Origin: Chloroflexi bacterium CSP1-4
GTDB lineage: Bacteria; Chloroflexota; Limnocylindria; Limnocylindrales; CSP1-4
NCBI GenBank assembly: GCA_001443375.1
Contig: LDXM01000001.1
Coordinates: 24,533 to 88,532, forward strand
Reading direction: 5' to 3'
Length of the DNA stretch: 64,000 bases
Under the pieces are notes generated by a model. The model was not told the origin of the DNA. It searched no databases and saw only the letters and a list, made by a program, of their open reading frames with translations. Each line of letters begins with the position of its first letter. Position 1 is the stretch's first letter. Below are positions 1 through 64,000 of the stretch, one piece after another. The translations under genes were made by a program, and so were the position numbers.

Positions 1-6
1 CCTGCC

Positions 7-807
7 GTGACGGCGCGCGCAGCCCGCGCAGCCCGCGCCGGGACGCAGCCCCAGGGGCGCTCCGTCGAGGCGCGCCTGGCCCGGCTCCACCTGCGGACCG
101 GGATGCTCGCGCTCGCGCGCGCGGAGCTCGAGACGCTGGCCGCCCGGGGCGAGTTGGACTCGACCGCCCTGGCCGACCTCGCCGAGGCGCGCTGGCGGAG
201 CGGCGACCTGCCCGGCGGCGGCGAGGCTGCGGTGGCCCACCTCGACGGCGGCGGCGCCGAGCCGATCGCCCTCGTCGTGGCTGCCGAGGCGCTGGCCGCC
301 CGCGGCCGTACCGCCGACGCGCGGGCCACGGCCGAACGGCTGCTGGCGGTGCTCGCGGGCGCCGGCGACGACCCTCTCGAGCCCCTCTTCGCGGGACAGC
401 CGCGCAGCGCGGCCTGGCCGGCCACGGAGGTCGAGACGGTGCGCTCCGGGGCAGCCGGGTCCGGAGGCGCGCTGGGGTCGACGGCCGGTCGGGCCGGCAG
501 CGCGGAGGCATCGCCCCGCGACGAGGTCGCCACGGTCGAGGCGGCCATCGCCGCCGGGGACCTGCGCGGCGTGGCGGTCCGCCTCGGCATCATCCTGCGC
601 GACGAGGGCGCCCTGGCGCCGCTCGTCCTCTCCCTGGCCGACCGCGCCCTCGCCCGCAGCGAGCGCGCCGGAGCCACCGCAGCAGCGCTCCATCTCGTCC
701 GCGGCGATGCCTTCCGGTCCATGGGCCGGGAGATCGAGGCGTCCGCCGCCTTCCAGAGATCCAGGCAGGCCCTCACGGGCGCTGCCCTCGATGAGGGAGA
801 ATCGTGA
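7..807 (+). CDS. TPR-like hypothetical protein (5' end may lie outside the window)
   Basis: Ala/Leu-rich helical repeats (ARLHLRTGMLALARAELETLAARGELD...); ORF open to the window edge; overlaps ndk start. Confidence 0.5.
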   Translation: MTARAARAARAGTQPQGRSVEARLARLHLRTGMLALARAELETLAARGELDSTALADLAEARWRSGDLPGGGEAAVAHLDGGGAEPIALVVAAEALAARGRTADARATAERLLAVLAGAGDDPLEPLFAGQPRSAAWPATEVETVRSGAAGSGGALGSTAGRAGSAEASPRDEVATVEAAIAAGDLRGVAVRLGIILRDEGALAPLVLSLADRALARSERAGATAAALHLVRGDAFRSMGREIEASAAFQRSRQALTGAALDEGES

Positions 808-1265
808 ACGAACGCACCCTGGTCCTCGTCAAGCCCGATGGCGTGCAGCGCCTCCTGGTCGGCCGCATCCTGCAGCGCTACGAGGATCGTGGCCTGAAGA
901 TCGTGGGGCTCAAGCTCGTGCTGATCAACCGCGACCTCGCCGAGCGCCACTACGCGATCCATAGCGAACGGCCGTTCTTCCGCGGCCTGGTCGACTTCAT
1001 CAGCTCCGCTCCACTCGTGGCGGCCGTGCTCGAGGGCCCCAACGCGGTGGCCGTCGTGCGCGCCGTCAACGGCGCGACCCGCCCCGCTGAGGCGGCGCCC
1101 GGCACGATCCGCGGCGACTTCGCCCTCGAGACGGCGCAGAACCTCGTCCACGCGTCGGACAGCATCGACACGGCGGCGCAGGAGCTGGCCCTCTGGTTCA
1201 CGCCGGCCGAGCTGTTCGACTACGACCGCGACGTGGACCGCTGGGTGCTCGCACCGGAGGACTGA
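804..1265 (+). CDS. ndk: Nucleoside diphosphate kinase
   Basis: NERTLVLVKPDGVQR, ATRPAEAAPGTIRGDF and the catalytic His region NLVHASDS; GTGA overlap with upstream ORF. Confidence 0.95.
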   Translation: MNERTLVLVKPDGVQRLLVGRILQRYEDRGLKIVGLKLVLINRDLAERHYAIHSERPFFRGLVDFISSAPLVAAVLEGPNAVAVVRAVNGATRPAEAAPGTIRGDFALETAQNLVHASDSIDTAAQELALWFTPAELFDYDRDVDRWVLAPED

Positions 1266-1269
1266 GCGG

Positions 1270-2742
1270 CTAGAGACCCGGCAGCGGGCCCGCGCCGGGG
1301 GGTCGGCCGGCCGCGGCCTCCGCGAGACCACCGACGCCGAGTGCCACGGCGAGCGCGGCGAGCGCCAGCAGCCCCGTCACGGCCGAGGCGATGGGCACCC
1401 GGTCGAGCTGCCACGCGAGGGCCGCGCGCCGGACGATCTGGCGCGCCCTGGCGCGCCAGGCGGTCGGGGCCTCCCTCTCGTCGGCCGGCAGCATCACGGG
1501 TCGCTCGCTTCGACCGGCGGCCACGGCCGGCCCGGGCGCCTGGGCGCCGACCCAGGCCAGGCGCGCCAGCGGCAACAGCGGGAGGGCGCCGAGGACCAGG
1601 ACGAGCGCGCCGAGTGGCTCCCCCACGGCCAGCACGGCCAGCGTGCGGCGCGCCTCGAAGGGCAGCATCCCGGGCAGCCCGATGCCCACCAGGACGGCGA
1701 CCGCGAGGGCGATCCCCAACGACGGCGTGCGCCGCAGCCAGCCGTGCAGCTCGCGGCCATGGCGGGTCCCGTCGGCGCCTTCGAGACCCAGGATGGCCAG
1801 GGCCATGACCGTGCGCGAGAGGGCCAGGCAGAGGAGCCACGTCCGCGCTGCCGGCCACACGGCGGGATCGGCGCCGGCGAGGGCGAGGAGCACGAACCCG
1901 CCATCGGCCACGAGGCCGTAGCCGAGGACGCGGGCCAGATCGTCATCGAGGATCGCCACGACGCCGGCCGCGAAGATGGTCACGACCGCCACGAGCGCCA
2001 CGATGAGGCGGGGCCCTGTCAGGTCGCCGGCCACGGGCGCGGGCCCGAGCTGTGCCCAGCCGAGGGCGACGATGGCGAATGCCGCCGGCAACCAGGCGGC
2101 CGCCAGCGGCACGGCCGCCAGGCGCGCCGTCCCGACGAGGCGGGCCAGCGGCACGTGGAAGGGGACCGCCCCGAGCCGGAGGGCCAGCGCCGCGGCCATC
2201 AGGAGGACGCCGGCGGCCACCGCGCCCGAGGACAGGAAGATGGCGTCGTCCCCGATCCAGGCCACCGCCAGCAGCGCGCCCGCGCCGGCCACGGCGACGC
2301 TGCGCAGGCCGTCAGCGCTGACGCGCAACGTGGGCATGGTGATGGGCCCTCCGAGCGTCGCCACGAGCCCGAGGCAGCCCGCCGCGGTGGCCGCGAGGAT
2401 GGCGGCGGCCCCGTCGGTGACAGTCAGCGCCACGGCCGCGGCACCGAGACCGCCGAGCGCGGCGAACGGCAGGTTGCGCTGCCCGCCATGGGCCCGGCTG
2501 ACCAGTTCCACCGCAAGCAGGGCGACGGCGGCGGCGATCAGCCAGAGGCGCGCATACGGCGTCACCACGAGCTGGGCAGCCCCGACCGCGAGAGTCGCAT
2601 CGGCCGGCATCGCGACCGCCGCGATGACGAACCCGGCCAGCGCGGCGATCCCGACGCCCGGGGCCCCGCCGGCGCGGCCGCGGGCGAGGAAGGTGCCGGC
2701 GGTCCCGGCGGCGGCCACGATGAGCAGCGCCAGCAGGGCCAT
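1270..2742 (-). CDS. NuoN/MrpD-like proton-conducting membrane protein
   Basis: Multi-TM protein with antiporter-like helices (FLSSGAVAAGVLLMAAALALRLGAVPFHVPLARLVG; DDDLARVLGYGLVADGGFVLLAL); start taken at MALLALLIV. Confidence 0.6.
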   Translation of the reverse strand: MALLALLIVAAAGTAGTFLARGRAGGAPGVGIAALAGFVIAAVAMPADATLAVGAAQLVVTPYARLWLIAAAVALLAVELVSRAHGGQRNLPFAALGGLGAAAVALTVTDGAAAILAATAAGCLGLVATLGGPITMPTLRVSADGLRSVAVAGAGALLAVAWIGDDAIFLSSGAVAAGVLLMAAALALRLGAVPFHVPLARLVGTARLAAVPLAAAWLPAAFAIVALGWAQLGPAPVAGDLTGPRLIVALVAVVTIFAAGVVAILDDDLARVLGYGLVADGGFVLLALAGADPAVWPAARTWLLCLALSRTVMALAILGLEGADGTRHGRELHGWLRRTPSLGIALAVAVLVGIGLPGMLPFEARRTLAVLAVGEPLGALVLVLGALPLLPLARLAWVGAQAPGPAVAAGRSERPVMLPADEREAPTAWRARARQIVRRAALAWQLDRVPIASAVTGLLALAALAVALGVGGLAEAAAGRPPGAGPLPGL

Positions 2743-2746
2743 CGTG

Positions 2747-3367
2747 TCAGCCGGCGTCGCGCAGGTCGCGCGGCCGGTCGGCCAGCTCGAGGTCGTGGCG
2801 TACGCGCCCGCCGACCACGGCCAACCACGTCGTGGCTCCGGCGACCGCAAGCAGCGCGCCGGCGAGGGCCAGCTCGAGGGCGGCGCGCTCGCCGCCGCCG
2901 AAGGCTGGGACGGCCGTCGCGCCGGCCGCGAGCGCGAGCATGGCGCCGATGCCCAGGCGGAGCGTGTCGTGCCCGAAACACAGCAGTGTCAGCCCGGCGG
3001 TGCCGAGGGCGACCGCCGTTGCCAGGGCGACGGCGGAGCCGCGCGCATCCGGCATGGTCGATCCGAGGAGCAGGCCCAGGAGCCACGCGGCGAGCACGAT
3101 CGCCACCTCGGTCGTGCCGCCCAGGCGGATGGGGCCGATGAGGGATGTCGTGCGCCGCACCGCATGGTCGAGGAGGAGGAGGGCGAGCAGCACGGCCACG
3201 GTCCGGAAGGCGAGCAAGAGCGGGTCTGGGATGCCGCCCACCGCGAGCGGCAGCCCGAGCAGCGCCACGCCCAGACCGACCACCGTCAGCCGGCCGTGCG
3301 TGGCCCGCAGCGCGGCAGCGGCGCCGAGGAGCACGAGGATCGCGGCGGCGATGGGGATGGGCGCCAT
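2747..3367 (-). CDS. HyfE-like hydrogenase-4/complex I-type membrane protein
   Basis: MAPIPIAAAILVLLGAAAALRATHGRLTVVGLGVALLGLPLAVGG...; 6-7 predicted TM helices, directly upstream of the NuoN-like gene. Confidence 0.45.
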   Translation of the reverse strand: MAPIPIAAAILVLLGAAAALRATHGRLTVVGLGVALLGLPLAVGGIPDPLLLAFRTVAVLLALLLLDHAVRRTTSLIGPIRLGGTTEVAIVLAAWLLGLLLGSTMPDARGSAVALATAVALGTAGLTLLCFGHDTLRLGIGAMLALAAGATAVPAFGGGERAALELALAGALLAVAGATTWLAVVGGRVRHDLELADRPRDLRDAG

Positions 3368-3383
3368 GGCCCCCGCCCGGGCG

Positions 3384-4022
3384 TCAGGCGGCTCGAGCCG
3401 GCCGGAAGCGGGTCGCGTCCGCCGGTTCGCGGTCATCGGCCCCGATGTGGACCCCCGAGGGACCCGTGGCGGGCACGCCGATGTAGCTCGGGGTCTCGAG
3501 GAAGGTGAACGTGCTGATGGGCCAGTAGCGCACGACGGCCCGGCCGATGACGTCGTCGCGGGCGACGAAGCCGAAGACCCGCGAGTCGGTGGAATCGCTG
3601 CGATGGTCGCCCAGCGCGAAGTAGCTGTCGGGGGGCACGACCACCACGTCACCCTGGGTGCCCGGCTCGGTCGGCCCGCCGAAGACGTAGGGCTCGTCGA
3701 GCGGGATCCCATTGACGTAAACGCTTCCATCCCTGATCGCGACGCGGTCGCCGGGCAGGCCGATGACGCGCTTGATGAACGGCACGTCGTGCGTCTCTTC
3801 GGGCGGCCAGAAGACGATGATGTCGCCTCTCGAGTAGTCGTCCCAGCGCGGCGAGAGCTTGTCGATGAGGACGTACTGGCCCGGCTCGAGCGTCTGTTCC
3901 ATGCTCATCTGCTCGATGCGGTAGGGCTGGGCCACGAAGTTCTGGATGACGAGGAAGATGATGACGGTCAGGACGAGGGTTTCGACCACCTCGAACAGGC
4001 AGCCGAGCGGACGTTTGCTCAC
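3384..4022 (-). CDS. lepB: Signal peptidase I
   Basis: N-terminal TM, QMSMEQTLEPGQYVLIDKL (catalytic Ser region), RGDIIVF, FIKRVIGLPGD, ALGDHRSDSTDSR box; GTG start VSKRPLGC. Confidence 0.9.
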   Translation of the reverse strand: MSKRPLGCLFEVVETLVLTVIIFLVIQNFVAQPYRIEQMSMEQTLEPGQYVLIDKLSPRWDDYSRGDIIVFWPPEETHDVPFIKRVIGLPGDRVAIRDGSVYVNGIPLDEPYVFGGPTEPGTQGDVVVVPPDSYFALGDHRSDSTDSRVFGFVARDDVIGRAVVRYWPISTFTFLETPSYIGVPATGPSGVHIGADDREPADATRFRPARAA

Positions 4023-4302
4023 AAGACGGGGAGTATAGGGGCGCCGGCCCGGCCCGGCCCCGCGTGCGGGCACGGCCGGGGCGCGGGGTGGAAGATCGGT
4101 GCATACCGGGGCCCCGGACCCGCCCCAGGCACGATTTGATACACTCCCGCCGATCGATCCCGGGCCCCGACCGCGGGCACGTTACCTGTCTGCCGCAGCG
4201 CGCCGTTCCGGCCCGCTGAGGGATCAGGCCCAAGGTGGCGCCGGCAGACCCCCATCACGATCGGCCGCTGCTGACGGCCGCAACCGAGGAGGCTCATCCA
4301 CC

Positions 4303-6525
4303 GTGCAGATCGCGACCGCGATCCAATGGATCATCCCGATCGCGGGCATCGCCGCGGTCCTCTTCGCCGGATACCTGGCGCGTGACGTCGTCTCGCGCGA
4401 CAAGGGGACCCAGGCGATGCAGGACGTGGCCGGCACCATCTACGAGGGTGCCGTGGCGTTCATCAAGCGCCAGTACCGCACCATCGGCCTGCTCGCCATC
4501 GGGGGCGGCGTCGTCATCGGCCTTGTCATCGGCCTCGTCGAGGGCAAGGAGGTCGCTGACACTGACATCGTCGGCATGGAGCTCGGCGTGCGCACCGGCG
4601 TGGCCTTCCTCGTCGGCGCCATCTGCTCCATGGCCTCGGGCATCATCGGCATGTACATCAGCGTCAAGGCGAATCTGCGCACGGCGGCCGCGGCGCGCCA
4701 CAGCCTCGTCGGCGCGGTGACCGTGGCCATGCGTGGCGGCGCCGTCTCCGGCTTCCTCGTGGTCGCCCTGTCGCTGCTCGGCGTATGGGGCATCTTCGCC
4801 CTTTACGGCGGCTTCGAGAACCCGGCCCAGGCCCCCTTCCTCATCGTCGGCTTCGGCTTCGGCGCCTCCTTCGTGGCCCTCTTCGCCCAGCTCGGCGGCG
4901 GGATCTATACCAAGGCCGCCGACGTCGGCGCGGACCTCGTGGGCAAGATCGAGGCGGGCATCCCCGAGGACGATCCGCGCAACGCCGCCGTCGTGGCCGA
5001 CCTCGTGGGCGACAACGTGGGCGATTGCGCCGGCCGCGGCGCCGACCTCTTCGAGTCCACCGCCGCCGAGAACATCGGGGCCATGATCCTCGGCGTGGCC
5101 GTCTACGGCATCGCCGTGGCCGCGGGCTGGCCGAACCCGGAGACGTGGATCTTCTTCCCCCTCGTCGTGCGCGCCTTCGGCCTGCTGGGCACGATCCTGG
5201 CCATCCTCTCGCTGCGCGGCCGCGAGGACGAGGACCCCATGCGGATCCTCAACCGCGGCTACTGGGTGACGACAGTGCTCTCCGCGCTGGGCCTGTTCGT
5301 CACGACCAACCTGATGATGCAGACGCCCGGCGCGGTCGGCGCCAACGGCATCCCGGCCTGGCTCTGGTTCTTCGGCGCCGGCGTGGTCGGCCTGGCCACC
5401 AGTGTCGCCTTCGTCTACATCACGCAGTACTACACGGCCGGCGCCTGGCGGCCGGTCAAGGAGATCGCCGAGGCCAGCAAGACGGGGCCGGCCACGAACA
5501 TCATCTCGGGCACGGCCGTCGGCTTCGAGACGACCGCCGTCACGGCCATCACCATCGGCATCGCCCTGTTCGTGAGCCATTGGTTCGGCGCGCAGGCCGG
5601 TCTCGAGAACGCCGCGGGCCACAACGTCGGCGGCATCTTCGGCACCGCGGTGGCCACCATGGCCATGCTCATGACCACGGCCTACATCCTGGCCATGGAC
5701 ACCTTCGGCCCCATCACCGACAACGCTGGCGGTATCGCCCAGTTCAGCCGGGCCGAGGAGAGCGCCCGCCACATCACCGACCGCCTCGACGCGGTAGGCA
5801 ACACTACCAAGGCGCTCACCAAGGGCTACGCCATCGCCTCGGCGAGCCTGGCCGCGTTCCTGCTCTTCAACGCCTACATCGACAAGGTCAACCTCATCCT
5901 GGGCCGCCAGATCGCGGCCGGCAAGGAGGGCGTTGAGCTCCTGCTGGCCGTGGACCTGGCCAACGTCAGCGTCTTCATCGCCGCCCTCATCGGCGCCATG
6001 CTGGCCTTCTTCTTCAGTTCGCTGGCCATCCGCGCCGTGGGCACGACGGCGCAGGCGATCATCGTCGAGGTGCGCCGCCAGTTCCGCGAGATGCCGGGCA
6101 TCATGGACTACAGCCAGCGGCCCGACTACGCCCGGGTCGTGGACATCACCACGCAGGCCGCCCTGCGGCAGATGGTGCTGCCCGGCGCCGTGGCCGTGGC
6201 CACGCCGATCATCGTCGGGCTGCTGCTCGGCTACCAGGCCATCGCCGGACTCCTGATGGTGGGCACGATCAGCGGCGTCCTGCTCGCCACGGTCCTCAAC
6301 AACGGCGGCGGCGCGTGGGATAACGCCAAGAAGTACATCGAGGCCGGGCACCTGACCGACGACGCCGGCAACGTCCTGGGCAAGGGCAGCGCCGCCCACG
6401 CCGCGGCAGTCGTGGGCGACACGGTGGGCGATCCCTTCAAGGACACCGCGGGCCCGTCGCTCCACGTGCTGGTCAAGCTGCTGGCGACGATCACGCTCGT
6501 GCTCGCGCCCCTCTTCATCCGCTAG
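4303..6525 (+). CDS. hppA: Membrane-bound proton-translocating pyrophosphatase, K+-independent type
   Basis: DDPRNAAVVADLVGDNVGDCAGRGADLFES and GDTVGDPFKDTAGPS; GNTTKA motif (Lys) marks the K+-independent class. Confidence 0.95.
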   Translation: MQIATAIQWIIPIAGIAAVLFAGYLARDVVSRDKGTQAMQDVAGTIYEGAVAFIKRQYRTIGLLAIGGGVVIGLVIGLVEGKEVADTDIVGMELGVRTGVAFLVGAICSMASGIIGMYISVKANLRTAAAARHSLVGAVTVAMRGGAVSGFLVVALSLLGVWGIFALYGGFENPAQAPFLIVGFGFGASFVALFAQLGGGIYTKAADVGADLVGKIEAGIPEDDPRNAAVVADLVGDNVGDCAGRGADLFESTAAENIGAMILGVAVYGIAVAAGWPNPETWIFFPLVVRAFGLLGTILAILSLRGREDEDPMRILNRGYWVTTVLSALGLFVTTNLMMQTPGAVGANGIPAWLWFFGAGVVGLATSVAFVYITQYYTAGAWRPVKEIAEASKTGPATNIISGTAVGFETTAVTAITIGIALFVSHWFGAQAGLENAAGHNVGGIFGTAVATMAMLMTTAYILAMDTFGPITDNAGGIAQFSRAEESARHITDRLDAVGNTTKALTKGYAIASASLAAFLLFNAYIDKVNLILGRQIAAGKEGVELLLAVDLANVSVFIAALIGAMLAFFFSSLAIRAVGTTAQAIIVEVRRQFREMPGIMDYSQRPDYARVVDITTQAALRQMVLPGAVAVATPIIVGLLLGYQAIAGLLMVGTISGVLLATVLNNGGGAWDNAKKYIEAGHLTDDAGNVLGKGSAAHAAAVVGDTVGDPFKDTAGPSLHVLVKLLATITLVLAPLFIR

Positions 6526-6579
6526 GAGCACCGATAACGCCGGTCGGGCCTCGCGCTCGCCCGACGAGACGGCCCGGCG

Positions 6580-7407
6580 ATGGACACGATCCTTCAGGCG
6601 GCCCTCATCGGGGTCCTGCAGGGACTCACCGAGTTCCTGCCCATCTCGTCGTCGGCACACCTCATCCTCGTGCCCCGGTTCCTTGGCTGGGACGACCCGT
6701 TCCTGAACTCGGCGGCGTTCGACGTGATGCTTCACGTGGGCACGCTGGTGGCCCTCCTGGCGTACTTCCGGACAGACCTGCTGCGACTCCTGCGAGCTGG
6801 TGCGGCGAGCCTGCGAGATCGCTCGCTGGCCGGCGACCCGGAGCGATGGCTGGCCTGGCTCCTCGTCGTCTCGGTCGTGCCGGCGGCGCTGCTGGGCGCC
6901 ACGCTGGAGTCCTTCTTCGACACGTACTTCCGCGAGCGGCCAGCGTTCATCGGCCTGCTCCTGGTCGCGGGCGCGGCCATCCTCTGGCTTGCCGAGCGTC
7001 ATGGCCGCCGGGACCGTGGGCTGCTCCAGCTGCGCTTCGGCGACGCGCTGGCCATCGGCGCGGCGCAGGCCCTGGCGCTCTTCCCGGGCATCAGCCGCTC
7101 GGGCATCACCATCGCCGCCGGGCTCTTCCTCGGCCTGGAGCGCCCGGCCGCCGCCCGCTTCTCGTTCCTCATGGCCACCCCGGTCATCGCCGGCGCCGGC
7201 CTGTGGAAGGCGCGCTCACTGCTCGCCGCCGGCGGCCTCGTGGGCGAGCCGGTCGTCCTGCTCGCGGGCATGCTCGCGGCGGCGGTGTCCGGCCTCCTGG
7301 CGGTGGCCTTCCTGCTACGGTACCTGCGCACGAACTCGACCGGCATCTTCATCGTCTACCGGCTCGTCTTCGCGGCCGTCGTCTTCGGCCTGCTCCTGGC
7401 CACCTGA
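6580..7407 (+). CDS. uppP: Undecaprenyl-diphosphatase (BacA/UppP)
   Basis: LQGLTEFLPISSSAHLILV and LFPGISRSGITIAAGLFLGL motifs. Confidence 0.95.
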   Translation: MDTILQAALIGVLQGLTEFLPISSSAHLILVPRFLGWDDPFLNSAAFDVMLHVGTLVALLAYFRTDLLRLLRAGAASLRDRSLAGDPERWLAWLLVVSVVPAALLGATLESFFDTYFRERPAFIGLLLVAGAAILWLAERHGRRDRGLLQLRFGDALAIGAAQALALFPGISRSGITIAAGLFLGLERPAAARFSFLMATPVIAGAGLWKARSLLAAGGLVGEPVVLLAGMLAAAVSGLLAVAFLLRYLRTNSTGIFIVYRLVFAAVVFGLLLAT

Positions 7408-7411
7408 CGCG

Positions 7412-7876
7412 ATGGAAGTCATGAAGCAGCTCCGCCAGCAGGCCATCCGGGACCTCATCGTCCGACGCAGGATCCGCACGCAGCAGGAGCTGGCCAACGC
7501 CCTGCGCGACCGCGGCTTCCGGGCCACGCAGGCCACCATCAGTCGCGATGTGGCCGAGCTCGGGCTGGTCAAGCAGGCCCGCGACGGGGTGCTCTGCTAT
7601 GCCCTCCCGCCGCGCCTGGCCGAGACCGAGCCCTCCGCGGAGGATCGCCTGCGCGGTCTGCTGCGCGACCTGCCCATCGAGGTCCACGAGGCCGGCCTGC
7701 TGCTCGTCGTGCGCACCATCCCGGGCAGCGCGCACGCGCTCGCGGCGGCGCTGGATCGAGCCCGCTGGCCGGAGGTCGTCGGCTCCATCGCCGGGGACGA
7801 TACGGTCTTCATCGCCTTGCGCGACCGGACCGCGCGGACGCGCGTCCGCCAGCGGCTGCTGGCGCTGGCCGGGTAG
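7412..7876 (+). CDS. argR: Arginine repressor
   Basis: N-terminal wHTH (TQQELANALRDRGFRATQATISRDVAELGLVK) and C-terminal oligomerisation domain with GDDTVFI. Confidence 0.93.
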   Translation: MEVMKQLRQQAIRDLIVRRRIRTQQELANALRDRGFRATQATISRDVAELGLVKQARDGVLCYALPPRLAETEPSAEDRLRGLLRDLPIEVHEAGLLLVVRTIPGSAHALAAALDRARWPEVVGSIAGDDTVFIALRDRTARTRVRQRLLALAG

Positions 7877-8021
7877 CGGCGCCGGCCGGGCTCGGTGTGG
7901 AGGCCGGGCTCGGTAGGGGCCGGGCTCCGTGTCATGGCCGCGAACCCATTGCCGTCAGGCATAGCTGCGGCGCCAGGAGCGGCCGCGGTCGGCCCCCGGG
8001 TGGCTGCGGCGGGCCGGCTGG

Positions 8022-8122
8022 GCGCGCCGCCATGCGTCCCAGAGATGGATCGGACCCCAGCGACGGCCCCGCAGGACACCGACGGGCGCCTGCGCGCCCC
8101 GCCATGCCCCCCAGAGATGGAA
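8022..8122. repeat. Imperfect intergenic direct repeat, two copies 72 nt apart
   Basis: gcgcgccgccatgcgtcccagagatgga (8022-8049) vs gcgccccgccatgccccccagagatgga (8094-8121), about 3 mismatches in 28 nt. Confidence 0.6.
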
Positions 8123-8190
8123 CCCACGCCGGATGGGCCCGAGGGCGCGCCGCGTCGGCCGGCATTCGACGTTCCGTCGTTTGACGTTCT

Positions 8191-8219
8191 CCGAGGGTGC
8201 ACCTACAATCCGCCGACAC
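8191..8219 (+). promoter_or_regulatory. Sigma70-type promoter for greA
   Basis: TTGACG (8191-8196), 17-nt spacer, TACAAT (8214-8219). Confidence 0.7.
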
Positions 8220-8262
8220 TCGGACTCCTGGTCGCGACCGGTGCGTCGCCGGGCCGGGGGTT

Positions 8263-8310
8263 CGTCCGTTTACACGCCCAGCCGCCCGCTTCGGGCGTGA
8301 GCCACGGACG
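8263..8310 (+). promoter_or_regulatory. Structured greA 5' leader with alternative hairpins
   Basis: Stem 1 CGTCCGT 8263-8269/ACGGACG 8304-8310; stem 2 CACGCCC 8273-8279/GGGCGTG 8293-8299; competing hairpin CGCCCG 8283-8288/CGGGCG 8292-8297. Confidence 0.5.
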
Positions 8311-8322
8311 GGGGAGCCTGTC

Positions 8323-8787
8323 GTGAACTCGAAACCAAGCTACCTCTCCCGGGATGGCCTGAGCAAGCTCCGCGAGGAGCTCGACGTCATGGTCAGTGTC
8401 CGGCGCTCGGAGGTCGCTTCGCGGATCCAGGAGGCGAAGGCGCACGGCGATATCACCGAGAACGCCGAGTACGAGGACGCCAAGAACGAGCAGGCCTTCG
8501 TCGAGGGCCGCATCCAGTCGCTCCAGGCCCTGATCAAGAACGCCATCATCATCGACGAGAACCACTCGACCGACCACGTCGTCATCGGCTCGACGGTGGT
8601 CATCGAATCGCCCGACGGCAAGGAGAAGTACACCATCGTCGGCTCGGCGGAGGCCGCGCCGCGCGACGGCCGGATCTCCAACGAATCGCCCCTCGGGCGG
8701 GCCCTGCTCGGGCGGCGCAAGGGTGAGACAGTCAAGGTCGCCGCCCCGGCGGGCGAGATGGACTTCAAGATCGTCGGCATCAGCTAG
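8323..8787 (+). CDS. greA: Transcription elongation factor GreA
   Basis: LSRDGLSKLREELD...AHGDITENAEYEDAKNEQAFVEGRI; SPLGRALLGRRKGETV; GTG start. Confidence 0.95.
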   Translation: MNSKPSYLSRDGLSKLREELDVMVSVRRSEVASRIQEAKAHGDITENAEYEDAKNEQAFVEGRIQSLQALIKNAIIIDENHSTDHVVIGSTVVIESPDGKEKYTIVGSAEAAPRDGRISNESPLGRALLGRRKGETVKVAAPAGEMDFKIVGIS

Positions 8788-8796
8788 GCTCGGTCG

Positions 8797-10398
8797 ATGT
8801 ACTGGGCCGACGAGCTGGCGGCGGCCGTCACCGGCCCCCAGGTCGTCAACGACTCCAAGACGCCGTCGGGCACGGTCCACGTGGGCAGCCTGCGCGGCGT
8901 CGTGCTGCACGACGCGATCGCGCGGGCGCTGCGCGATCGGGGCCTCCAGACGCGCTTCCTGTACGGCGTCGACGATCTCGACCCCATGGACGCCCAGGCG
9001 CTGCTCACGCCCGACGCCGTCGAGCGCTACATGGGCGTGCCGCTGGCGCACGTGCCGGCACCCGAGGGCAGCCCCGCCGCCAGCTATGCGCGCCACTTCG
9101 TCGGCCAGCTGTTCATGGGCACCTTCGCGGGCCTGGGCATCCATCCCGAGATCTACTGGATGAGCGATCTCTACGCCGACGGGCGCATGGATCCCTACAT
9201 CCGCATCGCTCTCGACCGGGCCGAGGTCGTGCGCGAGCTGTACCGGCGCGTCAGCAACGTCGAGCGCCCGGCCGGCTGGCTCCCGGTCTCCATCCTGTGC
9301 GAGAACTGCGGCAAGATCGGCACGACCCTGGCCACCGACTGGGACGGCGAGACGGTGGCGTACGCCTGCCAGCCCGACTACGTGACCTGGGCGCGGGGCT
9401 GCGGCCACGAGGGCCGCGTGGCGCCGTTCCGCGGCCGGGCCAAGCTGCCCTTCAACGTGGACTGGGCCGCCAAGTGGAGCCACTTCGGGATCACCATCGA
9501 GGGCTGCGGCAAGGACCTGGCCACGGCCGGCGGGTCGCGCGACCGCAGCGACGCCGTGGCCCGCGAGGTCTTCGAACGCGAGCCGCCGCTCAACGTGCCC
9601 TATGAGTTCCTGAACATCGGCGGGCGCAAGATGAGCACGAGCAAGGGAACGGGCGCCTCCGCCCACGGCATGGCCGCCATCCTGCCGCCGGAGCTGCTGC
9701 GCTTCCTCTTCCTGCGCCACAAGCCGAGGAAGGCCATCGAGTTCGACCCCGAGGGCGACGCCATCCCGGGCCTCTTCGACGAGTTCGACCGCATCGCCGC
9801 CGCCGTCGCCGGGCGCGAGGTGCGCGGCGAGCTGCCACCGGCCCCCGAGCGCATCTTCCGAGCCAGCCTCGTGGACGGCGAGGCCGACCCGGCCGTCGAA
9901 GCGGCACGCTTCCGGCCGTCCTTCCGTCACCTGGCGCTGCTCGTCCAGGTGCCCGGCGTGGATCTCGAGGCGCGCATGACGGCCGAAAAGGGCTCGCAGC
10001 TCGACGACGCCGAGCGGGCCATCCTCGACCAGCGCGTCACCGTCGCCCGGGCCTGGCTGGCCGAATTCGCGCCGGACCGGTATCGAGTCGAGGTGCGTGA
10101 GGGCGCCCTGCCGGCCGAGGCGGCGGAGCTCGAGGCCGACCAGCGCGGGTTCCTCGGTGCGCTGGCCGACGGCGCCGATGCCGAGCGCCCGGTTTCGGGC
10201 GATGCCTGGCAGGACCTCATCTTCCGCACCGCGCAGGCGCGCGAGCTGCCCTCGGCGCGCGCGTTCGGTGCCCTCTACCTCGCCTTCCTCGGCCGGCTCA
10301 ACGGTCCCCGTGCCGGCTGGCTCGTGGCCAGCCTCGACCCCGCCTTCGTGGCTGCACGGATGCGCGAGGCCGGCGCCGTGGCCGGGGCCGCAGCGTGA
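8797..10398 (+). CDS. lysS: Lysyl-tRNA synthetase, class I
   Basis: TPSGTVHVGSLRG (HIGH-like) and KMSTSKGTG; YGVDDLDPMD; class I LysRS architecture. Confidence 0.92.
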   Translation: MYWADELAAAVTGPQVVNDSKTPSGTVHVGSLRGVVLHDAIARALRDRGLQTRFLYGVDDLDPMDAQALLTPDAVERYMGVPLAHVPAPEGSPAASYARHFVGQLFMGTFAGLGIHPEIYWMSDLYADGRMDPYIRIALDRAEVVRELYRRVSNVERPAGWLPVSILCENCGKIGTTLATDWDGETVAYACQPDYVTWARGCGHEGRVAPFRGRAKLPFNVDWAAKWSHFGITIEGCGKDLATAGGSRDRSDAVAREVFEREPPLNVPYEFLNIGGRKMSTSKGTGASAHGMAAILPPELLRFLFLRHKPRKAIEFDPEGDAIPGLFDEFDRIAAAVAGREVRGELPPAPERIFRASLVDGEADPAVEAARFRPSFRHLALLVQVPGVDLEARMTAEKGSQLDDAERAILDQRVTVARAWLAEFAPDRYRVEVREGALPAEAAELEADQRGFLGALADGADAERPVSGDAWQDLIFRTAQARELPSARAFGALYLAFLGRLNGPRAGWLVASLDPAFVAARMREAGAVAGAAA

Positions 10399-11696
10399 GC
10401 GTCGGGTTGCAGCGCCTGCGCGACGATGCGGCGCGGCTGCGCCAGGGCGCGCTCGACAAGGGCGAGGACCCCGCCCCGGTCGACGCCGCGGTTGCGCTCG
10501 ATGAGCGCCGCCGCCGGCTGCTGGGGGAGTCGGACGGGCTGAAGGCCGAGCGGAACGCCGTCTCGAAGCAGGTCGGCGAGGCGATCAAGGCCGGTGCCGA
10601 TCCTCGGGGCCCGGAGGCCGCCGCCCTGCGCGAGCGCTCGACGGTCATGGGCGCCCGCATCGAGGCCCTCGATGCGGAGCTGGCGACCATCGAGGCGGAC
10701 CTCGGGGAGCTCCTCCTGCGCATCCCCAACCCGGCCGACCCGGATGTGCCCGTGGGCGGCGAAGAGGACAGCGTCATCGTACGTACCTGGGGCGACCCCA
10801 CGCCGCACGTCCGACCCGACGGGAGCGAGGTGCGGCCGCACTGGGAGGCGGGCGAGGCGCTGGGCATGCTCGCCCTCGACGCCGGCGCCAAGGTGACCGG
10901 CTCCGGTTTCCCCATCTACCGCGGCGCCGGTGCGGCTCTCCAGCGGGCGCTGATCGACTTCATGATCGGCATCCACACGCGCGAGCACGGCATGACCGAG
11001 ATCTGGCCGCCGGCGCTGGTCAACACGGCCTCGGCGCGCGGCACGGGGCAGCTCCCGGACAAGGAAGACCTGATGTACGTCGTGACCCGCGACGAGCTGT
11101 ACCTCGTGCCCACGGCCGAGGTGCCGGTCACGAACATCCATCGCGACGAGATCGTCGAGGCGGCCGCGATGCCCATCCGCTACGTGGCCTACTCGCCCTG
11201 TTTCCGGCGCGAGGCCGGCGCCGCCGGCAAGGACACCCGGGGCATCCTGCGCGTCCACCAGTTCGACAAGGTGGAGATGGTCTGCTTCGAGCGGCCGGCC
11301 GACTCGAACGCCACCTTGGAATGGCTGACCGCCCGGGCGGAGGTGGTCCTCCAGCGGCTCGGGCTGCCCTACCGCGTCAAGCTCATGGCCACCGGTGACA
11401 TGGGCTTCGTGCAGGCCAAGAAGTACGACCTCGAGGTCTGGGCGCCCGGCGTGGAACGCTGGCTGGAGGTCAGCTCTGTCTCGAACTTCCGCGACTACCA
11501 GGCCCGGCGCATGAACATCCGCTGGCGGCCCGAGCCGGGCGCCAAGCCGGAGATCCTGCACACGCTGAACGGCTCCGGGCTCGCGCTGGCCCGCACGGTG
11601 GCCGCTATCCTCGAGGTCTACCAGCGAGCCGACGGCAGCCTGCGCATCCCCGAGGCGCTGCGGGCCCACATGGGGATGGAGTCGATCCCCGCCTGA
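10395..11696 (+). CDS. serS: Seryl-tRNA synthetase
   Basis: N-terminal coiled coil, class II motifs (SPCFRREAGAAGKDTRGILRVHQFDKVEM; EVSSVSNFRDYQARRMNIR; TLNGSGLALARTVAAILE). Confidence 0.96.
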   Translation: MSVGLQRLRDDAARLRQGALDKGEDPAPVDAAVALDERRRRLLGESDGLKAERNAVSKQVGEAIKAGADPRGPEAAALRERSTVMGARIEALDAELATIEADLGELLLRIPNPADPDVPVGGEEDSVIVRTWGDPTPHVRPDGSEVRPHWEAGEALGMLALDAGAKVTGSGFPIYRGAGAALQRALIDFMIGIHTREHGMTEIWPPALVNTASARGTGQLPDKEDLMYVVTRDELYLVPTAEVPVTNIHRDEIVEAAAMPIRYVAYSPCFRREAGAAGKDTRGILRVHQFDKVEMVCFERPADSNATLEWLTARAEVVLQRLGLPYRVKLMATGDMGFVQAKKYDLEVWAPGVERWLEVSSVSNFRDYQARRMNIRWRPEPGAKPEILHTLNGSGLALARTVAAILEVYQRADGSLRIPEALRAHMGMESIPA

Positions 11697-11769
11697 TCGG
11701 GCCACCGTCGCGCTGCGGAACGGTGCCTGCCGCGCCGGGCGGGGCATAGGTGCCGGGTACCATCACCCG

Positions 11770-12927
11770 GTGGAGCCGACCGCACCCGCCATCCTGGAGA
11801 TCGGGCTCGTCCTGCTGGCGGCCGTTGCCGCCGGTTGGGTCGCCCGACGGATCGGCCTGCCCGCCGTGGTCGGCTACCTGTTCGTCGGACTGGCGGTGTC
11901 CCCGTTCACGCCCGGGTACGTGGCGGACCCGGAGCAGCTCCGTCTGCTGGCGGACGTGGGCGTCGTGTTGCTCCTCTTCGAGGTCGGCATCGAGGTCGAC
12001 CTGCGCACGCTCCAGCGCGAACAACGGGCGCTCATCTGGGTCGCGCCTGCCCAGATGCTGGTCACGACGCTCATCGGCGCCGCGGTCTTCGTCGCCCTGG
12101 GCATCGAGCCTATCCCGGCCACCGTGCTCGGCTTGTGCGTGGCCTTCAGCTCGTCGGTCGTCGTGGTCAACATCACGCGCAGCCGTCGCCGCACCACGGA
12201 CCAGCCCACGGAACGGGCGATGCTGGGCTGGGCCGTCCTCCAGGACGTGACCGGGGTCGTCGCCGCGGCCGCCCTCCTGGCCGCCCTGACCATCGGTGGC
12301 CGGCCGCTCGGCGATGCGCTCCTCGGCCTCGTCGCGTTCGCGGCTCTGGCGCTGGCCACCGCTCGGGTCCTGCCGCGCATCCTGGGCGCCCTCCACGGCG
12401 AGCACGACCTCTTCCTGATCACGTCCGTGGCCAGCGGGTTGGCCCTGGCCGGTGTCGGTGCGGTCGCCTTCGGCGTGCCGCTCGCCCTGGCCGCTTTCGT
12501 GGGCGGCCTGGCCATCACCGAGAGCCACGCCGCGGCCGAGGCACGACGCCGCCTGCTGCCATTCCGCGATCTTTTCGCGGTCCTCTTCTTCGTGGCCATC
12601 GGGACGCTCATCGACCCTGGTGATCTGCTGGTCGGGCTGCCCTGGCTGGCGGTCTTCCTGGGCCTCATCGTCGTCGCCAAGAGCGGTGTCGCCTATGGCC
12701 TCGCGCGACTGGTCCATGTCCCCGGACGCCCCGTCCAGTTGGCGGTCGGCCTCGGCCAGATGGGCGAGTTCGGCTTTGTGCTCGGGTCCGCGCTGGTGAC
12801 CGCCGGCGTCATCACCGGTTCGCTGTACGTGGCGCTGCTGGCGGCCGTCGTCATCAGCATCGCCCTCTCGGCGGTCGCCGTGCGCTGGGTCAAGGGTCCC
12901 GTGCCCGAGGCGGCGCCCCCGGGCTGA
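11770..12927 (+). CDS. CPA2-family (Kef-type) cation/proton antiporter membrane protein
   Basis: GWVARRIGLPAVVGYLFVGL..., GVVLLLFEVGIEVD, AFSSSVVVV, QDVTGVV, FFVAIGTLIDP. Confidence 0.9.
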   Translation: MEPTAPAILEIGLVLLAAVAAGWVARRIGLPAVVGYLFVGLAVSPFTPGYVADPEQLRLLADVGVVLLLFEVGIEVDLRTLQREQRALIWVAPAQMLVTTLIGAAVFVALGIEPIPATVLGLCVAFSSSVVVVNITRSRRRTTDQPTERAMLGWAVLQDVTGVVAAAALLAALTIGGRPLGDALLGLVAFAALALATARVLPRILGALHGEHDLFLITSVASGLALAGVGAVAFGVPLALAAFVGGLAITESHAAAEARRRLLPFRDLFAVLFFVAIGTLIDPGDLLVGLPWLAVFLGLIVVAKSGVAYGLARLVHVPGRPVQLAVGLGQMGEFGFVLGSALVTAGVITGSLYVALLAAVVISIALSAVAVRWVKGPVPEAAPPG

Positions 12928-12957
12928 CCCGCGGGACCCGCTGCTATCCTCTGCCCC

Positions 12958-13043
12958 GGAGAGGTGGCCGAGTGGTTGATGGCAGCGGTCTTGAAAACCG
13001 CCGGGCGAAAGCCTCGTGGGTTCGAATCCCACCCTCTCCGCCA
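12958..13043 (+). tRNA. tRNA-Ser (anticodon UGA)
   Basis: Acceptor GGAGAGG/CCTCTCC, GTGGCCGAGTGGTTGATGGCAG D-arm, anticodon loop CTTGAAA (TGA), long variable arm, GGGTTCGAATCCC T-arm, encoded CCA. Confidence 0.96.
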
Positions 13044-13058
13044 GGCGGCGGCTGACCG

Positions 13059-13691
13059 ATGACGCGCACGGCCGGTGCGGTCACGATCGGGCAGACTCCA
13101 AGAGCCGATCTCCTCGAACCTCTTCTGGCCCGACTGCCCGCGGACGTCGAGGTCGCCGAGGTCGGGGCACTCGACCCCCTGGGGCCCCACGACCTGCCGA
13201 AGGGGGGCGGAGGCGCCCACCCGCTCACGACGCGGCTCCGCGATGGCGGCCCCGTGACGCTCGACGAGGCCTTCTTGGCCCCGCTGGTCCAGGCCGCCCT
13301 GGACGAGGCGGAGCGGCGCGGTGCGACGACCACGCTGCTGCTCTGCGCCGGCGGCTTCCCGGACGTGCGGGCGCGCGGTGTGCTCGTGCACCCCTTCGAT
13401 GCCGCCGTGGCGGAGCTGCGCGCGCTCGCCGCGGTAAGGATCGCCGTCGTCGTGCCCATCGAGGCCCAGGTCTCGCCTTCGGAGCGGAAGTGGCGCGCCG
13501 CCGGCTTCGACCCCGTCGTCATCGTCGGCAGCCCACCCGCGCTTGATGCAGTGACCGGCATCAGCGCGGAGGTCCTCGATTACGTCGGCCACTCGGCGGC
13601 CGACGTGGCCGCGCTGCGAGCCGCGCTCACCGTCCCGTTGATCGACCTCGGCGAGGCCGGTGCCGCCGCCGCGGCGGCGCGATTCCGGTAG
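13059..13691 (+). CDS. AroM family protein
   Basis: GAVTIGQTPRADLLEPLLARLP...VGALDPL..., LLLCAGGFPDV, HSAADVAALRAAL; AroM-like pattern. Confidence 0.85.
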   Translation: MTRTAGAVTIGQTPRADLLEPLLARLPADVEVAEVGALDPLGPHDLPKGGGGAHPLTTRLRDGGPVTLDEAFLAPLVQAALDEAERRGATTTLLLCAGGFPDVRARGVLVHPFDAAVAELRALAAVRIAVVVPIEAQVSPSERKWRAAGFDPVVIVGSPPALDAVTGISAEVLDYVGHSAADVAALRAALTVPLIDLGEAGAAAAAARFR

Positions 13692-13697
13692 CCTCTG

Positions 13698-14611
13698 ATG
13701 ATGCAGGGGATCGAGCGGCTCAAGGGCGTCTGGAACATCGTGCCCACGCCGTTTCAGGAGAACGGCGACCTCGACGAGGCGAGCATCGCCACGCTGGTCG
13801 ACTTCGTCGTCGGCTGCGGCGTGGATGGCATGACCATCCTGGGCGTCATGGGCGAGGCCGCGAAGCTCTCCGACGCGGAGCGCAGCGCGGTCATCGCCGC
13901 CACGCTGGCCGCCGCCGAGGGGCGCGTCCCCGTCTGCGTGGGCGTGACCCACGCCGCCACGGATCGCGCCGTCGCCTACGCTCGCGAGGCCCAGGCACTC
14001 GGGGCCCACTCGGTGATGCTCGCCCCACCAGCCCTCTCGCGGCCCAACGACGCCGCGGTGCGCCGCCACTACTTCGCCGTCGCCGAGGCGGTCGACCTGC
14101 CCATCGTGGTCCAGGACCACCCCGCCAGCAGCGGCGTCTGGATGAGCGCGGAGTTCCTTGCCTCGCTGGCCGGCGAATCCACGAAGTGCCGCGTGGTGAA
14201 GCTCGAGGAGGAGCCATCGCCGCCCAAGATCCGCCGTCTGCTCGCTGCGAACCCGGAGCTGACCGTCCTCGGCGGCCTGGGCGGGATCATGCTGCTCGAG
14301 GAGCTGCGTGCCGGCGCCGCGGGCACGATGACCGGCTTCGGCTTCCCGGAGATCCTCGTCGACATCGTGCGCCGCTTCTTCGCCGGCGACCAGGACGGCG
14401 CCCGCGAGGTCTTCTACCGCGCCACCCGCTCATCCGCTTCGAGAACCAGCCGATCCTCAACCTTCCCATCCGCAAGCTCGTCTACCAGCGCCGGGGCGCG
14501 ATCGCCTCCGCGCGCGTGCGGGCGCCCGGCGGCGCGCTCGACCCGGGCACGATCGCCGACCTCGACGACCTGCTGGTTCGACTCGATCTGCCAGCCTCCA
14601 CCCGGGCCTGA
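13698..14611 (+). CDS. DapA-family lyase/aldolase, interrupted by an apparent -1 base frameshift near 14425
   Basis: NIVPTPFQENGDLDEASIATLVDFVVGCGVDGMTILGVMGEAAKL...VVKLEEEPSPPKIRRLL; the C-terminus (PLIRFENQPILNLPIRKLVYQRRGAI) continues in another frame. Confidence 0.85.
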
Positions 14612-14624
14612 ACGGCTCCCGGCG

Positions 14625-16004
14625 ATGGAGGTCGAGCTGGTCGTCGTTGGCGGGACGGTCGTCACACCGTCGGGGCCGCAGCGGGTGGGGATCGCCATGG
14701 ATCAGGGCCGCATCGTCGCCATCACCCTTGACGAGGCGCTGCCACCGGCCCGCGAGCGGTTCGATGCGACCGGCTTGCACGTGATCCCCGGCGTCATCGA
14801 CACGCACACGCACGCGCGCGATCCCAGCGTGGACGCGCGCGAGGATTTCGGCAGCGCCACGGCGGCCGCGGCCGCCGGCGGCATCACCACGATCCTGGAG
14901 ATGCCCATCTCCACGCCGTCCGTCCACTCGGCCGACGTCCTGCGCGCCCGCGTCGCGGCCGTCCAGCCCAAGGCATACGTCGACTTCGGGCTCTATGGTG
15001 GGGCGGCGGGCGACAACCTCGACCGCATCGCCGGCCTGGCCGAGGCCGGCGCCGTCGGCTTCAAGACCTTTCGCACCCCGCTGCCGGCCGGCCGCGAGAA
15101 CGAGTTCATCGGCCTCTGCGCGCCCGAGGCCGCGGACTACCTGCGCGCGCTGGAGCGGGTCGCGGTGACCGGCCTGGTGGCCGCGGTCCACGCCGAGGAC
15201 GCCGGGATGCTCGCGCGCAACCAGGCGGCACTCCAGGGGGCCGGCGACCGCGGCCCGCTCAGCCACGCCCGCTGGCGGCCGCCCGTGGTCGAGACCACCA
15301 GCGCCGCCGAGTCGATCGGCCTGGCCCGTGAGGCCATCGCCCGGCTCCAGCTCGCCCACTGCTCCACGCCCGACGTCGTGGCGCTGGCGGTCGATGCCCG
15401 CGCCGACGGCATCGTCGTGACCGTCGAGACCTGCCCCCACTACCTCTTCCTGACCCAGGCCGACCTCGAGCGCCACGGGCCCTACGCCAAGATCAACCCG
15501 CCGCTGCGCAGCTCCGAGGACGTGGAGCGCCTGTGGGCCCACGTGGCCGCGGGCGACGTGGACGTCATCGGCTCGGATCACTCGCCCTTCCTGGTCGAGG
15601 AGAAGGAGCCCTTCTGGGGCGACATGTGGCGCGCGCTGCCCGGCGCACCCGGCCTGGAGTCGCTCCTGCCGCTCATGCTCAGCGCCGTCGCCGATGGGCG
15701 CATCACGCTGGAACGGATGGTCGCGCTGACCAGCGGCAACGCCGCGCGCATCTTCGCGCTGCGGGACAAGGGCGCCATCCGCGTCGGGGCTGACGCGGAC
15801 CTGACGCTGGTGGACTTGGTGCGGCCCGGCGTCATCGACACGAGCCGCTGGCTGACGCGCTCACGGGGCACGGCCCGGGTCTGGGACGGCAAGCCCGTGC
15901 GCGGCGCCATCGTCGCCACCCTCGTGCGCGGCCGCACGGTCTTTCGCGACGGGATGCTGCGAGGCGCCCCCGGTTGGGGGCGCCTCGTCTCTCCTGCGGC
16001 CTGA
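14625..16004 (+). CDS. Allantoinase/dihydropyrimidinase-like cyclic amidohydrolase
   Basis: HVIPGVIDTHTHARDP (metal His), GFKTF (carbamyl-Lys), AVHAED, VETCPHYLF, GSDHSPF. Confidence 0.9.
   Translation: MEVELVVVGGTVVTPSGPQRVGIAMDQGRIVAITLDEALPPARERFDATGLHVIPGVIDTHTHARDPSVDAREDFGSATAAAAAGGITTILEMPISTPSVHSADVLRARVAAVQPKAYVDFGLYGGAAGDNLDRIAGLAEAGAVGFKTFRTPLPAGRENEFIGLCAPEAADYLRALERVAVTGLVAAVHAEDAGMLARNQAALQGAGDRGPLSHARWRPPVVETTSAAESIGLAREAIARLQLAHCSTPDVVALAVDARADGIVVTVETCPHYLFLTQADLERHGPYAKINPPLRSSEDVERLWAHVAAGDVDVIGSDHSPFLVEEKEPFWGDMWRALPGAPGLESLLPLMLSAVADGRITLERMVALTSGNAARIFALRDKGAIRVGADADLTLVDLVRPGVIDTSRWLTRSRGTARVWDGKPVRGAIVATLVRGRTVFRDGMLRGAPGWGRLVSPAA
15960..15987 (+). terminator. Hairpin resembling an intrinsic terminator, inside the 3' end of the amidohydrolase CDS
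   Basis: cgaggcgccccc-ggtt-gggggcgcctcg, 12-bp perfect stem, followed by tctct. Confidence 0.5.
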
Positions 16005-16022
16005 TCGCGCGGGGTGGGCGTC

Positions 16023-16409
16023 CTACGCGGCCCCGGACCGCTCCCGGTAGAGCAGCCACGCGTAGAGCAGGGCGACCACGGCCCAGGCGGCCGCGAAGGC
16101 CAGGTGATTCTGATGGAAGAGGTCCGATGAGCCCGAGCTCAGCACGGCGGCCAGCACGGCGAATGCCACCGCGAACGAGAGCGCCCCGAGGGCGGTCAGG
16201 CGGATGGCGAACCGATCGGTCATCCACCAGCTCCCGAGCATGATGACGGCGCTCGGCAGGTATGCCACGCCCATTGCCCTGGCGGCGTCGAGGCCGTAGC
16301 CGGGGGCGTCCGACGGCATCAGGAACGACGTCGGCAGGAAGATGTTTTCGACCGTGAATATGGCGAATGCCACCCCGTTGATGAACAGCAGGTACTTGAG
16401 CCAGCGCAT
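16023..16409 (-). CDS. Small membrane protein, unknown function
   Basis: MRWLKYLLFINGVAFAIFTVENIFLP..., 4 TM helices; GGAGGGA upstream of ATG. Confidence 0.7.
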   Translation of the reverse strand: MRWLKYLLFINGVAFAIFTVENIFLPTSFLMPSDAPGYGLDAARAMGVAYLPSAVIMLGSWWMTDRFAIRLTALGALSFAVAFAVLAAVLSSGSSDLFHQNHLAFAAAWAVVALLYAWLLYRERSGAA

Positions 16410-16514
16410 CCATCCCTCCAGCAGCACGCGCCGGTCTCGGAGCGGTGGACGCAACCGCGAGTCTGTCGCGCGTTGGGTCGGATGGTAGTCCTCGCGTCAA
16501 CGGCCTGAGCTCGG

Positions 16515-16889
16515 TCAGCGGTTCCTGGTCGGGTCGCCCTTCGCCGCGTTGAGCGCGACAGCCTGGCGCACCCAGGCGGTGAAGACGTCGGGGCGCATCT
16601 GGTCCGGGGCCGTGATCGTCACGTGGCGCATCCGATCACCGTCACCGATCAGCAGTCCTTCCGGGTCGTCGAGGTCGGCCCCGCGCCAGAAGCCGAAGTT
16701 CACCTGGCGCGGGAAGGCCTTGATGTAGGCGAAGGGCCCGTGCGACTCGAAGACGGGCTGCGCCCACTTGATCGACTCGCGGGTCTCCGGTGCCGCCTCG
16801 CGGATGAGGTGGCGGAGGGCGGCGACGATCTCGCCCCGCCAGTCACCGAGCCCGAGGATGTAGGCATCGATCGTCTTCTCAGCAGCCAA
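16515..16889 (-). CDS. DUF1801-type protein
   Basis: TIDAYILGLGDWRGEIVAALRHLIREAAPETRESIKWAQPVFESHGPFAYIKAFPRQVNFGFWRG. Confidence 0.8.
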   Translation of the reverse strand: MAAEKTIDAYILGLGDWRGEIVAALRHLIREAAPETRESIKWAQPVFESHGPFAYIKAFPRQVNFGFWRGADLDDPEGLLIGDGDRMRHVTITAPDQMRPDVFTAWVRQAVALNAAKGDPTRNR

Positions 16890-16940
16890 GGCCAGCCTCC
16901 GGAACGTGTGCCCGCGACGCGCCCCGTGTCGTGGCGCCCT

Positions 16941-17768
16941 TCACCGGGCGAGCAGCCGCGCCAGGAACTGCCGCGTGCCGGGATTCCGGGGTGCATCGAG
17001 GACCTGTTCCGGCGGCCCGGCCTCGGCGAAGCTCCCGTCCTCCATGTAGTACACGCGATCGGCCGCCTCGCGTGCGAAGGCCATCTCGTGCGTCACGACG
17101 ATCATTGTCGTCCCTTCGTGGGCCAACGTCTCCATCACCTTGAGGACCTCGCCGACGAGCTCCGGGTCGAGGGCGCTCGTCGGCTCGTCGAAGAGGAGGA
17201 CCTTCGGCTCCATCGAGAGCGCGCGGGCGATGGCGACCCGCTGCCGCTGTCCGCCGGACAGCCGGTCCGGATACTCGTCCCGCTTCTCCGTCAGACCCAC
17301 CTTGGCGAGGTTCCGCTCGGCGCGTTCGACGGCCTCCGCTCGACGCATGCCCAGGACATGGATGGGCGCCTCGATGAGGTTGTCGATGACCTTGAGGTGC
17401 GGGAAGAGGTTGAACTCCTGGAAGACCATGCTGGCGCGGATGCTGATCTGGCGGACCTGCTCCCGATGCTGGCGGCCACGCCGGCCGAGCGGGTCGGCCT
17501 CCACGCGCAGGCCGTCCACCTCGATCGAGCCGACGGTCGGCTCTTCGAGGAAGTTGATGCAGCGTAGCAGCGTGCTCTTCCCGGAGCCCGATCGCCCGAC
17601 GACGCAGATCGTCTCGCGCGGGTAGACCTCCAACGAGCAGCCGCGCAGGACGTGGTTGTCACCGAAGTACTTCTCGAGGCGGTCCACTCGGACGATCGGC
17701 GCCGCGCCGGGCGGCACCAGGCGTCCGGGGATGGCGTACGGGTCGATGGGAGCGGGACGCGTCGTCAT
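16941..17768 (-). CDS. Polar amino-acid ABC transporter ATP-binding protein
   Basis: Walker A GRSGSGKST, LSGGQRQRVAIARAL, LLFDEPTSALDPELVGEVL, VTHEMAFAREAADRV. Confidence 0.95.
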   Translation of the reverse strand: MTTRPAPIDPYAIPGRLVPPGAAPIVRVDRLEKYFGDNHVLRGCSLEVYPRETICVVGRSGSGKSTLLRCINFLEEPTVGSIEVDGLRVEADPLGRRGRQHREQVRQISIRASMVFQEFNLFPHLKVIDNLIEAPIHVLGMRRAEAVERAERNLAKVGLTEKRDEYPDRLSGGQRQRVAIARALSMEPKVLLFDEPTSALDPELVGEVLKVMETLAHEGTTMIVVTHEMAFAREAADRVYYMEDGSFAEAGPPEQVLDAPRNPGTRQFLARLLAR

Positions 17769-18601
17769 CGCCTGCGGTCCCCGGCCGCCATGCGCTTCTC
17801 CAGTCGGTCCTGGAAGAGCGAGAAGACGATGGTCAGGATCCAGTAGATGAGCGCGGCGATGAGCAGCGTCTGCATCGACTGGAAGCGCGGCCGCCCGACC
17901 GTCTGGGCGCGCCACAGGAGGTCCTGGACGGCGATCGTCGAGGCCAGCGCGGTGTCCTTCATCATCGAGATGAACTCGTTGCCGATGGCCGGCGTGATGA
18001 TCCGCACGGCCTGCGGCAGGACGATGCGGCGCATCGTGAGACGCTCGGTCATGCCCAGCGAACGAGCGGCCTCGTACTGCCCGGTCGGGACCGCCTCGAT
18101 GCCCGCGCGGAAGATCTCCGTCAGGTACGCGCCGTAGTTGAAGCCGAGGGCGATGACGGCCGTCCAGTAGCCGTCGATGACGATGCCGGCCTGGGGCAGG
18201 GCCAGGTAGACGAACAGGATCTGGAGGAGCAGCGGGGTGCCGCGTACGAGCGAGACATAAAAGGTCGCGATGGCGTAGAGGATGGGCAGGCGTGAGATGC
18301 GGCCGAGCGCGCCGAGCACCGCGAGGAACACCGCCAGGGCGATGGCCAGCACCGCGAGGGTCATGGTGATCGGCACGCCGCCGAGGATGAAGCCCAGGTA
18401 GGTCCCGATCAGCTCGGCGTTGAAGCCGATCGTTCCCGCGATGAACCCGATGAGCGCCGCCAGGATGGCTGCCCAGACGAGCGCGAACTGGAGCCGGAAG
18501 CCGAGCCGGCGGCGCCGGTCGTTCTCGCGGATGCGCAGGAGGATATCCGGCTCTCGCCGCTCGGCTTCCGAAGCCCTGAAGCTCATCTCACGACCCCGCA
18601 T
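17765..18601 (-). CDS. Polar amino-acid ABC transporter permease
   Basis: HisM/GlnP-type: YVSLVRGTPLLLQILFVY, LTEIFRAGIEAVPTGQYEAARSLGM, IVLPQAVRIITPAIGNEFISMMKDTAL. Confidence 0.95.
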   Translation of the reverse strand: MRGREMSFRASEAERREPDILLRIRENDRRRRLGFRLQFALVWAAILAALIGFIAGTIGFNAELIGTYLGFILGGVPITMTLAVLAIALAVFLAVLGALGRISRLPILYAIATFYVSLVRGTPLLLQILFVYLALPQAGIVIDGYWTAVIALGFNYGAYLTEIFRAGIEAVPTGQYEAARSLGMTERLTMRRIVLPQAVRIITPAIGNEFISMMKDTALASTIAVQDLLWRAQTVGRPRFQSMQTLLIAALIYWILTIVFSLFQDRLEKRMAAGDRRR

Positions 18602-18637
18602 CCATGGTCGTGGCCATGGCGGTTCCCGATCGGCCGC

Positions 18638-19534
18638 CTATTCGCCGACCTTCGTGGTCAGGTCCACGCCGAACCACTTCTCGGAGAGTGCCTTGAGCGT
18701 GCCGTCGCTGTGCATGTCGGTGATGATCTTGTCGATGGCCGCGACGAGATCCGCGTGCGGCGGGCCTGACTTGTCGATGGCCACCGCCAGCTCCTCGTTG
18801 TAGACGGGGTCGCCCACCTTGACCATGGGCACCCCGGCGCCGATGGCCTGCTCGATGACCGTGTTCGAGGTGAGCATGCCGTCGGATTCTGTCCGGCCGG
18901 CCTGGATGGCCTCGGCGCAGTTCTGGTCCGTGGGAAGCTTGAATGCCGTGGCGCCAGCGGGCGGGGTCAGGGCCTTGATGGCGGGATCGAGCGTCCCCTC
19001 CAGCCAGTACTGGTAGGTCGTTGAGTCGCCGACGCAGATCGTCTTGCCGGCGAAACCGTCCAACGTGGTGATCCCGGACGCCTTGGTCGCGGCCAGCTGC
19101 GCCGGCGTGTAGTAATACGGGACGGAGAAGTCGAGGACCTTCGTGCGGTCGGCCAGGATCGTCATCGAGCCGACGCTGATGTCCCAGCGGCCGCCCCAGC
19201 TCCCGGCCGTGATGGTGTCCCAGCCGGGCGTGATGAACTCGACCTTCACTCCGAGCCCCGCCGCGATCTTGTTCGCGACGTCGATGTCGAAGCCCTCGTA
19301 CGTGCCGTCCGGTTTCAGCACGGACTGGGGCGCGTAGTTGGGATCGGTGGAGATGCGGATCGTCCCGGCCGTCTTCACGAGGGCCAGCAGGTCGTCCGGG
19401 TCTGGCGTGGCTGCAGGCACCGCAGTCGGCGACTCGGCCGGCGGTGCGGATGTCGCAGCGCCACCTGTAGAACAGGCGCCCGCTACGAGCACGGCACTCA
19501 CGAGGAGTGCGAGGAGGCGAGAGGTCGGGATCAT
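18638..19534 (-). CDS. Polar amino-acid ABC transporter substrate-binding lipoprotein
   Basis: Signal peptide with lipobox-like LVAGAC; IRISTDPNYAPQSVLKPDGTYEGFDIDVANKIAAGLGVKVEF. Confidence 0.93.
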   Translation of the reverse strand: MIPTSRLLALLVSAVLVAGACSTGGAATSAPPAESPTAVPAATPDPDDLLALVKTAGTIRISTDPNYAPQSVLKPDGTYEGFDIDVANKIAAGLGVKVEFITPGWDTITAGSWGGRWDISVGSMTILADRTKVLDFSVPYYYTPAQLAATKASGITTLDGFAGKTICVGDSTTYQYWLEGTLDPAIKALTPPAGATAFKLPTDQNCAEAIQAGRTESDGMLTSNTVIEQAIGAGVPMVKVGDPVYNEELAVAIDKSGPPHADLVAAIDKIITDMHSDGTLKALSEKWFGVDLTTKVGE

Positions 19535-19700
19535 GGCTCCTCCAGTCGACGGTCCCGGGGGCTGCTGCCGTGCCGACGGGCCGGGTCCGTAATTGCCTTC
19601 GGCGACCGGGCGGGTGCCCGGCGGCCACACTACGCGGCAGCACGTGGCAACGTCAAGCGAGTTCATCGGATCGACGTGGGGTTCAGCCGCCGCGTGTGAA

Positions 19701-20120
19701 TCAGCCGATGCGCCGCTCGCCGACGATCTCCGCAGCACCCCAGGCGGCCACGGCGAGCCCGAGGGCTGCCAGCCAGAAGCCGAGGGCCCGGTCGGGCAGG
19801 CCAAGCGCATCGAGCTGCCAGAGCTGGACGGCGCGCAGCGCTAAGGCGGCGACGCCGATCGAGACCGCGAGCACGAAGCTGGCCGGGCGGTCGATGCCCA
19901 GGAGCTGGTCGCCGGCGGCGTAGGGCAGCGCGATCAGCGCCAGCACGGCCACCGCGGCGAGGAAGACGCCGATGCCGGCGCCGTCGAAGGCGTTGCTGGT
20001 GAGGGCCGGCAGGCCGCCTTCCCCGCCCACGCGATACCAGGGCAGGAAACAACCCAGGAGGACGAGGAGGGCGCCGCTCCCGGCCAGCAGCCGGCCGCGC
20101 CCGATGATGCGCCGGTTCAC
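19701..20120 (-). CDS. Membrane protein, unknown function
   Basis: MNRRIIGRGRLLAGSGALLVLLGCFLPWYRVGG...; about 4 TM; overlaps hpt stop. Confidence 0.7.
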   Translation of the reverse strand: MNRRIIGRGRLLAGSGALLVLLGCFLPWYRVGGEGGLPALTSNAFDGAGIGVFLAAVAVLALIALPYAAGDQLLGIDRPASFVLAVSIGVAALALRAVQLWQLDALGLPDRALGFWLAALGLAVAAWGAAEIVGERRIG

Positions 20121-20677
20121 GTGCCGCCGTAGACCTCCGGCTTGAGCACGCCGATGTAGGGCAGATTGCGGTACCGCTCGCCGTAGTCGAGACCGTAGCC
20201 AACGACGAACTGGTCGGGGATCTCGAAGCCGCGGTAGTCGATAGGGATCTCCACAAGTCGCCGGGCGGGCTTGTCGAGCAGGGTACAGATGCGCAGCGAG
20301 CGCGGGTTCTTCCCCTTCAGGTAGCGCACGAGGTAGTTCAGCGTCAGGCCGGTGTCGATGATGTCCTCGACGACCAGCACGTCACGACCCTCGATCGAGG
20401 CCGAGAGATCCTTGAGGATGCGCACGAGCCCGGAGGTCTCGGTCGCCGTGCCTCCGTACGAGCTGACCTCCATGAGGTCGATCGTGACAGGGATGGAGAT
20501 GGCCCGCATCAGGTCGGCCATGAAGGGCAGCGAGCCCTTGAGGACGCTCACCAGCGTCAGCTCGCGACCGAGGTAGTCGGCGCTGAGGCGGGCGCCGAGC
20601 TCGATCACCTTCTGGCGGATCTGCTCCTCGCCGATGAGCACCTCGGCGACATCGTTGGCCAGCTCCGGTATGTGCAT
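20117..20677 (-). CDS. hpt: Hypoxanthine phosphoribosyltransferase
   Basis: SVLKGSLPFMADLMRAI, DVLVVEDIIDTGLTLNYL PRPP loop, VGYGLDYGERYRNLPYIGVL. Confidence 0.95.
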   Translation of the reverse strand: MHIPELANDVAEVLIGEEQIRQKVIELGARLSADYLGRELTLVSVLKGSLPFMADLMRAISIPVTIDLMEVSSYGGTATETSGLVRILKDLSASIEGRDVLVVEDIIDTGLTLNYLVRYLKGKNPRSLRICTLLDKPARRLVEIPIDYRGFEIPDQFVVGYGLDYGERYRNLPYIGVLKPEVYGGT

Positions 20678-20715
20678 CGTGCGCTCTCGTTCCTCTCGGG
20701 CGGGCGGTCAGTGGC

Positions 20716-21234
20716 TCAGGCGCCGGGGGCGGTCGTGGCGGCCGCCGCGCGACGGCGGCGGGCGCGTCGCTCCCCGCGGCGACGACGGGGCAGGGCCGCC
20801 GGGACGAGCTCGCCGGGCTCCCGCGGAGGCGGGACGTCGGTGACGCGGTCATCCTCCAGCTGCTCGTCGGCCGGCCGCGCCTGCCCCTCCTCGCCGGAGA
20901 GCGAACCGGCCAGGTCGAAGCGACCGTACTTCAGCAGCAGCGCCTTGAAGTCCTTGGCGTAGAAAAGCTTGATGCGGATGCCGGGATAGAGCTCGCGCAG
21001 GCGGCGCAGCTTGCGGTTCTTCTTGCGCACGAGGCTCTGTTTCAGCGTCGTCAGCTCGACGTACAGGTCGAGCTCGGGCAGGTAGAAGTCGGGGGAGAAG
21101 CTCTCCACGACGTCGCCGCCGAGGTTGAACAGGATGGGGAAGGTGCGCGGCTCGTACTGCCAGGCGACCTGGTAATAGTCGAGGATCCGCGCCAGCTCGA
21201 CCTCGCTGGCGTGGGCGAAGACCGGCCGATTCAC
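20716..21234 (-). CDS. Uncharacterised protein, possible restriction-endonuclease-like (PD-(D/E)XK) fold
   Basis: WQYEPRTFPILFNLGGDVVESFSPDFYLPELDLYVELTTLKQSLVRKKNRKLRRLRELYPGIRIKLFYAKDF; basic C-terminal tail. Confidence 0.6.
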   Translation of the reverse strand: MNRPVFAHASEVELARILDYYQVAWQYEPRTFPILFNLGGDVVESFSPDFYLPELDLYVELTTLKQSLVRKKNRKLRRLRELYPGIRIKLFYAKDFKALLLKYGRFDLAGSLSGEEGQARPADEQLEDDRVTDVPPPREPGELVPAALPRRRRGERRARRRRAAAATTAPGA

Positions 21235-21587
21235 GCGCCGAGGCGCCCACCGGCGCGGCCGTCCGCGCCGAAGAGCGAGCGGAAATCGCCGTTGAACCGG
21301 CGCAGGAACCTGCGCATGGCCAGCACGTCGGCCGGCCCCAGGGATGGCGACCGCGCGCCCGGCGGCGACTCGGCCAGCTCGCCGACCTCGAGGCGCGCGG
21401 CGCGACCGCGGCCGACGACGGTGACGATGGCGTTCGCCTCGCGGCCGCAGGCGCGGCAGACGAAGTCGACGAAGGAGAGCCCGTCGCGCTGGGCGCGGAC
21501 GCGGATCTGCCCGTCGCGGTAGGAGCGGCCGCAGGTGGCGCAGTGGAGGGACGTGAGCCGCGTGCGGAGCCAGTCGGCGCCTTCCAT
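21231..21587 (-). CDS. Zinc-ribbon protein, unknown function
   Basis: LHCATCGRSY...DFVCRACGRE (two CxxC knuckles); overlaps downstream ORF start. Confidence 0.65.
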   Translation of the reverse strand: MEGADWLRTRLTSLHCATCGRSYRDGQIRVRAQRDGLSFVDFVCRACGREANAIVTVVGRGRAARLEVGELAESPPGARSPSLGPADVLAMRRFLRRFNGDFRSLFGADGRAGGRLGA

Positions 21588-21648
21588 CGGACGCCAGTCT
21601 AGCCGTTCTCCGGGCGCCCCGGCAGGCGGGCGTCTCGCTGGGCGCTGC

Positions 21649-21666
21649 TATACTCCCCACCAGTAT
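21649..21666 (+). promoter_or_regulatory. csoR promoter -10 (TATACT) overlapped by a TACT-N7-AGTA operator-like palindrome
   Basis: TGCTATACTCCCCACCAGTATC; TACT 21651-21654, CCCCACC, AGTA 21662-21665. Confidence 0.6.
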
Positions 21667-21689
21667 CACTCGCAGCGGAGGAGATAGCG

Positions 21690-22025
21690 GTGCCCACGGG
21701 CGACGCCACCGTGCACTTTCGGCACAGCTACTCGAAGGACCGCGCCCAGCTCCTGCGCCGGCTCTCGCGCATGGAGGGTCAGGTGCGGGGCATCGGCCGC
21801 ATGATCGAGCGAGACGAGTACTGCATCGACATCCTGCAGCAGACGGCCGCCCTGCGCGCCGCCGTCGATGCCATCTCGCTCCTCTTGATGGAAGACCACG
21901 TCGCCGGCTGCCTGCGCCACGCGGTCGAGAGCGGGGACGCCGCCGCCTACACCGAAGAAGTGATGGAGGTCGTGCGTCGCTCCATGGGCCGGCCCATCCG
22001 CACCGCCCGGGCTGCCGCGGACTGA
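21690..22025 (+). CDS. csoR: CsoR-family metal-sensing repressor (Cu(I)-type C-H-C ligands)
   Basis: DRAQLLRRLSRMEGQVRGIGRMIERDEYC-x24-H-x3-C; spacing matches the CsoR ligand set. Confidence 0.9.
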   Translation: MPTGDATVHFRHSYSKDRAQLLRRLSRMEGQVRGIGRMIERDEYCIDILQQTAALRAAVDAISLLLMEDHVAGCLRHAVESGDAAAYTEEVMEVVRRSMGRPIRTARAAAD

Positions 22026-22064
22026 CCACGCCCCTTCCACAGGCGACCAGGCGCGACGGGCGAC

Positions 22065-22105
22065 TTATCCACCACTTCGCCGATGGTGGAGAAGCTCGTG
22101 GATAA
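22065..22105. promoter_or_regulatory. Inverted pair of DnaA-box-like sequences in csoR-rsmG intergenic region
   Basis: TTATCCACC (22065-22073) and GTGGATAAC (22098-22106, reverse of GTTATCCAC). Confidence 0.35.
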
Positions 22106-22263
22106 CCCGGTTGACGCGGCTCCGGAGCTCGACCAGATTTGCCCGGCACCTAGTGACGCCGGGACGCCGGCGTCGGGGCCGAGTAGGGTAACGTGGCCCG
22201 CGAGGCGACCGGGGAGACCCGGCCGACGGACCGGATGGGCGGCGGAAGACTGAAAGGTCGACG

Positions 22264-23196
22264 GTGCGAGAAGCGTCTCCACGTCGGGGGCGGAGGCCGT
22301 ACGCGGCGCGGGACTCGATGCCTGAAGAGGGCCCGTCCGCCTGGGTCGGTTCGCCCTCGACGCGCGTCCGGCCGATCTCGCCCGAGCGCCCCCCGCCCCC
22401 CAGCGATCCCGATGCCTGCCCACCCCTCGACGCCACGTACGCGACCGCCCTGGACCGCGCCCTCGCCACGGCGGGCCTGGTCCTCGATCCGGCGGCGCGG
22501 GCGGGCATCGACGCCCACGCGCGGCTCCTCGTGGCCTGGAACGCCGCCATCAACCTCACCGCCATCCGTGTCCCCGCGGCCGTCGCGCTCGAACACGTCG
22601 CCGATTCCCTGAGCGCCCTGCCGCTCCTGCGCGCCGCCGGCGCGCCCGGGCGACCGACCCTCCTCGACCTCGGGAGCGGCGGCGGTTATCCCGGCCTGCC
22701 GCTCGGCCTGGCCCTCCCGGCCGGGCGACTCGCGCTCGTGGAATCGGTCGCCAAGAAGGCGCGTTTCCTCGACGTCGCCGGGCGGGCCGCCGCGGCGGCG
22801 ATGCGCGCAGCAGGCGGCGAGCCGCCCACGGTCGAGGCGCTCGCGACGCGCGCCGAGGCGCTCGCGACCGACGCGGCGCACCGCGGCCGCTGGGACGTCG
22901 TCACGGCGAGGGCCGTGGCGGCCCTGGACGAGCTCGTGGAGCTGGCCTTGCCGCTCGTCGCGGTGGGTGGCCTGCTCGTGGCCTGGAAGCGCGACGCGGG
23001 CGACGGGGCGCTTGACGCGGAGGTCGCGGCAGCCGGGCCCATCCTGGCCGCGGCCGGCGGCAAGCTGGAGACCGTCGAGCGGGTGAGCGTGCCGGGTCTC
23101 GAGGATCACCGGCTGGTCGTGGTGCGCGCCATGGCCCCCGCGCCGGCGCGCTTCCCGCGCTCGCCGGCCGAGCGGCGCCGCGGCCGGGGCGGCTGA
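22264..23196 (+). CDS. rsmG: 16S rRNA (guanine527-N7)-methyltransferase (start uncertain)
   Basis: WNAAINLTAIR..EHVADSLSALPLL, LLDLGSGGGYPGLPLGLALP, LVESVAKKARFL, VTARAVAALDELVELALPL. Confidence 0.92.
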   Translation: MREASPRRGRRPYAARDSMPEEGPSAWVGSPSTRVRPISPERPPPPSDPDACPPLDATYATALDRALATAGLVLDPAARAGIDAHARLLVAWNAAINLTAIRVPAAVALEHVADSLSALPLLRAAGAPGRPTLLDLGSGGGYPGLPLGLALPAGRLALVESVAKKARFLDVAGRAAAAAMRAAGGEPPTVEALATRAEALATDAAHRGRWDVVTARAVAALDELVELALPLVAVGGLLVAWKRDAGDGALDAEVAAAGPILAAAGGKLETVERVSVPGLEDHRLVVVRAMAPAPARFPRSPAERRRGRGG

Positions 23197-23212
23197 GCGC
23201 TACCCTCTGGCC

Positions 23213-23935
23213 GTGCGCATCGCCGTCCTCTCGGACATCCACGGCAACCTGCCGGCGCTCGACGCGGTCCTCGAAGCCCTCGCCCCGTTCGATGCCGTCT
23301 GGCAGCTTGGGGACGTCGTGGGCTACGGGCCCCAGCCGGACGAGGTCGTGGCCCGCCTGGTCGACGTCGGGGCGACGGGTGTCCGCGGCAATCACGACGC
23401 CGCGGCGATCGGCGAGCTCGAAACCAGCGCCTTCAACACCGACGCACGCACAGCCGTGCTGTGGACCGGGACGCACATCGGCGCAGGGACCCGCAGGTGG
23501 CTCGCTGCGCTGCCGGAGACGAGCTCGAAGGACGGCTTCACGCTCGCTCACGGCAGCCTGCGCGACCCGACCTGGGAGTATGTGCTGACCACCCCGGCTG
23601 CCCGCGCCAGCCTCGCCATCCTCACCACGGCGCACGCCTTCATCGGCCACACCCACGTGCCGCTCGTCTTCCGCGAGGACGACGGGCTGGTCGAGATGCT
23701 CGCGCCCTCCGACGGGTCGCAGCTCCAGCTCGACGGCCGCCGGACGCTGCTCAACCCGGGCAGCGTGGGCCAGCCGCGTGACGGTGACCCCCGGGCGTCG
23801 GCGGTCCTCCTCGACACGGGCGCGGGCACGGTGGAATGGCGCCGCGTGCCCTACGACATCGCCACGACGCAGGCGCGCATGCGGGCGGTGGGCCTGCCGC
23901 CCCGACTCGTCGAGCGACTCGAGTATGGCCAGTGA
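23213..23935 (+). CDS. Calcineurin-like metallophosphoesterase (YfcE/MJ0936 type)
   Basis: IAVLSDIHGNLPALDAVLEAL, GDVVGYGPQPDEVV, RGNHDAA, GHTHVPLVF, NPGSVGQPRDGDPRAS. Confidence 0.93.
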   Translation: MRIAVLSDIHGNLPALDAVLEALAPFDAVWQLGDVVGYGPQPDEVVARLVDVGATGVRGNHDAAAIGELETSAFNTDARTAVLWTGTHIGAGTRRWLAALPETSSKDGFTLAHGSLRDPTWEYVLTTPAARASLAILTTAHAFIGHTHVPLVFREDDGLVEMLAPSDGSQLQLDGRRTLLNPGSVGQPRDGDPRASAVLLDTGAGTVEWRRVPYDIATTQARMRAVGLPPRLVERLEYGQ

Positions 23936-25988
23936 CCCGTCCGCGCCCGACCGGCCACCGAGGCGACGCTCGATGAGCGGCGATCGCGCGCCGCTCCCGG
24001 GGCGCAAGCCGGGGGATCGCCGCGTCCGGGTGGAGCGGCCGCACGCCGAGCTCTTCCGCTACTCGGCGCCCGGCGTCCTCACGGCGCGCCAGAAAGCGCA
24101 CGAGGAGCGCGGTCGGGTGGCGCGGGCCGTGGCGCGGGCGAAGGCGATCATGCTCGGACGGCCGCTGGCCACCGAGCAGGAGATCGACGAGCGTCTCTCG
24201 AAGAAGAAGGCGCTGGCCATCTTCAGCTCGGACGCCATCAGCTCCAGTGCCTACGCGACCGAGGAGATCGTGCGCGTCCTGGTCCTCGGCGGTGTAGCCG
24301 CACTGGCCTTCTCGGTGCCCGTGGCGATCGCCATCGCCGCACTGCTGGGCATCGTCGCCATCAGCTACCGTCAGGTGTGCTACGCCTATCCCACAGGCGG
24401 TGGCTCGTACTCCGTGTCGAAGCGCAACTTCGGTCGGCGGGCCTCGCTCGTGGCCGCCTCGGCGCTGCTCATCGACTACGTGCTCACGGTGGCCGTCTCG
24501 ACCTCCTCGGCCGTGGAGCAGATCACATCGGCCATCCCGGTGCTCCACCCGCAGGCCGTGCTCATCGGCGTGGCCGCCATAGGCCTCATCACGCTGGGCA
24601 ACCTGCGCGGCATCCGCGAGGCGGGCAACATCTTCGCCCTCCCCACCTACCTCTTCGTCGGCTCGGCCCTGCTCATGATCACGCTGGGGGTCTACAAGGC
24701 CATCGTCCTCGGCGAGGGCGCCTCGTATGCCCCCGAACTGGCCCAGCAGAGCCGCAACCTCCTGGAGGGCGCCGGGATCCTGCTCCTCGTGCGCGCCTTC
24801 GCGGCCGGGTCGGTCGCCCTCACGGGTACGGAGGCGATCGCCACCGGCGTGCCGGCCTTCCAGCCGCCCGAGTCGCGCAACGCCGCGCGCACGCTGGTGG
24901 TCATGGCGCTGCTCCTGGGCACGCTCTTCATCGGCATCACCTGGGTGGCCGGCCACTTCGGCATCACGCACAGCGATGACCCGGGCGGCCAGACGGTCCT
25001 GGCCCAGGTCGCGGCCGTCGTCTACGGGGCGGGCACGATCCCCTTCTTCCTCTTCCAGGCCTTCTCGGCGCTCATCCTCTTCCTGGCCGCCAACACCTCG
25101 TTCAACGCCTTCCCGCGCCTGGTGGCGATCCTCGCCCAGGACGGCTTCATGCCACGCCAGTTCTCCTTCCGCGGCGACCGCCTCGCATTCAGCCTGGGCA
25201 TCCTCGTCCTCGGCCTCGTGGCTGCCGGGCTGGTGGCCCTCTTCGGTGGCGAGACGCACCTGCTCATCCCGCTGTACGCGGTGGGCGTCTTCATCGACTT
25301 CACGATCGCCCAGGCCGGCATGATCCGGCACTGGCTGCGCGAGCGGCCGGCGGGCTACCTTCCGCGCCTGGCCATCAACGCCACCGGTTGCGTCGTGACC
25401 GCGAGCGTGGCCGTGGTGGTCACGACGGTCAAGGCACCGCCCTCGCTGATCGTCATCGTGCTCATCCCCGTCCTGGTGGGGGTGATGAGCTTCATCCACC
25501 ACGAGTACGAGCGGACGGCGCGGATGCTCGCGTTGCGCCCGGAACAGGTCATCGAGCCGCCCCACCGGCGAGAACGGGTGATCGTGCCCGTGCCCAACAT
25601 CTCCCGGGCGGTCGTGCAGGCCGTCAACTTCGGGCGCTCGATCGCCTCGGACGTGCGCGCCGTCCACGTCACCGACGACGCAGCCGGCGTGGCCGGCTTC
25701 CGCGCCGACTGGGAGCGGCAGATCCCCGGCGTGCCCCTGGTGGTCGTGGAATCTCCGTACCGCTCGCTCGTCCGCCCCTTCCTCGCCTACCTCGACGTGG
25801 TCGCACCACCGACCGACGAGGTGCTCACGGTCGTGGTCATCCCCGAGTACGTCGCGCGCCACTGGTGGGAGCGGCTGCTCTACAACCAGCTGTCGAACCG
25901 CGTCCGCACGGCGCTCATCGGGCGGCCGCACACGGTCGTCGTCAGCGTGCCCTACCGTCGCGAGGCCGAAACGGACGCCGAGGCCTGA
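23925..25988 (+). CDS. APC-superfamily permease, KimA-like potassium importer (start may be 23973)
   Basis: GRPLATEQEIDERLSKKKALAIFSSDAISSSAYATEEI; 12 TM; cytoplasmic C-terminal domain. Confidence 0.85.
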   Translation: MASDPSAPDRPPRRRSMSGDRAPLPGRKPGDRRVRVERPHAELFRYSAPGVLTARQKAHEERGRVARAVARAKAIMLGRPLATEQEIDERLSKKKALAIFSSDAISSSAYATEEIVRVLVLGGVAALAFSVPVAIAIAALLGIVAISYRQVCYAYPTGGGSYSVSKRNFGRRASLVAASALLIDYVLTVAVSTSSAVEQITSAIPVLHPQAVLIGVAAIGLITLGNLRGIREAGNIFALPTYLFVGSALLMITLGVYKAIVLGEGASYAPELAQQSRNLLEGAGILLLVRAFAAGSVALTGTEAIATGVPAFQPPESRNAARTLVVMALLLGTLFIGITWVAGHFGITHSDDPGGQTVLAQVAAVVYGAGTIPFFLFQAFSALILFLAANTSFNAFPRLVAILAQDGFMPRQFSFRGDRLAFSLGILVLGLVAAGLVALFGGETHLLIPLYAVGVFIDFTIAQAGMIRHWLRERPAGYLPRLAINATGCVVTASVAVVVTTVKAPPSLIVIVLIPVLVGVMSFIHHEYERTARMLALRPEQVIEPPHRRERVIVPVPNISRAVVQAVNFGRSIASDVRAVHVTDDAAGVAGFRADWERQIPGVPLVVVESPYRSLVRPFLAYLDVVAPPTDEVLTVVVIPEYVARHWWERLLYNQLSNRVRTALIGRPHTVVVSVPYRREAETDAEA

Positions 25989-26032
25989 TGGCGGCCTGAT
26001 CCCCGGCCGCACCGGTGGTACCCTTCCGGCCG

Positions 26033-26548
26033 ATGCCCGACACTCGTACCGCGCCGTTCCGCCGTGCCGTCATCGGCCTCAACGGCGGCCCCACCGACAT
26101 CCTTGCGGTCAGGCTCGCCTGCCAGCTGGCGCGTCCCACCAAGGCTGCGCTGGTGGGCGTGCACGTGGTCGAGGTGGACTGGACCCGCGACCTGTCGGAG
26201 GACGTCGCCAGCGACAACGAGGCGGCTTCGGCGGTCCTCGACCTGGCCGAAGCCGCGGCCGAGCGGGACGGATGCCGGCTGGAGACGTCGCTGCTGCAGG
26301 CGCGCGACGTGGGTGCAGCGCTGGTGGACGAGGCCGCCTCCATGGAAGCCGACCTGGTCATCGTGGGGCTCCCCTATCGCAAGAAGTTCGGCGGCGACTT
26401 CGCCATCGGCCGGACCATCCCCTACGTGCTCCAGAACGCGCCCTGCGAGGTGCTCGTCGTGCGCGAGCCGATCGCCAGCCAGGTGGCACGCGGCCGAGAG
26501 CCGGGGGTCGCGGTGGGCGCCGGCCTGGGTCCCTCGGACCGGCTCTAG
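26033..26548 (+). CDS. Universal stress protein (UspA family)
   Basis: Alpha/beta USP fold: AVIGLNGGPTDILAVRLACQLA..., ADLVIVGLPYRKKFGGDFAIGRTIPYVLQNAPCEVLVVRE. Confidence 0.85.
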   Translation: MPDTRTAPFRRAVIGLNGGPTDILAVRLACQLARPTKAALVGVHVVEVDWTRDLSEDVASDNEAASAVLDLAEAAAERDGCRLETSLLQARDVGAALVDEAASMEADLVIVGLPYRKKFGGDFAIGRTIPYVLQNAPCEVLVVREPIASQVARGREPGVAVGAGLGPSDRL

Positions 26549-26557
26549 GAGGAGCGG

Positions 26558-27058
26558 ATGCGCGCCATCATCGTCGGCTGCGGCCGGGTCGGGGCCGGCA
26601 TCGCCGAGCGCCTCGCGCGGAGCGGCCACGAGGTCACGGTCATCGACATCAGCACGGAGGCCTTCACGCGTCTCGAATCGGACTTCCCCGGTTCGGCCAT
26701 CCGCGGCGACGGCACCGACGAGGCGGTCCTGCGCCGGGCCGGCGCGGCGGGCGCCGACCTCTTCTACGCGCTGACCGAGGGCGACAACCGCAACATCCTG
26801 GCCACCCAGCTGGCCTACGAGACGCTGGGCATCCCGAATGTCGTGGCCAAGATCAACGACCCCGTGCGTGCGGAGGCCTACACCACGCTGGGCCTGGCCA
26901 CGATCTGCCGCACGCGGATGCTCGTGGACGCCCTGGCCGTGCATGCCGGGCTGCCGTCAGAGGCGGGCTCGCAGGGCATCAGCCAGGCCACCGGCCAGCA
27001 CCCCGGCGGCGACCATCCCCCGCGGGCGGTATCGCCGGCGGCCGGAACGGAGGCCTGA
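26558..27058 (+). CDS. TrkA-N (RCK) domain protein
   Basis: MRAIIVGCGRVGAGIAERLARSGHEVTVIDIS; single RCK-N domain. Confidence 0.9.
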   Translation: MRAIIVGCGRVGAGIAERLARSGHEVTVIDISTEAFTRLESDFPGSAIRGDGTDEAVLRRAGAAGADLFYALTEGDNRNILATQLAYETLGIPNVVAKINDPVRAEAYTTLGLATICRTRMLVDALAVHAGLPSEAGSQGISQATGQHPGGDHPPRAVSPAAGTEA

Positions 27059-27061
27059 GCC

Positions 27062-27742
27062 GTGTACATCATCGTCGTCGGGGGCGGCAAGGTGGGCTAC
27101 TACCTGACCAAGGAGCTGCTGGCCGCCGGCCACGAGCTCGTCCTGCTCGAGAAGGACCCGCGGCGCGCCCGCCAGATCGCCGACGAGGTCGGCAGCATCG
27201 TCCTGGCCCGGGACGGCTGCGAGGGCAAGCACTTAGCCGAGGCCGGGGCCAATCGCGCCGCGATCGTGGCCGCGGTCACCGGCGACGACGAGGACAACCT
27301 TGTCGTGTGCCAGATGGCGAAGCACCACTTCGACGTGCCGCGCACGATCGCGCGCGTCAACAACCCCAAGAACGAGGAGCTCTTCCGGCACCTCGGCGTG
27401 GACGACATCATCAGCCCCACGCGCATGATCCTCGGCGCCATCGAGCAGGACATCCCGGTCCACGAGCTGCTCCACCTCGCCCAGCTCGAGGGCGGCGAGC
27501 TGGAGGTCCTGGAGGCACAGATCGCGGCGGGCTCCCCGGCCATCGGGCGCCGGCCGGGCGACATCACCCTTCCCGACGGTTGCTCGCTCTTCGTGCTCAT
27601 CCGCGACGAGGTCGCGCAGCCGATCCGCCCGGAGACCGTGTTCCAGCTGGGTGACAAGGTCATCGCCATCACCCGCACCGACTGCGAGGTAGAGCTCCAC
27701 CGCGAGCTCATCGGCGAGTCGGCGGTGCTGGAGGCGTCCTGA
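27062..27742 (+). CDS. TrkA-like K+ transport regulator (RCK-N + RCK-C)
   Basis: MYIIVVGGGKVGYYLTKELLAAGHELVLLEKDP...; C-terminal TrkA-C IGRRPGDITLPDGCSLFVLIRD. Confidence 0.92.
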   Translation: MYIIVVGGGKVGYYLTKELLAAGHELVLLEKDPRRARQIADEVGSIVLARDGCEGKHLAEAGANRAAIVAAVTGDDEDNLVVCQMAKHHFDVPRTIARVNNPKNEELFRHLGVDDIISPTRMILGAIEQDIPVHELLHLAQLEGGELEVLEAQIAAGSPAIGRRPGDITLPDGCSLFVLIRDEVAQPIRPETVFQLGDKVIAITRTDCEVELHRELIGESAVLEAS

Positions 27743-28599
27743 CGGCCGCGGCCCTCACACCCGCGCTGCCGCGCCCGACCGCCGCGCGGGTCCTCGTCCT
27801 CGCGCTCCTGGGCTGGGGGCTCGGCCATATCACGCTGGGCGATCGCCGGGGCTGGCTGCTCGTGGCGGCCGAGGCGATCGCCCTCGTCCTCCTCGCCGGG
27901 GCCGGCCTGCCGCGGCTCGGCGGCGATGCTACCGGCGCGATCTACCTCGCGCTGGTGCTGTTCTTCGCGGCCTGGGCCACGCAGGCCATCGACGCGCACC
28001 GCCGGGCCGTCGAGGGCGGCGCGGCAGGGGGCGGCGCGATCCTGCTGCTGGCCCTGCTCCCGGTCGCGGTCGTCGTCTTCACCGGCTTCTGGCTCGTGGG
28101 CGGGGCGTCGGCCACGCCGGCGGCCACGCTGGAGCGTTTCGTCGGCGCCTGGCGCGACGACCGGCCGGCCGACGGCGAGCGCCTGCTGCTCCAGCCGGCG
28201 GGGCCGGCCGCGCTCGCGGTCGAGTGGCGACGCGCCGACGCGATCATCCACGACCGCATCGTGGTGCTGGCCGCGACGCTCGGGGTGGGCCCCGGCCTCC
28301 ACCCCGACGACCCCTTCGCCGACCTCGAGTTCCGCCTCGTGGACAGGGCCGACGGCGACCCCGGCGAGCGCGCCGTCGCCGAGGTGCTCATCGTTCGGCA
28401 GGTCGTGGCGCGCTCGTCGTTCCTGGGCCTCTTCCCGACCGCGGTGCAGGACACGCAGGTCCTGGAGCGGCTGGGCGAGGTCCGCCTCCGGGCGGTCCGC
28501 CTCGACCTCTCGGGCACGATCTCCGCCTGGCCACCCACGCGGGTCTGGCGCGTCGAGTCGCTGGAGCTGCACCCCCCCGTCGGAGTGAAGGATCCGTAA
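27739..28599 (+). CDS. Membrane protein, unknown function (no canonical start; GTG at 27862 is an internal alternative)
   Basis: Reading frame upstream of 27862 encodes GWGLGHITLGDRRGWLL (TM); CTG at 27739 overlaps the TrkA stop. Confidence 0.6.
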   Translation: MTAAALTPALPRPTAARVLVLALLGWGLGHITLGDRRGWLLVAAEAIALVLLAGAGLPRLGGDATGAIYLALVLFFAAWATQAIDAHRRAVEGGAAGGGAILLLALLPVAVVVFTGFWLVGGASATPAATLERFVGAWRDDRPADGERLLLQPAGPAALAVEWRRADAIIHDRIVVLAATLGVGPGLHPDDPFADLEFRLVDRADGDPGERAVAEVLIVRQVVARSSFLGLFPTAVQDTQVLERLGEVRLRAVRLDLSGTISAWPPTRVWRVESLELHPPVGVKDP

Positions 28600-28604
28600 C
28601 AACC

Positions 28605-28634
28605 TTGACAATGGGGTTGATAGGGTTCTACCCT
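28605..28634 (+). promoter_or_regulatory. Promoter of the hspR-lon-cbpA-clpB operon
   Basis: TTGACA (28605-28610), 18-nt spacer, TACCCT (28629-28634); palindrome AGGGTtctACCCT over the -10. Confidence 0.65.
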
Positions 28635-28698
28635 GTACCGTGCACTGAGGGGTCGCACCGGGCGACGCCTCGAGACCTACACCACGAACGGAGGTGCC

Positions 28699-29075
28699 GT
28701 GCGCGACCGGCTGCAACGAGACCCCACGCGGCCCGTCTACGTCATCAGCGTGGCGGCGGGCATCGTGAGCGTCCATCCGCGAACATTGCGGATCTACGAG
28801 GACGAGGGCCTGGTCTGCCCGGCGCGCACCCCGTCCAACATCCGTCTCTATTCGGAAGAGGACATCCGGCGGGTCCTCTGGATCCGCCACCTGACCCAGA
28901 ACCTCGGCGTCAACCTGGCCGGCGTGCGCATCCTGTTCGAGATCGAGAAACGGATGGGCACGCGCATCCTCGAGACGCTCTTCAGCGATCCCGAGTCGTC
29001 CGCCGCGGATGATGGCGCAGACGATCCGATCCCCGTCCAGCGCACGACCACGACCCCGTCCACGAGGAGAGCCTG

Positions 29076-29076
<1 letters not shown>
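28699..29076 (+). CDS. hspR: MerR-family heat-shock regulator, HspR-like
   Basis: RPVYVISVAAGIVSVHPRTLRIYEDEGLVCPARTPSNIRLYSEEDIRRVLWIRHLTQNLGVNLAGVRILFEIE. Confidence 0.9.
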
Positions 29077-31568
<2,492 letters not shown>

Positions 31569-31610
31569 GGGGAGGGCGGGGCGGCACGCGTCGCCCTGCC
31601 GGACACGGCC

Positions 31611-32668
31611 ATGGAGTACCGCGACTACTACGCCACCCTCGCCGTCCCCCGCAACGCCGCTCCGGCCGAGATCAAGAAGGCCTTCCGGCGGCTCGCCCGG
31701 CAGTACCACCCGGACGTGAACAAGGGGAACGCGGCGGCGGAGCGGCGCTTCAAGGAGGTCAACGAGGCGAACGAGGTCCTCAGCGACCCGCAGAAGCGCA
31801 AGGCCTATGACGCCCTGGGCGCCGACTGGGAGGCCTACCAGCGCGCCGGCACCGCGGGCGCGCCGGGGGGCGACCCCTTCGCGGCGTTCGGCCGGGGACA
31901 GCGTGGGGTCCGCTTCGAGTACCGCGGCGATCCCGAGGACCTGGCCGGCTTCAGCGACTTCTTCCGCACCTTCTTCGCCGGCGGCGTGGCGGGGGCCGAG
32001 GCGAGCGCCGGGGCGGAGCATGGGCGGCGGCGGACGGCGACCGTCGGCCTGGGGTTCGATGACCTCCTCGGCGGGCTGGGACTGGACGCCGACGGAGTGC
32101 ACGCCAGGGTCGGCACCCAACGCACGGCGCCGACGGTCCGCCGGAGCCTGCAGGCCGAGGTGAAGATCTCGCTCGAGGAGGCCTACCACGGCACGACGCG
32201 GCGCGTCGAGGTCGATGGGAAGCGCCTCGAGGTGACCATCCCCCGCGGGATCGACAGCGGCCGGCGCATCCGGCTCTCGGGGAAGGCCGGCCGCGGCCCG
32301 GGCGCCGGCGACCTGTACCTCGCGGTGAAGGTGAGCGAGCACCCGGTCTTCACGCGCCAAGGCGCCGACCTGCAGCGCGACCTGCCCATCACCCTGGCCG
32401 AGGCACTGCTGGGCGCGGAGGTCCCCGTGGCCACGCTGAAGGGCCGCGTCCTCCTGCGCATCCCGCCCGAGACACAGGCCGGCCGCGTCTTCCGTCTGGC
32501 CGGCCAGGGCATGCCGCGCTTCCGCGCCGAGGGCTTCGGCGATCTCTTTGCGAAGGTCCGCGTGGTCCTGCCCGGCGGTCTCGACGAGGCCGACCGGGCA
32601 CGCCTGCGCGACTTCACCGACCACGTCCGCCAACCCGATCCCCGAGCCACGAGCGGAGCCCCGCAGCG

Positions 32669-32672
<4 letters not shown>
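31611..32672 (+). CDS. cbpA: DnaJ-class co-chaperone, CbpA type
   Basis: J domain with HPD ([11 protein letters not shown]), G-rich linker, two C-terminal DnaJ_C domains, no Cys-rich Zn domain. Confidence 0.9.
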
Positions 32673-35410
<2,738 letters not shown>

Positions 35411-35473
35411 GTGCGCGGCGGCTTGTGCCCGCGACCAGGCAGGGGCAGGCCCGCCCCGCGGTACGCTGCGGGG

Positions 35474-36682
35474 GTGAGCGTCCCGGTCCGACCATCACCC
35501 GACCTGCCGCCGCGGCCCGCGACCGTCGAGGAGCGCTGGGCGGAGAGTCGCGCGCCCCTCGTCCCGCGGATCCGCGACGAGATCCTCGGCGACGGCCCCA
35601 TCACCTTCGCCCGCTTCATGGAGCTGGCGCTCTACGATCCGACGGACGGGTACTACGCCCGGCGCGCGGATCGGCCGACCCGGGAGGGCGACTACCTCAG
35701 CGCGCCCGAGCTGCACCCGATCTTCGGGGCCGCGCTGGCCCGGCAGGTGGAGGAATGCTGGGAGCGACTCGGCCGGCCGGCCATGTTCACCCTGCGCGAA
35801 GAGGCGGCCGGCAGCGGAGCGCTCGGGCTGGCGATCCTCGAGGCGCTGGGGCTCCCCGCCCGGCGGGCCGTGCGGTATCTCCCGACCGAGGCCACGCCCG
35901 TGAAGGAGGCGGCCGTCCGGGCCCGCGTGGCGGCGGCCGGTCACGCCGAGCACCTCGCCGACGAGGCCGCCCCGGCGGAGACGATGACCGGCCTGGTCAT
36001 CGCGAACGAGCTGCTGGACGCGCTGCCGGTCCACCGCCTGACCGTCCGTAACGGCGAGCTCCTCGAGATCCACGTCGCGTGGCGCGACGGCTGGTTCGCC
36101 GACGAGCTGCTCCCCCCCTCCACGCCGGAGCTGGGCGCGACCCTCGACAGCACCGGCGTTCGGCTCGTCGAGGGCCAGGTCGCGGAGGTGGGGTTGGCCG
36201 CCCAGGCCTGGCTCCGGGGGCTCGGCGCCCGGCTCGAGCGAGGCTACGCCCTCCTCATCGACTACGGGCATCCCGCTGCTCAGCTCTACGACGCTGCCAA
36301 GCGAGCCAGCGGGCTGCTCCGCACCTACCGCCGCCACCATGCCGGCGACGATCCGTACCGTTTCGTGGGCGAGCAGGACATGACCGCGCACGTGGACTGG
36401 ACGACGCTCGAGCGGGTCGCCGAAGAGGCCGGCCTCGACGTCCTCGGGCGCACGACGCAGGCCGAGTTCCTCACCGGGCTGGGCCTGGGCGACCTCCTCG
36501 TCGAGCTGCAGTCGCGGCCGGGCCTGACGCACGCCGGATACGCGGCGGCCAGGGCTGCCGTCGTGCGCCTCCTCGATCCAGCCGCGCTGGGACGCTTCGG
36601 GGTCCTCGCCCTCGGCCGGGGCGTGGCCACCGGGCCACCGCTGCGCGGGCTCGGTTTCCGCCTGCCGGCGCGGGCGGGCTGA
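35474..36682 (+). CDS. Class I SAM-dependent methyltransferase, MidA/NDUFAF7-like (COG1565)
   Basis: ITFARFMELALYDPTDGYYAR..., GDYLSAPELHPIFGAALARQ, GLVIANELLDALPVHRL, YALLIDYGH. Confidence 0.88.
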   Translation: MSVPVRPSPDLPPRPATVEERWAESRAPLVPRIRDEILGDGPITFARFMELALYDPTDGYYARRADRPTREGDYLSAPELHPIFGAALARQVEECWERLGRPAMFTLREEAAGSGALGLAILEALGLPARRAVRYLPTEATPVKEAAVRARVAAAGHAEHLADEAAPAETMTGLVIANELLDALPVHRLTVRNGELLEIHVAWRDGWFADELLPPSTPELGATLDSTGVRLVEGQVAEVGLAAQAWLRGLGARLERGYALLIDYGHPAAQLYDAAKRASGLLRTYRRHHAGDDPYRFVGEQDMTAHVDWTTLERVAEEAGLDVLGRTTQAEFLTGLGLGDLLVELQSRPGLTHAGYAAARAAVVRLLDPAALGRFGVLALGRGVATGPPLRGLGFRLPARAG

Positions 36683-36687
36683 GCGCC

Positions 36688-37332
36688 ATGCGCTTCGAGG
36701 AGGCGCGCCGCCGCCTCATCACGCTGCCGGATCCGCTCCCCGCGGGCCCCCACGCGCTCGACCCGGTGGCCATCGTGGAGCCCGGCGAGGTACCGCCCTG
36801 GGCTCGCCGCCCGGCCGGCGAGCCGCCGCGCGATGCGGCCGTGCTGGTGCTCATCTACCCGGGGGCGGACCGCGAGGCCCACCTCGTCCTCATCGAACGG
36901 CCGGCCGGCGACCATCGCCATGCCGGCCAGGTCAGCTTCCCCGGCGGCGCCGCCGACCCGGGCGACGATTTCCCGGTGGGCACGGCGCTGCGCGAGGCCG
37001 CCGAGGAGGTGGGGCTGGACGCGGAGGCGGCCGGGGTGGAGGTGATCGGGCGGCTGGGGACCGTCGACGTGCGCGTCTCGGGCTTCCTGCTCGTGCCCAT
37101 CGTGGCGGTCGCAGCGCGCGACCCGGCGCTGACGCCGGACCCGCGCGAGGTGGCCGCCATCCTGCGCGTTCCCGTCCGTCACTTCCTGCCCCAGGCGCCG
37201 ATCGAGATCGTGGAGGCCGAGCGGGACGGCTGGCGCCTCCGCTACGGCGCCTTCCCCGTCGGTGAGCACCGCATCTGGGGCGCCACGGCCCGCGTGCTGG
37301 GGCAGCTGGGAGCGGTGCTGGGAGAGGGCTGA
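36688..37332 (+). CDS. NUDIX hydrolase (CoA pyrophosphatase-like)
   Basis: RHAGQVSFPGGAADPGDDFPVGTALREAAEEVGL Nudix box. Confidence 0.9.
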   Translation: MRFEEARRRLITLPDPLPAGPHALDPVAIVEPGEVPPWARRPAGEPPRDAAVLVLIYPGADREAHLVLIERPAGDHRHAGQVSFPGGAADPGDDFPVGTALREAAEEVGLDAEAAGVEVIGRLGTVDVRVSGFLLVPIVAVAARDPALTPDPREVAAILRVPVRHFLPQAPIEIVEAERDGWRLRYGAFPVGEHRIWGATARVLGQLGAVLGEG

Positions 37333-37345
37333 CTTGCCGAGTCGG

Positions 37346-38599
37346 TCACGGTGACGTCATCGGTCCGAGCCGACGCCCGCCGCCGGCGGCGGGGTCGAGG
37401 AGCCGCCGGGCGAGGAGCGCGGTCGTCATGCGCAGCACGATCTCGCCGGCAAGCGGCCGGCCGAGGAGCTCTTCGACACGGGTGAGGCGATAGCTGACGG
37501 TCCGGACGCCGACCCCCAGCTCGCGGGCGGCTGTGCGGAGGTTCTGGCGAGACGCGATGTACGCGCCGACCGTTCGCAGGAGCTCCTCGCCGTTGCGGGG
37601 CGCGCCCAGGATCGGGCCGAGCTCGCGGTCGACCGCCGCGCGCAGTAGCCGCTCGTCGGAGAGGAGTGCCCGCTCGAGGAGCAGGTCGTCGCTGGCCAGG
37701 CGCCCGCGAAGCCCGAGCCGCTGTGCGACCAGGAGCGCGTCGAGGGCAGCGCCGAACGACCCGGCGACCGCGGCCAGGTCCGTGGCGGCCGGCCCCTCCA
37801 CGGCGATCCAGCCGCGCGGCCCGGCGAGCTCGTCGAGGACCGGGTCCAGCACGGCGGCACCCGGCCGGCCCGCCCGCGCCAGCAGGACGAGGCGACCTTC
37901 CTTGGCGGCGATGATCGGCATGCTCGTCGCACCGTCACGCCCCGCGCGGCTCGGCCGGTCCAGGGCGAGTGCCACGCGCAGGATCTCCGGCCCTTCGTCT
38001 TCGATCTCACGGCCCATCCCGACGACCAGGACCCGGTACCCGTCGCTCGGCGCGAGTCCGAGATGGGTGGCCCGGCGGATGATCCGCGCCGCGGCGGCCG
38101 GATCGTCGGGCGGCAGCGCGAGCAGCTCGTCGAGGAACTCGCGGCGAGCGGCGCCGCTTCGGGCGGCGATCTGCCGCTCGGCGCCCCCGTAGCCCTCGGC
38201 CAGGGCGGCGGCGGCCGAGTCGCCTGCCTTGAGAAGCGCCGTCCCCAGCGCGGAGAGGGCGGCCGGGGCTGCCGTGGATCGGCTCGTCGCAGCCGCCCAG
38301 AGGACCCACCCGGACGTGAGGTACCGATCGAGGAGCTGCTGGAGGGATTCGCCCTCGCGTGCCGCGCGTGCGCCGCTGGACCGGAGCGCGGACAGACTGT
38401 CCTCGGTGAACTCCTCGGCCCCGATGAGGGCCGCGACCATCGACTCGACCGCTGCGCGTGTCGCGGCGGTCAGCGCCGCGAGGTCCTCGCCGGGGCGGGC
38501 GACGTCCCTGACGATCTCCGCGGCGACCGAGGGGAGTTCCGGGCGGAGGCCTTCGAGCAGGCGGGCGTACGGCGGCGACGAGTGCGTCTCTTGCTTCAT
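37346..38599 (-). CDS. PucR/CdaR-type transcriptional regulator
   Basis: C-terminal HTH_30: LLRTVGAYIASRQNLRTAARELGVGVRTVSYRLTRVEELLGRPL. Confidence 0.88.
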   Translation of the reverse strand: MKQETHSSPPYARLLEGLRPELPSVAAEIVRDVARPGEDLAALTAATRAAVESMVAALIGAEEFTEDSLSALRSSGARAAREGESLQQLLDRYLTSGWVLWAAATSRSTAAPAALSALGTALLKAGDSAAAALAEGYGGAERQIAARSGAARREFLDELLALPPDDPAAAARIIRRATHLGLAPSDGYRVLVVGMGREIEDEGPEILRVALALDRPSRAGRDGATSMPIIAAKEGRLVLLARAGRPGAAVLDPVLDELAGPRGWIAVEGPAATDLAAVAGSFGAALDALLVAQRLGLRGRLASDDLLLERALLSDERLLRAAVDRELGPILGAPRNGEELLRTVGAYIASRQNLRTAARELGVGVRTVSYRLTRVEELLGRPLAGEIVLRMTTALLARRLLDPAAGGGRRLGPMTSP

Positions 38600-38832
38600 A
38601 CAAGCAGGATACGACGTCGATATCTGCCACGTCTTGGCCTTGTTTGCCTGAAGCAGGGAGCACGACAATGACTCCTGGCTGACCGACCGCCGAAAGGCGA
38701 TCCGGCGCGCCCGACGACCAGTCGTTCCCGAGGCCCGCCGGTCGCTGATCGCGGCCGACGGGCCACCAGCTCCCCCCAACATGGCGGCCGGCCCCCTCCG
38801 GCCACCGTTCTCCGATCCGAAGGACCCACCCA

Positions 38833-39762
38833 TTGGACCAGACCATCCTCCTCGGCGCCGGCTTCACGCTCTTCATCGTCGTCGCGCTCGCGCTGGACCT
38901 CGGCGTCTTCCATCGCCAGGCCCATGTCGTCGGCGCCCGCGAGGCGCTCGCCTGGACCCTGGTCTGGGTCACGCTGGCCGTCCTCTTCGGGATCGGGATC
39001 TTCCTGGTGCGGGGCGGGGAGACGGCGGTCGAGTACTTCACCGGCTACGTCATCGAGTACTCGCTGAGCGTCGACAACGTCTTCGTCTTCACCCTCATCT
39101 TCGCCGCCTTCGCCGTCCCGCGCACCCTCCAGCACCGGGTCCTCTTCTGGGGGATCGCCGGCGCGCTGGTCATGCGGCTGCTGATGATCCTCGCCGGCGC
39201 CACGCTCATCGCGCAGTACCACTGGGTGCTCTACGTGTTCGGCGCGTTCCTCGTCTTCACCGGCCTCCGGATGCTCGTCGCCCGGGCCGGGCACGAACCG
39301 CATCCTGAGAACAACGTCCTCGTCCGGTTCGCCCGACGGCACCTGCGCGTCACCGACGGCTTCCACGACCAGGCGTTCTTCGTTCGGGTGGCGGGGGGCC
39401 TCGCCGCGACACCGCTCTTCCTGGCGCTGCTCGTCGTCGAGTTCAGCGACCTCGTCTTCGCCGTCGACTCGATCCCCGCCATCTTCGCCGTCACGACTGA
39501 CCCGTTCGTGGTCTTCACGAGCAACGCCTTCGCGATCCTCGGCCTGCGGTCGCTCTACTTCCTGCTGGCAGAGGCGGCGGCGCGCTTCCGGTATCTCAGG
39601 GTGGGGCTCGCCATGGTGCTCGTGTTCGTCGGTGCCAAGCTCCTCAGCGCAGGGTTCCTGCACATCCCGCCGCTCGTCTCGCTCGCGGTCGTGGTCTCGA
39701 TCCTCGGCCTGGCCATCGGGGCATCGCTCCTCCGATCCGTCTCGCCCGTCACGCGGACCTGA
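38833..39762 (+). CDS. TerC/Alx family membrane protein (start uncertain)
   Basis: EYFTGYVIEYSLSVDNVFVFTLIFAAFAVP, LLVVEFSDLVFAVDSIPAIFAVTTDPFVVFTSNAFAILGLRSLYF. Confidence 0.93.
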   Translation: MDQTILLGAGFTLFIVVALALDLGVFHRQAHVVGAREALAWTLVWVTLAVLFGIGIFLVRGGETAVEYFTGYVIEYSLSVDNVFVFTLIFAAFAVPRTLQHRVLFWGIAGALVMRLLMILAGATLIAQYHWVLYVFGAFLVFTGLRMLVARAGHEPHPENNVLVRFARRHLRVTDGFHDQAFFVRVAGGLAATPLFLALLVVEFSDLVFAVDSIPAIFAVTTDPFVVFTSNAFAILGLRSLYFLLAEAAARFRYLRVGLAMVLVFVGAKLLSAGFLHIPPLVSLAVVVSILGLAIGASLLRSVSPVTRT

Positions 39763-39841
39763 CCGGAGGCGCCACCACGAGCCCTGGTCCGCCTTCAACG
39801 CTCGCGGGGTGAGCGGCGAGCCAGCAGGCCGGTCCAGGCTC

Positions 39842-40306
39842 CTACCAAGGCTCCCCGTGCGACTCGTCGTGCTCGGCGCGCGAACGCCGCGGCTCGGCCA
39901 GCGCGCCATCGGCCGGCGACGTCGATGGATCCGCCTCGCCCGGCGCCAGTGCTTCCAGCACGCCGCGCGCCCAGGCGTCGTCGGCGCCCGTGAGTTCGAT
40001 GACGATGGCCCGCATCTCGGTGCCGTCGGTGTAGGCGCCGTGGACGATGCCGGCTGGCCAGACGACCGCCTCGCCCTGGTTGATGCGCGTCCGCTCGCCG
40101 CCCACCTGCACGAAGCCGCCGCCGGAGACGACGACGAAGAGCGTCGTGTTCGGGTTGGCGTGCGGGGCGATGAGGGCACGGCGCTCGAAGGCCAGCTCGG
40201 TCACGAGGCCGCGCGCGTCCTGGTGGATGACCGTGCCGCTCACGCCGCGGGTGCCGGGCGGCCCATCGGGGCGGCGCTGGCCGGGCCCGAAGCGGCGGAT
40301 ATCCAT
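39842..40306 (-). CDS. Cupin-domain protein
   Basis: LIAPHANPNTTLFVVVSGGGFVQVGGERTRINQGEAVVWPAGIVHG. Confidence 0.82.
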   Translation of the reverse strand: MDIRRFGPGQRRPDGPPGTRGVSGTVIHQDARGLVTELAFERRALIAPHANPNTTLFVVVSGGGFVQVGGERTRINQGEAVVWPAGIVHGAYTDGTEMRAIVIELTGADDAWARGVLEALAPGEADPSTSPADGALAEPRRSRAEHDESHGEPW

Positions 40307-40314
40307 GGCGGGGC

Positions 40315-40761
40315 TCAGCGGCGCTTGCGCTTCTTGGCACGCTGGCGGATGGTCGCCTCGGGGTGCTTGTACCTCGCCTGGCTGAAGAAGCGCGCCCGGC
40401 GCAGCTGCTGGTTGTAGGCGGCGATGATCGGCGGGAAGTAGCGGAAGCGCGTCCAGGCGTACACGGCCAGCCCGATGACCAGTGTGACGAGCACGAGCAG
40501 GAAATACCAGCGGAAGAGGGCCATGATCAGTACCAGGCCGAAGGTGATGAAGCCGGTCCACAGGAACCATTCCTGCATGCCCACCAGGGGCTCGAAGCGG
40601 CGCAGCTGGCGCGTCCGGACGTTATAGACGATCACCTGGCCGACGAGGAAGACGACCGAGGCGGCGATGACCGGCCAGTAGATGTCCGGGAATCGCTCCG
40701 GGCGCCACTCCTTGAGGAGGTATTCCCAGGGCGCGAGGGTCACCGTTTCCTCCGCTGTCAC
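40315..40761 (-). CDS. Membrane protein, unknown function
   Basis: VTAEETVTLAPWEYLLKEWRPERFPDIYWPVIAASVVFLVGQVIVY..., 3 TM, Lys/Arg-rich C-terminus. Confidence 0.7.
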   Translation of the reverse strand: MTAEETVTLAPWEYLLKEWRPERFPDIYWPVIAASVVFLVGQVIVYNVRTRQLRRFEPLVGMQEWFLWTGFITFGLVLIMALFRWYFLLVLVTLVIGLAVYAWTRFRYFPPIIAAYNQQLRRARFFSQARYKHPEATIRQRAKKRKRR

Positions 40762-40924
40762 TCGTTCGGGGCGGGCCGGCGGCGGGCCCCGGACGCAGCG
40801 TCCGGAGGATACCAGAGGGCGCCTCGCGGGCGGCACGGAAGCCCGTTGCTATACTCGGTCGCCGGGGACGGCGCCGTCACGACCGCGCGCGCCGCCCCGC
40901 TCACGGAGTCGGAGGGTGCCACGG

Positions 40925-42472
40925 GTGCGAGCCCTGCTCTCGGTCGCCAACCGCGACGGCATCGGGCCCTTCGCCCGGGACCTGCTCGAGCTGGGCGTCG
41001 AGGTCTTCGCCACCGACGGCACGCGCGAGGTGCTCGCCTCCGACGGGATCGAGGTCGGGCCCATCAGCGCCCTGACCGCGGTGCCGCCGCTCCTCGGCGG
41101 ACAGGTCAAGACCTTCCACCCCGCCGTCTACGCCGGCATCCTGGCCCGTCGCGACCGGCCCGACCAGCTGGCCGAGCTGGCCGAGCAGGGCATCGGGCAG
41201 ATCGACGTCGTGGTCGTCAACGTCAAGCCCTTCGCGCCCCAGGTCGGGGCGCGCGTCGTGCCCCTCGATGAAGCGATCGAGATGATCGACGTGGGCGGCG
41301 TTGCGCTGCTCTCGGCGGCCGCGCGCAACTACGCCGGGGTCGCCGCGGTCCCCGACCCGGCCTACTACCCGCAGGTCCTGGCGGAACTGCGCACGCGGGG
41401 GCAGGTCTCGGCCGAGCTGCGCCAGCGGCTCGCCGCCGAGGCCTTCGCCGCCGTGGCGGCGTACAACGCCGAGGTCGCCGGCTACCTCAACCACATCGCC
41501 GGCATCCGCTTCCCGCCGCGGCTCACGATCGCCTTCGAGAAGAAGTCGGACCTGCCCTACGGCGAGAACCCGCATCAGCAGGGCGCCTTCTACCGGGAGA
41601 CGACGCACCGCTCGGGCTCCCTCGCCGATGCGACCCAGTTCCAGGGCCCCACGCCGACCTTCAACGACCTCCTCGATCTCGACGCCGCCTACCGCATCGT
41701 GAGCGACTTCACGTCCCCCACCGTGGCCATCGTCAAGCGCGCCAACCCGGTGGGCATCGCCTCGAACGACGAGCTCGTGGGCGCCTACCGCCGAGCGCTC
41801 GAGACCGACTCCGTGAACGCCTTCGGGGCGACGGTCGGCATCAACCGGGCCCTCGACGGCCGAACGGCTCGGCTGATCGCCGAGAACGCCTATGAGGCGG
41901 TCGTCGCGCCGGGCTATTCGGAGGAGGCGCGGGCGATCCTCGCCGAGAAGTCCTCCCTCGGCGTGCTGGCGGTGCCGGCGACCCCGGCCGACGGCCTCTC
42001 CGACTACGGCATCGCCAACCTCGATTTCGAGCGGATCGGCGGCGGCCTCCTCGTGGAGACGCTCGACCGGGGCGACGTGGACCGCTCCGAGCTGCGCGTC
42101 GTCACGAAGCGACGCCCCACGCTCGAGGAGCTGACCGACCTGCTGTTCGCCTGGCGTTGCGTGCGCCACGTCAGCAGCAACGCCGTGGTGCTGGCCAAGA
42201 ACGCCGCCCTCGTCGGCGTGGGTGCGGGACAGGCCAGCCGGCTCGTGGCGGTCGAGATCGCCCTCCACCGCGCGGCCGAGCGGGCCACGATGAGCTGCCT
42301 CGCCTCGGACGCCTACTTCCCCTTCGCCGACGCCATCCAGCTGGCCGCCGAGCGCGGCGTCACGGCCATCATCCAGCCCGGCGGCTCCCGGCGCGACGAG
42401 ATGGCCATCGAGGTCGCCGACCGCCACCACATGGCGATGGTCTTCACCGGCCGCCGCCACTTCCGCCACTGA
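40925..42472 (+). CDS. purH: Bifunctional AICAR formyltransferase/IMP cyclohydrolase
   Basis: [81 protein letters not shown]. Confidence 0.96.
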
Positions 42473-42485
42473 CGGGGAGGCCGGC

Positions 42486-43460
<975 letters not shown>

Positions 43461-43482
43461 GCCACGCCCCCGCCGGGAACCG

Positions 43483-44193
43483 CTAGGCGCCCCTTCGGCG
43501 GGCCAGGGCGATCGCGCCACCGACGACCAGGACCAGGAGCCCGAGCGCTGGGAGCGCGACAGACGGGCCTGGTTCCCCAGGGCCTCCCGCCGGCGGATCC
43601 GTCGCTGCCGGTGAAGACGACGGGCTGGAGGCCGGCGCCGAGGTGGAAGCGGTGGCGCTCGACGTGGGAGCCGCCGTCGGGGATGGGGAGAGGGTCGCCG
43701 ACGCCGTCGGCGCAGGCGTGGACGTGGGGCTCGGGGTCGGGCTGGCGGTCGGCTTCGAGGTCGGCTTCGAGGTCGGCTTCGGCGTGGGCTTCGGCGTGGA
43801 CTGCGCCGTCGGCTGCGGGGTCCCCGGCGCCTTGACCACGATCTTGCCGACCATCTGCTCAGAGTGGACCTCGCAGAAGTACGGGTATGTCCCCGGCGTC
43901 GTGAACGTCCACTCGAAGGTCGGTCGCGGCTCGTCGAGCCCGATGATCCCGGAGTCGAACTTCCCGTCCGGCAGGGGGGGTGTCCCCGACGTCACGCTGT
44001 GGGGCTCGCCGGCGAACGTCCAGCGCACCGTGTCACCCACGCCGACCGTGAGCGAAGCGGGCCCAAAGCGGTAGTTCAGGGCGGCGACCGTGTGCGTCGC
44101 CGCCGCGACCGGCAGCGAACCGGCCAGGCCGATGCCGAGCGCGATGGCCGCGCTGCGGGCGAGGATACGGCGCCAGGCAGGGGCGATCGGCAC
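43483..44193 (-). CDS. Plastocyanin-like cupredoxin with Pro/Thr-rich stalk and C-terminal membrane anchor
   Basis: Signal peptide, GEPHSVTSG, YPYFCEVHSEQMVGKIVV type-1 Cu site, PTPKPTSKPTSKPTASP stalk, TM + RRR tail. Confidence 0.88.
   Translation of the reverse strand: MPIAPAWRRILARSAAIALGIGLAGSLPVAAATHTVAALNYRFGPASLTVGVGDTVRWTFAGEPHSVTSGTPPLPDGKFDSGIIGLDEPRPTFEWTFTTPGTYPYFCEVHSEQMVGKIVVKAPGTPQPTAQSTPKPTPKPTSKPTSKPTASPTPSPTSTPAPTASATLSPSPTAAPTSSATASTSAPASSPSSSPAATDPPAGGPGEPGPSVALPALGLLVLVVGGAIALARRRGA
43748..43783 (-). repeat. 12-nt tandem repeat in stalk-coding region of the cupredoxin gene
   Basis: gtcggcttcgag repeated (43748-43759, 43760-43771, partial 43772-43783). Confidence 0.6.
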
Positions 44194-44376
44194 GGGGCGG
44201 CCTCCGGGTCGAGTGATCGTCGGCCATCGATACGCGCCCCGGCCGGCTCCGGTTCTGACGGGCGCCTCCCGCTTCTGGGAAACCGGGCCGGCCCGGCGTT
44301 CGTATCCACGGGCATCGCCGGTCACGGGCCACACCGCAGGCCGGCCGGCGTCGAGGACTGCGAGGAGGAGGAGACG

Positions 44377-45378
44377 ATGCGCTTCCGGATGTCCCTGTGC
44401 AGCGCCGCCATGGCGCTGCTGATCCTGCCCGGCGTCGCGTCGGCCGCCGGCCCCGACGCCCGGGATGCGACGCTCGACGGCGCCTCCGAGGTCCCCGCCG
44501 TGGCCACGGCGGCGACCGGCGACGGATGGGTCGTCATCAGCTCCGACAACACGACCGTCACCTATTTCGTCGAGTACAGCGGCCTGTCGGGCGCGCTCGC
44601 CGCGGCCCACATCCACACCGGTGCCCCGGGCGTGGCCGGCGGCGTGATCCTGCCCCTGGCGGCCGGGCCGAGCCCGATGTTCGGGACGCTGACGTCGGCG
44701 GACTTCAAGCCATCCGGCAGCGTGACCACCTTCGCCGAGGCGCTCGCCGCGATCCGCGGCGGCACGACCTACTTCAACCTGCACACCGCGGCGAACCCGG
44801 GCGGGGAGATCCGCGGCAACCTGACCGGGACCGCGGAGGCCTTGGAGGCGACCATCGACGGGGCCCAGGAGGTCCCGGCCGTGGCCACGGCGGCGACCGG
44901 CAACGGGCTCGCCGTCATCAGCTCCGACGGGACGTCGGTCGGCTACGCGGTCACCTACGGGGGCCTGTCGGGCGCGCTCGCCGCGGCCCACATCCACACC
45001 GGTGCCCCGGGCGTGGCCGGCGGCGTGATCCTGCCCCTGGCGGCCGGGCCGAGCCCGATGTTCGGGACGCTGACGTCGGCGGACTTCAAGCCATCCGGCA
45101 GCGTGACCACCTTCGCCGAGGCGCTCGCCGCGATCCGCGGCGGCACGACCTACTTCAACCTGCACACCGCGGCGAACCCGGGCGGGGAGATCCGCGGCCA
45201 GATTGGCGCGGCCGCCGCCCCGACGCCCACCGGGACGCAGCCCGCCACGTCCACGGAATCACCGATCGATCCAAACGGCGCAGGATCCGCGCTCCCGGCC
45301 CTCACATCTCTCTTCATCGTGGCGGCGGTCGGCGTCCTCGCCGGCGGCCGGCGACTCTCGTCGCGCCGGACCCGCTAG
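44377..45378 (+). CDS. Anchored protein with two tandem CHRD domains
   Basis: Signal peptide, two copies of GLSGALAAAHIHTGAPGVAGGVILPLA...NLHTAANPGGEIRG, C-terminal TM + RR tail. Confidence 0.88.
   Translation: MRFRMSLCSAAMALLILPGVASAAGPDARDATLDGASEVPAVATAATGDGWVVISSDNTTVTYFVEYSGLSGALAAAHIHTGAPGVAGGVILPLAAGPSPMFGTLTSADFKPSGSVTTFAEALAAIRGGTTYFNLHTAANPGGEIRGNLTGTAEALEATIDGAQEVPAVATAATGNGLAVISSDGTSVGYAVTYGGLSGALAAAHIHTGAPGVAGGVILPLAAGPSPMFGTLTSADFKPSGSVTTFAEALAAIRGGTTYFNLHTAANPGGEIRGQIGAAAAPTPTGTQPATSTESPIDPNGAGSALPALTSLFIVAAVGVLAGGRRLSSRRTR
44581..44817 (+). repeat. Copy 1 of 237-bp direct repeat (CHRD domain 1)
   Basis: Apparently identical by eye to 44962-45198 (offset 381 nt). Confidence 0.9.
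44962..45198 (+). repeat. Copy 2 of 237-bp direct repeat (CHRD domain 2)
   Basis: Apparently identical by eye to 44581-44817. Confidence 0.9.
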
Positions 45379-45408
45379 AACGCACCGTCGCCGCGCGCCG
45401 GGTAGCGA

Positions 45409-45434
45409 AGGGGCGGGCCCTCGGGCCCGCCCCT
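45409..45434 (+). terminator. Intrinsic terminator after CHRD gene
   Basis: aggggcgggccc-tc-gggcccgcccct hairpin, then cttctc. Confidence 0.7.
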
Positions 45435-45488
45435 CTTCTCGTGTCGCCACTACACCTCGGCTGCCCCAAGTGTCACCATGGACGCTTC

Positions 45489-46196
45489 ATGCGGATACCG
45501 CGCATCGTGGCCATGGGCGGGGGCGGCTTCTCGACGGAGCCGGAGAAGCCGCTGCTCGACGACTTCATCCTCACCCTGGCCCGACGCAGACGCGGGCGGC
45601 CGCGGGTGTGCCTGCTGCCCACCGCGAGCGGCGACGCGTCCGACCTCATCGTCCGCTTCCACGGCGCCTTCGACGGTCGGGCGGAAGCGAGCCACCTGGG
45701 CCTTTTCGACCGGACGGTCACCGACCTGCGCGCGTTCGTCCTGGCGCAGGACGTCGTCTACGTCGGCGGCGGCAACACCGCCAACATGCTGGCCGTGTGG
45801 CGTGTGCACGGGCTGGACTCGATCCTCGTCGAGGCCTGGCGGGCCGGCGTCGTGCTGGCCGGCCTGAGCGCCGGCGCGATCTGCTGGTTCGAGGCCGGCG
45901 TGACCGATTCGTTCGGGTCATCGCTGGGCCCGCTGCGGGACGGGCTGGGACTGCTGCAGGGCAGCATGTGCCCGCACTACGACGGGGAGCCGCTGCGCCG
46001 CCCGACCTACCGGCGTCTGGTCGGCGAGGGTTTCCCGGGCGGCTACGCGGCGGACGATGGAGCGGCGTTCGTGTTCGCCGGGACGCGGCTCGAGGAGGTC
46101 GTGACGTCGCGGCCGGAGGCGCGCGGCTGGCGGGTCATCCTCGGGTCGGGCGGCGTGATCGAGGAGCCGCTGCCGGCGCGCTACCTGGGGGCGTAG
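45489..46196 (+). CDS. Peptidase E-like (S51 family) hydrolase
   Basis: IVAMGGGGFSTE..., VCLLPTASGD, VYVGGGNTANML, VVLAGLSAGAICWFEAG (Ser nucleophile). Confidence 0.92.
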   Translation: MRIPRIVAMGGGGFSTEPEKPLLDDFILTLARRRRGRPRVCLLPTASGDASDLIVRFHGAFDGRAEASHLGLFDRTVTDLRAFVLAQDVVYVGGGNTANMLAVWRVHGLDSILVEAWRAGVVLAGLSAGAICWFEAGVTDSFGSSLGPLRDGLGLLQGSMCPHYDGEPLRRPTYRRLVGEGFPGGYAADDGAAFVFAGTRLEEVVTSRPEARGWRVILGSGGVIEEPLPARYLGA

Positions 46197-46803
46197 GGGA
46201 CCAGCAGCCGGCGCCGGCATCCCAGGCTGCCACCGCCCGGACCGCGTCCGGACCATCGAGCACGGCGCGCACGCGGCGGCGCGTCGCCACGGTCGTGCCC
46301 CAGCCCGGCGGCACGAGGCCGGGCGCCAGGTCGGCCAGCGGCGCCAGGACGAAGAGCCGCTCGACTGCCGAGGCGTGCGGCACGTCGAGCCACCCGACCG
46401 CCTCCCGGGCAGGATCGTCACTGCGCGCGTCGAGCGGCCGCCTCACGTGGATCCGGTGGCGCCCGAAGAGGAGGAGGTCGAGGTCGAGCTCGCGCGGTCC
46501 CCAGCGCCGGCGACGGCGTCGACCGAAGGCGACCTCGATCCCCTTCAGCGCGAGGAGGAGCGCCAGGGCGCCGGTCTCGGGGTCGGGTCCGGCGGGGACG
46601 TCCAGGGCCGCGACGGCGTTGTGGAAGTCGGGCTGATCCTCGACGCCCACCGGGCGCGTGGCGTAGAGGCGCGATACACCCCGCAGGCGGGCGCCCGGCA
46701 GCCCGGCGAGCACGCGCGCGGCCGCGGCCAGCGTGCCCGGCGCATCGCCCACGTTCGCGCCGAGCCCGACGTACGCCCGCACCCGTCCCGCCACCCGCGC
46801 CAC
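46135..46803 (-). CDS. folK: 2-amino-4-hydroxy-6-hydroxymethyldihydropteridine diphosphokinase
   Basis: AYVGLGANVGDAPGTLAAAARVLAGLPGARL...SRLYATRPVGVEDQPDFHNAVAAL, RWGPRELDLDLLLFG, PHASAVERLFVLAPLADL. Confidence 0.93.
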   Translation of the reverse strand: MARVAGRVRAYVGLGANVGDAPGTLAAAARVLAGLPGARLRGVSRLYATRPVGVEDQPDFHNAVAALDVPAGPDPETGALALLLALKGIEVAFGRRRRRRWGPRELDLDLLLFGRHRIHVRRPLDARSDDPAREAVGWLDVPHASAVERLFVLAPLADLAPGLVPPGWGTTVATRRRVRAVLDGPDAVRAVAAWDAGAGCWSPTPPGSAPAAAPRSRRPTRG

Positions 46804-46824
46804 CTCCCGTAGACTCGCCCGACG

Positions 46825-47895
46825 ATGGGCGAGGCGACGGTCATCATCCTGCACCCGGGCGCGGACGGCGAGGGGCCGCTCACGAGGCTGCTGGCCGAGG
46901 CCCGCGATCGCCTCGTGGCACACCAGGCGCGGCTCTTCGAGCACGCAGGAGTCCATGTCGTGCGGATCGAGCGCGGTGCGCGCGAGGCCAGCTTCGGAGA
47001 GCGGCTGGTGGCGCTGGCCGGGGGTGTGCCGGGTGGGCTCATCATCCTGGGTGGCGGCGCCGTGCCGCGCCTGTCGCCGGCCGACGTGCGACGGCTCGTT
47101 GCGGTGGCAGGCGGTGGCGGCCGTCGCGCGCTCACCAACAATCGCTATTCGTCCGACGTGTGCGCCGTCTCCGACGCGGGCGCCCTGCGCGACCTGTCGC
47201 CGCTCCGCGGCGACAACGCCCTGCCCCGCTGGCTCGCCGAGCGCGCGGGATTCGCTGTCGAGGAGCTGACCGGACGCGAGCGGCTGGCGCTGGACCTCGA
47301 TGCGCCGCTCGACCTGGCGCTCGTCGCGCTGCTGCGGCGCCCGCCGGCGGGCCTGGGCCGGCTCGCGCGCGAGCGGGGCCTGGCCGTGCCGCGCCTCGAG
47401 GAGTTGCGGGCGCTGGCCGCCGATCCGCGGCGGGAGCTGCTCGTCTTCGGCCGAGCCTCGTCACGGACGCTGGCCTGGTTGGAGCGCCACGTCGCGTGCC
47501 GAGTCCGCTTCCTGGCCGAGGAGCGCGGCCTCCGCACGGCGGCTCCCGGGCAACGCCCGCCGCGCGCCACGTTGGGGCGGCTACTGGCAGATCGGGGTCC
47601 CGCGGCCCTGGCCGACGTCGTGGCCGAGCTGGCCGACGGCGCCGTCCTCGACTCGCGCGTGCTCCTCGCCGATCGCCTCGGCGCCGACGAGCACCGCTGG
47701 CCCGCCGCCGAGGACCGCTTCGCCTCGGACCTCCTGCGGGCGGGGGACGTGAGCGATCCGTGGTTGCGCGAGCTCACGGCCTCGGCGGCAGCGGCGGCCG
47801 TGCCGGTCCTGCTCGGCGGTCACTCGCTCGTGGGACCAGGGCTGCCCTTGCTGCTCCGCCAGGATCGGGGCACGGTCCATTCCCGTGGGGCATAG
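46825..47895 (+). CDS. Uncharacterised protein
   Basis: Long ORF; GGLIILGGGAVPRLSPADVRRLVAVAGGGGRRALTNNRYSSDVCAVSD; no family confidently recognised. Confidence 0.65.
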   Translation: MGEATVIILHPGADGEGPLTRLLAEARDRLVAHQARLFEHAGVHVVRIERGAREASFGERLVALAGGVPGGLIILGGGAVPRLSPADVRRLVAVAGGGGRRALTNNRYSSDVCAVSDAGALRDLSPLRGDNALPRWLAERAGFAVEELTGRERLALDLDAPLDLALVALLRRPPAGLGRLARERGLAVPRLEELRALAADPRRELLVFGRASSRTLAWLERHVACRVRFLAEERGLRTAAPGQRPPRATLGRLLADRGPAALADVVAELADGAVLDSRVLLADRLGADEHRWPAAEDRFASDLLRAGDVSDPWLRELTASAAAAAVPVLLGGHSLVGPGLPLLLRQDRGTVHSRGA

Positions 47896-48154
47896 CCACG
47901 CACCCAGCGGCGTGTCCGAGACGGTTCGGACGGCGCGAGGCGTCATGACAGACCAGAGATCACGCTCGACGATGCCGCACCAGAGCTCGATCGCGCCGTC
48001 CGACGCGCGTTTCGGGTCCGGCCTGCAGGCCGTCCGGCCCCCTGCCTCAAGGACCATGCCTATCGGGAATGGCATCAGGCCTTTAGACGGCCGGGGCCGC
48101 TGACGCTGAGGCGATCCACGTCGTCGGGTTTGCGACCGCCGCGGACGCGCACGC

Positions 48155-48160
48155 TAGAAT
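48155..48160 (+). promoter_or_regulatory. Candidate -10 box of the nuo operon
   Basis: TAGAAT upstream of nuoA; only a poor -35. Confidence 0.4.
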
Positions 48161-48256
48161 GGCCGCGCGTGCCGGGAGACGCTCGCATGCCCTGCCTCGA
48201 TGCGTCCCGCCCGCCCGCGCCGACCCCGCCCACGCAGCTCGACGCATGAGGACCGC

Positions 48257-48613
48257 GTGACTGGACTCTGGTACGTGCTCGGCTTCGCCTTCGCCGGGTT
48301 CACGTTCGTCTTCATCACGATCGGCGCTGCCTGGCTCCTCAGCCACCGTACCCGCGGCGACCGCCACAAGGGCTTGCCCTACGAGTCGGGCATCGACACC
48401 TTCGGCGATACGTGGGGCCGTTTCGGGCTCTCCTTCTACATCTACGCCCTGCTCTTCGTCGCCTTCGACATCGAGGTCGTCTTCATCTACCTCTGGGCGC
48501 TGGTCTTCCAGGACCTGCTGGTGGGGGGCTTCGTGAGCATGCTCATCTTCGTGGGCGTCCTGCTGGTCGGCCTGGGCTACGCCTGGCGCAAGGGGGTCCT
48601 GACGTGGAAGTGA
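48257..48613 (+). CDS. nuoA: NADH-quinone oxidoreductase subunit A
   Basis: KGLPYESGIDTFGDTWGRFGLSFYIYALLFVAFDIEVVFIYLWAL. Confidence 0.96.
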   Translation: MTGLWYVLGFAFAGFTFVFITIGAAWLLSHRTRGDRHKGLPYESGIDTFGDTWGRFGLSFYIYALLFVAFDIEVVFIYLWALVFQDLLVGGFVSMLIFVGVLLVGLGYAWRKGVLTWK

Positions 48614-49299
48614 CCCTCGAGGGCAGCGGCACGACGGCGCTGGTCCCGGCCCCCGAGAACGAGGTCGTCGAGCCCATCGTCCTGCCCAACACGGTCTGGA
48701 CGCCGGCCGACCCGAGCGCCTACGGCGGTGGCCGCCCGCCCGCGGACACCCACCTGCGCGAGTGGGAGGCGACCGGCGCCCATGGCGACGACGCGCGCTG
48801 GGGCGCCCTGGACGTCATCCCGACCAAGGCCGACTACGTCCTCGACCTCATCCGCGTCAACAGCCTCTGGCCGCTCCTCTCGGGGCTGGCCTGCTGCGCC
48901 ATGGAGATGATGTCCGCGGCCACGTCGCGCAACGACATGGACCGCTTCAACATGTTCCCCTTCCGCGCCAGCCCGCGCCAGGCGGACGTGCTCATCGTGG
49001 CAGGCACGCTGACGACGAAGATGGCCGGTCCGCTGGTCCGCCTCTGGGAGCAGATGCCGGAGCCGAAATGGTGCGTGGCCATGGGCGACTGCACCTGCTC
49101 CGGTGGCCGCTACAAGCGCTCCTACGCGACGATCCAGGGCATCGATCGCCTGATGCCGGTGGATGTCTACGTGCCCGGTTGCCCGCCGCGGCCGGAGGGG
49201 CTGATCTACGGCATGCTGAAGCTGCAGCAGCTGATCATGGACCGCCGGGGCCAGTGGCGCGATCGCCGCATCGGCCCCAGCGTGCCGGACGGCGTCTGA
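48604..49299 (+). CDS. nuoB: NADH-quinone oxidoreductase subunit B
   Basis: [60 protein letters not shown]. Confidence 0.96.
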
Positions 49300-49319
49300 G
49301 CGACGGGAGGAGTCGCGCC

Positions 49320-49868
49320 ATCGACAGCGCACTGAAGCGCCGCCTCGAGGCCACGCTCGGCGAGCGGCTGTACGGTCCCGTGGCGCAGCGCCATGACACG
49401 ACCGAGATCCGCGTCGCGCCCGGCGACGTTGCGGCCGTCATGCGCACCCTGCACGACGACCCCGACCTCCGCTTCCGGCTCCTGGCGGACATCTGCGGCG
49501 TCGACACCGGCACGACGATGCAGGTCGTCTACCACCTGTGGTCGGACACGACGCCGGACTGGCTGCGTGTCATCGCCGCGGACCTCGACCGCGACGATCC
49601 GCGCGTGCCCTCGATCACCTTCCTGTGGAAGGGCGCCGAGTGGGGCGAGCGCGAGGCCTATGACATGTTCGGCATCGTCTTCGAGGGCAACCGCGACCTT
49701 CGTCGCATCTACATGCCGCCCGACTACACCAGCTTCCCGCTGCGCAAGGACTTCCTGCTGCCCGACGACGCGTCACGCTCGCCGGGTATGGGCGTGCGCC
49801 ACATGGAGCAGGCGCGCAGGCCGGCCGACGCCCCGGCCGCCGCGCCACGCAGCGCGAAGGCCGGCTGA
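49320..49868 (+). CDS. nuoC: NADH-quinone oxidoreductase subunit C (no canonical start; ATC 49320 or CTG 49296)
   Basis: PSITFLWKGAEWGEREAYDMFGIVFEGNRDLRRIYMPPDYTSFPLRKDF; GGGAGG about 9 nt before ATC. Confidence 0.9.
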   Translation: MDSALKRRLEATLGERLYGPVAQRHDTTEIRVAPGDVAAVMRTLHDDPDLRFRLLADICGVDTGTTMQVVYHLWSDTTPDWLRVIAADLDRDDPRVPSITFLWKGAEWGEREAYDMFGIVFEGNRDLRRIYMPPDYTSFPLRKDFLLPDDASRSPGMGVRHMEQARRPADAPAAAPRSAKAG

Positions 49869-49870
49869 AC

Positions 49871-51097
49871 GTGTCGACCACGCCGCAGGCGCGCGTCCGT
49901 TCGCTCGACGACCCGGAGCTCTACGTCGAGACGCCGGCCACGATCTTCGACGCCATCCCGCCCTACCCGCCGCGCACCGAGCGCGAGGCCGAGTTCTACT
50001 CGGTCCGCGAGGGCGAGATGCTCATCAACCTGGGCCCGCAGCACCCCTCGACCCACGGCGTCCTGCGCGTCGTGTTGAAGATCGACGGCGAGCGCGTGGT
50101 GGACCTCGACCCGGTGCTGGGCTACCTCCACCGGGGCGTGGAGAAGATCTGCGAGAACAGCGACTGGCACATGGTCGTGAGCCACTGCGACCCGCTCGAG
50201 TACATCGCCTCGATGTTCAGCGAGCTGGTGCCGGTGATGGCCGCCGAGAAGCTGCTCGACGTCGAGGTGCCGCGCCGGGCGGAGTACATCCGCGTCCTCG
50301 CCTGCGAGCTGAACCGGATCTCCAGCCACGCCCTCTTCATGGGCTGGCTGGCGCTCGACCTGGGCGGCCTCACGCCGATCCTCTACGGCTTCATCGAGCG
50401 CGACGAGATCGTCGAGATGCTGGCCGCGCTGACGGGCCAGAAGCTGCTCTTCAACTACATGCGCATCGGCGGCGTGAACGGCGACCTGAACCACGAGTTC
50501 ATGAGCCGCCTGGGCGACTGGATGGGCCACGCGGCGCAGCGCATCGAGGACAGCCAGACGCTGATCAACGAGAACGAGATCTTCGTCAAGCGGACGCGCG
50601 GCCTGGGCGTCATCGACCGCGAGACGGCCCTGCGCATGTGCCTCTCCGGCCCCCCGCTGCGCGCCACCGGCATCCCCTACGACGTCCGCCGGGCGCACCC
50701 CTACGGCGTCTACCCCGAGCTGGAGTTCGAGATCCCGACGCGCGAGGAGGGTGACTCCTATGCGCGCTACCAGCTTCACCTCGACGAGATCAAGCAGAGC
50801 ATCCACATCATCGACCAGGTGCTCCACAAGCTGCCCGACGGCCCGGTCATGGCCAAGCTGCCGCGCCTGCTGCGGCCGCGGCCGGGGCGCGCCTTCGCGG
50901 CCATCGAGAGCCCGCGGGGCCAGTACGCCGTCTACGCCATGAGCGACGGCACCGATCAGCCCTTCCGGCTGCGCATCCACGACCCGTCGTACTTCAACCT
51001 GCAATCCGTGGGCCTGCTGACGCCGGGCCACCTCATCGCCGACACGATGGCCATCATGGCCAGCCTGGACCCGATCATGGGCGGCGTCGACAAGTGA
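49871..51097 (+). CDS. nuoD: NADH-quinone oxidoreductase subunit D
   Basis: LINLGPQHPSTHGVLRVVLKIDGERVVDLDPVLGYLHRGVEKI; GGVDK C-terminus. Confidence 0.97.
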   Translation: MSTTPQARVRSLDDPELYVETPATIFDAIPPYPPRTEREAEFYSVREGEMLINLGPQHPSTHGVLRVVLKIDGERVVDLDPVLGYLHRGVEKICENSDWHMVVSHCDPLEYIASMFSELVPVMAAEKLLDVEVPRRAEYIRVLACELNRISSHALFMGWLALDLGGLTPILYGFIERDEIVEMLAALTGQKLLFNYMRIGGVNGDLNHEFMSRLGDWMGHAAQRIEDSQTLINENEIFVKRTRGLGVIDRETALRMCLSGPPLRATGIPYDVRRAHPYGVYPELEFEIPTREEGDSYARYQLHLDEIKQSIHIIDQVLHKLPDGPVMAKLPRLLRPRPGRAFAAIESPRGQYAVYAMSDGTDQPFRLRIHDPSYFNLQSVGLLTPGHLIADTMAIMASLDPIMGGVDK

Positions 51098-52479
51098 TGA
51101 CGCTGACGCGCTCCTGGAGCCGCCTCACGCCGGCCGGCAAGATCGTCGTGCCGCTGCTGGCGATCGTCGTGGCGCTGACGGTGGCGCTGCTGCTGGGCAT
51201 GGTCACGGGCATCGTGCCGGCCATCACGGGCGCGGTCCTGGACACGCTCGAGGCGAACGTCGGGATCGTGCGCTTCGTGGTCGCCATCCTGGCAGTGCTG
51301 CTCTTCACCATCCCCACGGCCTTCATCGTCGGCTACCTCGAGTTGAAGGCCATCGCCTTCATGAACCTGCGCCTCGGTCCCAACCGCGTCGGCCCCTGGG
51401 GCACGCTGGCGGCGGCCTTCCACGGCTTCAAGATCCTGGCCAAGGAGGACTTCACCCCGACCGGCGCCGACGTGCCGGTCTTCACGCTGGCCCCGGCGGT
51501 CGTCTTCCTGGCGCCGGTGCTGGCCTTCCTCGTGCTGCCCTTCGCGCCGGGGCTCTTCGGCCAGGACATGAACATCGCCCTGCTCTACTTCTTCGCCATG
51601 GGCGGACTGGGCGTGGTGGGGCTGATGATGGCCGGCTGGTCGAGCTTCAACAAGTACAGCCTGCTGGGCGCCCTGCGGGCGGCGGCGCAGATCATCAGCT
51701 ACGAGATCCCGCTCACGCTCTCGGTCGTGGGGCTGATCCTCCTGGCCGGCACGCTGAGCCTCAACCAGATCGTGCTGAACCAGCAAGGCAGCTTCCTCGA
51801 CTGGTACGTGTGGCAGCAGCCGCTGGGCTTCGCCATCTTCTTCATCGCGGCCACCGCCGAGGGCAACCGCACTCCCTTCGACCTGACCGAGGCCGACAGC
51901 GAGATCGTGGCCGGCTTCGCCACCGAGTACAGCGGCATGCGCTTCGGCTTCTTCTACTTCGCCGAGTACGTCAACGTCTTCCTGCTCTCGGCACTGACGG
52001 TCGTGCTCTACTTCGGCGGCTGGCTGGCGCCCATCGACATCGGCGCCGTGCTGCACCAGGTCGGCCTGACCTTCGACCCCGCGCTCGACCCGGGCAGCCT
52101 CGGCCTGGGGCTGCTGCTGGGCATCCTCATCGTGCCGCCGCTGGCCATCGTCGCCCTGGCCCTGCCCTTCTGGGCCTTCAGGAGCGGCCTGCCCTTCTGG
52201 AAGGCGCTGGTCGTCGGCTTCCTGCTCTTCAACGTCATCGCCGCCGGCGCCACGCTGCTCTGGGCCGTGGCCAGCTTCGAGGTCGTGGAGGGGCTGCTCT
52301 GGTTCATGGCCAAGACGTACGTCTTCGTGGCCATCCTCGTGTGGATGCGCGCCACGCTGCCCCGGGTGCGCATCGACCAGCTCATGGGCTTCGCCTGGAA
52401 GTGGCTCCTGCCCGCGGCGCTGGTCAACCTCTTCGTGACCGCCCTGGCCCTCATCGTCATCGACGCAGTGAAGGGCTGA
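51094..52479 (+). CDS. nuoH: NADH-quinone oxidoreductase subunit H
   Basis: AFMNLRLGPNRVGPWGTLAAAFHGFKILAKED, AATAEGNRTPFDLTEADSEIVAGFATEYSGMRF. Confidence 0.97.
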   Translation: MMTLTRSWSRLTPAGKIVVPLLAIVVALTVALLLGMVTGIVPAITGAVLDTLEANVGIVRFVVAILAVLLFTIPTAFIVGYLELKAIAFMNLRLGPNRVGPWGTLAAAFHGFKILAKEDFTPTGADVPVFTLAPAVVFLAPVLAFLVLPFAPGLFGQDMNIALLYFFAMGGLGVVGLMMAGWSSFNKYSLLGALRAAAQIISYEIPLTLSVVGLILLAGTLSLNQIVLNQQGSFLDWYVWQQPLGFAIFFIAATAEGNRTPFDLTEADSEIVAGFATEYSGMRFGFFYFAEYVNVFLLSALTVVLYFGGWLAPIDIGAVLHQVGLTFDPALDPGSLGLGLLLGILIVPPLAIVALALPFWAFRSGLPFWKALVVGFLLFNVIAAGATLLWAVASFEVVEGLLWFMAKTYVFVAILVWMRATLPRVRIDQLMGFAWKWLLPAALVNLFVTALALIVIDAVKG

Positions 52480-52483
52480 GGCG

Positions 52484-53326
52484 ATGGACTTCAAGACCCT
52501 CGTGCCGGGCATCGGGATCCTCAAGGGCATGGCCCTGACCATGCGCCGCATGTTCCAGGCCAAGGTGACGGTCCAGTACCCCGAGGTGGTGCAGGACATC
52601 TCGCCACGCCACCGCGGCCGGCTGCAGCTGCTCTACGACGAGTACGGCACCCTGAAGTGCGAGACCTGCTTCCAGTGCGCCGCGGCCTGCCCCATCGAGT
52701 GCATCGACATGGGCGGCGTGGACACGAAGAGCCGCTTCCACGTCCACTGGGGCCCCGCCGAGCAGTACGCCGAGCGGCGCGAGGAGTCGGCCCTGCGCCG
52801 CTCCGGGCGCCCGGTCCCCGACCGCACCTTCGATCCCTTCGCCGCCATCGACACGGCGGCCCTGGATCGCATCTTGGCAGAGGAGGACTACGACCCACGG
52901 CGCATGCTGACCATCCTGGAGCGGACGCAGGACGCCTACGGGTCCCTCACGGTCGCCGCGCTGAAGCACATCAGCCACGGCACCGGCGCCTGGTACGCCG
53001 AGATCTACGGCACGGCCAGCTTCTACGACCACCTCCGTCTGGAGGAGGCGAGCGGCCACGTCTTCGCCATCTGCCGCTGCCCGGCCTGCACCTTCCGCGG
53101 TGCCGGACGCGTGGTGGCCGCACTGGAGGCTGCGCTCTCCACGCGCTTCGGGCAGGCCAGTCCGGAGGGCGCGGTGCGCCTCGAGCCGGGCGACTGCCAC
53201 GGCGCCTCGCCGGAGCGCGCCCTCGTGACGCTCGACGGCGAGGTCGTCCACGACGTCGCGCCCGACGCGGTCGCGCGCATGGCGTCCCAGCTCCGCGCCG
53301 CCCACGCCACGGCGGGTCGCGCATGA
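52484..53326 (+). CDS. Fusion of an N-terminal half-NuoI (single 4Fe-4S motif) with a NuoE-like [2Fe-2S] thioredoxin-fold domain
   Basis: KGMALTMRRMFQAKVTVQYPEVVQDISPRHRGRLQL..CETCFQCAAACP, then MLTILERTQDAYGSLTVAALKHISH..AEIYGTASFYDHL..CRCPACTFRGAGRVV..GDCHGASPE. Confidence 0.88.
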   Translation: MDFKTLVPGIGILKGMALTMRRMFQAKVTVQYPEVVQDISPRHRGRLQLLYDEYGTLKCETCFQCAAACPIECIDMGGVDTKSRFHVHWGPAEQYAERREESALRRSGRPVPDRTFDPFAAIDTAALDRILAEEDYDPRRMLTILERTQDAYGSLTVAALKHISHGTGAWYAEIYGTASFYDHLRLEEASGHVFAICRCPACTFRGAGRVVAALEAALSTRFGQASPEGAVRLEPGDCHGASPERALVTLDGEVVHDVAPDAVARMASQLRAAHATAGRA

Positions 53327-54648
53327 CGCAGCGCATCCTCGCCGGCAGGAAGGGCTGGCCGAGGGTCGTCCTCGCCCGGGCCGGCGCCTACGATCCCGAC
53401 GCGGGTCTGGCCGCGGCCGAGAACGCCGGCGCCTGGAGCGCCTGGCGCAAGGCGGTCGCCGACCTCGCCCCGGAGACGGTCATCCGCTTCGTCGGCGAGG
53501 CCGGGCTGCGTGGCCGGGGCGGCGCCGGCTACCCCGCCGCCGACAAGTGGCGCACCTGCCGGGCGCAGCCGGCGGCGCGGCGCCATGTCGTGGCCAACGG
53601 CTACGGCGCGGACCCCGGGGCGGCCACCGACCGGACGTTGCTGGAGCAGGACCCGCACGGGGTCCTGGAGGGCCTCGCCCTGGCCGCCTTCGCCGTGGGC
53701 GCGACGAGGGCCTACGTGGCCGTGCGGGCGGACGCGACCGTGGTCGTGCGGCGCCTGGCGGCCGCCATCCGCGAGGCGGAGGAGGCCGGGCTCATCGGCA
53801 GCGACGCGCTCGGCGCGGGCTTCGACCTGCACGTCGAGCTGCGTGAGCTGCAGGGCGCCTTCGTGCTCGGCGAGGAGACCGTCCTGCTGCGCGCCCTGGA
53901 GGGCAAGCGCGGCATGCCCGACCAGCGGCCGCCCTACCCGGCGGTGAAGGGCCTGTGGGGCGAGCCGACCGTCGTCAACAACGTGCAGACCCTCGCCGCC
54001 GTGCCCTGGATCCTGGCCAACGGGCCGGCCGCCCACCGCGCCATCGGCGCCGCCGATTCGCCGGGCACCGCCCTGGTACAGGTCAGCGGCGCGGTCAAGA
54101 TGCCGGGGGTGCTCGAGGTGCCCATGGGCACGCCGCTGAAGCAGATCGTCGCCGCGGCCGGCGGCGCCACCGGCGAGCTGAAGGCCGTCCTGGTGGGCGG
54201 CCCCTCGGGCGGCTTCCTCCCCGCCGAGCGGCTCGACCTCCCGTACTCCCACGCCGCGCTGGCCGGGGCTGGAGCCATCGTCGGCTCGGGGACCGTGCTC
54301 GTGGTGGACGGCAGCGCCTGCATCGTCGAGCTGGCCACGCTCCTCGAGCGCTTCATGAGCGACGAGTCGTGCGGCAAGTGCATCCCCTGCCGCATCGGCA
54401 CGCGCCGCCTGACCGAGATCGGCGAGCGCTTCATCGGCGGCCGGCCGCGCCCCAACGACGTGCAGCTCCTCGGCGACCTGGCCGCGGACGTCCGCGACGG
54501 CTCGCTCTGCGGGCACGGCATCACGGCGCCCAATCCGCTCGTGAGCGGGATGCGCTACTTCGCCGCGGAGTTCGAGGACCACATCCTCCGCAGCACGTGC
54601 CCGGCCGGCGTGTGCACCCCGTTGCGTGTCGCCGGAGGCACCGCCTGA
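53323..54648 (+). CDS. nuoF: NADH-quinone oxidoreductase subunit F-like (altered FMN/NADH loop)
   Basis: GLRGRGGAGYPAADKW, GEETVLLRALEGKRGMPDQRPPYPAVKGLWGEPTVVNNVQTLA, ESCGKCIPCRIGTRR; NGYGADPGAATDR replaces NADExEPGxxKDR. Confidence 0.92.
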   Translation: MTQRILAGRKGWPRVVLARAGAYDPDAGLAAAENAGAWSAWRKAVADLAPETVIRFVGEAGLRGRGGAGYPAADKWRTCRAQPAARRHVVANGYGADPGAATDRTLLEQDPHGVLEGLALAAFAVGATRAYVAVRADATVVVRRLAAAIREAEEAGLIGSDALGAGFDLHVELRELQGAFVLGEETVLLRALEGKRGMPDQRPPYPAVKGLWGEPTVVNNVQTLAAVPWILANGPAAHRAIGAADSPGTALVQVSGAVKMPGVLEVPMGTPLKQIVAAAGGATGELKAVLVGGPSGGFLPAERLDLPYSHAALAGAGAIVGSGTVLVVDGSACIVELATLLERFMSDESCGKCIPCRIGTRRLTEIGERFIGGRPRPNDVQLLGDLAADVRDGSLCGHGITAPNPLVSGMRYFAAEFEDHILRSTCPAGVCTPLRVAGGTA

Positions 54649-54652
54649 CCCC

Positions 54653-57228
54653 ATGGCCGACCCGACCACCCAGCCCGCCGCCGCCCCGCACCCGGCCGCC
54701 GCGCCCCCGTCGCTGGCCGACCAGCTGCTCGACGTGCAGGCGCCCCAGCGGCCGCTCTCGGCGCCTGCTTTCACGATCGAGGTGGATGGGCGCCAGGTGA
54801 CGGGCCGTGAAGGCCAGACGATCCTCGAAGTCTGCCGCGACAACGGGATCGAGATCCCCACCCTCTGCTACGAGCCCAAGCTGCCCGGCTTCGGCGCCTG
54901 CCGCATGTGCGTGGTCGAGGTCGAGGGCGAGGGCCAGCCGCCCATCAGCTGCTCCCGCGCCGCCGAGCCGGAGATGGTCGTGCGCACCCAGACGCCGCGC
55001 ATCCGCCAGATCCGCCGCACGAACCTGGAGCTGATCTTCAGCGACCACAACGCCTATTGCCTGCCGCCCTGCCAGAACAAGTGCCCCAGCCGCATCGACA
55101 TCCCGGGATTCCTCAAGGCCAACGCGGAGGGCGACTTCGTCGAGGCGGCGCGCATCTTCAAGCGCACCATCCCCTTCCCCAGCGTGCTCGGCCGCGTCTG
55201 CCCGGCGCCCTGCGAGGAGCACTGCCGGCGCGACGAAGTGGACGAGGCGATCGCGATCCGCGACAGCCACCGCTACGCCGGCGACCAGGTCATCAAGGCG
55301 CAGGCGAAGGGGGTCAAGGCGCCGGTCCCCTTCGAGGTCCAGGCCTCCTCGGGCAAGCGCGTGGCGGTCATCGGCTCGGGCCCCGCGGGCGCCTCGGCGG
55401 CCTACTACCTGGCCATCGCCGGCCACGCGGTGACGATCTACGAGCGCGACCCGGAGCCCGGCGGGATGCTCCGCTACGGGATCCCCCAGTACCGCCTGCC
55501 CAAGGACGAGGTGCTGGTGCCCGAGTACCAGGGCCTGACCGACCTCGGCGTGACCTTCACCTGCAACGCCGAGCTGGGCCGCGACTTCACCATCGACGAC
55601 CTGCAGAACCAGGGCTACGACGCGGTCGCGGTGGCCATCGGCTGCTACGACACGAACAAGCTGGGCGTGCCCGGCGAGGACGCGAAGGGCGTGCTCGACG
55701 GCCTCGAATACCTGAAGATCGCCACGCTGGGCCTGCCCTACCCGGGCCACCGGGGCACGCGCGTCGTGGTCATCGGCGGCGGCTTCACCGCGATGGACTG
55801 CACGCGCACCTCCGTCCGCCAGGGCGCGCTGGAGGTCACGCTCGTCTACCGGCGCGACATGAAGGACATGCCCGCCGCGAACGAGGTCCACGAGGCCATC
55901 GAGGAGGGCGCGCGGGCCATCTTCCAGGCCGCACCCACGCGCGTCGTCACCGACAAGCGGAACCGCGTCACCGGGGTCGAGCTCCAGCGCATGCGCATGG
56001 GCGCCCCTGACGCCTCGGGGCGCCGCCGCCCGGAGCCGATGCCCGGCACGGAGTTCGTCATCGAGTGCGACCGCGTGCTGCGGGCCATCGGCCAGGGGCC
56101 GCAGCTGGGCTGGCTCGACAGGGGCGCCGCGGGCGTCGCCGCCACGAAGCAGGGGCGCCTCGCCGCGGACGGCGTCACCTTCGCCACCGGCCGGCCGGGC
56201 ATCTTCGCCACCGGCGACGTGCGCATCGGCGCGGCGACCGTCGTCGAGGCCGTCGCCGAGGGCCGGCGCGCCGCCTACGCCGTTGACGCCTACCTCAAGG
56301 GCATGGACCTCGAGGCCATCAAGACGCGTCAGACCCTGGCCGAGCCGCAGCCCGAGTTCCTCTCCATCGTGCCCTACACCGGTGAGCTGAAGGAGCCGCG
56401 CCTGCGCCTCCAGGCCATGGCCGCCGAGGTGCGCAACAAGAGCTACGTCGAGTACGAGATCCCCTACACGCAGCAGGAGGCGATGGCGGAGTCGAAGCGC
56501 TGCCTCCAGTGCACCTGCGAGGCGATCGGCTTCTGCGACCTGCGGCGCCAGGGCATCGAGTACGGCACGACCCTGGCGACGCTGGAGCCGGCGCGCACGG
56601 GACTCTCCTACCGCAGCGTCACGGAGAATCGCTTCACCGGCCACAACCACGACTACATCCGCGACGACAGCCACGCCTTCATCCTGCGCGAGCCGTCGCG
56701 CTGCATCGACTGCGGCCGCTGCGCCAACGTGTGCAAGGAGGTGGTCGGCGCCGCCTGCTACGACTTCATGCGGACGGGCTTCGACACGCTCGTGACCACG
56801 CCGCTGGACATGAGCCTGAACACGACGCCGTGCGTTTCCTGCGGCCGCTGCGCGGAAACCTGCCCGACCGGCGCGCTGATGCCCAAGCCGCGCGTGCTGG
56901 AGAGTACGACGTCGACGAGAGCCGCTGCATCCTGTGCGGCATCTGCGTGGATGCGTGCCCCTACGACGCGCTGCGCTGCGGCCCCGACTTCGAGCTGGCC
57001 CACACGAGCCGCCAGGAGCCGATGATCGACCTCCTGGCCATCAGCGCCATCGAGCGCGACACGGAGATGAGCTACGTGCGCCGCGAACGCGACTGGCTGG
57101 AGCGTGCCCAAGCCTCCGGCAGGACGCTCGACGCGGGGCGCAGCCTGCCGGTGCTGCCCTCCGGCCTCGGCGGCAACGGTCGCGGCGACGGTCGCGGGAA
57201 CGGCAGCGGCCACGCCCATGCGAAGTAG
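54653..57228 (+). CDS. Multi-domain subunit: [2Fe-2S] (NuoG N1b type) + Fer4_20/GltD-like FAD-NADPH oxidoreductase + NuoG/HydA-type 4Fe-4S dicluster + NuoI-like 4Fe-4S tail (frameshift near 56903)
   Basis: CX10CX2CX13[109 protein letters not shown]; other frame: [33 protein letters not shown]. Confidence 0.88.
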
Positions 57229-57240
57229 GACGGACCTCGC

Positions 57241-57798
57241 GTGACGCTGCCGCAGACGGTCCCCTTCCTCGGCTGGAGCTGGAACGACCTCCTCTTCCTC
57301 GTCCTCGCGACGGCGCTGCTGGGGACGGCGCTGATGGTCGTCCTGGGCCGCAACATCATCCGCTCCGGGCTCTGGATGATCGCCTGCTTCGCCACCCTGG
57401 CCGGCGTCTATGCCCTGCTGGGCACGCCCCTCGTGGCGGCCGCGCAGGTGCTCGTCTACATCGGCGCCATCAGCGTCCTGATCCTCTTCGCGATCATGCT
57501 CACGCAAACGAAGGGCGGCCCGGCGGCCCTCGTCTTCCACCATCAGGCCTGGGCCGCCGCGATCGCGGCGGTCGTGCTGGGCACGCTCCTCGCGCTGGTG
57601 GTGACCTCGACCGAGTGGCCCCTGGCCGGCGAGTACGCCGCGACGTCGGTCAGGGCGATCGCGCAGCTCCTCTTCAGCGACTACGTGCTGCCCTTCGAGA
57701 TCGTGGGCGTGCTGCTGCTGGCGGCGGTCATCGGGGGCGTCTTCCTGGCCAAGCGCGACGAGCCGCGCGACGAGCCCCACGGGGAGCGGCCCGAGTGA
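57241..57798 (+). CDS. nuoJ: NADH-quinone oxidoreductase subunit J
   Basis: [54 protein letters not shown]. Confidence 0.95.
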
Positions 57799-58106
57799 GC
57801 CAGTCGCTGGACAGCTACCTCGCGCTCTCGGCGCTGCTCTTCGCCGTGGGCACCTTCGGCTTCCTGGCCCGGCGCAACGCCATCGCCATGCTCATGTCGA
57901 TCGAGCTGATGCTCAACGCGGTCAACCTGGCCATCGTCGCCTTCGGCGCCTTCGTGCCCTCGCTGCGGGGTGACGCCTCGGTCATCGCCCTCGTGGTCAT
58001 GGCCGTCGCCGCGGCCGAGGCGACGGTGGGCCTGGCCATCGTCATCGCCATCTACCGCAACCGCCGCACGCCGCTCGTGGACGAGTACACCCAGATGCGG
58101 GAATAG
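57795..58106 (+). CDS. nuoK: NADH-quinone oxidoreductase subunit K
   Basis: [52 protein letters not shown]. Confidence 0.96.
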
Positions 58107-58112
58107 CCGGCG

Positions 58113-60083
58113 ATGCCGATGGAGCTCCTCGTCACCCTCGTGCTCGCCCTGCCCATCGCCGGCTTCGGGCTGACGGCGCTCGTCGGGCGCCGCCTCGGCA
58201 CGCGCGCCTGGATCGTCGCCGTGCCGGCCATCGTCGTCACCTGGGCCATCGCCATGGTCGTCGTCTGGACCGCCCTCTCCGGCGGCTTCGGCACGGACGG
58301 CCTGCACTTCACGCTGTACCAGTGGGTGCCGGCCGGCGACTTCACGATCGAGGCGAACTTCGCGGTGGACAACCTGACCGCGGTGCTGCTCATCGTGGTC
58401 ACGACCGTGGGCATGCTGGTGCACGTCTACTCGATCGGCTACATGGCCCACGACCCCGGCCGTTGGCGCTTCTTCGCCTACCTCAACCTCTTCATGTTCA
58501 GCATGCTGCTGCTCGTCCTGGCCGGCAACTTCATGCTCCTCTTCGCGGCCTGGGAGCTGGTCGGCCTGTGCAGCTACCTGCTCATCGGCTTCTGGTACCC
58601 GCGGCCCAGCGCGGCCATCGCGGCCAAGAAGGCCTTCCTGGCCAACCGCGTCGGCGACGTCGGCTTCGCGCTGGGCATCTTCGCCGTGTGGACGACGGTG
58701 GGCACGCTGAACTTCACAGACGCCTTCGAGCGACTCTCCGAGGGTCTCGCCGGCGGCCAGATCGAGGCCTGGGCGATCACCGGCATCGCCCTGCTGCTCT
58801 TCTGCGGCGCGGTCGGCAAGAGCGCCCAGTTCCCGCTCCACGTGTGGCTGCCCGACGCGATGGAGGGCCCCACGCCGGTCTCCGCCCTCATCCATGCCGC
58901 GACCATGGTCAACGCCGGCGTCTACTTCGTGGCCCGCGCCAACCCGCTCTTCAGCCTCTCACCGGAGGCGATGTTCGTGGTCGCCGCGATCGGCATCTTC
59001 ACGGCCATCCTGGCCGCCTCGATCGCGCTCACCCAGAACGACATCAAGCGCGTGCTGGCCTACTCCACGTTGAGCCAGCTGGGCTACATGTTCGCCTCGC
59101 TTGGCGTGGGCGCCTACGTGGCCGCCATCTTCCACATGACGGCGCAGGGCTTCACGAAAGGCCTCCTGTTCCTTGGCAGCGGCTCGGTCATCCATGGGGT
59201 GCACGAGGAGCAGGACATGAACCGCATGGGCGGCCTCTGGCGGCGCATGCCGATCACGCACGCCACGATGCTCGTCGGCTCGCTCTCCATGGCCGGCATC
59301 CCGCCGCTGGCCGCCTTCTTCAGCAAGGACGAGATCCTCGGCGAGGCCTTCAAGAATGGCTTCCTGTGGGTCTGGCTGGTGGGCATCGTGGTCGCCGCGC
59401 TGACCGCCTTCTACATGTTCCGGCTGATGGGCAAGACGTTCTACGGCCCCAGCCACGTGGACCCCGCGGTCGAGCCGCACGTCCGTGAATCGCCGCGCTC
59501 GATGACCGTGCCGCTGATCCTGCTAGCCATCCCCGCGGCGCTGCTGGGGCTCGTCCTGGGCCTGCCCTTCGGGGCCGGGCTCATCGGGCAGTGGCTGGAG
59601 CCGATCTTCGAGGAGGCGCAGCTGAACCTCGGCCTGCACCACGAGCCGGTGCAGATCCTCGGCGTCGACGGCGTGCTCATCCTCGTCAGCGTGGCCGTGG
59701 CCACGGCCGGCCTGGCCGTCGCCATCCGCCTCTTCGGCTTCCACTGGCCGCTGCGCGGCGACGACACCGAGGCGCAGCCGGAGCGCGTGGCGGCGCTCAC
59801 CGCGCGGGCGCCGCGCCTCTACCGTGCCTCCTTCCGCAAGTGGTGGTTCGACGAGCTCAACGACCTGCTCTTCGTGCGCCTCGGTGGCCGCGTCGCCCAC
59901 TTCATCTGGTGGTTCGACCGGGCCATCGTGGACGGCACGGTCAACGGCATCGGGGACGTCGTCCAGGGCGCTGGACGCGACCTGCGCCGCATCCAGACGG
60001 GGCGGGTCCAGAACTACGCGCTGGGCATCGCCATCGCGCTGATCGTCATGGCCGGCGGCTTCCTCATCGTGACGGCCCGCTGA
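58113..60083 (+). CDS. nuoL: NADH-quinone oxidoreductase subunit L
   Basis: DNLTAVLLIVVTTVGMLVHVYSIGYM, WELVGLCSYLLIGFWY, WLPDAMEGPTPVSALIHAATMVNAGVYFVAR. Confidence 0.97.
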   Translation: MPMELLVTLVLALPIAGFGLTALVGRRLGTRAWIVAVPAIVVTWAIAMVVVWTALSGGFGTDGLHFTLYQWVPAGDFTIEANFAVDNLTAVLLIVVTTVGMLVHVYSIGYMAHDPGRWRFFAYLNLFMFSMLLLVLAGNFMLLFAAWELVGLCSYLLIGFWYPRPSAAIAAKKAFLANRVGDVGFALGIFAVWTTVGTLNFTDAFERLSEGLAGGQIEAWAITGIALLLFCGAVGKSAQFPLHVWLPDAMEGPTPVSALIHAATMVNAGVYFVARANPLFSLSPEAMFVVAAIGIFTAILAASIALTQNDIKRVLAYSTLSQLGYMFASLGVGAYVAAIFHMTAQGFTKGLLFLGSGSVIHGVHEEQDMNRMGGLWRRMPITHATMLVGSLSMAGIPPLAAFFSKDEILGEAFKNGFLWVWLVGIVVAALTAFYMFRLMGKTFYGPSHVDPAVEPHVRESPRSMTVPLILLAIPAALLGLVLGLPFGAGLIGQWLEPIFEEAQLNLGLHHEPVQILGVDGVLILVSVAVATAGLAVAIRLFGFHWPLRGDDTEAQPERVAALTARAPRLYRASFRKWWFDELNDLLFVRLGGRVAHFIWWFDRAIVDGTVNGIGDVVQGAGRDLRRIQTGRVQNYALGIAIALIVMAGGFLIVTAR

Positions 60084-61621
60084 TGAGCGGCTTCCCCATC
60101 CTCACCGCGATCGTCGCCGTGCCGCTCGCTGGCGCGATCCTGCTCGCGTTCGTGCCGCGCGACCGGCCGCAGCTCGTGCGCTACATGGCGCTGGGCATCG
60201 CCCTGCTCACCTTCGGGCTCTCGCTGGCGCTGCTGGCCGGCTTCGACCCCGCGGAGGCCGCCGCGCAGGGCTTCGTGCGCAAGGAAGTCGCCGAGTGGAT
60301 CCCCGCCTTCGGCATCCAGTACAAGCTCGGCGTGGACGGCATCAGCCTCGTGCTGGTCGTGCTCACCACGCTGCTCACCTGGATCAGCATCCTGGCCAGC
60401 TTCAAGCCGATCACCGAGCGTGTGAAGGAGTACATGATCTCCTTCCTCATCCTCGAGGTGGGCATGCTCGGCGTCTTCATGGCGCTCGACCTCTTCCTCT
60501 TCTACGTCTTCTGGGAGATCGTGCTCGTGCCGATGTACCTGATCATCGGCATCTGGGGCGGCCCGAACCGCATCTACGCCACGATCAAGTTCGTGCTCTA
60601 CACGCTCGTGGGCTCGCTGCTCATGCTGGTGGCCATCCTCGCCACCGCCTTCGCCTACCAGGCCGCGACCGGCAGCTGGACGGGCGCCTTCGACTACGAG
60701 CAGCTGCGCGGCTTCGGCTTCGACACGACCCTCCAGGTGCTGGCCTTCCTGGCCTTCTTCCTGGCCTTCGCCATCAAGGTCCCCATGTGGCCGTTCCACA
60801 CCTGGCTGCCCGATGCCCACGTGGAGGCGCCCACGGCGGGCTCGGTCATCCTCGCCGGCGTCCTGCTGAAGCTCGGCGGCTACGGCTTCATCCGCTTCGC
60901 GCTGCCGCTCTTCCCGGCCGCGGCCCAGGCCTATGCGCCGGCGATCATCGTCCTCTCGCTCATCGCCATCGTCTATGGGGCCATCGTCTCGATCGTCCAG
61001 CCCGACCTCAAGAAGCTCGTCGCCTACAGCTCGGTCAGCCACATGGGCTTCGTGACGCTGGGGATCTTCGTCTTCCAGCCGCAGGCGATGGACGGGGCGA
61101 TCCTGCAGATGGTCAACCACGGCCTCATCACCGGCGCCCTCTTCCTGTGCGTCGGCGTGATCTACGAGCGCACCCACGACCGGACCATCGCCAAGATGGG
61201 CGGCCTGGCGGCGCGCACCCCGGTCTACGCGGCGATCTTCGGCTTCTTCATGCTGGCCAGCGTGGGCATGCCCGGCCTGGCCGGCTTCGTGGGCGAGTTC
61301 CTCGTCTTCCTGGGCACGTTCGCGGTCAGCCCCATCGCGGCCGCCGTGGCCACCACGGTCATGGTCCTCGGCGCGGTCTACCTGCTCTGGATGTTCCAGC
61401 GGGTCGCCTTCGGGCCGGTCTCCGACTTCCTCAAGGGCGTCGGGCAGCACCTGACCGACGTGACGCCGATGGAGCTCGTGACGCTCACGCCGCTGGTCGC
61501 CCTGACCGTCCTCTTCGGCCTCTTCCCGGGCCTCATCCTCGGGCTCATCCAGGCGCCGGTGGACTCGATCATCGAGGCCATCACGGGTGCGCACCCCGTG
61601 GCGCTGCTGCCGTGGCGGTGA
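60083..61621 (+). CDS. nuoM: NADH-quinone oxidoreductase subunit M
   Basis: YKLGVDGISLVLVVLTTLLT, FWEIVLVPMYLIIGIWGG, FHTWLPDAHVEAPTAGSVILAGVLLKLGGYGF. Confidence 0.97.
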   Translation: MSGFPILTAIVAVPLAGAILLAFVPRDRPQLVRYMALGIALLTFGLSLALLAGFDPAEAAAQGFVRKEVAEWIPAFGIQYKLGVDGISLVLVVLTTLLTWISILASFKPITERVKEYMISFLILEVGMLGVFMALDLFLFYVFWEIVLVPMYLIIGIWGGPNRIYATIKFVLYTLVGSLLMLVAILATAFAYQAATGSWTGAFDYEQLRGFGFDTTLQVLAFLAFFLAFAIKVPMWPFHTWLPDAHVEAPTAGSVILAGVLLKLGGYGFIRFALPLFPAAAQAYAPAIIVLSLIAIVYGAIVSIVQPDLKKLVAYSSVSHMGFVTLGIFVFQPQAMDGAILQMVNHGLITGALFLCVGVIYERTHDRTIAKMGGLAARTPVYAAIFGFFMLASVGMPGLAGFVGEFLVFLGTFAVSPIAAAVATTVMVLGAVYLLWMFQRVAFGPVSDFLKGVGQHLTDVTPMELVTLTPLVALTVLFGLFPGLILGLIQAPVDSIIEAITGAHPVALLPWR

Positions 61622-61625
61622 TCCG

Positions 61626-63104
61626 GTGACCGTCGCCGAGCTGCTCGCCATCGCGCCGCTCGTCTTCGTCATCGGGCTGGCCATCGCGCTCGTGGTGGTG
61701 GACATGATCCGGCCGCATGACGATCGGCTCATCGGCATCGTGGCCGTGGTGGGCCTCGTGGTCGGCCTGGAGGTCGTGCTGCTGGCCAACGGCGACGGCA
61801 CGGGGGTCTTCGGTGGCGCCTACGTGCGCGACCGGCTGACCTTCTTCCTCGACCTCGTCTTCCTGGCCATCGCCTTGCTGACGATCCTCTTCGCACCCGA
61901 CTACCTGCGCCCGCGCGGGCTGCCCATGGCCGAGTTCGCCGCCACGCTCCTCTTCGCCATCAGCGGCGCCATGCTCATCGGCGGCGCGCGCGACCTGCTC
62001 GTGCTCTTCCTCGGCCTGGAGCTGCTCGTGCTGCCGGGCTACATGCTGGCCGGCTACGCCAAGCGCGACGGGCTATCGACCGAGGGCGCCATCAAGTACT
62101 TCCTGCTGGGCTCGTTCAGCTCGGCCATCTTCCTCTTCGGCCTCGCCTTCACCTGGGGCTACACCGGCTCGACGCGCGTGGCCGACGTGGCCGTGGCGCT
62201 GCAGGGCGTGACCGGCCCCGGGCTCTCGGCAGGGCTGGCCATCGGCCTGGCGCTGCTGACGTCGGGCGTCGCCTTCAAGATCGCCGCCGTCCCCTTCCAC
62301 TACTGGACGCCCGACGCGTACCAGGGCTCGCCCACGCCGGTCACGGGCTACCTCTCGGTGGGGCCGAAGGTGGCCGCCTTCGCGCTCATCCTGCGCCTCT
62401 TCGTGGAGGCGCTGGCGCCGCTCAAGGCCGACTGGGTGGACGCCATCGTCATCCTCGCCGCGATCACCATGACCTTGGGCAACCTGGTCGCCCTGACGCA
62501 GGACAACATCAAGCGCATGCTCGCCTACAGCTCGATCGCTCACACCGGCTACATGCTCGTGGGGCTGGCCGCCTTCGCCGGCGCCCCGGCAGGCTCGCCG
62601 GCGGCGCAGGCCGGCCTCGAAGGGCTCCTCTTCTACGCCGCCGCCTACACCTTCATGAACCTGGGCGCCTTCGCGGTCGTGACCGCCCTGCAGGGGCGGA
62701 CCGGCGTGACCAGCCAGATCGCGACCTTCGCCGGTCTCGGGCGCCGGGCGCCGCTGGCCGGCGTGCTGATGACGCTCTTCCTGCTGTCCCTCACCGGGAT
62801 CCCGCCCACGGCCGGCTTCTTCGCCAAGGCCTACGTCATCCTTGCCGCCGTGCAGGCCGGCGGCTGGGTGAGCGTGCTGGCCGTCGTCGCCGTGCTCAAC
62901 GCGGCCGCGGCCGCCTTCTACTACCTGCGCGTGGTCGTCTGGATGTACATGCGCGAGGCGCCCGACGACGCGCAGCCGCTCACCGACTCCTGGCCGATGA
63001 AGGCCGGCCTGGCCGCCGCCGCGCTGGGCACGGTCCTCTTCGGCCTCGTGCCGGGCGTCATCATCCCGACCGCCCAGGCCGCCGCCCAGGCGCTGCTGCC
63101 CTAG
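61626..63104 (+). CDS. nuoN: NADH-quinone oxidoreductase subunit N
   Basis: ELLVLPGYMLAGYAKRDGLSTEGAIKYFLLGSFSSAIFLFGLAFTWG, FHYWTPDAYQGSPTPVTGYLSVGPKVAAFA. Confidence 0.96.
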   Translation: MTVAELLAIAPLVFVIGLAIALVVVDMIRPHDDRLIGIVAVVGLVVGLEVVLLANGDGTGVFGGAYVRDRLTFFLDLVFLAIALLTILFAPDYLRPRGLPMAEFAATLLFAISGAMLIGGARDLLVLFLGLELLVLPGYMLAGYAKRDGLSTEGAIKYFLLGSFSSAIFLFGLAFTWGYTGSTRVADVAVALQGVTGPGLSAGLAIGLALLTSGVAFKIAAVPFHYWTPDAYQGSPTPVTGYLSVGPKVAAFALILRLFVEALAPLKADWVDAIVILAAITMTLGNLVALTQDNIKRMLAYSSIAHTGYMLVGLAAFAGAPAGSPAAQAGLEGLLFYAAAYTFMNLGAFAVVTALQGRTGVTSQIATFAGLGRRAPLAGVLMTLFLLSLTGIPPTAGFFAKAYVILAAVQAGGWVSVLAVVAVLNAAAAAFYYLRVVVWMYMREAPDDAQPLTDSWPMKAGLAAAALGTVLFGLVPGVIIPTAQAAAQALLP

Positions 63105-63945
63105 CGAGCCCGCGCGCCAGGCCGGACAGGAACCGCGCCGTCTCGCGCGGGGAGGCGAGCATCGCGTCCGCCTCGGCGGCCACGGCCGGCGACACGTCGG
63201 GGTGGGTGTGGACCGCCACCGCCAGGCCCGTGAGATCTCTGGCGTCGCGGGCGACCCGAAGCACGGCGAACGCCTCGGCATCGCTGCGGTCGTCGCCGAT
63301 GAGGACGACGAGGGCCGGCCGACGCTCCCGGAGCAGGGTCGCGAACGCGTCGCGCTTGGCCGTGGCGCCGGGTGGGCGCAGCTCCAGCGCACGGCGCAAC
63401 GGGAACCGCTCGAACCGCTCGTTCGGATCGAGCCGGTCGACGACCGCCCGGACCTGCCGCGCCGCGGCCGCGATATCCGGCGCGGTGCGGAACCAGAAGG
63501 TCACCGCGGGCGGCTTGCGCTCGACGATGAGCCACGGCTCGCCGATGGCGGCCGGCACCTCCATCGCCAGCCGCTCGGCATCGGCGGAGAAGCCGTCGTG
63601 GGTCGGGTCGGCGACGACGACGAGCGACTCGGCCCGGGCGCCGCGGGGCAGGAACCCGTGCTCGAGCCCGTGGTTGCCGAGATAGGTTGCACCGCCCACG
63701 CGCACGCGACCGGCCAGGTCGGGCGCCGTGCGCCCCGAGAGGAGCACGACCTCCACCCCGGGAGTGGCTGCCAGTCTCCGCAGGGCGCGCTGGGCGAGCG
63801 GCTCCGGGCGGGCGCCCCAGGGGTCGAGCCCGATGCGGCTGATCGTGCCGTCGAAGTCGGTGATCACGAGACAGGGTCGGCGGCGGAGGTCGGGCGCGGC
63901 GAGGGCGAGCGCCGCGCGCCAGGAGACGGCGCCCGGGACGGTCAC
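63061..63945 (-). CDS. otsB: Trehalose-phosphatase (HAD superfamily)
   Basis: LVITDFDGTISRI, VVLLSGRTAPDL, YLGNHGLEH, VVLIGDDRSDAEAF; GTGA overlap with next upstream gene. Confidence 0.88.
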   Translation of the reverse strand: MTVPGAVSWRAALALAAPDLRRRPCLVITDFDGTISRIGLDPWGARPEPLAQRALRRLAATPGVEVVLLSGRTAPDLAGRVRVGGATYLGNHGLEHGFLPRGARAESLVVVADPTHDGFSADAERLAMEVPAAIGEPWLIVERKPPAVTFWFRTAPDIAAAARQVRAVVDRLDPNERFERFPLRRALELRPPGATAKRDAFATLLRERRPALVVLIGDDRSDAEAFAVLRVARDARDLTGLAVAVHTHPDVSPAVAAEADAMLASPRETARFLSGLARGLARAAAPGRRPGRSG

Positions 63946-64000
63946 GGCAGCGTTGCGTCGGGCAGGACCGTCTTCAGGCCGGCCAGGAACTCCTCCGGTC
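63942..64000 (-). CDS. 3' end of an upstream CDS truncated by the window edge (identity unknown)
   Basis: Frame reads ...PEEFLAGLKTVLPDATLP-stop, TGA overlapping the otsB GTG start. Confidence 0.4.
   Translation of the reverse strand, partial: PEEFLAGLKTVLPDATLP

Follow-up and report, generated by a model that had tools for sequence, protein, structure and literature searches.

Complex I is regarded as an NADH enzyme, and the operon described here raises the question of which donor would feed a complex I that carries a GltD-type flavoprotein at the NuoG position. The operon belongs to Chloroflexi bacterium CSP1-4 (phylum Chloroflexota, class Limnocylindria, order Ca. Limnocylindrales), whose genome is fragmented into 65 contigs. 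The window, i.e., the whole stretch of DNA that was analyzed, comprises 64,000 nt of LDXM01000001.1 (GCA_001443375.1; positions 24,533 to 88,532, forward strand). Pfam and NCBIfam matches revealed the order A-B-C-D-H-[NuoI half::NuoE]-F-[Fer2::GltD::4Fe-4S]-J-K-L-M-N, with the membrane arm (A, H, J, K, L, M, and N) and the Q-module (B, C, and D) all matched. The domain search agreed with the gene order and coordinates given in an earlier note on this DNA, except that 54653-57228 had been read as a single open ORF. The genes are as follows (window positions).

48257..48613, forward strand: nuoA (PF00507, 109 bits)
48610..49299, forward strand: nuoB, the N2 cluster subunit (TIGR01957, 214 bits; PF01058), start codon inferred
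49296..49868, forward strand: nuoC, the sole PF00329 match in the genome
49871..51097, forward strand: nuoD (PF00346, TIGR01962; NuoD tree)
51094..52479, forward strand: nuoH (PF00146)
52484..53326, forward strand: first half of NuoI fused to NuoE (TIGR01971 positions 1-66; PF01257 residues 128-270), conserved in 20/20 relatives
53323..54648, forward strand: nuoF (PF01512, PF10531, PF10589)
54653..56898, forward strand: G protein, in-frame part (Fer2 [2Fe-2S], GltD-type FAD/NADPH module, two [4Fe-4S])
56899..57228, forward strand: second half of NuoI, the C-terminus of the G protein, in the other frame (TIGR01971 positions 65-116)
57241..57798, forward strand: nuoJ (PF00499)
57795..58106, forward strand: nuoK (PF00420)
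58113..60083, forward strand: nuoL (PF00361, PF00662)
60083..61621, forward strand: nuoM (PF00361)
61608..63104, forward strand: nuoN (PF00361)

The earlier note had proposed a search for conserved synteny, and this search uncovered an identical gene order and identical fusions in 20 related genomes and 80 named loci. Where the flank is present on the 80 named contigs, the gene preceding that of the G protein is nuoF (74/74) and the succeeding one is nuoJ (77/77). One might suspect that the fusions are assembly or annotation chimeras, which the note had named as a possible refutation, or a read-through of a neighboring gltD, given a frame break near 56905 and the 65-contig genome. Since the architecture recurs in independent genomes and contigs of the order, the class, and other Chloroflexota groups, the fusions are real and the chimera reading is refuted by conservation, its remaining probability being negligible; only the one-base break looks local.

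At the NuoG position, the ORF from 54653 contains Fer2_4 (residues 40-114), Fer4_20 (136-216), and Pyr_redox_2 (236-537) domains followed by 4Fe-4S stretches, and the Pfam scan detected no molybdopterin domain in it, as expected from the earlier description of a GltD-like module without a molybdopterin-type nuoG. The NuoG-like cysteine spacing reported there is also exact. The sites recognized are listed below.

54866..54952, forward strand: N1b-type [2Fe-2S] site, CX10CX2CX13C
55046..55087, forward strand: HxxxCxxxCxxxCP, left edge of the GltD insertion into the NuoG cluster loop, a motif also in StnC
55199..55282, forward strand: Cys triad CPAPCEEHC and conserved His (SHRYAG), the His at the place of StnC Lys170
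55373..55390, forward strand: FAD motif GxGxxG (GSGPAG)
55775..55855, forward strand: NADPH Rossmann motif GGGFTAMD...YRR
56501..56536, forward strand: CxxCxCxxxxxC, right edge of the GltD insertion, with a corresponding motif in StnC
56702..56863, forward strand: two [4Fe-4S] motifs of NuoG/hydrogenase type (PF12838, Fer4_Nqo3)

Within the order, the G protein is 73-86% identical, and its cluster ligands, GxGxxG FAD motif, and YRR NADPH motif are conserved; the cluster ligands and FAD motif also hold in the wider clade. Its best solved relatives are Stn/NfnABC (8oh5, 9bov, and 9n5u), ahead of complex I NuoG. Indeed, a fold search with the homolog from locus L040 matched 8oh5_C, 9bov_A, and 5jca_L, and this protein (at least 846 aa, being open at the contig end, versus 1172 aa for 8oh5_C) aligns to 8oh5_C across residues 41-771 with an E value of about 1e-145. 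An AlphaFold2 model of the G protein built from 21 close relatives was discarded (pLDDT 45); one built from 32 diverse rows reached pLDDT 66 but is good only for Fer2 and GltD, with low confidence beyond about residue 565. Judged by these matches, the protein nearest to the GltD protein is StnC, from the Stn transhydrogenase. The C7 ligand Lys170 of StnC is retained in the Stn-type loci L190 and L191, and NfnB has Glu; His occupies this position in all split-clade rows, and therefore the potential of the proximal cluster need not follow that of StnC or NfnB.

The earlier note had treated NuoI as half lost. The profile search found instead two complementary halves, which are the only matches in the genome that reach the start or end of the NuoI model, and NuoI is thus evidently split rather than truncated. 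No full-length NuoI was found in this genome or in the order relatives tested, and the two CxxCxxCxxxCP motifs sit in two different proteins.

52658..52693, forward strand: NuoI motif 1, CETCFQCAAACP (CxxCxxCxxxCP), on NuoI::NuoE, cysteines invariant
56896..56910, forward strand: loss of one base that shifts frame 2 to frame 1, seen in none of the 20 relatives read
56926..56961, forward strand: NuoI motif 2, in the G-protein tail

Frame 2 stays open to about 56898, and the conserved tail resumes in frame 1 at 56899; near 56905, the window reads GTGCTGGAGAGTACGAC versus GTGCTCGAGAAGTACGAC in L040, i.e., one A is missing. Both the split between two proteins and the frameshift in the GltD ORF of the assembly had been overlooked in the note. 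We discounted programmed frameshifting at 56.9 kb because the tail is in frame in 20/20 relatives and the window is one base short.

The NADH side of the module presents a different picture. NuoF (441 aa) has the canonical domains only, without an N-terminal [2Fe-2S] or a C-terminal 2x[4Fe-4S] extension, and both its active-site motif and the NuoE cluster are altered.

53072..53209, forward strand: NuoE [2Fe-2S] remnant, with CRCPAC intact and only CHGAS left of the second pair
53596..53619, forward strand: degenerate FMN/NADH motif NGYGADPG of NuoF, in place of N-x-D-E-(S/G)-(E/D)-P-G

The corresponding motif is NADESEPG in the genome's own soluble NuoF and NADEGDPG in Stn. Asp94 of this motif is missing from 36/36 clade members, and it is retained by 7/7 NuoF proteins of canonical, Stn, or soluble type, among them the genome's own soluble NuoF. 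In the window, Glu95 is also replaced by Gly and Ser96 by Ala; the triad that includes residues 95 and 96 contacts nicotinamide (PMC11677225). The Asp that replaces Glu97 was rejected as a sign of decay, since Stn has Asp there too. Of the N3 cysteines, the second is missing from NuoF in 20/20 order relatives and, counting order and f3 members together, in 23/24. Clade NuoF proteins form one group in the tree (support 99/94), and the best solved relatives of NuoF are StnB/NfnB of the same Stn/NfnABC structures, ahead of complex I NuoF. As for NuoE, no member retains the second Cys pair of the N1a-type [2Fe-2S] site, and 9/20 order relatives, as well as f4 and Ktedonobacteria-type members, lack the [2Fe-2S] domain altogether. 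As far as these residues indicate, the NuoF NADH site is decayed in the clade.

A canonical nuoE/nuoG/nuoI set elsewhere, which the earlier note had named as a further possible refutation, was sought with profile searches, and these found no second canonical complex I set and no second NuoC (PF00329) in the CSP1-4 genome. Two candidates were rejected. A soluble NuoE::NuoF on contig C50 (L003), a candidate for the missing N module, adjoins a HoxU/formate-dehydrogenase-type subunit and has no NuoI. The NuoD/NuoB-like genes on C33 (L200), a candidate second complex I, include a NuoD that falls in a distant hydrogenase-like branch and come without a further NuoC match in the genome. In Ktedonobacteria-type genomes, the B-IE-F-G cluster might be taken for a soluble enzyme, a view that was rejected because A-C-D-H lie at further loci and another NuoJ occurs elsewhere, which suggests a second complex I with dispersed genes. 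The rebuilt complex is the only complex I found in class Limnocylindria. PntB was found in 27/27 Limnocylindria genomes tested and was absent from 2/2 Ktedonobacteria-type genomes tested, both of which also keep a canonical complex I, the contrast consisting of these two outgroup genomes only.

Alongside the observed domain architecture, synteny, split NuoI, ligand conservation and loss, Stn kinship, and PntB co-occurrence, we infer the donor, the electron path, the scaffold role, and pumping as follows. The operon probably encodes a proton-pumping complex I with a Stn/Nfn-type NADPH dehydrogenase as its working input. NADPH would reduce the FAD of the GltD module set within the NuoG-like protein, and electrons would travel over the module's own [4Fe-4S] clusters (StnC C7 and C6) and the NuoG-type clusters to the two [4Fe-4S] clusters of a NuoI assembled from two polypeptides, and onward via N2 in NuoB to quinone, with NuoH and NuoL/M/N pumping. 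NuoF and NuoE would be kept mainly as a scaffold, their NADH/FMN site and off-path clusters having decayed. Since no other complex I was found in the Limnocylindria, NADH would enter as NADPH via the proton-translocating transhydrogenase PntAB. Somewhat less firmly, we lean toward the joint reading of an NADPH:quinone proton-pumping complex I that has given up NADH, being the sole complex I in this class and an additional isozyme elsewhere in the Chloroflexota. Because NuoI is cut in two and the pieces are fused to NuoE and the GltD protein, its two N6a/N6b-type clusters would each be ligated by cysteines of two polypeptides. Collectively, a whole Chloroflexota class appears to have swapped the NADH end of complex I for an NADPH-oxidizing flavoprotein.

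Alternatively, NuoF might still oxidize NADH at FMN, with GltD adding an entry for NADPH and the two inputs merging in the NuoG-type clusters. No operon lacks NuoF, whose glycine-rich loop and GEE motif are largely preserved, and Glu95 is kept in 9/21 order members. The window NuoF retains the four N3 cysteines as well as the glycine loop for FMN, and may thus still bind FMN and oxidize NADH to some extent in CSP1-4. We nonetheless regard two donors as unlikely, given the clade-wide loss of Asp94, the loss of N3 Cys2 in the order relatives and of the NuoE cluster, and the weaker conservation of NuoF than of G (roughly 50-66% versus 74-86% identity to the window). The complex could also run mainly in reverse, quinol and proton-motive force reducing NADP+ to NADPH for biosynthesis. 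GltD-fold enzymes can operate both ways, which would make NADP+ reduction through reverse electron transport feasible, and Stn catalyzes a reversible reaction for which NADP+ reduction was demonstrated (Stn literature); against this as the main direction, which seems improbable, stand the lack of any other complex I among those found in the class and the PntB already present for NADPH supply.

The earlier note had placed NAD(P)H oxidation at the GltD-type FAD rather than, or as well as, at the NuoF FMN, in an NADPH-linked or bifurcating/confurcating complex. We retain "rather than": the NuoF motif, the N3 ligand in relatives, and the NuoE site are degenerate, and the GltD FAD/NADPH site and ligands are conserved. 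Bifurcation or confurcation among NADPH, NADH, and ferredoxin, as in a membrane-bound Stn or the predicted Nuo-Bfu of Geobacter, would fit an input module akin to Stn, a bifurcating transhydrogenase, and Nuo-Bfu complexes have been proposed (PMC9304861). The clusters needed for it, by which the bifurcating StnAB/HydBC module is defined, are absent, namely the N-terminal [2Fe-2S] B2 and C-terminal B3/B4 of StnB/BfuB and A1 of StnA, whose loss abolished bifurcation in Stn (Stn literature), and NuoF has canonical domains only and NuoE has lost its ligands; bifurcation by the rebuilt complex is therefore unsupported and, in our estimation, the least probable of these three alternatives.

If the NADPH-fed, pumping complex I that we favor is real, it would alter the link between the NADPH pool and proton-motive force in these bacteria of soil and fresh water, and show that the entire electron-input end of complex I can be replaced. 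The rebuilt operon would allow one to test directly which parts of NuoE/F/G take part in catalysis and which serve as scaffold, and the split NuoI to test how a two-cluster ferredoxin domain functions across two chains. No published description of a GltD-fused, split-NuoI complex I was found in the open-licence literature, and, as part of the joint reading, a complex I with NADPH input may well be previously undescribed.

Among known systems, Stn (Sporomusa-type Nfn), also reported as NfnABC, NsoABC, or Nfn-Bfu (PMC7483475, PMC10482914, and PMC9304861), has the same NuoE-, NuoF-, and NuoG-like trio with GltD inserted at the same place in the NuoG-like protein, between the same boundaries (HxxxCxxxCxxxCP ... 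CxxCxCxxxxC), and shares the N-terminal Fer2, the FAD/NADPH site, and two further [4Fe-4S]. StnC oxidizes NADPH at a FAD shown to be non-bifurcating, and electrons run via C7-C6-C5-C4-C3 (Stn literature). Here, in contrast, the trio belongs to a membrane complex I, one NuoI half stands where Stn has the FdhF-like C-terminal domain, the other half is joined to NuoE, B2/B3/B4/A1 are missing, and the FMN motif of NuoF has degenerated. Respiratory complex I (Nuo/NDH-1, 14 subunits) shares the seven membrane subunits, NuoB, C, and D, NuoF and NuoE homologs, and the two-motif NuoI content in total; the present operon differs in having no Mo-pterin-type NuoG, NuoI on two chains, a decayed NADH/FMN site, and an NADPH-type flavoprotein at the input. 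Nuo-Bfu, predicted in Geobacter and others, is likewise a complex I in which a HydBC/StnAB-family module takes the place of NuoEFG, but the passages of PMC9304861 describing it give NADH and ferredoxin with a bifurcating BfuABC cluster set inside the nuo operon, a set that the window does not encode, and mention no GltD/NADPH domain or split NuoI; by that description, the two are set apart. Finally, the 11-subunit complex I without an N module, e.g., of deep-sea Chloroflexi and Desulfitobacterium (PMC5736913 and PMC11238625), is also not fed by canonical NuoEFG; it lacks E, F, and G in the operon, whereas here a replacement module is fused in.

Domain matches bore out the complex I gene order and fusions that an earlier note had proposed for this window, and the operon can be listed as follows.

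48257-63104, + strand: complex I operon, A-B-C-D-H-[NuoI half::NuoE]-F-[Fer2::GltD::4Fe-4S]-J-K-L-M-N

The window's Chloroflexota genome, an assembly of 65 contigs totaling 2.59 Mb at 92% completeness, has as its closest named relatives MAGs labelled Chloroflexi or Ca. Limnocylindrales, among them Ca. Aquidulcis and Ca. Limnocylindrus. A second canonical nuo set was sought as counterevidence, and none was found: a genome-wide search returned one copy of NuoC, and a search of the genome with the NuoI model found no full-length NuoI. Contig C33 (L200) carries NuoD-, NuoB-, NuoH-, and NuoL-like genes that are very distant from complex I and belong to a membrane hydrogenase-like complex, and its NuoD branches outside complex I in the NuoD tree. 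Elsewhere, the window encodes a membrane-bound H+-pyrophosphatase (PF03030; 4099-6525), at least two copies of a CHRD domain (43864-45378), and a 933-aa ORF without a Pfam match (29009-31810), for which a shadow frame of GC-rich sequence is a possible explanation.

An assembly chimera as the source of the fusions was ruled out. Gene order and fusions are identical in all 20 relatives compared with flanking DNA, and across 80 contigs the ORF at the NuoG position (hereafter G) is preceded by nuoF in 74/74 and followed by nuoJ in 77/77 of the named contigs for which the respective neighbor was available. In family f3, an additional 1.3-2 kb separates G from nuoJ (L177 12254-13570; also L178, L179). 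Our first search, covering the window's own genome and 40 relatives, detected G in 35 of 41 genomes. When the six negative genomes were tested for NuoC, four lacked it, a fifth gave no more than a weak, divergent match, and the sixth (G029) was positive and yielded a partial G match in a later search; the missing G therefore looks like assembly gaps. The window's own G shifts frame near 56899-56905, being one A short (GAGAGTAC, compared with, for example, GAGAAGTAC in relatives), and past the break its other frame matches the relatives' C-terminus. We attribute this one-base break either to an error in the assembly or to a mutation that arose very recently.

Of the 400 Chloroflexota genomes sampled, 98 have a G-type protein (E<=1e-120), which in a few cases is a soluble one of the Stn type. 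Family f3, of the class Limnocylindria, has the full operon, and family f4 has B-D-IE-F-G (IE being the NuoI::NuoE fusion), with NuoH and NuoJ on a separate contig. Genomes that we tentatively label Ktedonobacteria-type, partly on grounds of kinship, host two complexes I, one canonical and one of the split-NuoI/GltD type, the latter scattered as A-C-D-H, B-IE-F-G, and a second NuoJ elsewhere.

L185-L189, L192, L194, L196 with L197, L199, L201, L202: loci behind the two complexes I of Ktedonobacteria-type genomes

In the NuoF tree, the holders of the split-NuoI complex form a single group (support 99/94).

NuoI is split in two: model positions 1-66 align with the beginning of the 52484 ORF, and positions 65-116 with the C-terminus of G. 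A single CxxCxxCxxxCP motif is present in full on each half, and both motifs are kept across the order. In two-cluster ferredoxin folds, three of the cysteine ligands of each cluster come from one motif and the remaining one from the other motif, from which we infer that each of the two NuoI clusters would be held by cysteines of two separate polypeptides.

The NADH end of the complex has decayed. In the FMN/NADH motif of NuoF, Asp94 is replaced by Tyr, Phe, Met, or Ile in 36/36 clade members, and it is kept in all seven comparison sequences (four canonical complex I, two Stn-type, and, as an internal control, the genome's own soluble NuoF).

L003 (G000:C50), 1039-3794: soluble 610-aa NuoE::NuoF fusion whose FMN motif is canonical; next come an Fe-S subunit of the HoxU/formate-dehydrogenase type and a MobA-like gene

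The window's NuoF additionally has Glu95 changed to Gly and Ser96 to Ala, within the Glu95-Ser96-Glu97 triad that contacts the nicotinamide (PMC11677225). Of 24 members of the order and family f3, 23 have Thr, Ser, or Ala in place of one of the four N3 cysteines, the window being the exception. The second cysteine pair of the NuoE [2Fe-2S] site is absent throughout, and the thioredoxin-like half of NuoE is missing in 9 of 20 order relatives as well as in f4 and Ktedonobacteria-type members. G, in contrast, is 73-86% identical within the order and retains its ligands and FAD/NADPH motifs. Judged from sequence, it is mainly this contrast that points to the GltD FAD as the probable working flavin, in agreement with one of the two options raised in the earlier note, electron input there rather than at the NuoF FMN.

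The best solved structures for the G homolog L040 were StnC of the Sporomusa-type Nfn transhydrogenase (8oh5_C), 9bov_A, and 9n5u_A, with complex I NuoG well below; a fold search with a second predicted G model gave the same ranking as the sequence-based one, and the first structure match of the window's NuoF was StnB/NfnB. The GltD insertion in G is bounded by HxxxCxxxCxxxCP and CxxCxCxxxxxC, and StnC and NsoC have corresponding motifs. Relative to StnC, G keeps Arg239 and has Ile for Cys114; Lys170, a C7 ligand, is His in every split-clade row and Lys in Stn-type L190 and L191. In Stn, NADPH reduces the non-bifurcating StnC FAD, and electrons pass via C7-C6-C5-C4-C3 to StnB (PMC7483475, PMC10482914, PMC9304861).

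By the path we propose, electrons would run from NADPH through the GltD FAD, the module clusters, the NuoG-type clusters, the split NuoI, and N2 to quinone, with the membrane arm presumably pumping and NuoE/NuoF serving as a putative scaffold. The position of GltD in the cluster loop of NuoG could let electrons bypass NuoF on their way to NuoI, which would account for the freedom of NuoF and NuoE to decay. The bifurcating or confurcating variant raised earlier is unlikely because clusters B2, B3, B4, and A1 are missing. PntB was found in 27/27 Limnocylindria genomes tested (own copy, G000:C18:35975-37360) and was absent from both Ktedonobacteria-type genomes tested, an outgroup sample that is small (n = 2); this pattern fits a class that has to turn NADH into NADPH for its sole complex I, although two outgroups are few.

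No description of an NADPH/GltD complex I or a split NuoI was found in the open-licence papers searched. Stn is a soluble enzyme, as opposed to the complex I operon of the window. Nuo-Bfu, compared here by its description, is a complex I predicted to contain a bifurcating NADH/ferredoxin module, and that description does not mention GltD (PMC9304861); the 11-subunit complexes I are without an N module (PMC5736913, PMC11238625).
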